Virus record (IMG/VR): IMGVR_UViG_3300000101_000138
Span: 1 to 25,747 of that record
Length of the DNA: 25,747 nt
DNA from: a virus
Strand: one strand, 5' to 3'
This document shows, in pieces, positions 1 to 25,747 of the stretch (positions are counted from its first letter, which is position 1; every line of letters starts with the position of its first letter). Under the pieces are notes generated by a model. It saw nothing but the letters and a program-made list of their open reading frames with translations. It had not been told where the DNA came from and made no database searches. Position numbers and translations under genes: made by a program.

Positions 1-5
1 AATAA

Positions 6-605
6 TTAGAGGTTATTGACTTGACTTTGAAGAGAAGTTATTAGTGCTTTCAGTTCGTTGATTGCCCCTGCTACGTCTTTTGCTGTGGTGTTGACGCTGG
101 CGCTAGGCATAGTGATTGTTCCTGTGAAGGTTGCATTTGTTCCGTTTGTTCCGTCAAGAACTATGACATCATTAGCACCCGATCTAATTGTCAGGTTGCT
201 GCCGTTGTTTCTCAATATTCCGTATGTAGTGCCGTTTGAATTCAAGGTGACATTGGACTGGTTATCTTTTGACTCTAAAACAATATTACCACTCGCTCCT
301 ACAGCATTTAGATAAACGCTACTGCCAGCAAAGTTAGCACTATCACTTGCAGCGATGTCTACGGTGGCAGTATTAACATCAAAAAGTGAAGTTGGATTTA
401 ATACAATACCTACTGCGTCAGTTGTAACAGTGCCAGCATAATTCCAAGTAACGGTGGTGGCGTTAAAGATTTCTCTAAAATCTGTAATGGTAGTAAGTAT
501 TGAAGTGTTATTAGAATCAACATCTGCAACTAAATCAACAAGTTTAGTGACTTGCTGATTCATTGTATCAGTCGTTAAGAAATCTGGATAATCTATTAGT
601 GCCAT
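6..605 (-). CDS. Fibre-like structural protein with C-terminal coiled coil
   Basis: 199 aa, complete, with its stop 5 bases from the window edge. The N-terminus (ALIDYPDFLTTDTMNQQVTK) is unique. The body is Asn/Thr/Gly rich and beta-like (SGNIVLESKDNQSNVTLNSN, then DVIVLDGTNGTNATFTGTIT), as in phage fibre shafts. The end, VAGAINELKALITSLQSQVN, is a short coiled coil of the kind that closes trimeric fibres. No receptor-binding tip is visible. The start is one base after the upstream stop, with AGAGAAG as a possible ribosome-binding site. It may be a short fibre, whisker or fibre connector; I cannot choose between them. Confidence 0.72.
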   Translation of the reverse strand: MALIDYPDFLTTDTMNQQVTKLVDLVADVDSNNTSILTTITDFREIFNATTVTWNYAGTVTTDAVGIVLNPTSLFDVNTATVDIAASDSANFAGSSVYLNAVGASGNIVLESKDNQSNVTLNSNGTTYGILRNNGSNLTIRSGANDVIVLDGTNGTNATFTGTITMPSASVNTTAKDVAGAINELKALITSLQSQVNNL

Positions 606-606
606 A

Positions 607-834
607 TTACTTCTCTAATAATTGTTTTAAGAGTGACTTGATATCTTCCATATCTTCTTTAAGATTATCGATATCGGTTTTTATTTTAATGCTTTCTACT
701 TTGCTTTTGAGTTTGGATGCCTTTCTTTTACGAGCAGCATTAATCTCATTAACATTAGTATTTAGTATGGTTCCACGCTCCACATCTTTTACAATGTGGG
801 CGTGTCCCTCAACTTTTTTATAATCCGAACTCAT
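607..834 (-). CDS. Small conserved coiled-coil protein ('KKVEGH' type)
   Basis: 75 aa. It begins SSDYKKVEGHAHIVKDVERG followed by TILNTNVNEINAARKRK, a pattern I recall from small, uncharacterised proteins of many T4-like phages. The C-terminal half is a clear heptad coiled coil (IDNLKEDMEDIKSLLKQLLE). It starts inside the stop codon of the 1902-aa gene (TAATG) and lacks a clear ribosome-binding site of its own, so coupled translation is likely. The tight link to a large structural gene suggests an assembly factor or minor virion part. Function is unknown. Confidence 0.78.
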   Translation of the reverse strand: MSSDYKKVEGHAHIVKDVERGTILNTNVNEINAARKRKASKLKSKVESIKIKTDIDNLKEDMEDIKSLLKQLLEK

Positions 835-3800
835 TATATAAGTGCGATTGCGCGGATCGATCCTATCACTGGAATCTCACAAGTGTTTGTGGTCTTCATA
901 ACAACCTTCAACTGGAAGGATGTGAAGTCATCAAGATCACCATTAACGCCACCCAAAAGATAACGATACTCAGAGTAGAAAAGGTCTAGAGGATCGTATG
1001 TTAACGCCTCAAACTTATCATCTGGAGGATTGTTATCAGGGGTCGCCTTTACCCAAGTGACACCGTAGATATCAGCATCTCCATTTGCCAAACGATAGTA
1101 GAGGTCAAAGGATGCAGATGGTGGTTTGTTGATATCAACAAACACCTTGATACCACTTGCTGCTAGATCAAGAACAACAGGTTTGGTGATCTGCTTTGAT
1201 GGACTTGAACCAGATTGTGGATTTGTCTCAGGGACAAAGAAGAACGGTTTGTTCTGCACTGCGTTACCAGACTCTCCTGCACTATCAACTTGGTTATCTA
1301 TCTGGAAGTTCTGCATAGTAAAGTTACATTTCTGTAGGTCAATGATAGGCGAAACATCAGACACATATCCATCTGCTTGTTGCTGTGGAGTCGTGTTACC
1401 GAAAGTAGATGTTATCGTGCTTTTCATATTAGCAGACATAACTATTGACGGACCGTTTGCAGATTGAGCATCCAATTCCATATCAGAGTCACCAAGCAAC
1501 CTTGGTTTGCTGTAATATATTGGTGCGTTATTTCTGATAGTAGTAACTCCCCCCCTCTCAAATCTCGCGTCATTCGCTTCAGTTAAAGATAACTTAGAGA
1601 GGGAGATGCCAGACATAAAGTCGCCTTCATAGTTTATTGAAGTTCCTTCAAAGTCTAGTGATGTGAAGTTCATCAATGCTCGGTCAAAGTTGAAAGCGTT
1701 GTTTGACTGACAGACAGTTTCTCCAAATACACCAGCAGATGAAAACGTGCCTCCATTTGGGACGTTAACAAAGTATCCAGCAGCATCTGCCTCATTGACA
1801 ACGTTGTCCTTATTCAGTATCTGACTGCCAGTAAGACCAAGGTAATCCTTCGCATCTATTAACCCAGTCAGTGCAACAGAGTCTCCAATACCAAGACCGT
1901 GTGCAAACTGATTAACACGGAAGCGAGTAAAGTCAGCAGAGTCAACGGACATCATCAGTTGGTTGTGAACAAACTTAGGATAGGTAGAGTTGTAAAAGTT
2001 TACGTTACCTTCTTGCTTAAACTTAGCAGTGTGAATTCTATATGCCAAGTTTTGATCTTGTTGTGCTGTCCAAGTTGAACCATTCTGTGACAAGAACAAA
2101 GAACCTGATGCTGGTTGCTTATTGATTCTGCTTGTAGTCTTACCAAGAACCAAACCATAAGTGGTTGAAACGAATGCTTCGTAGTTGTTACACTCTGCTA
2201 ACAACACGATTGCGTACTCGGTTCCACCTGATAGGTAAACAGGTTCTTCAAAGACAAAGGTTACGGGGTTGGCAAGAACATCATCAAGGTTTTCCAAGTC
2301 GGCAATATTGTTAACAACATCGTAACAATCGTCAGCAGACTTGTAAACTCTAAACTGTTCAGTAACAGGATGTGATTTTGGAACACCTGCTTCAGTCTCT
2401 CTTATCTGTAACTGGAGAGGTATGGCAGTTTGAGTTCCACCATTCTGATCGGTTACTGGAGCTCTCCTCAAGTACACATCAACCTTTGTTACAAATGCCC
2501 CAGGCAATCCTGTTCTTGCATCAATCTCAAAAGACTGTGCAAGTGGGTCGTACTTGTATACCGTAAATCCAGTATTACTTGTGTTAGTGGTTTGCGTTGA
2601 CCCAGCAATGTTCCTAGTGTATCTGCTTGTCTGTTGTTGAACTCGTACAAGTCCCATAGCAGGATAGGTCATAGACGCTCTTGAAAGTGCTTGCGATTCA
2701 TCCGCGCCTTGTCCATTGACAGGAGAAACATCCAAGAGTTTCATCTGTAAGATTCCACCCCTAAATTTCCAACCTAATGCATCATAGACAGTTGGGTCTT
2801 TTATACTAGCACCTGTAGCAGATGATAATCGCTGCTGCTCATTGCCCCACTCTTTCCACTCTTCAAAAGATGAAAATGCACGACCATTGTTAGAAGGGAC
2901 TTTCCTATTGTTAGGTAGATAGAAAGAGTAATACACTTCGCCCAGTCTATTCGTAACCAGATCACTAGAACCATCGGGAGCAGATAAAATATTAACGTTG
3001 ACAGGAGCATAGGTTTTAAGATGATCGCCATCTTCCAAATGCTGCTCGTATCGCGTTTCGGTTAATGCATGACACCACTGAGAAACATCAACGCCTTCAA
3101 AGTATGGCCAGTAGCGAGTATCTGGACGCAAACCTTGCGCCTTACAGTAGATGGGTCGCGACCTAGCGAAAGGATATGCAACGACCATTCTTTCGTTCTT
3201 ACGAGAAGTGAGAGTGGTTGTAGTCACAACGTTTGATCTTGTTGTCGATTTGCTTCCACCGCCTCGGACTTTAAAGGAACTATTTCTCGGTGCATCCTTA
3301 TTCATTATGTCTATGTCGTTTTGGACATTTCTTGCTGCCGCTTCTGCGGTCGCTGCCTCCAAAGACATCCCATCGTTATTGACGATATTGATAGGAAGAA
3401 GTCGCCTTACATTTCTGATAGTCGTTGTAATATTGATATCAGGAAGATGAATATCGTCAAACCATAAGTCCCTCTCTGGAGATAGTTTCAAACTACCTTC
3501 GCCAGTGAAAACATTAAATGGGTTGACGTTGTAATAACCACTCTCTTCGTAGTCAACGCCACCAGATTTCCAAGAGATGGATTGGTTTACTAATGACTCA
3601 TCCAAAGTATCAACGTAGTCGAGATAGATAGTATCACCGACATGCTTGTAGTTATTATTACCATCGTTGTTTAGTTTATCGTAGACAACCGCTCGACCCT
3701 TTTCGTATCCACCAGCGTTTGTGTCACCGCCTGAATCAAACATCAGCGAGACTGCTGCGCGAGCATTCTTAGGTTCGATAGCGTAAGTAGTTTCTCCAGT

Positions 3801-6542
3801 TTGTAAAAGTGTTTGACCAACAAGGGCAAAGTCTTCTTGCCATATTGGACCGACTGGAGATGCTGTAAAGGCAAGACCGTTTGTAAAGTCATCTACAAAG
3901 AATCCCGTCTTCGAACGAACCGCTCCATCGCTGTCCAGTTCAACCAAGTTAATGGCAGACTGTTCGATAGCAGTTAGAGAAACAGTTTCTTCTAACAGTT
4001 CTACGCGATCTTCTAGGGTTTGAATATCTTCCATAGTAAAGCGTTTGTAGCTATGAGTAACAACCGCCATGTCTGTTGTACTAATAGTGTTCCCACCATA
4101 GTTAATAGTAAACAGTATCATTTCTGATGTAACTGGTGGTGGCGCGTGAGCAATCAACTCCTCAAACCCTGTATTGATTCTTATCTCAGGTTTGAATGTT
4201 GTGGGGTTGTATCCTAAAGAGACATTATCAACTCTTCGGTTGTACCATTCAATATCGTAACTTATTTGCCCACCATCTTTCGGAAGTCTAAACCTATCTG
4301 CTGCTGGCATAACTTCTAAAGAAGTATCCAACTTAGAACGGAAATCAAACTGGTTTCTCAAATCGTAGGCAATGCCGTTGCGACCAGAGGTGTAAACTGG
4401 TATCTCTGAATATGAGAACTTAGGTTCTGTGTCAGTCGAGTCTACTGCGTCAACTAACCTGTAAGAGTTGACAGAAAGGAAGTCTCCAGCACTGACATCG
4501 TTTGACCATTCAAAGTTATCGATCTTTGCATATATGGTTCTAATCGAACCTTCTAGACCAGCACGTTTTAATGATATCGGGGAATAGAAGTTGTCGCGTT
4601 GACCGCCATCGAACTCTAGAACATCGGCAACGGGAACTTGTGTTGCGCCATCTAAACGATAAGCACCTAGTAGACGAACACCGTCATATTTGGCACCGCC
4701 CGTTCTTACAAAGTCAGCACTATCATTAGGGGAAGTCCACTCTTCAAAACCACTTCGTGTAAAGGTTTTGATTTTTGCTGAAGCACCCAAGTCAGTAGCA
4801 AGGGCAAACACGCAATAATCTTTGGAGGCAGTTAGACCAGTTACCGTAGCAATGTTTCCAGCAAGGGTAATGGTTGTAATAATTTCCATTTTATCGTCAG
4901 TAAGGTTTATGAATATCCACTCTAAGATATTATCAAATCTATTTTCGATGCCACAGTCAAGAGACATGCCACCAGAACCATCGCTGGATTGCAAGAACTG
5001 TCGCTGTGATGAGAACAATACATCACTGACACTCTTTGCTCGACCACCTGGAATTTCAAACAGGGAGGTATTGATTTCTGGGTCTATGATATATGCATTG
5101 GTTCCTTCAAGGAAAACAGGCATACGTTCAGTATCAGAACCAGCAGAGATAAAGTCTACTGTGCGGAAGTTTTCATTATCATCCATTCTAACATCATACA
5201 GATATACTTGAACACCTTTAGGTGATGCGTTTGGCAGTCTGGTCAAAGACTTGATTCTGGTTGTTCCTATCTGCTGATTGGCAGCGTTGAACAATTTGAA
5301 TTGTGTTTGAGTTCTTAGATCACCACTTGCTGGCCACTCCCCAAGTCCCGAATCCACATCAGTGGTATTTGATACTGGGATAAAGTTTCTGTATGCTATG
5401 GTTGTTGTGGTGTTATCTTCTGTACTAGTACTTACTGGTTTTTGAATCGGATAGTCTGAATCATAACCCACTTCCAACCTGTATCCATCAACAAATGCAG
5501 TTGCTGAACCTTCATTTGAAAGTCCTAGAACGCTCATCGTGAGACTCGATTGGTCATTTCCTGCTTGATATGAAAGACCAAATGGATTAACTATGAAGTC
5601 GCCATTAGTATCAAACTGCCTTTGCGCCATGCGCGTTTCTATCTGATTGAAGTCATTGTTAGGTGTCTTTATCTTAGCGACCAGACCACTCTTGACTTGA
5701 GCAAACGGTAGGAAGTCTAATGCATCATCGACCGCATCCTTTGTAGTAAGTATCAAACGGATACGATATCGGTCTGCACCAGGAGATGCTAAGTTAGGGA
5801 CAGCACCCTGATTGTCATAAAGACTAACATCGTCTTCTACAGTAACGATGTCTTGAATAACTTGAAAACCAACCTCCACATCAACATCAATTTCATATGC
5901 GGAAATAACTATCTCTTGTCTCTCAACAAAGACAAAGTGACCTTGTGAGTAAAAATCACTTTGCTGTATTGTGAACAACAAACCCTGACCAGTTGACAAA
6001 GGTGCGCCTGAACGAGTGGCAACTACTAGCGGTGTCAGTGGGGTGAGGTCTTGATCGTTAAGGGTATTACCATCAACATAGGTTAGTGCTTCACCTTGCA
6101 CATCCGATGATGTAATACCAGACTGATCTGTAGAACTATAAAAACCGTAGAGAGTTGCGTATGAAGTTCCCTCAATGGCAGGCGATGCAAAGGAGACAGT
6201 AAACTCCAAACCGTTATGGACGTTAGTTACTGCTGGACCTTTTAATACCCTACCAACGTATCTCTGAATAGAAACGTTACCAAGTGCGCTCGTATCAATT
6301 AGGACATACGATGCTTGGTCAACTCCTGAACCACCAGATGCATTAGTGACAGCAGCACCATCTTGAAAAATGTTGTCAGCAAATGTGCTGATTTGATTTT
6401 GCAGAATAGTCTGTAACTGTGTCAGTTCCCTTGCTTGAAGATAACGAGAACTATTAAAGAGTATCTTATAAAAACCCGCACTGTCCGAGTAATCATCATG
6501 ATAGAAATCTCTAATAGTATTTTCTGTAAAATCCTTCGGCAT
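834..6542 (-). CDS. Very large virion structural protein, DUF4815 type (baseplate/fibre)
   Basis: 1902 aa, the longest gene in the window. The N-terminus matches what I know as DUF4815 of phage structural proteins: FYHDDYSDSAGFYKILF, then YLQARELTQLQTILQNQIST and ADNIFQDGAAV. A short coiled coil lies at residues about 837-862 (MEDIQTLEDRVELLEETVSL), consistent with trimerisation. Around 1100 there is a low-complexity Gly/Ser/Thr segment (VRGGGSKSTTRSNVVTTTTL) followed by GLRPDTRYWPYFEGVDV. A later domain (YDPLAQSFEID, VDVYLRRAP, VYLSGGTEYAIVLLAE) looks like a beta-sandwich of carbohydrate-binding type. In T4 the genes after gp8 are gp9-gp12. This protein may take over gp10-like peripheral baseplate or fibre-attachment roles, which is inference. 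Its ribosome-binding site is AAGGA; its stop overlaps the next start as TAATG. Confidence 0.82.
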   Translation of the reverse strand: MPKDFTENTIRDFYHDDYSDSAGFYKILFNSSRYLQARELTQLQTILQNQISTFADNIFQDGAAVTNASGGSGVDQASYVLIDTSALGNVSIQRYVGRVLKGPAVTNVHNGLEFTVSFASPAIEGTSYATLYGFYSSTDQSGITSSDVQGEALTYVDGNTLNDQDLTPLTPLVVATRSGAPLSTGQGLLFTIQQSDFYSQGHFVFVERQEIVISAYEIDVDVEVGFQVIQDIVTVEDDVSLYDNQGAVPNLASPGADRYRIRLILTTKDAVDDALDFLPFAQVKSGLVAKIKTPNNDFNQIETRMAQRQFDTNGDFIVNPFGLSYQAGNDQSSLTMSVLGLSNEGSATAFVDGYRLEVGYDSDYPIQKPVSTSTEDNTTTTIAYRNFIPVSNTTDVDSGLGEWPASGDLRTQTQFKLFNAANQQIGTTRIKSLTRLPNASPKGVQVYLYDVRMDDNENFRTVDFISAGSDTERMPVFLEGTNAYIIDPEINTSLFEIPGGRAKSVSDVLFSSQRQFLQSSDGSGGMSLDCGIENRFDNILEWIFINLTDDKMEIITTITLAGNIATVTGLTASKDYCVFALATDLGASAKIKTFTRSGFEEWTSPNDSADFVRTGGAKYDGVRLLGAYRLDGATQVPVADVLEFDGGQRDNFYSPISLKRAGLEGSIRTIYAKIDNFEWSNDVSAGDFLSVNSYRLVDAVDSTDTEPKFSYSEIPVYTSGRNGIAYDLRNQFDFRSKLDTSLEVMPAADRFRLPKDGGQISYDIEWYNRRVDNVSLGYNPTTFKPEIRINTGFEELIAHAPPPVTSEMILFTINYGGNTISTTDMAVVTHSYKRFTMEDIQTLEDRVELLEETVSLTAIEQSAINLVELDSDGAVRSKTGFFVDDFTNGLAFTASPVGPIWQEDFALVGQTLLQTGETTYAIEPKNARAAVSLMFDSGGDTNAGGYEKGRAVVYDKLNNDGNNNYKHVGDTIYLDYVDTLDESLVNQSISWKSGGVDYEESGYYNVNPFNVFTGEGSLKLSPERDLWFDDIHLPDINITTTIRNVRRLLPINIVNNDGMSLEAATAEAAARNVQNDIDIMNKDAPRNSSFKVRGGGSKSTTRSNVVTTTTLTSRKNERMVVAYPFARSRPIYCKAQGLRPDTRYWPYFEGVDVSQWCHALTETRYEQHLEDGDHLKTYAPVNVNILSAPDGSSDLVTNRLGEVYYSFYLPNNRKVPSNNGRAFSSFEEWKEWGNEQQRLSSATGASIKDPTVYDALGWKFRGGILQMKLLDVSPVNGQGADESQALSRASMTYPAMGLVRVQQQTSRYTRNIAGSTQTTNTSNTGFTVYKYDPLAQSFEIDARTGLPGAFVTKVDVYLRRAPVTDQNGGTQTAIPLQLQIRETEAGVPKSHPVTEQFRVYKSADDCYDVVNNIADLENLDDVLANPVTFVFEEPVYLSGGTEYAIVLLAECNNYEAFVSTTYGLVLGKTTSRINKQPASGSLFLSQNGSTWTAQQDQNLAYRIHTAKFKQEGNVNFYNSTYPKFVHNQLMMSVDSADFTRFRVNQFAHGLGIGDSVALTGLIDAKDYLGLTGSQILNKDNVVNEADAAGYFVNVPNGGTFSSAGVFGETVCQSNNAFNFDRALMNFTSLDFEGTSINYEGDFMSGISLSKLSLTEANDARFERGGVTTIRNNAPIYYSKPRLLGDSDMELDAQSANGPSIVMSANMKSTITSTFGNTTPQQQADGYVSDVSPIIDLQKCNFTMQNFQIDNQVDSAGESGNAVQNKPFFFVPETNPQSGSSPSKQITKPVVLDLAASGIKVFVDINKPPSASFDLYYRLANGDADIYGVTWVKATPDNNPPDDKFEALTYDPLDLFYSEYRYLLGGVNGDLDDFTSFQLKVVMKTTNTCEIPVIGSIRAIALI

Positions 6543-6553
6543 TATCTTATCCT

Positions 6554-8062
6554 TTATAAATCTATGATTATCTTGATATCTTCAGTTTGGTTAGCATCAC
6601 GTTCAATGGGAACCCTATTATCTATGTATAAGACTTCGCCTGAGAAGTTATCCATGCCAGCATATCGCAACATGGGACCGCCTTCGGGGTTAATAATACT
6701 CGTTCCAGTATTGCTTCCGATTTGTATTGCAGTTCCGTCAACATTGGTAAACTCTTCCCAACCAGTGTACAGAGTTTGGTGACAGTGAATTATCGCTTCA
6801 GTTGCGCTAACCTCTTGATAGTAATCAACGATTGCCTGATTTTCGGGGTTAGCGACTTCATATACGATTGCGTCCACACCAATTGTTGTTTTATCAACGT
6901 TGGTTGGATTGATGTATAACTTCTTCATGGCAGAAGCGACAAGAGAAGTAAGCGGTGCGGGAGCTGCTGAATCCTTTGTTGGATTTTCTATTAATCCGAT
7001 TTGACGGAAGTCATTCTGGACATTGAATATTTCATATTCATTACCAACCAATCGTGCTGTGTACATAAGAGCAGAACTATTCAAATCATTTCTTGGGTCT
7101 GCACCCATACCACCTGGATTGAGGTCAACGATTGGGCGTAGTACTGCGCCAGTGCCAGTGCCACTTGAATCAGCATTTGGTAATGCCCATGTGGTTTTGT
7201 CATATCCCGCACCAAACTCATACTCATTCAGGTCGTATTTGCTTTTCATAATACACTGAAAGATTTTTCCGTTATTATCTGTCCTAGCGTATGCTCGCGC
7301 AACATCTGTTGGGTTGTTACCTTGAACATTGACCAGAACAGATATTGTGGTATTACTAGGATATCCAATGCCGCTAGAGTCAACCGCAACTCCAATGACC
7401 TGACCTGGAATAGCATCATTCTGCAATATGTATTGTTCTGCTCTTGATGCCGACAACTCTGCAATGGGTTTACCACCCACTTCAGTTGGGGACGGCACAC
7501 GTTCAACGGGAATGTAGTTAGAAGTAAGATACCTCTGGGCATTGAACACGCCAACGTTGTACATGAACTTCCAAGTGTAACCATCACCTGTCTCAAAAAC
7601 TGCTGAAGTTATACCAGTTGGTTTGTTCAGTGAGTTAGAAACGACACCAGTATTACTGATACCCTGTTGGATACAGATGTAAACATTGTTCTGATCGGTG
7701 ATAACATAGTAAGCACCAACGATGTCGTTTAGAGTTCCAAAAGTTGTGTCTGAACTATTATTATTATCCCACGGAGTGTAGATGCTTCCTGCTGACCAGT
7801 TAACGCGAGGTATCACATAGGATACATCTTGAACCTTCTTAACTGATTGCAAAGAAGATTGGAACTGATTCACATCGTTAGTTGATGGATTCGGCACTGG
7901 GGGAACGCCAGCAGTTTGCCACTGCTCTGCCTTGCCGATACCTATATAATAGTTATCGGGGGCGACTGCTGGGATTGCACCGTCTTGAAGTTTACCAGTA
8001 TAAGAAGCATAGAGATCATCCAATAATTCTTTCTTCAGTGTATCTGTTATTGTTGCTGCCAT
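6554..8062 (-). CDS. gp8: Baseplate wedge protein gp8
   Basis: This matches T4 gp8, the dimeric wedge subunit that packs against gp7 and gp10. Shared features are YYVITDQNNVYICIQQG (residues 118-134; T4 has a comparable YVMTDDFQVFKCI stretch) and a PTG...F(E)TGDGYTWKFMYNV block at about 148-170. The family's N-terminal 'YYIGIGKAEQW' and 'SYVIPRVNWSAG' motifs are also present. At 502 aa it is longer than T4 gp8 (334 aa); the extra length is mainly C-terminal. A strong ribosome-binding site (AGAGGAAG) sits 6-13 bases before the start, immediately after the upstream stop. Confidence 0.9.
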   Translation of the reverse strand: MAATITDTLKKELLDDLYASYTGKLQDGAIPAVAPDNYYIGIGKAEQWQTAGVPPVPNPSTNDVNQFQSSLQSVKKVQDVSYVIPRVNWSAGSIYTPWDNNNSSDTTFGTLNDIVGAYYVITDQNNVYICIQQGISNTGVVSNSLNKPTGITSAVFETGDGYTWKFMYNVGVFNAQRYLTSNYIPVERVPSPTEVGGKPIAELSASRAEQYILQNDAIPGQVIGVAVDSSGIGYPSNTTISVLVNVQGNNPTDVARAYARTDNNGKIFQCIMKSKYDLNEYEFGAGYDKTTWALPNADSSGTGTGAVLRPIVDLNPGGMGADPRNDLNSSALMYTARLVGNEYEIFNVQNDFRQIGLIENPTKDSAAPAPLTSLVASAMKKLYINPTNVDKTTIGVDAIVYEVANPENQAIVDYYQEVSATEAIIHCHQTLYTGWEEFTNVDGTAIQIGSNTGTSIINPEGGPMLRYAGMDNFSGEVLYIDNRVPIERDANQTEDIKIIIDL

Positions 8063-8075
8063 TTTTGTTCTTCCT

Positions 8076-8714
8076 CTACCAGAAGTTATCTATTTTAATA
8101 AAGCACGAATCACCAGCAGATATACTGCCTTCCCTATATATCGCTCCTGGATTTGAAGTTTGAAAATACCAGTAGTCGGAAGAGTCGGGCGCGAAAGTGT
8201 ATGAACTTGGATATCTTTGACCTGCTGCTGGACTAGTTGCCGATGGTGGGTTGGATTGTGTTTTGTAATACAACGTCCCAGTGTACTGCCCAACAATTTC
8301 GTAACTTGATAACGATGAGTCAGTAGTCTTTTGATACATGGTCAGAGTAGTTGCTGTTGTAACAGAATCATATAGTCCAGTTCCGCTGTTCCAATTTCTT
8401 TGAACAGGAATAACTCTTGCTGCTCCGCTTTCGTCAAACTGAGAAATCCTAAAGTTGACAAAGTCTGTCATGTTAGAAGGAGTGCCATTGTTACGAGCGT
8501 TCACCTGACCAGCAGAAGGTATAGAATAAGCATCAGTAACAGTGCCAAATACGAACGATCTGCCTGGTTGCTCTTCTGTGCCATTATAAGTGGACTGCCA
8601 GAGGGAGGCAAAGTTATTATTTATTTTATCTGCGGCATCGCGCAAACTATCGCCTGTGCCATCGTTTGCCATTGCACCATTCGAAATAGTTTGTTGTGTT
8701 GGTATTGTCGCCAT
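8076..8714 (-). CDS. Small fibre/baseplate-associated structural protein
   Basis: 212 aa. The N-terminus has NDGTGDSLRDAADKINNNF (residues 17-35). I recognise this short helix motif from many T4-like and other phage fibre or neck proteins, where it precedes a beta-structured body. The rest is Ser/Thr/Tyr/Gly rich and beta-like (YQKTTDSSLSSYEIVGQYTG), ending in a compact tail (GDSCFIKIDNFW). There is no membrane segment or signal peptide. The gene sits between the repeat fibre genes and gp8, after its own late promoter. Its TAG stop lies directly before the gp8 ribosome-binding site. A trimeric fibre or fibre-connector role is inferred. Confidence 0.65.
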   Translation of the reverse strand: MATIPTQQTISNGAMANDGTGDSLRDAADKINNNFASLWQSTYNGTEEQPGRSFVFGTVTDAYSIPSAGQVNARNNGTPSNMTDFVNFRISQFDESGAARVIPVQRNWNSGTGLYDSVTTATTLTMYQKTTDSSLSSYEIVGQYTGTLYYKTQSNPPSATSPAAGQRYPSSYTFAPDSSDYWYFQTSNPGAIYREGSISAGDSCFIKIDNFW

Positions 8715-8742
8715 GAATCTATTCTCTTATTTGCCCTATGAG

Positions 8743-8752
8743 TTTATTTATA
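8743..8752 (-). promoter_or_regulatory. T4-type late promoter before the 212-aa gene
   Basis: The minus strand reads TATAAATAAA, with the exact octamer at 8752-8745, 31 bases before the ATG at 8714, in a 62-base gap. It would drive the 212-aa gene, gp8, the DUF4815 gene and the two small genes after it. Confidence 0.85.
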
Positions 8753-8776
8753 CAACTTATAATAACTTTTTATGGA

Positions 8777-9958
8777 CTATTCTGGTTGGAGTTCACCAAT
8801 AACATATATGTCATCTGGACCCATGTAGTCGTAGAGTTCACCACCTTCCATATAGACGTAAGGGGTAAATGCTTCTGCTGCTCCTTCAACAGTGGACACA
8901 GGTGCTAAGAGTATTCCAGCACCAGTTATTGCAGGTGTTATTGAACCAACACCATCAGCAGTGGAAACTTGTGCCTCTAGTGTTCCAGAACCAATTACTT
9001 CATTTTCAGATGATCCAACAACTATTGCTGATCCCGCTTCCAGTATTCCAGCACCAGTTACCACAGGTGTTACTGAGGCAGCACCATCAACAATAGCAAC
9101 TTGTGCTAATAGTGTTCCAGCACCAGTTATTGCAGGTCTGGTTGCGGCCGCACCGTCAACGATGGATACAGATGCTAAGAGTATTCCAGAACCATCTGTT
9201 TCATTCTCTGCTGCTCCATCAACAATGGATACCTGTGCTTGCAACGTTCCAGAAGAAGTATGGTTATCTACAGCAAGACCATCCACGGTTGATACTTGTG
9301 CTACAAGTATTCCAGTACCAAGGACTAGAGGTCTGCCTATGCCAAGGGTAGTTGATGATTGCGCCTCAAGTGTTCCAGTGCCAGTGTGTTCGTCTTCAGA
9401 TAGACCAACCACTACTGAGTTTGTGGATAGGAGTATTCCTGAAGCAGTATGGATATCTACAGCGATACCATCAACTATTGATACTTGTGCTTGCAGTGTT
9501 CCTGAAGCAGTATGGTTATCTACAGCAAGACCATCAACAATGGCAACTTGTGCTAAGAGTATTCCAGAACCAACTACTTCATTTTCAGATGAACTAACAA
9601 CTATCGCTGGTTGCGCTTGCAGCGTTCCAGTGGCAGTACGAACTTCCAGAGCCCTAGTAGCAACACCAGTGACGACTGAATTCTCAGCATTCAGATTTCC
9701 ATAAGCAGTAGGATTCGGATACACTGCACCTTTGGCATCCCAGTAAGTCTTACTGAGTTCTCCCATAGTTTCATTGCTTCCCAATGCAGGATTTCCAACC
9801 ATACGAACATCAGTATAAACCTGTTCTCCGTTAGGGTTCGTCCTAATTCCTGCGGTTTGTTTTAACCACAGAGGATACAGTCCACTGGTCGGACCTGGGT
9901 TTGGTGGATCGTCATTGTAATCCCAATAGGGATTGTTAGCAACATTTCTCCATGCCAT
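8777..9958 (-). CDS. Repeat-containing fibre protein, partner of the 1313-aa protein
   Basis: A unique head of about 86 residues (MAWRNVANNPYWDYNDD, LWLKQTAGIRT, TYWDAKGAVYPN) precedes 13 tandem copies of a 21-23-residue unit at residues 87-362. The consensus is SGTLxAQVSIVDG plus variable residues such as LAVDNHTA or AGSITPAITG. These are the same repeats as in the neighbouring 1313-aa gene. The protein ends with a short Tyr/acidic tail (FTPYVYMEGGELYDYM, then IYVIGEL) that echoes the PYVGMPFP hinge following the repeats in the larger protein. It has no receptor-binding domain of its own. It could be a shaft, a decoration, or a fibre that lost its tip. The head motif 'PLWLKQTAGIR' recalls phage virion decoration or tail proteins, but I cannot place it. 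It has its own late promoter and an AGGA ribosome-binding site. Confidence 0.75.
   Translation of the reverse strand: MAWRNVANNPYWDYNDDPPNPGPTSGLYPLWLKQTAGIRTNPNGEQVYTDVRMVGNPALGSNETMGELSKTYWDAKGAVYPNPTAYGNLNAENSVVTGVATRALEVRTATGTLQAQPAIVVSSSENEVVGSGILLAQVAIVDGLAVDNHTASGTLQAQVSIVDGIAVDIHTASGILLSTNSVVVGLSEDEHTGTGTLEAQSSTTLGIGRPLVLGTGILVAQVSTVDGLAVDNHTSSGTLQAQVSIVDGAAENETDGSGILLASVSIVDGAAATRPAITGAGTLLAQVAIVDGAASVTPVVTGAGILEAGSAIVVGSSENEVIGSGTLEAQVSTADGVGSITPAITGAGILLAPVSTVEGAAEAFTPYVYMEGGELYDYMGPDDIYVIGELQPE
8873..9700 (-). repeat. Tandem 63-69 bp coding repeats in the 393-aa gene
   Basis: Thirteen head-to-tail units of 21-23 codons. The strongest conservation is in the part coding (S/T/A)G(T/I)L.AQ.S.VDG. 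On the + strand the units appear as a recurrent 'agtgttcca' or 'agtattcca' followed by a variable stretch ending near 'acttgtgct'. Copies differ by point changes and by in-frame length differences of one or two codons. The same unit occurs at 12933-13625. Confidence 0.9.
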
Positions 9959-9990
9959 TTCTTTATGTCCTACTTTGTTGTTCTATTGGT

Positions 9991-10000
9991 TTTATTTATA
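9991..10000 (-). promoter_or_regulatory. T4-type late promoter before the 393-aa repeat gene
   Basis: The minus strand reads TATAAATAAA, with the exact octamer at 10000-9993, 35 bases before the ATG at 9958. It sits in a 79-base intergenic gap, the largest in the window. An AGGA ribosome-binding site lies between it and the start. Confidence 0.85.
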
Positions 10001-10037
10001 CTAATTTATTATAGTCGGATGCTGCCATCCCATACCT

Positions 10038-13000
10038 TTATCCCAAGTCCATCAATAAATCTGGGTAACGAACATACTGAAGACTTGAAGTTCTTGAACC
10101 AGCAGTTTCATTGTTGATTAGATAAACACCGTGTATGGTAGAGTTGTTTAGGTTAGAATTATTAGTTGCAATGTCGTAAGTATTAGAGAAAGTTGTTCCA
10201 CCTTCAGTAGTAGTTAAAGGTATCAACGTCCCGCTGTATTGGTTAGTGCTTGTCACTAAAGTGTCAGGGAGAGGTCTTGTCCCTGCATAACATCTAAGCA
10301 AACCGTTTGTAACTTTCATCTGCAACTTCAGTTCTATTCCGTCTGTGTGCGGGTAAGGTGCGCTTATGCCGACTAAGTTTAGGTCAGTGTCTTGCTGCCC
10401 AACTTCAAAGAGTGCGAGGTAAGATGCGTTTCCTGCTGCTCCAGCATACCAAACAAATGCCAGACCAAACTCAGTTGTGGTAGCATTCATACAGACCATA
10501 GGTCCAGCAGATACTCTTTGGTCGCCTGACCACGGTGCTTGCGCGGTCACGTTAACAATTCCGCTATCCTTATATCCAACTGCCCTAGAGGTTCCAGTAG
10601 CACTCGGTGATACGATCGTCCAGTTTGTTTGTGTCCAATATTCGTAACTTGGATCGTTGTTAATACCGATAACACTAATAGGGTCCCAGTAAGTACTCTG
10701 TCCACTTATGTTGTTAGCAGAACTGTAAAGTCCAAGATCGCTCTGACTATCGTTGGTGCTAAAACCTGAAGACGTATTATAGACACCAGTAAGGACACCA
10801 GTAGTATCATTACTTATTTCTCTACCTACTGGGGTAACACCTGTTGGCCAGAAGTTCCACAGGTCGCTCTCAGTAGGAAAGTTACCCGCTGCTATGTATG
10901 TTTGGTTAGCAACTACATCAATAACAGGTTGACCGCCAGTAGTTTGAGCGAGGAAACTATTCTTAATTTTGTAAGGACCGTAGTCGCTTGCAGGTAAATC
11001 AGCAGCAGTGTTAGGTTGCCACTGAGTATTAAGAACAGATGTTTTCCATTCATTTCCACTGAAAGAATATTCGTATCCTTGAATTGGAAGAATCTCTATG
11101 CTGAAAAAGAATTTGAACTTATAGTTCTTCGAGGCATTACTGGTAATGCCGCCAAAAGCAATCTCAAAGACGTTGTTTTCAAACACTAAGTTGCGCGGTC
11201 GTTGAGGCGCGTTACTACCAGTCGCATATGGGTCTGGAGTAAATGATGTTGGTGTCTGTGTGGTATATGTCGAACCATTACGAGGGACTGTTGTATACTC
11301 AGTACTTGATCCCTGAACAACAGCGATGGCCTCACTATTGTCAGTATCTGGACCAGCGACAAATCTAGAGTTCTTAATTAAGGCATTTTGTGCATCTGCT
11401 TTGACTTGCAAGAAACGTTGCCCAGGGTTATAAGATGTCGCGTTATCAACCGTCACATTACGAGAGTCGCCAACGGAGAAACTACCGCCAGCAGTTCTAT
11501 CATAATCATCATTATAACTGATATGATTTATGACGGTAACATGCCTCACATAATGTCCAAATGTTATTCCAGCATTTCCATTATCGTGACTCGTACATCC
11601 TATTACAGTAATGAAGGAACCTGAAGTAATATCAAATCCGTTTTCAGCATTATCGAATGAAATACAGTTTACGACTTTATGATTTGCTCCAATATCATCC
11701 TGTCTTGAATTATTTGGTGAACCCGTATTATTTGGGTCAGTGTAAGGATTATCTTTATGGTATACAATTCCATCATTGGCAAAGCATCGACCAACTGTGG
11801 AATTTTGCAGCAGTGTGTTACTACATGGAAATCCTCTATTGGTGGATGGCGTTGCTGGAAAGTCGCCTTTCGATCCAAGGAAACCGAAACCATTGTTCAT
11901 GTTATCTGTTGCTATGCAGTTATCTATGAAGTAGTATTCTCCAGCATTAAATATGATTCCGTTTTTGAAATACTTAATGTAGCAGTCTTTGACTGTGACG
12001 TATGAACACCAATCATCGACAAGTGGAGTTCCAGTTCCGTTGGCTTCCCAATTGACACCTCTACCACCAGATGTTACTGCTGTACCAGAGCTACAAACAA
12101 ACGCCAAACCTTCAAAAGTCATATGGGTAATACGTTTCATATTAAAGACACTTAAACTATCAGCGTATTCGAAGTGGTGGGTCGATAAGACTTCTCCTGG
12201 TTGGGGTTTGTAATATAACTTACTAGAATCGCCCCACCATTCTCCACCAAGCAAATCATTAGGATTGTTAGTTGAAACTCTCCACTCAAGTTTGGATGCT
12301 CTCAGTATTCCCATAACACCGTTAGCGGTCCATTCAGATGCCGAACATGAGAAGAGCGCAGTCTTTGTAATAACAGTAGATGGGAATGGGTTCGTAACTT
12401 CCCAAACACCAGTGTAAGTGGAAGATGCGACCCACCCTGTGGTTTCAGTCGCTTGTGTAATGTAAGTATTAGGGTACTGAGTAGTTGGTCTATCTGGATA
12501 CTCACTCAGGTAGGCAGTAGAGTTGGGGTCGCCTTTCAACGCTATTGGGTTGAGTGCTGTTCCATATTTGTCGTTCAAATAAGCGACTGAAGAACTTGAT
12601 TGCGCTCTGTATGGATTTTGAGGACCGTTGTCAATACCTATGGTTACATAACCAGGGACTAATCCGTCTTCAATAACTTTGTCTATGCTTGCCCACGGTG
12701 TTGCTGCACTACCGTCACCAGTTACGTCATTACCCAAGAGGTTGTCATAATAATATGTTCCAAGCATTACAGGTTGCAGTCCATCAACTTCTGAATTAGA
12801 AGACAGCAGAGTGCCACTTGCCGTGTGTGCTGGGGATGTACCTTGGACAACACCGTCAACGTATATTTCGGGGAAAGGCATACCGACATATATTTGAGGG
12901 AAGGGCATGCCCACATAGGGTTCGATAGTATTACCGTCACCATCAACATCGGCAACTTGTGCTAGGAGTGTTCCAGAACCAGTTATTGCAGGAGTTACCG

Positions 13001-13979
13001 AGGCAGCACCATCAGCATCAGCAACTTGTGCTAGGAGTGTCCCAGAACCAGTTATTGCAGGTCTTATTGAACCAGCACCATCAACATCGGCAACTTGTGC
13101 TTCTAGTGTTCCAGAGGCGGTTGCTGTTTCAGTTGGTGTACCAACAACTGTTGATACCTGTGCCAGTAGTGTTCCTGAACCAATTATTGCAGGTGTTATT
13201 GAACCAGCACCATCAACTGTTGATGCCTGTGCCTCAAGTGTTCCAGAGGCGATATTTTCAAGATCAGATAACCCAGACGCTGTTGATGACTGCGACTCAA
13301 GTGTTCCAGAACCAGTTATGATGTTCTCAGATAAACCATCAACCGTAGAAACTTGCGCTTCCAATGTTCCAGAACCAATGTGCTTATCGACAGCGAGACC
13401 ATCAACAGTTGATGCCTGTGCTTCAAGACTAGTATCAACATTAATTATTCTTTCTGATGTGGCAACAACAGTTGATGCCTGTGCCTCAATTTCTCCAGTG
13501 CCAGTGTGCTTATCTTCAGCGACACCATTGACTATTACAACTTGCGCTTCCAATGTTCCACTTGCATTAATAACATTTTCTACGATACTACTAACTGTTG
13601 ATCTTTGCGCCTGAAGATTTGATACTCCAATACTGTAAATAGGTGGTTGTCGTCTTCCTGGTTGTTCTGATTCGAAGTCCAACTGGTATCCCAGCATGTT
13701 ATTGCCGTAACCATCTGAGTCTACTTGCAACCAGTGATTTTCATCCATAGTGTTTATGGTATTAGAAAAGTCTGTGAACCCCCTGACTATTCCATCAGAA
13801 TCAGCATCGAAAGTCCTTGACTCAATTGCATCAAGATCAACGATATCATTATATTGGGTATCAAGTTCCGCGATAGTAAAACTACCAATCGCATTACTAT
13901 CCGACATATTCATTATGTCGTTTATCCTTGAACGATATACTAATCCGTTAAAGAGGGGATCGTTGCTATTTATTGGCAT
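10038..13979 (-). CDS. Large tail fibre/spike protein: tandem repeats, parallel beta-helix, beta-sandwich-like C-terminus
   Basis: A modular 1313-aa adhesin-like protein. Residues 1-118 are a unique head, probably for attachment to the baseplate. Residues 119-350 hold about eleven imperfect 21-23-residue repeats (consensus SGTLEAQVSTVDG plus 8-10 variable residues), presumably an extended beta shaft. Then comes a hinge with a duplicated YVGMPFP unit (355-373) and one more repeat relic near 388. From about 405 (YYYDNLLGNDVTGDGSAATP) it reads like a pectate-lyase-type right-handed beta-helix. Coils such as FITVIGCTSHDNGNAGITFG and HVTVINHISYND are seen at about 615-865. The last 160 residues are beta-rich and may be a LamG-like tip. 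Substrate and any lyase activity cannot be told. Host-surface polysaccharide binding is the likely role. Ribosome-binding region reads AAGGG. Confidence 0.78.
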   Translation of the reverse strand: MPINSNDPLFNGLVYRSRINDIMNMSDSNAIGSFTIAELDTQYNDIVDLDAIESRTFDADSDGIVRGFTDFSNTINTMDENHWLQVDSDGYGNNMLGYQLDFESEQPGRRQPPIYSIGVSNLQAQRSTVSSIVENVINASGTLEAQVVIVNGVAEDKHTGTGEIEAQASTVVATSERIINVDTSLEAQASTVDGLAVDKHIGSGTLEAQVSTVDGLSENIITGSGTLESQSSTASGLSDLENIASGTLEAQASTVDGAGSITPAIIGSGTLLAQVSTVVGTPTETATASGTLEAQVADVDGAGSIRPAITGSGTLLAQVADADGAASVTPAITGSGTLLAQVADVDGDGNTIEPYVGMPFPQIYVGMPFPEIYVDGVVQGTSPAHTASGTLLSSNSEVDGLQPVMLGTYYYDNLLGNDVTGDGSAATPWASIDKVIEDGLVPGYVTIGIDNGPQNPYRAQSSSSVAYLNDKYGTALNPIALKGDPNSTAYLSEYPDRPTTQYPNTYITQATETTGWVASSTYTGVWEVTNPFPSTVITKTALFSCSASEWTANGVMGILRASKLEWRVSTNNPNDLLGGEWWGDSSKLYYKPQPGEVLSTHHFEYADSLSVFNMKRITHMTFEGLAFVCSSGTAVTSGGRGVNWEANGTGTPLVDDWCSYVTVKDCYIKYFKNGIIFNAGEYYFIDNCIATDNMNNGFGFLGSKGDFPATPSTNRGFPCSNTLLQNSTVGRCFANDGIVYHKDNPYTDPNNTGSPNNSRQDDIGANHKVVNCISFDNAENGFDITSGSFITVIGCTSHDNGNAGITFGHYVRHVTVINHISYNDDYDRTAGGSFSVGDSRNVTVDNATSYNPGQRFLQVKADAQNALIKNSRFVAGPDTDNSEAIAVVQGSSTEYTTVPRNGSTYTTQTPTSFTPDPYATGSNAPQRPRNLVFENNVFEIAFGGITSNASKNYKFKFFFSIEILPIQGYEYSFSGNEWKTSVLNTQWQPNTAADLPASDYGPYKIKNSFLAQTTGGQPVIDVVANQTYIAAGNFPTESDLWNFWPTGVTPVGREISNDTTGVLTGVYNTSSGFSTNDSQSDLGLYSSANNISGQSTYWDPISVIGINNDPSYEYWTQTNWTIVSPSATGTSRAVGYKDSGIVNVTAQAPWSGDQRVSAGPMVCMNATTTEFGLAFVWYAGAAGNASYLALFEVGQQDTDLNLVGISAPYPHTDGIELKLQMKVTNGLLRCYAGTRPLPDTLVTSTNQYSGTLIPLTTTEGGTTFSNTYDIATNNSNLNNSTIHGVYLINNETAGSRTSSLQYVRYPDLLMDLG
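12933..13625 (-). repeat. Tandem 63-69 bp coding repeats in the 1313-aa gene
   Basis: About eleven units of 21-23 codons, coding SGTLEAQVSTVDG-like modules. They are homologous to those at 8873-9700. The three copies nearest the hinge (SGTLLAQVADVDG type) are the most alike, as expected from recent local duplication. The outermost copies near 13600 are the most diverged. Confidence 0.9.
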
Positions 13980-13985
13980 TTAACT

Positions 13986-16388
13986 CTACCCTTCCACTGA
14001 TGTTAAATAGTTTTTAGTTATCCACTCACCACTGCCCAGAAGTGATGCATTCTCTGATGCACCTGTGGCAATGCCGTTCTGGTCATAACCTAGCATAGTC
14101 AATCCGCTACCCTCTTGCATCGGATAGTATCGCGTGTTCGCACCGTCTTCTAGTCGCACGTTCCATAGTGTTGCATTGATAGTTGAACCTATGAGATAGT
14201 TTATTTCAACAACTTGGGAAGGTGTGATATTGGATGTGATAACGCTTTCCGATCCATTATCTTCTGGGTTGATGGAAGTCACTACAACACTATTAGAGAG
14301 ATGCTCAATCTTAATAGCAAAGTAAACGTCAACCACTACTGGTAGTATTTCAATAGTTTCGATTCCTCCAGCATGCTCAAAGGAATATGTTAGAATGTCA
14401 CTACTGTTAACTTTAAGACCAACAGTATCATTATTAGTATCCCATATCACCAGTGATTCGACACCCGATAAAGTGTTGACACCCATAGTTAAAGAAATAG
14501 TAAATCCGACAGCAGAACTACTTGTCCAATTTGGTACGCTGATGTTAGTCCCTTTCCAAACTGGAATGCTTGTAGCACCCCATGTTCCGCGACTTGGTGG
14601 TGGAACCGAGATGTCCATATTTGTGTTTGGCGTGTTATTATCTTTGTAAGCAAAGAATGTATCACCAGTTCCTTCTCGCAATGGGTAGTCAACGGTATTC
14701 GATCGGTCGATAGCATCGACTAATACCACATCCCATATCGCGCCTTTGAAGTCATCACCTATGGCACTTACGATTGGGAAGTATTCAACAGAGGCATTGT
14801 AAACGTTATTGACCCCATTAGAACTAGTAGATATCTGAGTAGCAGTTACTACAATTTCTGCTGAATAAGTTCTACCCAATAAAGCATTTGTCTGCACATC
14901 AACATCAACCAAGTTCAGAGTTGTCTCTTCGACATACCTGTAGACAAGTTTGTCTGGAGTTGCTGCTGGAAATACAAGACCATGTTTAAGTCCACCGCTA
15001 GTGGCACTCAGTAACCATTGGTCTGCTGCTTGCGTAGTCTTTCTGTTGAACATCAGATTAATTATGGAGTTAACTTCACCGACCCATTGCACAGGTAATA
15101 TCAAGTTGCCGTCTATCATATTGAAAACAAGTGGTGATGGTGCGGGTTTAGTGGGTTCAACTCTAGTGTTAAGTTCAGTGACTTCAGAATATGCAAACTC
15201 ATCAAACTTTCCAGTGCCTTCGTATTCTATGTCATATTTTTCTATGCTTGTAGGTTGAGCAGACAGACCAATATTTGATTCTGTTTCTATCAACACTTCT
15301 CCCGCCAAGTACACACCTGAAGGATGGATGAAGTCTTTGTAAACATCTCTCCAAGCATTGACAGAGATGGGCGTTTTGATAAGAAGAGAGAACACTTGGT
15401 AGTATGCGTTATCAGTTATTTTTTTGTTACTGATATCACTGCCTAGTGGGGAACCAGCAGGGAACCTTCTTGTTGTCTCGATTCGTGACTTAGGATACCT
15501 AAGAGGACCGAAAGGTACACCAGCAAAATCTAGTTCCTGACTTGGGGGTGCGATCTCTCCAAACTCTGCAAGGTAATCCAACCAAGGGTCACCCTTCTTT
15601 AAGGAGTTCTCCAATCCAGGTTTTAGGAAAGCGATAGTGTTGCTGTTGTAATCGACCTCGTAGTCTAGGTCTTCTCTCAAAAGATAGTAGACATTGTAAG
15701 TTGTTTTTACTGCCGTCCTTATGATGTAATCAACCACGCCCTCATCATCTATATAATCAAGCAGTGCTGTTTCGCCTTCTCTTATATAAAGCGAAGGGAC
15801 GATTTCGGATTTGGGAGTGAGTGCAAGGGCATAGACTTGTATGATACCATCATCAAAGTTGAACTTCAACCTGTTGCCTGGATAGAGTATGGAAACAGGA
15901 TTGCCACTAGGATCAGTTCCCCCCGAACGATATTCTGAAACAAACAATAACTTCTCTTGCGCTGGGTCACCAACAGTAAATATTTCATCGCGACCATATT
16001 GAATGTTAATATCGAACCCAAAGAATATTCTAAAGAACTGTTCGATAGAGAAAGACGAACCCTTAGAGCGATACAGTAAGTTTGATATTTGTATTGCTGA
16101 TTCTTTGTCTAAAATACTATCGGTATAGTCCTTTCCCAGAAACAACTCTTGACCAATCAACTGGAGGAGTTGCGGAGTCACATCTGCCATATCTCTGTTG
16201 TGCTGTAACTCATTCAGAAACTTAGCGGGACTTTTTATTGAGTCATACTCTTGATAATATGATGTGAGGAACTCAACAAACTTTGGGTATATTGTTGCGA
16301 AGTCGCCTGTCAATATTGGAGCGACAGGAAACTTATCCAACTTTAATGGAAGGCGATACTGATCCGATAGAGTTTTATCCAGACTCAT
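13986..16388 (-). CDS. Baseplate wedge/tail protein at the gp7 position, with LamG-like C-terminus
   Basis: The N-terminal 120 residues (FATIYPKFVEFLTSYYQEYD, then LLQLIGQELF and SKGSSFSIEQFFRIFFG) resemble the start of large baseplate proteins in myoviruses. Residues 328-367 carry another pattern I associate with such proteins: YYQVFSLLIKTPISVNAWRD and DFIHPSGVYLAGE. Its place directly after gp6 is that of T4 gp7 (1032 aa), so it may be the functional counterpart. I see no convincing full-length gp7 similarity. The C-terminal half (about 425-800) contains two copies of a concanavalin/LamG-type edge motif: IWDVVLVDA with YPLREGTG at 551-575, and LWNVRLEDG with YPMQEGSG at 741-762. These bracket a beta-rich stretch and suggest a glycan-binding domain. 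The ribosome-binding site is CAGGG. Structural role is confident, exact identity moderate. Confidence 0.72.
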   Translation of the reverse strand: MSLDKTLSDQYRLPLKLDKFPVAPILTGDFATIYPKFVEFLTSYYQEYDSIKSPAKFLNELQHNRDMADVTPQLLQLIGQELFLGKDYTDSILDKESAIQISNLLYRSKGSSFSIEQFFRIFFGFDINIQYGRDEIFTVGDPAQEKLLFVSEYRSGGTDPSGNPVSILYPGNRLKFNFDDGIIQVYALALTPKSEIVPSLYIREGETALLDYIDDEGVVDYIIRTAVKTTYNVYYLLREDLDYEVDYNSNTIAFLKPGLENSLKKGDPWLDYLAEFGEIAPPSQELDFAGVPFGPLRYPKSRIETTRRFPAGSPLGSDISNKKITDNAYYQVFSLLIKTPISVNAWRDVYKDFIHPSGVYLAGEVLIETESNIGLSAQPTSIEKYDIEYEGTGKFDEFAYSEVTELNTRVEPTKPAPSPLVFNMIDGNLILPVQWVGEVNSIINLMFNRKTTQAADQWLLSATSGGLKHGLVFPAATPDKLVYRYVEETTLNLVDVDVQTNALLGRTYSAEIVVTATQISTSSNGVNNVYNASVEYFPIVSAIGDDFKGAIWDVVLVDAIDRSNTVDYPLREGTGDTFFAYKDNNTPNTNMDISVPPPSRGTWGATSIPVWKGTNISVPNWTSSSAVGFTISLTMGVNTLSGVESLVIWDTNNDTVGLKVNSSDILTYSFEHAGGIETIEILPVVVDVYFAIKIEHLSNSVVVTSINPEDNGSESVITSNITPSQVVEINYLIGSTINATLWNVRLEDGANTRYYPMQEGSGLTMLGYDQNGIATGASENASLLGSGEWITKNYLTSVEG

Positions 16389-16391
16389 TTG

Positions 16392-18302
16392 TTATACCCT
16401 GCTTGTAACTGTTACCGCATTTACCGAAGATTCCGAAGCGTCATATTGTAGTATTCCACTAAACCTTGGAGTGACAGCAGACTCGTTAGCAGGAATGCCG
16501 AAGACCTTAATATAGTTAGATTGGTTATTAGTATTTTGAACATTGAGACCTAGTATCTCAACCGCGCCAGTGAGTGGTTCATAGTATCCCATGTAGTCTT
16601 CCACTATCACTCCCTTGGCATTTACCAACTCCAACTTGTTCGATGGTTTCCTATCAAAAACTATTGGAACCACACCTTCACCAGAGACTTTAACTTTGTC
16701 GAGAAGTTTGTTTCTTATGTAAACATCTTGGTTTTGGTATTTAAAGAATCCGCTTCTAACAACTGGGGTCGTTAAGTCTTCTGGATTTTTAAGAGCAGAA
16801 CCAAATGTGAATTTTTGATTTTCGGGTAAGGTTAAAACAGGTATGATCCTCTTTTGCAGTAGTACATCTGTCCTTGAAGATAGAACAGACGGATCAGTAT
16901 CGTCAACTTCTGTTAGCAGATTAGACCTACGGAACACCTGTGCAAACTTACCGATATTTGACGTAAAGTAATTGGTGACAGTCCTCTGGACAGAAGCATC
17001 AACAACTGACTGACTGCTTGCACCAAGCAAGGGGTTGTATTGGTAAAACAACTTGGTAGAAACATAGGTTTCGCTTGGGGCAACGAACTTGATATCAAAG
17101 GATACTACAGAGAGTTCCTCAGTGAGTTGTGCTATTGATCTCCGCAGTTCACTGATAGCAGTACTACTCAGGTTATCCTTCCAGACAATTGAGGTGAATG
17201 TCGTTCCATACTCTGGTGGGAGATTGTCTTCTCCACCCCAGCAGATGATGTCAGTAATGAAGTTACCATACTTACGCAAGATGAGTGCTTCATAATCTAG
17301 AGGAGTCACCATACGATTCTGTGCAGAGTATTGGAACGGTGCTTTCTTCCGAATGGATTCGATGTCTTCTTTCTCAGTTCCACCAGCAGATGTTGTCAAG
17401 GTAGTTATTGAAACTTCATCGGGTCTAACTATGTACTCGCCCAGTTTCAAAGTGCTGATAAGTCTGAAGGTAGAAATTCCGTTTGCAGTTTGACCACTTG
17501 CGCGGAGATAGTTTACATCAACAACGTTTCCAGCGATGGGCGAAACACCCAAAGAATTGAATGCACCAAATGTCAACTCATAGAATTGGTTTGGGGACTC
17601 TCGCAAAACATACAAAGTTGATTGGTTTGTGATGGAAGACACATCGAATATGTCATTGTAAACAGTGTATGCGCCAACGCCAGTTGCAGCGACACCTGGG
17701 TCTGTGTAAACTTTGACGATAGCGGTACTTGCATCTATGTTCTGATCGGGTATTACATAAAGAGCATTTTCACTTCCGTCAACTAAGTATTGCTGTTCTT
17801 GTTCTTCTCCCTCGAAGACAACGATAGAGGCATCTGGATCGTCAAACGGATAGAAGGTGTAGATGTTTGTGCCTTGTGCATCTGCGGTTATGGTTTTTCG
17901 ATTACTGAAAGTGTAAACATCTCCATCGATACTTCCCCTAAGAACTAACTCCCCAGGTTGGAAGGAATAAACTTGATCGAAAGGATATCCACCAGAAGGT
18001 TGAATAGTGAGACCAACTGTTGCTTGTGAAGAGTTCCTACTTCCAGGGATGTATCCCAAAGTCTCTGCCAAAGATACGACAGAGTTTCTTAACTGGGCAG
18101 TCCCAAGATAGGATTCATTCAAAGCAAAGTTTGCAATGAGTCCACTGAAATGCGTGTTGTAGGAAAGCACATCCAGCAGACTGTTCAAACCAGAACCTTC
18201 AAAGTTGTAGTCTGAGAATGCTGCGTCTTGTTTAAAGAAGACCTTTAAATTAGACTTGATGTCTTGAAAGTCTAACTCTGTTGATGTAATAGTTGTTGCC
18301 AT
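16392..18302 (-). CDS. gp6: Baseplate wedge protein gp6 (Baseplate_J type)
   Basis: This protein of 636 aa is close to T4 gp6 (660 aa), which dimerises to form the inner ring of the baseplate. The N-terminus carries the family pattern LLDVLSYNTHFSGLIANFAL, then NESYLGTAQLRNSVVSLAETLGY. The middle has IRKKAPFQYSAQNRMVTPLDYE, then ILRKYGNFITDIICWGGED, the hallmark of gp6/gpJ-type proteins. No truncation or frameshift is visible. It begins one base inside the gp25 stop and ends 3 bases before the next gene, so all three wedge genes are likely one translation-coupled unit driven by the late promoter at 18847-18856. Confidence 0.93.
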   Translation of the reverse strand: MATTITSTELDFQDIKSNLKVFFKQDAAFSDYNFEGSGLNSLLDVLSYNTHFSGLIANFALNESYLGTAQLRNSVVSLAETLGYIPGSRNSSQATVGLTIQPSGGYPFDQVYSFQPGELVLRGSIDGDVYTFSNRKTITADAQGTNIYTFYPFDDPDASIVVFEGEEQEQQYLVDGSENALYVIPDQNIDASTAIVKVYTDPGVAATGVGAYTVYNDIFDVSSITNQSTLYVLRESPNQFYELTFGAFNSLGVSPIAGNVVDVNYLRASGQTANGISTFRLISTLKLGEYIVRPDEVSITTLTTSAGGTEKEDIESIRKKAPFQYSAQNRMVTPLDYEALILRKYGNFITDIICWGGEDNLPPEYGTTFTSIVWKDNLSSTAISELRRSIAQLTEELSVVSFDIKFVAPSETYVSTKLFYQYNPLLGASSQSVVDASVQRTVTNYFTSNIGKFAQVFRRSNLLTEVDDTDPSVLSSRTDVLLQKRIIPVLTLPENQKFTFGSALKNPEDLTTPVVRSGFFKYQNQDVYIRNKLLDKVKVSGEGVVPIVFDRKPSNKLELVNAKGVIVEDYMGYYEPLTGAVEILGLNVQNTNNQSNYIKVFGIPANESAVTPRFSGILQYDASESSVNAVTVTSRV

Positions 18303-18823
18303 TATCGTAACCTATTCATATTAACGTCAATACTGACAGTCTCGTTAGTGTTCAATATTACCCCAACCACTGTTATCATGATGGCGTATCTGCCCTCGCT
18401 TCCATAATTCCAGTAAGTCAAACTGGTAGCACCTTTTGGAACTTGCTTATTCGCTCCGATATCTGTGAAGATAACGTCTTCTACTCTAATCCTCGGTTCA
18501 AATTTCTTGATAGCATTTCGAACAACCTCGTCAATAATTGATTCAGAATAGTATTCTATGCTCTCAAACAAGAACGACCGTAGGTCTGCACCAAAGTCTG
18601 GTACAAAGGGTTTCTCATTTTTGTTGGTGAGAAGTATTGTGCTTACACTTTGTATGACTGCTGCAACGTCAACCTTCTTATAAACATCACCGCGCCTCAC
18701 ACCATCAGAGTCCACCGTTCCTATCTTTGGGAGGAACGCCAAGTCAATATCCTTGTAAAACTTCTGCTTCTTAGTTACGAGGGTCTTATCGGTAAGTCCA
18801 GGTGTTATTCTTCTTAGTGCCAT
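18302..18823 (-). CDS. gp25: Baseplate wedge protein gp25
   Basis: This is a gp25-type wedge subunit (GPW_gp25 family), which forms the wedge core with gp6 and contacts the sheath's first ring. The signature is at residues 70-87: EKPFVPDFGADLRSFLFE. It is followed by SIIDEVVRNAIKKFEPRIRV, typical of the family's helix and final strand. At 173 aa it is longer than T4 gp25 (132 aa), mainly through an N-terminal extension. Despite historical naming, the family is structural and is not known to be a lysozyme. It is the first gene after the late promoter at 18847-18856, and its stop overlaps the gp6 start as TAATG. The gp25-gp6 pairing is conserved across contractile tails, which supports both calls. 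Confidence 0.93.
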   Translation of the reverse strand: MALRRITPGLTDKTLVTKKQKFYKDIDLAFLPKIGTVDSDGVRRGDVYKKVDVAAVIQSVSTILLTNKNEKPFVPDFGADLRSFLFESIEYYSESIIDEVVRNAIKKFEPRIRVEDVIFTDIGANKQVPKGATSLTYWNYGSEGRYAIMITVVGVILNTNETVSIDVNMNRLR

Positions 18824-18846
18824 GATCGAACCCTGTTTAGTCTATG

Positions 18847-18856
18847 TTTATTTATA
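18847..18856 (-). promoter_or_regulatory. T4-type late promoter before gp25
   Basis: The minus strand reads TATAAATAAA, with the exact octamer at 18856-18849, 26 bases before the gp25 ATG. It sits in the 39-base gap after the spike gene and would drive the wedge genes. Confidence 0.85.
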
Positions 18857-18862
18857 CAAGTT

Positions 18863-21187
18863 CTAGTCCGTTATCTCAACAAGGGAACCAGATTTTAACA
18901 TTTGTCTATTAAAATATGTGCAAACACTTTGTGCAAAAGTTGCTTTGAAGTCTTTCTTTATTTTTGGCATGACAACAAGTATCTGTTGACCCATAACATT
19001 ATCAGGTCTAGTAGTATCGTAGTCAAGACTCAGTTGGTCAAAGTTAAATGTATCTCTTATGTATAAGGAAACATCATACCCAGCACTGTAGTCAACCTTA
19101 CCGCGAGAGTTGAAGAGGGTGTATGCCACCGCCCGACCTTCATACTTCAGTTGGTTTATTGTGATAGCGCCTGGGACGATAGACTTCTGTGTGCCACCGC
19201 CATCTTCTGTGCGATAGGGTTCTCTCCAATAACGATTTCCAGAACCGTTGAACTGTTCACGGATACCGTTAGCGGGATAATAGAATGCCTCGGTGACTTG
19301 TAGTCGGTAGTTTGCAAACTGCTTAGAGGATGCAACTCCGTCCATCAGCATGGCGTGGAGATACCACTGTCGCGCTAGGTCTTGTCTATCGGTAATCAAG
19401 GGAATAAATTCAAGCGATGCCTTAGAACCTGCTGCACCCAAAAACTTTCCAACAGTCGAAGACCTTGACAGTTTGGTGCTGGAGTTGATAGGAGCATCGT
19501 GCTTATCAGGATTGTAAAGTGGATCAGCGAGGACAGTCTTAGACACTGGCTGGATTTTTGAAATGAATGTTTTAGACCTTCTCTCTACAGGGTTGCCCAT
19601 CAGGGTGTATCCAAACCTTGCGGATGGAGTCGCAGACCCCTCACGCTTCATTTGATAAGGTGCTTGAGGTGCTGGAATCTTATACTTGGGAGAGATTCGG
19701 TTCTCGTCCAGAAGAGTTGAGATACATTTCGGTCCGTCAGTCTGCATCTCTGGTGCAGTTGATGCATCGTTTGCACCGTCAATAGTTCTCAACTTAGAAC
19801 GAATCTCTCCAATGTCGGGAGTCCATTTAAAGTAATTACTATACCCGACCTTCTCACCCTCTCTTCCACATTTAGAAATCTTATCTTCCAAGAAAAAATC
19901 CTCGTCAACGCTCACATGACGAACTGCGAATGGCGAAACCTTATTCCAGACTTCTGCCCATTCTGGAGTGGCGATATATTGATCCGCACCGTCAGAGGTG
20001 GTCGCGCTAAAAGGATACTTCAATACAACATCTGGTGCGGGAACAGCGTCATCAAGATAACCATAGTATGGATTGTTTGATGGAACAACTGCGGCTGGTA
20101 TTGGTATAATTTGGTTACCAGAACCGACCGAAATAGCAACGGTTGAAGAGTTTGCGGTGGCAGAACTGGTCGCAAACTCTGCGTGGTTTGACACCACAGA
20201 ACTGTATGCCCACACTGCCTTTTCAGCATACAAAGAATTCTTCGCTTCTAATGCACAACCAAATAGCGAACCTTCAAAGGTTGCTTGTGACACACCAGCA
20301 TTATTGGCATAGTCCTTTGCCCCACTAAAGTTTGACCCAACGAACTGGAAATCCGCTCCACCGATTCGCCCCTTCTTTCCAGTCACCCTCGTATCTTCTG
20401 AGGATATGACCGCGACTTTACCAGAGGATGCGGTGAGATATTCGTATGCGGTAAGACGGACATGGCGCTTTGAGTTTACGATGAAATCGTTTTTGGTAAT
20501 GAAACGTAAGTCTTCCTTGGTGGCAATCTTTCTTTCGCCCACATGGAAGTCCAGAGTATCGCCATAGACTTTCACATCTTTGTTACCACGAACCACCGTA
20601 GAGTGGACATCGCCAGTTTCAGTAATGTAAGTTCCGTGTACAGAGTTGTTGCAGTTTGCACCGACATCAATGTTGTAGTTTCCGTTTACTCGGAGGTTGT
20701 AGTTTCCGTTTACAGTGAGGTTCATATCCCCATCGTAAACAACATCACCTCTGCCTTGGACGATGACGCTATGGTCAGCACCAACAACTTCAACACGGTT
20801 TGCTTTTGATACGATGACAACTGAACCGTCTGCTTTCATTTCTACGCCAGCACCTGTGTTGTGCTTGACGAGTATTCTTTCACCGCCTGGGGTGTCGTCT
20901 AACTCAAAGGAATGACCACTTGGAGTTTCGTTTGCTTGATTGAATGGAAATATTGATGGTGCTTGTAAAGGCACATCCAAGTTTACACCGAATGTACTAC
21001 CACCTATCCACAGACCGTTTACCTTTACACCACGCGCAACAGAACTTACAGAGTTTCCAAACCAGTTATCTCTTCGCGGATACTCACCAGTAGGGTCAGC
21101 CATGCCATCGGTAGGGATGCCATAGGTGTACTCTAGCGCAACGCCATTCGTATCCGAGAGTCGGTCTTGTATATTCTTACCTGTCAT
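18863..21187 (-). CDS. Tail spike needle, gp5 C-terminal type, with pentapeptide-like stretch and Hedgehog/DD-peptidase-like C-terminus
   Basis: Residues 28-40 (GMADPTGEYPRRD) match the T4 gp5 linker containing SDPTGQYPRR. Residues 87-110 (ETPSGHSFELDDTPGGERIL) match T4 METESGHIQEFDDTPGQERY, the start of the needle. Residues 133-220 hold about ten octapeptides of the gp5 VxGxxxxx type (TVNGNYNL, RVNGNYNI), which build the trimeric beta-helix; T4 has about 18. Residues 277-345 look loosely like pentapeptide repeats (ADFQF, SNFSG, ATFEG, SLFGC). Residues 575-745 resemble the Hedgehog/DD-peptidase fold: RLQVTEAFYYP, then LKYEGRAVAYT, compared with KLRVTEGW and LHYEGRAVDIT in Hedgehog. The metal-ligand His and Asp of that motif are Lys681 and Ala688. 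The OB domain that precedes the needle in T4 is absent; it lies in the protein at 23632-24561. The needle is confident, the C-terminal fold tentative. Ribosome-binding site is weak (TGGAT). Confidence 0.82.
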   Translation of the reverse strand: MTGKNIQDRLSDTNGVALEYTYGIPTDGMADPTGEYPRRDNWFGNSVSSVARGVKVNGLWIGGSTFGVNLDVPLQAPSIFPFNQANETPSGHSFELDDTPGGERILVKHNTGAGVEMKADGSVVIVSKANRVEVVGADHSVIVQGRGDVVYDGDMNLTVNGNYNLRVNGNYNIDVGANCNNSVHGTYITETGDVHSTVVRGNKDVKVYGDTLDFHVGERKIATKEDLRFITKNDFIVNSKRHVRLTAYEYLTASSGKVAVISSEDTRVTGKKGRIGGADFQFVGSNFSGAKDYANNAGVSQATFEGSLFGCALEAKNSLYAEKAVWAYSSVVSNHAEFATSSATANSSTVAISVGSGNQIIPIPAAVVPSNNPYYGYLDDAVPAPDVVLKYPFSATTSDGADQYIATPEWAEVWNKVSPFAVRHVSVDEDFFLEDKISKCGREGEKVGYSNYFKWTPDIGEIRSKLRTIDGANDASTAPEMQTDGPKCISTLLDENRISPKYKIPAPQAPYQMKREGSATPSARFGYTLMGNPVERRSKTFISKIQPVSKTVLADPLYNPDKHDAPINSSTKLSRSSTVGKFLGAAGSKASLEFIPLITDRQDLARQWYLHAMLMDGVASSKQFANYRLQVTEAFYYPANGIREQFNGSGNRYWREPYRTEDGGGTQKSIVPGAITINQLKYEGRAVAYTLFNSRGKVDYSAGYDVSLYIRDTFNFDQLSLDYDTTRPDNVMGQQILVVMPKIKKDFKATFAQSVCTYFNRQMLKSGSLVEITD
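20672..20719 (-). repeat. 24-bp tandem repeat coding gp5-type octapeptides
   Basis: Two adjacent 24-base units, alike except in their last 6 bases, encode consecutive VxGxxxxx octapeptides (VNGNYNL type) of the needle beta-helix. Neighbouring units on both sides are more diverged. Confidence 0.85.
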
Positions 21188-21204
21188 TTATTTTTTATCC
21201 ATTG

Positions 21205-22752
21205 TTAAAAGTTCTCAAGTCCAGCGACCTGAGTATCCTTTTCAGTGATAAGTAACTCAGGGTCATCTATAGATGAGATGATTTCTTCGGGCGATTTTTC
21301 CGATTCACTCATCGGGTCAATGTAGAGACTTCGCTTGTTGAAAGCATTGTAAACATAATCACGAACCTCAAACCCAGGGTCTAATTGACTAAGGTCAAAT
21401 TCTCCGTGACCAAGTGCCTGACCGCCTGGAAACTGTACATAGAAAACACGGAACAGTTGGTGCAGTGTATTAAATTGTGTTCTTGTAATACTAGAAGCAC
21501 CAAGGTTTCCGTTAATCGCATCATCCCCACTAGCAACATTGACTCCACCAACGAGACAGATTTGTATGGAGTATGTATTATGTCCAGGGGATGCGCTGCC
21601 TGTACCATCCAAAGGCACACCCCTCTCCATAGAACCATCTCGCTTTATTATATAGTGGTAAGCATTGCTTCCCGCGCCTGTCAGTTGTTGCAGTTCTAAT
21701 CCTGTAAGATTTGCGTTGGTATATGTTTCAGACCAATGGACAATAACTTCTGATATGGGTCTAGTTATTGCAGACATCTCGCATTCAAGTTCTTCAACAG
21801 AAGAAACAAATCTTCCTCCTGCGGTCATGAATTGGTTGGTGTCTCCCGACTCAAACTCCCAGTTGCCGTCAACGCCTTTGAATTGTTTATCAGGAGGGGG
21901 TACGGGAATATTGAGATTGGGTGGATTGGCAGCAGTTATTACTATACCTTCAGCAGTGACAGTCGGAGTGGCGCTTGGAGTGGCGCTTGGAGTGCTACCG
22001 CCACCACCACCACCGCCAACTGTACCATCCCCAGGATTGACCGACTTTAATAGTCCATCTCCACCTGTCAGTTTATCAAACTCAGAATTAACTTCTGCCA
22101 TTTTCTCATCATACTCTTGCCTGATAGACTCAAGCGATCCTTCTCCAGAAGATGAAGTGTCTTTGCTGACAATTCCATTTGCCATACCAAAAAGTCTACT
22201 TGCTTTCAATGCCATTGACAAACCAGATTCGGTCTGCCCCGAAACAAAGGGAAGCATTATCCCAGAGACTTCAGAGTAAAGACCAAGAGCTGCGGTTCCA
22301 CCGTTCTCCATAAGAGACTGGGTGACTAGTCCAACCACTTTGGTTTTTATTTCTTGAGGAATATTGCCGTCTGTTAATGCTTGAATACCATTTTCAATAT
22401 ATGATGCCACTGTCGCCATACTAGTTACGATTTCCATTATCTGACTTATCTCATCACTCAGATCAACATATTTAACTATGTCTCCGATGCTTGCGGGTGG
22501 GTCTTTCAACGCATCAAGGAGGGGTAAGTTAAAATTCAACTCTGGTAGCGATGGCAAATCATTACCAACCAGATCATCAAGTGCTTGTGTAGGGTCAAGG
22601 TTTGGCACTTGCTCAAGTGAAATATTTGCATACACCTCATCAATATATGACGAAGGATTCAATGGTCCAGTAACAAGGTCTGCTGCTGCCTTGCTGTTGG
22701 TCATTGTCTCAGCAAGGAAGGTGTTCTGTGATGATGTATCTAGAATCGCCAT
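21205..22752 (-). CDS. Baseplate-associated N-acetylmuramoyl-L-alanine amidase, T7-lysozyme type
   Basis: Residues about 330-470 match Amidase_2/T7 lysozyme, zinc enzymes that cut the MurNAc-L-Ala bond of peptidoglycan. The segments ISEVIVHWSET, 'AYHYIIKRDGSMERG', 'YSIQICLVGG' and GHGEFDLSQLDPGF line up with T7 IFVHCSAT, GYHFIIKRDG, SIGVCLVGG and AHHEVAPKACPSF. Putative zinc ligands are His339, His448 and Asp458 (Cys130 in T7, Asp in AmpD). Tyr365 matches T7 Tyr46, but the Lys128 position is Gln456. Residues 1-230 are an unrecognised, largely helical domain (EIVTSMATVASYIENGIQAL) that may dock to the baseplate. Residues 240-265 are a flexible linker with seven Gly followed by STPSATPSATPT. 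The gene starts inside the upstream stop codon (TAATG). It probably supplies the wall-cutting activity that T4 keeps inside gp5. Confidence 0.85.
   Translation of the reverse strand: MAILDTSSQNTFLAETMTNSKAAADLVTGPLNPSSYIDEVYANISLEQVPNLDPTQALDDLVGNDLPSLPELNFNLPLLDALKDPPASIGDIVKYVDLSDEISQIMEIVTSMATVASYIENGIQALTDGNIPQEIKTKVVGLVTQSLMENGGTAALGLYSEVSGIMLPFVSGQTESGLSMALKASRLFGMANGIVSKDTSSSGEGSLESIRQEYDEKMAEVNSEFDKLTGGDGLLKSVNPGDGTVGGGGGGGSTPSATPSATPTVTAEGIVITAANPPNLNIPVPPPDKQFKGVDGNWEFESGDTNQFMTAGGRFVSSVEELECEMSAITRPISEVIVHWSETYTNANLTGLELQQLTGAGSNAYHYIIKRDGSMERGVPLDGTGSASPGHNTYSIQICLVGGVNVASGDDAINGNLGASSITRTQFNTLHQLFRVFYVQFPGGQALGHGEFDLSQLDPGFEVRDYVYNAFNKRSLYIDPMSESEKSPEEIISSIDDPELLITEKDTQVAGLENF
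21965..22020 (-). repeat. Linker microrepeats in the amidase gene
   Basis: On the + strand, ggagtggcgctt occurs twice in tandem (21965-21988), followed by a partial third copy and then a run of cca/ccg triplets up to about 22018. It encodes the SATPSATPT and poly-Gly linker between the N-terminal and amidase domains. Confidence 0.85.
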
Positions 22753-23600
22753 TACTTTAAGTCCAAAGGTGATATAAAGTCTTTGATGGATTTGATTCCA
22801 CCGCCCACATACTTAATGCCTTTGCTGACAAAGGGAGGAAAAGTTCCAGTTCTTATTGCGATGGCAGGCAGTAGTTCATCATACATTCCATTCGTATCTT
22901 CAAGTTCTTCCAGCATTGCCCCCACACTTACTGGTGCGCCTGAGTTCATTATGACCCAAGGGAAGTTGTTCCTTTCGTTGTTGAGATAATATATCTCGCC
23001 ATCATTTAATCCAGTCGGTTCAATCAATATGACATCCTCTGCGGGAAGTTCTACACCGCCAACTTCGAATATCATTGCATTGTAGAACCAGTCTGTTCCG
23101 TCATTTCCTCCAGTCGGGTCACCATCAACCCAGTCCCATTCGAACCCCTTTGCAATGTTGTCAACATAGACTGATGGGAGAAAGTAGGGTTGTACATAAG
23201 GGTCTTTGAAGTGTTGCTCATTGCTTTTTGAAACAGCATTGAACTCATCACCTTTTATTAAGTCTTTACCACCATCGGGTTTTTCGTAAGATGGTATTTC
23301 CATTTCACCTTGGATGTAAAGTATTCCCGTTCCAAAACTCAAATGGTTTATGTGCGGGACTTCTTCGGTTAGGGCAACCCATCCATCTTGCCTTGCAACG
23401 GTCTCTGGAGACTGGGGAACCAAGTTACCAAATCGTTCGTAATCTTTAAGAGAATACCTACCAACATTACTCAGGTTGTCTTCAAAGTATTTTCGAATCC
23501 TTTTAGCATGCGATGCATCCAACCCATCAAGGTCAGATGCTTTGTAGAGGTTAGCAACGCTCTTGTTTGCCTGAACCATATTTCTTGGTTTAAATGACAT
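22752..23600 (-). CDS. Unrecognised 282-aa protein in the hub/spike cluster
   Basis: I do not recognise this family. The protein is soluble-looking, acidic and aromatic-rich, with no evident signal peptide or transmembrane segment. The N-terminus is helical and charged (ANKSVANLYKASDLDGLDAS, HAKRIRKYFEDNL). The middle is Trp/Asp/Gly rich (GFEWDWVDGDPTGGNDGTDW). The C-terminus has a Gly-containing amphipathic tail (VGGGIKSIKDFISPLDLK). It is the first gene after a TATAAATAAA late promoter (23627-23636). Its stop overlaps the amidase start as TAATG, so the two are likely co-translated. Its place between the OB-fold and amidase genes suggests a structural or chaperone role in hub or spike assembly. 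That is inference from position only. Confidence 0.7.
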   Translation of the reverse strand: MSFKPRNMVQANKSVANLYKASDLDGLDASHAKRIRKYFEDNLSNVGRYSLKDYERFGNLVPQSPETVARQDGWVALTEEVPHINHLSFGTGILYIQGEMEIPSYEKPDGGKDLIKGDEFNAVSKSNEQHFKDPYVQPYFLPSVYVDNIAKGFEWDWVDGDPTGGNDGTDWFYNAMIFEVGGVELPAEDVILIEPTGLNDGEIYYLNNERNNFPWVIMNSGAPVSVGAMLEELEDTNGMYDELLPAIAIRTGTFPPFVSKGIKYVGGGIKSIKDFISPLDLK

Positions 23601-23626
23601 TAGGTAATATCCACTCCATTCTTAAC

Positions 23627-23636
23627 TTTATTTATA
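23627..23636 (-). promoter_or_regulatory. T4-type late promoter before the 282-aa gene
   Basis: The minus strand reads TATAAATAAA, containing the T4 late octamer TATAAATA at 23636-23629. It lies 29 bases before the ATG at 23600 and overlaps the stop codon of the preceding OB-fold gene. In T4 this element is read by the phage late sigma factor gp55 with a sliding-clamp co-activator. Confidence 0.8.
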
Positions 23637-24561
23637 TCGCGCCCAGACCACCATAAACACCAAGAGCAAGACCCTCTGCCTGACCTTTAGAGCATGAAGT
23701 TTCAGGATGGACAAAGTACTTGACAAGTGCAGCAACCATTCCATTACCCCTCTTATCGATGCCATCAATATTTTCCCCGTAGAGACTTCCTTCTATCTGT
23801 TCAGACATGAGGAGTTTAGAATAAGCAGTTTTCTGAGAGGTGTGAAGTTCTGTCATAACAAACATCAATTGAACATCCAGTTCATAGAAGTTCTTTGCTG
23901 GACTCAGTCTCTTGGCGTATGAGATGAACCTTTTGTATCTTGGAGAATCAACTGGATAACCTGCTATGCCTCCTGGTTTGGTAGAACTCAAACCGCTGAT
24001 TGCCATAAGCACTCCCGTCATTGAAGATGCCTGTTTTGCATTCAGTCCATTGTCAATAAAGAATCTCGCGACATCATTTTTATCTACCCTTGGTTGTGCT
24101 TGGACTTCAACAAAACTAAGTCCATCATCTGATTGAGTACCAAAATAAACAGGGTCTTGAACAGCAGCATTGGTTTGATCGAATATGAAAGCAAAGGGAT
24201 TTGTTGATATGTCTTCTCTTGATGCTGCTTGAACTGATGTTGGATACTCTATGTTTGGGAGGGAACCCAAGACCATCGGCAACTGTGATGAAGTCCCATC
24301 AAGGAAGATACCAAAGATCATTGCCCCTGGCAGTATCTGTGTGTTAACACCCAGACCAGAAACACCATATGAACTAGAAGGATTCATAACTTGCGCCCAA
24401 GGCAAATCTCTTTGTGGGATATCGTCTGTGTTCTGAGAGTGAACTCCAAAGACACGAACCTTTATTCTACCCTCAAGACCTGGCGGTGGTGAGGCATCGA
24501 TGCAGCGTCCCATAAACCATCGGACATTATCACCGTAAAACTCTGTTGGTATCGTTTTCAT
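23632..24561 (-). CDS. gp5-like OB-fold hub/spike protein with degenerate tail-lysozyme-like domain
   Basis: Residues 10-105 match the N-terminal OB domain of T4 gp5. 'NVRWFMGRCIDASPPPGLEG' followed by RIKVRVFGVH, then DLPWAQVMNP and GVSGLGV, parallels T4 NLNWFVGVVED, LGRVRVRVVGLH, KLPWMSVIQP and AMSGIGGSV. In T4 this domain plugs into the gp27 ring. Residues 157-295 look like the phage tail lysozyme family (Phage_lysozyme2): FFIDNGLNAKQASSMTGVLM, ISGLSS, GGIAGYPVDSPRYKRFISYA and DVQLMFVMTEL. The usual catalytic Glu of the 'GNLxxESG' motif is Ile188 here (MAISG, codon ATC), so lytic activity is doubtful. The needle part of gp5 is absent and appears to be encoded separately at 18863-21187. The stop codon overlaps a late promoter motif for the next gene. 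The OB domain is confident; the lysozyme fold is inference. Confidence 0.75.
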   Translation of the reverse strand: MKTIPTEFYGDNVRWFMGRCIDASPPPGLEGRIKVRVFGVHSQNTDDIPQRDLPWAQVMNPSSSYGVSGLGVNTQILPGAMIFGIFLDGTSSQLPMVLGSLPNIEYPTSVQAASREDISTNPFAFIFDQTNAAVQDPVYFGTQSDDGLSFVEVQAQPRVDKNDVARFFIDNGLNAKQASSMTGVLMAISGLSSTKPGGIAGYPVDSPRYKRFISYAKRLSPAKNFYELDVQLMFVMTELHTSQKTAYSKLLMSEQIEGSLYGENIDGIDKRGNGMVAALVKYFVHPETSCSKGQAEGLALGVYGGLGAI

Positions 24562-25747
24562 TAAGTCCTATCCAAACTATCGTCATTTACAATATCAGTT
24601 TGCGCGACCTTACAAATCATAAGGACAGCATCGTGCCGTTCTCTATCAAAGATGTGTCTACAGTTTTGTATTAGGTAGTATCCGCTCCTTTCTGTATTTG
24701 ATCCAGTAAGGGTATCTGATGCTGTATCTTCTGTTAAGAAGTGAACCTTAATAACATTACCGACACTCAACTCATCCTCTAGTATTCCAACTCCGTCAAC
24801 TTCTATTTCAAGCATATTTCTCGCCAACATGCTTCGGATAGATAAGGGTCTAACTTTATTTAAAAGGGAAGACTCATCGATTGCATCATGAATACTATTA
24901 ACAGTTGCGTATGTTCCATAGGATGTAACAGTGCTTCTTTGTCTTGCCGACCAGTAGGATGTTGGTCTTACCTCGTCTGCTATTTTTAGTTGGTCTTCTT
25001 GGTCATAGACCGTTTGCAGTATATCTCCGTCTGCTTCGCCACCGTTTAAAGTTTCGAGAAATTCGTTTGCGCTATAAAGTTTAGATATGTCCTGACTCGT
25101 ATATGTATCAAGATTAGAGATAGTACTTCCTACTGCGCCTTCTCTTATCATTTTCAAAGTATTTTCGATGTTGGCGAATTTGATATTCTTTATTATTCTT
25201 TTAGCACCCTTATAACCTTCGGGCGCTTTGAGATTGGTTTGGACTTGCGAATAGATGTAATCCTTTTTTTCTGTTCCGTTTGTTTCATTAGATATTGTTA
25301 TTCCATTAGTTACCATTGTCATAAAGTTTCCTAAACGCAATGTTGTTGTCTCGCTCATGTTCTGACCCCAGATGCTTCCCCAGATAAAGAATGGAGTTCC
25401 CCATCGGTCAGTTGCTCTTTCTGTCAACCACTCAACAGTCTCAAGTGGACTCAGGTATGGTACAAGTAATTTAATAGGTTCTTGTTCCGAACCGCTATTA
25501 TCTACAGTCACTAATTCTCTTCCATCGGGTAGTGTAAAATTTGAAGCAGATTCGACATCCAGAAAATTTCTCAGAATACTTTTAGATATCTCTTCAAGTT
25601 TTCCAGTATATGACTTACTGATTTTTAACACGCTGTTATTATAAGCATGAACCGATATTAGGTTCATAGATATAACCTCTGCTCTATCAGCAGTTTTCTC
25701 TTGCCGCATTATTGAAACAACCTTAAAGTCTAAACGAAAGTAGGGTT
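24561..25747 (-). CDS. gp27: Baseplate hub protein, T4 gp27-like (5' end beyond window)
   Basis: This is the C-terminal part of a gp27-type hub protein, which in T4 forms the trimeric ring joining the tail tube to the gp5 spike. The reading frame stays open from the stop at 24561 to the right edge. The ATG at 25709 is therefore probably internal: the upstream codons read on as protein, and the T4 alignment suggests about 100 more N-terminal residues. The visible stretch 'PLETVEWLTERATDRWGTPF' followed by FIWGSIWGQNM parallels the T4 gp27 segment with [20 protein letters not shown] and FVWQDIMGVNM. The end (GYYLIQNCRHIFDRERHDAVL) parallels T4 [21 protein letters not shown]. The stop overlaps the next start by one base (TAATG at 24561), which suggests translational coupling to the OB-fold protein that should sit directly beneath it. 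Family assignment is by motif and context, without a search. Confidence 0.8.
   Translation of the reverse strand, partial: PYFRLDFKVVSIMRQEKTADRAEVISMNLISVHAYNNSVLKISKSYTGKLEEISKSILRNFLDVESASNFTLPDGRELVTVDNSGSEQEPIKLLVPYLSPLETVEWLTERATDRWGTPFFIWGSIWGQNMSETTTLRLGNFMTMVTNGITISNETNGTEKKDYIYSQVQTNLKAPEGYKGAKRIIKNIKFANIENTLKMIREGAVGSTISNLDTYTSQDISKLYSANEFLETLNGGEADGDILQTVYDQEDQLKIADEVRPTSYWSARQRSTVTSYGTYATVNSIHDAIDESSLLNKVRPLSIRSMLARNMLEIEVDGVGILEDELSVGNVIKVHFLTEDTASDTLTGSNTERSGYYLIQNCRHIFDRERHDAVLMICKVAQTDIVNDDSLDRT

Follow-up and report, generated by a model that had tools for sequence, protein, structure and literature searches.

The window, by which we mean the whole stretch of DNA analysed here (25,747 nt), is a 25.7-kb virus fragment, and its relatives, given L numbers below, are metagenome-assembled contigs. 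The minus strand of the window encodes a T4-like baseplate operon, including all parts of genes A and B. The order is gp25-like gene (18302-18823, named from its size and position only), gp6, gp7-like baseplate wedge protein (13986..16388), gene B, gene A, gp9/10-like wedge/fibre connector (8076..8714), gp8 and a 1902-aa structural protein. The operon matches PHROGs 219, 438 and 677 and the Pfam families Phage-Gp8, Baseplate_wedge and, weakly, T4_gp9_10_N, and the presence of gp25, gp6, gp8 and gp9/10 homologues together in one operon marks the virus as T4-like (Kyanoviridae-like). Its gp8 shares at most about 30% identity with sequenced phages, among which Phage C48C1 (Kyanoviridae) comes closest at 30%, and genes A and B, including both heads, have no match among cultured phages (INPHARED). 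Four sites in the window, each on the coding strand, match the T4-type late-promoter consensus TATAAATA, where 1.16 would be expected by chance; 3 of 100 shuffled sequences contain at least as many. One site lies before gene A (9993..10000, minus strand) and another before the gp9/10-like gene (8745..8752, minus strand), where it is kept in L006, L093, L010, L009 and L007. Around the start of the gp9/10-like gene, the preceding gap and the first codons (8637-8785) are 96% identical to L093, compared with 71-77% for the gene downstream; this conserved patch could be a recombination joint. Elsewhere in the window, a 515-aa hub protein (21205-22752) has what appears by eye to be an N-acetylmuramoyl-L-alanine amidase domain.

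Gene A (8777..9958) encodes a putative tipless fibre of 393 aa, consisting of a head (aa 1-87; 9698..9958), a shaft of 13 repeat units (aa 88-370; 8849..9697) and a C-terminal motif, PYVYMEGGELYDYMGPDDIYVIGELQPE (8780..8863). Gene B (10038..13979) encodes a putative fibre of 1313 aa, in which a head (aa 1-119; 13623..13979) is followed by a shaft of 11 units of 21 or 23 aa (aa 120-358; 12906..13622), a linker (aa 359-388; 12816..12905) whose motif EPYVGMPFPQIYVGMPFPEIYVDGVVQ starts at aa 354, a single unit past the linker (aa 389-408; 12756..12815) and a tip (aa ~409-1313; 10038..12755). As proposed in the initial annotation, the two heads differ: BLASTP of residues 1-87 of A against residues 1-119 of B gives no alignment at E≤100. 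The A head is found only in L004/L006 and L005/L008, and the B head is conserved in L006-L010 and L093. The smaller protein had also been described as ending soon after the repeats, as though it were a tipless version. It is indeed tipless, but it does not merely stop, since PYVYMEGGELYDYMGPDDIYVIGELQPE is homologous to the linker motif of B; gene A therefore looks like a complete tipless fibre, not a truncated one. We also observed that the head of B resembles the C-terminal end of the gp7-like wedge proteins in L098-L107 (41-45% over 49 aa), and it may have originated as a part of gp7 that became detached.

The tip of B is predicted to form a right-handed parallel beta-helix with a C-terminal domain, matching Pfam Beta_helix with 27 bits (cut-off 25.9; 3.9e-06). 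A fold search with a low-confidence model of this tip returned phage depolymerases and tailspikes (E 2e-4 to 4e-2), and the tip probably binds or cuts surface polysaccharide. The shaft, modelled as a monomer, has two strands per unit at low confidence (pLDDT about 65), and fold searches of PDB and BFVD with this model gave no significant match. It is the position of the two genes, together with the fold of the tip, that suggests a fibre role for A and B.

The repeat unit has a period of 21 or 23 aa in both genes, with a consensus of roughly GTLEAQVSTVDGLAVDNHTAS. Scanned with an HMM of the unit, gene A shows 12 full units (aa 111-367), which a degenerate unit recognised by eye at aa 88-110 brings to 13. 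The same model detects 11 units before the linker of gene B, of which the first is weak (aa 120-140) and the other 10 are contiguous (aa 141-358), and 1 past it (aa 389-408). This bears out the earlier reading of a common 21-23-residue unit in 13 and about 11 copies. The arrays are also close at the DNA level, again as first noted: the 20-mer attgcaggtgttattgaacc occurs exactly at 8928-8947 and 13186-13205, with an additional copy at 13054 bearing a single mismatch, for 0.00 expected in shuffles. A search of gene A against the DNA of the window finds the shaft of B (1.6e-49, 69% over 500 bp), and the two proteins align by BLASTP at 2e-49 (46% over 260 aa), far above chance in both cases. Inside the window itself, however, no exact A/B match is longer than 23 nt, a point against exchange between the genes. 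The unit belongs to no Pfam or PHROGs family, neither database yielding anything for A and Beta_helix alone being found for B. A search with the unit pattern retrieved only four virus contigs other than the window, and nothing among the bacterial and archaeal genomes of the collection. We did not count the plus-strand open reading frames across the repeats as genes; most likely, they merely mirror the repeats in antisense.

A third gene built of the same repeats was observed in L109, on the contig to which L093 also belongs (IMGVR_UViG_3300009436_000066). It is an open frame of 2,717 aa on the minus strand (~4240-12393), with a probable TTG start and TATAAATA upstream, and consists mostly of repeat (38 units at E<1e-3, ~70 including degenerate ones). 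It sits between a homologue of window positions 6-605 and a small gene (MAQYEDIE...), a place where L118, L120 and L121 lack it; the window stops just short of the matching position.

Among the relatives, B-type genes with clear repeats or a linker are found in five contigs: L006 (=L004), L008 (=L005), L009, L010 and L093. An alignment search with gp9/10 returned mostly distant phages, which we left out of the comparison. Apart from the window, only L006 and L008, the contigs closest to it, have gene A; elsewhere the gp9/10-like gene directly follows gene B, except in L095, where another gene lies between. In L011 (2-3622) a related head carries another large domain in place of the beta-helix tip, and in L007 (4113-10952) a related head is joined to that L011-type domain plus a beta-helix tip. 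The extra domain has no Pfam or PHROGs match, and we rejected its assignment as a beta-propeller, for which neither database offered support.

The backbone genes of the window and L006 are 87-98% identical at the amino acid level, and units 0-11 of gene A match their L006 counterparts in order (81-98% at the DNA level). L006 has one extra 23-aa unit in gene A, whose nearest match is its own unit 9 (90%). In gene B, units 0-3 correspond between the two (79-92%) and the remainder is reshuffled in L006, which has 9 units before the linker, against 11 in the window, and 3 after it, against 1. L009 has 16 units ahead of the linker of gene B. Perfect self-repeats of 72 nt in gene B of L006 and of 85 nt in L009 suggest recent duplication. 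Constant copy number without exchange among close relatives would speak against the idea of unequal recombination between the genes, and the relatives divide on this point: L006 varies with respect to the window, but gene B of L006 and L008 differs at only 12 of 3951 nt (99.7% identical), with the B array unchanged, so that no variation shows over so short a distance.

Metagenome assemblies may collapse repeats, and one contig, from 3300009526, breaks within the shaft of A; short-read assembly could thus have produced both the differences in copy number and the reshuffled array. We consider this unlikely, given that independent assemblies yielded two contigs with the same array B (2 differences in 864 nt), that the differing units are diverged and individually recognisable, and that the incongruence of the tips, described below, lies outside the repeats.

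Comparing the arrays of A and B, we found that unit 8 of A and unit 5 of B in L006 have 45 identical nucleotides in common, within which gene A of the window differs at four sites, of which three are synonymous. Unit 5 of B also has, in its first half, 25 nt in common with unit 7 of A, including five such diagnostic sites; the best run between gene A of the window and gene B of L006 contains 3 diagnostic bases. Among the four A/B pairs of the window and L006, blocks of at least 24 nt occur only between A and B of L006. Together, the extra unit in gene A of L006, its reshuffled gene B and the 45-nt block support both unit gain and exchange between the genes. Gene A of L006 and gene B of the window share one 17-nt block with 9 diagnostic bases, and exchange may therefore run between phages as well as inside one genome. 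In principle, beta repeats converging under the same structural constraint might also account for the resemblance between A and B, as the motif is short, with few constrained positions, and the units are very degenerate in L007, L011 and L095. Such convergence is contradicted by identical blocks that include synonymous sites and by the homologous linker or cap past the repeats, and we regard it as highly improbable.

The tips have a history of their own. Backbone genes group the window with L006 (87-98% aa) and leave L093 outside, whereas the tips of L006 and L093 are 83% identical at the amino acid level, against 61.5% for the window and L006; the tip remnant of L009 groups with the window (85.6%). 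Topology tests reject each partition's tree for the other, with AU values of about 4e-7 and 5e-6, which are approximate (2000 resamplings). By DNA identity, the swapped segment starts at ~12,640-12,690 and extends slightly beyond the stop codon of gene B. The proximal limit is a conserved tip base (12640..12690, minus strand), the approximate crossover zone in which L006 turns from window-like to L093-like. This conflict between tip and backbone phylogenies, with a crossover in a conserved motif, is the pattern of T4-type adhesin tip swapping. The initial annotation had proposed that recombination between the repeats could change shaft length or swap heads and tips. Changes in unit number and order and transfer of DNA between A and B agree with this, and tips have been swapped between lineages, but the swap that sets the window apart from L006 did not run through the repeats: we dropped a crossover located there after fine alignment placed the switch just beyond them, at the tip base, with the other a little downstream of gene B. 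The heads of A and B showed no sign of exchange.

Tips have also been lost. In L009 the shaft is joined out of frame to the last 153 tip codons at a shared TGGTCTG, and gene B of L010 has no tip, although a trace of the tip end survives past its stop codon (score 36, against a shuffle maximum of 23). Behind the tip of L093 lies the frameshifted relic of a tipless end (score 59, against a shuffle maximum of 24), which most resembles the linker of L093 itself and is followed by the same bases as gene A (CAGAATAGTCCATAA).

These remnants bear on how the gene pair arose. One possibility, which we hold only tentatively, is that a cassette of tip, stop, promoter and new head entered the array of one ancestral tipless gene and split its shaft into B and A. 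Distal units of A and B in the window correspond (unit 11 of A with unit 8 of B, 88%; unit 9 with unit 9, 83%), although this similarity could stem from later gene conversion. L093, which has no gene A, carries the tipless-end remnant with downstream bases as in A, but this could also be the residue of a deleted gene A. The cap at the end of tipless B-type genes (L010, L095) is retained in gene A, and all more distant relatives are without A; however, no intermediate has been seen, and a shaft-to-shaft junction is absent from both L009 and L010. Alternatively, and we would put this too at well under even odds, a tandem copy of B may have become A through later tip loss and head replacement. 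The genes are adjacent, with a common shaft and cap, and tip loss does occur in L009 and L010, but the heads have no detectable similarity, and the short stretch separating A from the gp9/10-like gene holds no recognisable trace of a tip. More speculatively still, one undescribed repeat family may serve as pooled, interchangeable shaft material for several adhesin genes (A, B and the 2,717-aa gene), with a second fibre gene arising in one step by insertion of a tip-promoter-head cassette into an array.

From these observations, we hypothesize, with a probability of roughly 0.78, that A and B are modular fibres remodelled by recombination between their repeats, to which a separate exchange and loss of tip cassettes is added. 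The two would be baseplate-anchored fibres in which the head docks on the baseplate and is followed by a shaft of beta-rich 21/23-aa units and a short conserved IYV linker or cap, with a beta-helix tip only in B. Homologous recombination or replication slippage would gain, drop and shuffle whole or half units within each gene, because the units retain similar DNA anchors (GGA-ACA-CTN, GTT-GAT-GGT), so that shaft length alters with the reading frame intact; units would occasionally be exchanged between A and B. The tip would be a cassette traded between phages by separate crossovers, one at its conserved base and one in the gap that follows gene B; where the tip is lost, a tipless fibre would remain. 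Such remodelling may also affect host range.

Both kinds of change are known from other systems. In T4-like phages, domain duplications change the fibre, and recombination between conserved motifs in T4-type distal tail fibres and adhesins reportedly swaps adhesin specificity. As at the T4-type adhesin locus, tips here are traded by crossovers in a short conserved motif next to the tip; unlike that locus, the one in the window lies between gp7 and gp9/10, its tip is a predicted beta-helix and its shaft is a 21/23-aa tandem array common to two adjacent genes. The collagen-like side tail fibres of E. coli prophages likewise have modular heads and tips and a repetitive shaft, whose length differs by whole units among related proteins (PMC3368898). 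Those shafts, as described there, consist of Gly-X-Y collagen and coiled coil in another type of phage, differing from the unit in the window, and the passages considered here describe no adjacent gene pair with the same shaft. In the Campylobacter group II phages CP21 and CP220, the number of repeats varies between close phages, and the repeats are proposed as targets of module-shuffling recombination (PMC4546147); they link genome modules, whereas those of the window encode fibre shafts. Tip swapping of the T4 type and variation of shaft length by units are thus of kinds already known. Judged by the collections searched, what is new is the repeat family itself, its occurrence in two neighbouring genes and the third gene of 2,717 aa.

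We therefore regard the locus as a well-documented natural case of a phage remodelling its putative host-binding parts by what is probably recombination. The sequences offer snapshots of four ways of remodelling, namely gain and loss of units, shuffling of half-units, exchange between paralogues, and swap and loss of the tip, and the remnants left in relatives hint at the direction in which this remodelling has run.

Follow-up and report, generated by a model that had tools for sequence, protein, structure and literature searches.

The needle protein encoded in the window (the whole 25,747-nucleotide stretch of viral DNA analyzed here, IMG/VR record IMGVR_UViG_3300000101_000138) most probably ends, at the distal end of the needle, in a dead M15-type domain spanning residues 549-774, which would derive from an active M15_3 endopeptidase domain borne by gp5 or PAAR proteins and be kept as a putative structural, docking or peptidoglycan-binding module (probability about 0.82). 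The computed evidence comprises an M15 fold, kinship with the M15 domains of gp5, loss of the metal ligands, purifying selection and complementarity with an amidase. An earlier note on this DNA had proposed that the needle protein terminates in a pseudo-enzyme of the Hedgehog/DD-peptidase superfamily, and this proposal is borne out by the fold, by a profile match, by the gp5 C-terminal position and by a family-wide loss of ligands.

The needle protein and its parts were mapped as follows.

18863-21187, minus strand: gp5-type needle protein, an ORF of 774 aa
20288..20962, minus strand: gp5-type trimeric beta-helix needle, about residues 76-300 (phrog_430, E 2.9e-26)
19544..20287, minus strand: variable linker from needle to pseudo-M15 domain, residues 301-548 (dN/dS 0.29)
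18866..19543, minus strand: pseudo-M15 domain, residues 549-774 of the needle protein (AlphaFold, Foldseek, hhalign)

PF22178 and PF06715 scored below their cut-offs on the beta-helix part. This gp5 beta-helix is encoded in a baseplate operon that also includes gp25 and gp6, the OB domain being on a separate ORF (23632-24561), and the carriers of the pseudo-M15 domain are a family of uncultured, apparently marine T4-like phages. The stretch first singled out, 18953-19465 on the minus strand, corresponds exactly to residues 745-575, and the domain extends beyond it, to residues 549-774 (about 18866-19543). The motifs described there are present as claimed, with RLQVTEAF at residues 628-635 and LKYEGRAVAYT at residues 680-690, some 45 residues apart, the latter containing Lys681 and Ala688 at the expected positions.

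AlphaFold2 modeling of residues 549-774, with 53 diverse relatives in the alignment, yielded a pLDDT of 86.1 and a pTM of 0.85. A first run with 8 close sequences had been poor (pLDDT 41), and the Foldseek list obtained from it is no evidence, though several M15/Hh entries appeared in it. Foldseek searches with the pseudo-M15 model against viral models (BFVD) returned nine matches at E <=1e-3, all with a probability of 1.00, headed by gp5 of Pseudomonas phage pf16 (E 8.4e-10) and by a nameless protein (3.7e-9), and including several "Peptidase M15A, C-terminal" and "Gp5 N-terminal OB-fold" proteins from uncultured phages. E-values for the top phage gp5 and Peptidase M15A proteins ranged from 8.4e-10 to 1e-4, and Foldseek TM-scores to the phage matches were moderate (0.43-0.56). 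Searches against the PDB yielded no significant match, in a list headed by the M15 enzymes LysB4 and Ply500 and with VanX at rank 6. The structure prediction and fold comparison proposed in the earlier note hence returned the alpha-beta fold of M15 peptidases.

Single-sequence searches with the domain against Pfam, PHROGs, the PDB and phage isolates did not return any match, and no Pfam family scored above its cut-off. The kinship was instead detected with family profiles. The C-terminus of pf16 gp5 is an M15_3 domain (PF08291, 24.0 bits, cut-off 23.2) with intact SQHLKGEAVD and WIH motifs, and a profile of the pseudo-M15 family searched against the whole pf16 genome produced a single match (E 0.01), located inside this Pfam-detected domain. 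In hhalign comparisons, the pseudo-M15 family aligned to 43 active phage M15 domains with a P of 7.7e-6 and a score of 42.6; reversed controls scored 14-17 and 100 column shuffles reached a maximum of 21.4, indicating a match beyond chance at twice the best shuffled score. Hh-N domains, which are true members of the superfamily, scored 30.2 against the same phage M15 set. In the hhalign alignment, EGRAVAY of the window pairs with KGEAVDI of pf16, and FDQLSLDY with YDQFLLEY; the alignment also defines an additional feature.

19022..19039, minus strand: residues 717-722, DQLSLD, matching the DQxxxE invariant in active phage M15 domains, with Glu replaced by Asp at 722 (hhalign, hmmsearch alignments, column counts)

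The pseudo-M15 domain also occupies, at the C-terminus of gp5, the position of the active M15_3 domain in pf16 and Melnitz. The closest kin of the window domain is thus the M15_3 endopeptidase domain at the gp5 C-terminus of pf16 and Melnitz. Sinorhizobium phage phiM19 encodes, beside gp5, a separate "peptidase M15" (gp98), which was considered as a parent and rejected, since it is a different protein and pf16 gp5 is a better match.

The sequence determinants of M15 catalysis were then compared between the two groups. The residues Ser80, Arg83, Ser89, Gln90, His91, Asp98, Asp123, Gln124, Glu128, Trp138, His140 and Ser142 (pf16 domain numbering) are invariant in the 43 active homologues, and ligand counts on the pseudo-M15 side refer to 53 non-redundant relatives, window domain included. 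The His, Asp and Glu positions were taken from the profile alignment, and visual inspection was used to locate the Arg and the last strand.

19145..19147, minus strand: Lys681, where M15 domains have their first zinc His (SQH-LKGEAVD in pf16); Lys or Arg in 53/53 relatives, His in 43/43 active homologues
19124..19126, minus strand: Ala688, in place of the zinc Asp; V33 G15 A4 Y1 and never Asp (n=53), Asp in 43/43 active homologues
19280..19282, minus strand: Tyr636, at the conserved Arg position of the SGYR/SAFR motif, in a register assigned visually, guided by the surrounding VT[ES]AF and by the AF2 strand; Tyr in 53/53 relatives, Arg in 43/43 active homologues

The catalytic Glu position holds Asp722 in 40 of the 53 relatives and Glu in 2 of them, and no His occurs at residues 734-740, the by-eye placement of the last strand and third zinc His, in any of the 53. 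Neither of the zinc-ligand motifs, SxHxxGxAxD and [WF]xH, was found in this set (0/53). The claim of lost metal ligands, drawn from the window protein, therefore extends to its whole family: His is replaced by Lys or Arg and Asp by Val, Gly, Ala or Tyr in every relative, and none of them keeps the His/Asp pair. Several polar residues do remain conserved (E/D633, Y636, R628, K/R681 and D724), as might be expected if the domain were still an enzyme acting through other residues or another metal site. The replacement of all three metal-ligand positions and of the conserved Arg in 53/53 relatives, together with a strand that should bear the last His and has none, makes such residual activity very unlikely. 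At the same time, the former active-site positions K/R681, Y636, Y689 and D724 are strictly conserved as new residues, and the conserved Lys/Arg at the metal-binding His position suggests that the active-site region may have been rebuilt around a positive charge.

The likeness to Hedgehog signalling domains was assessed by profile-profile comparison with Sonic hedgehog and six bacterial Hh-N domains. Membership in the Hedgehog/DD-peptidase superfamily stands, but Hedgehog is not the nearest kin, and the parent family is the needle- or PAAR-attached M15_3 endopeptidase of phages. Acquisition of a Hedgehog-type domain from a cellular source would agree with the YEGRAV and VTE spellings and with a weak profile match when 22 close relatives were used (P = 1.8e-4, Prob 49). 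This match weakened as relatives were added (P 0.014 with 53 relatives, 0.49 with standalone relatives, and an hhalign Prob of 3 with the full pseudo-M15 family) while that to phage M15 strengthened, and the best structural matches are phage gp5 and M15A proteins. Furthermore, the Pfam HH_signal model (PF01085) had no match in the window domain at E 10, and the Hedgehog-type His/Asp/His zinc site is absent from it. The EGRAV motif, whose conservation had been put forward as a check, is upheld only in part, with G684 (53/53) and R685 (48/53) kept and Glu683 (16/53) and the preceding Tyr682 (12/53) not. Likewise, the layout said to be shared with Hedgehog holds for topology but not for spacing, the two motifs lying about 45 residues apart as against about 12 in Sonic hedgehog; the extra stretch is a low-confidence loop in the AlphaFold model (pLDDT <50 at model residues 92-98 and 103-115). 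A cellular, Hedgehog-type origin is thus largely refuted and highly improbable, and the drop in score upon widening the family indicates that the YEGRAV spelling is a coincidence atop a true but remote superfamily link.

Hedgehog-like domains were also observed in bacteria. A protein of Pararhizobium gei plasmid p2 (103585-105977; L336:1001-1393), a conjugative plasmid, shares 53% identity with the N-domain of human Sonic hedgehog, in an alignment covering 94% of the 140-aa query. Further bacterial domains resembling Hedgehog-N, which contain HYEGRAVD and a VTE/ITE motif (L096, L105, L118, L120, L159 and L160), come from genomes of several phyla, including Micromonospora, Polyangiaceae, Proteobacteria, Anaerolineae and Bacteroidales.

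Searches with the domain alone as query identified no isolate phage and, in one scan of cellular genome contigs, no cellular relative. In IMG/VR, about 48 contigs presented the pseudo-M15 domain fused to gp5, and a standalone form emerged when contigs retrieved through their gp5 core were scanned with the profile of the domain. The standalone genes encode about 200-255 aa, lie directly downstream of gp5 and match with E-values down to 5e-36; in the three loci read in detail, their start codon overlaps the gp5 stop codon (ATGA), and a gp25-sized gene comes next. In total, 230 domain instances were collected before clustering, overlapping contig copies included, and these form 52 clusters. Phylogenetic analysis grouped the pseudo-M15 domains into a single clade, separated from the active ones at 100/100, although the two clades lie far apart and the tree program flags long branches. 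Within this clade, fused and separate forms are sister groups, with a long-branch fused member (L219) outside both, and the fused form is likely the older state. This divergent member (L219:5788-8538, 916 aa) carries an extra C-terminal domain beyond the pseudo-M15 domain. No pseudo-M15 domain was found near gp5 in Phage C48C1, the nearest isolate by gp6.

Loss of catalytic residues is also what a decaying relic without function would display. The dN/dS of the pseudo-M15 domain between the window and a related locus (L001) is 0.08, near that of the beta-helix (0.05) and far under that of the linker (0.29), and the domain is kept over some 230 matches (overlapping contigs counted) with strictly conserved replacement residues. 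The domain is hence under strong purifying selection and shows no decay, and this selection pattern refutes the relic reading, which we regard as having next to no probability. Since the catalytic residues were lost and strong selection was kept, the domain probably serves a new purpose, in binding or in structure, that involves no cutting.

The genomic context points to another candidate for the cutting activity, and the neighboring genes of the operon were annotated as follows.

21205..22752, minus strand: tail amidase of 515 aa, presumed active, with an Amidase_2 domain at 21376-21762 (PF01510, 36 bits, cut-off 26; phrog_822, E 1.3e-22)
23632..24561, minus strand: split gp5 N-terminal piece with an OB domain (PF06714, 32 bits, over the cut-off) and a weak Phage_lysozyme2 match
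18302..18823, minus strand: baseplate wedge gp25 homologue, the next gene after the needle (PF04965, 48 bits)
16392..18302, minus strand: baseplate wedge gp6 homologue (PF21379, 67 bits)

The H..H..DPG metal-ligand motifs of the amidase are visible in its sequence. An Amidase_2 gene lies just upstream of gp5 in all 18 pseudo-M15 records checked (18/18) and was found in none of the 19 records with an intact M15 peptidase, several of which are fragments in which absence is no proof; in the compared records, pseudo-M15 with neighboring amidase and active M15 are thus perfectly complementary. Peptidoglycan cutting is probably performed by the amidase of the next upstream gene, whose activity is presumed. 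The OB piece (23632-24561) seems to bear a second, separate lysozyme: its PF18013 (Phage_lysozyme2) score of 19.6 bits is under the cut-off of 28.2, and the same piece in a related locus (L220) reaches 40.8 bits. Between the OB piece and the amidase, the window encodes a 282-aa protein (22752-23600) with no Pfam or PHROG match.

PAAR tip proteins (phrog_281) were detected in 0/18 pseudo-M15 records and in 3/14 active-M15 records, PF05488 and phrog_281 missing most records, those with active M15 included. They are also found in Melnitz, where the active M15 domain lies on gp5 and PAAR is the next gene, and in Pseudomonas phage vB_PpuM-Peetri, where a protein annotated as PAAR only (L403:2988-3995) combines a PAAR tip protein and an M15 endopeptidase domain in a single chain. 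The presence of M15 on the PAAR tip protein or on a gp5 beside PAAR suggests that M15 domains are placed at the needle tip. In addition, the split gp5 OB piece of Melnitz-3 (L402:2437-3477) carries a VanY-like M15 domain, below the Pfam cut-off, suggesting that this phage may bear two different M15 domains on its hub.

These data are compatible with a scenario in which the ancestor would have been the active M15_3 endopeptidase that other T4-like phages bear, either at the C-terminus of gp5 or as a fusion with the PAAR tip protein. We infer that peptidoglycan cutting could have passed to the amidase, and to the lysozyme on the gp5 OB piece, with the M15 domain losing catalysis and its dead fold being retained at the needle end, as a module for structure, docking or peptidoglycan binding; its old active-site region may have been rebuilt round a fixed positive charge in place of zinc. 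The present role could well be structural, as a putative needle-end cap or docking platform that perhaps replaces the PAAR tip or anchors the amidase. The domain works both fused to gp5 and as a separate, translationally coupled product, resembling a non-covalent assembly partner, and the PAAR counts lean the same way, although PAAR detection is poor in this set, extending to most active-M15 records.

M15 domains recognize stem peptides, and it is possible, if doubtful, that the dead domain is a putative stem-peptide or cell-wall binding module, which would keep the needle anchored to the wall during cutting by the amidase. Its location at the needle end, beside peptidoglycan hydrolases, and the strict conservation of K/R681, Y636, Y689 and D724, as expected of a reused pocket, are in line with wall binding, but these residues may merely hold the fold or an interface, and the domain lacks the three ligands by which the substrate carbonyl is positioned. 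Structural or docking use is rated somewhat above peptidoglycan binding because the domain works also as a separate, coupled gene product. As a working model, we tentatively envisage a needle-tip pseudo-peptidase, with Lys/Arg in place of the metal His, that may serve as a recognition or docking module operating in trans with the amidase, either fused or as a separate tip protein.

The novelty lies in a family-wide pseudo-enzyme on the phage needle, its fold and parent being already known. No pseudo-enzyme of phage baseplates turned up in literature searches, and a review on pseudo-metallopeptidases has Sonic hedgehog as its sole M15 entry and mentions no phage (PMC11266112). If correct, our reading implies that pseudo-enzymes arise on the puncturing device of phages, with another lysin cutting and the old fold serving as a building or binding part. 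The Amidase_2 split (18/18 versus 0/19) makes the proposed hand-over directly testable, and a "tail lysozyme" label assigned by fold or synteny would be incorrect for the pseudo-M15 group.

Among known systems, the comparison centers on the C-terminal M15_3 endopeptidase of T4-like gp5, represented by pf16 gp208, Methylophilales phage Melnitz gp155 and Caulobacter phage Cr30 (phrog_430 positions 510-659). The window domain shares with it the gp5 C-terminal position, the fold, the DQxxx[ED] signature, the GxAV core and a similar tail past the last strand (TFFNHKK / TYFNRQ), and the OB piece is split off in the window as in Melnitz. Unlike this endopeptidase, the window domain has His/Asp/His, the conserved Arg and the catalytic acid all replaced, presents a longer insertion before the GxA motif and is accompanied by a separate tail amidase. 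The Peetri PAAR-M15 fusion resembles the window in placing an M15 domain on the needle tip, beside gp5, but carries it on the PAAR protein and not on gp5, with SQHxxGxAxD intact in the same family. The N-terminal domain of Sonic hedgehog, the pseudo-M15 of animals, belongs to the same M15/Hh superfamily; zinc ligands and zinc binding are retained in Hedgehog, whereas the window domain has none of these ligands. Sonic hedgehog itself is regarded as a non-catalytic reuse of the M15 fold (PMC11266112). Finally, the virion-associated Amidase_2 lysin of the same operon presumably fills the tail peptidoglycan hydrolase role that M15 domains fill in other phages, with an unrelated fold and from a separate gene.
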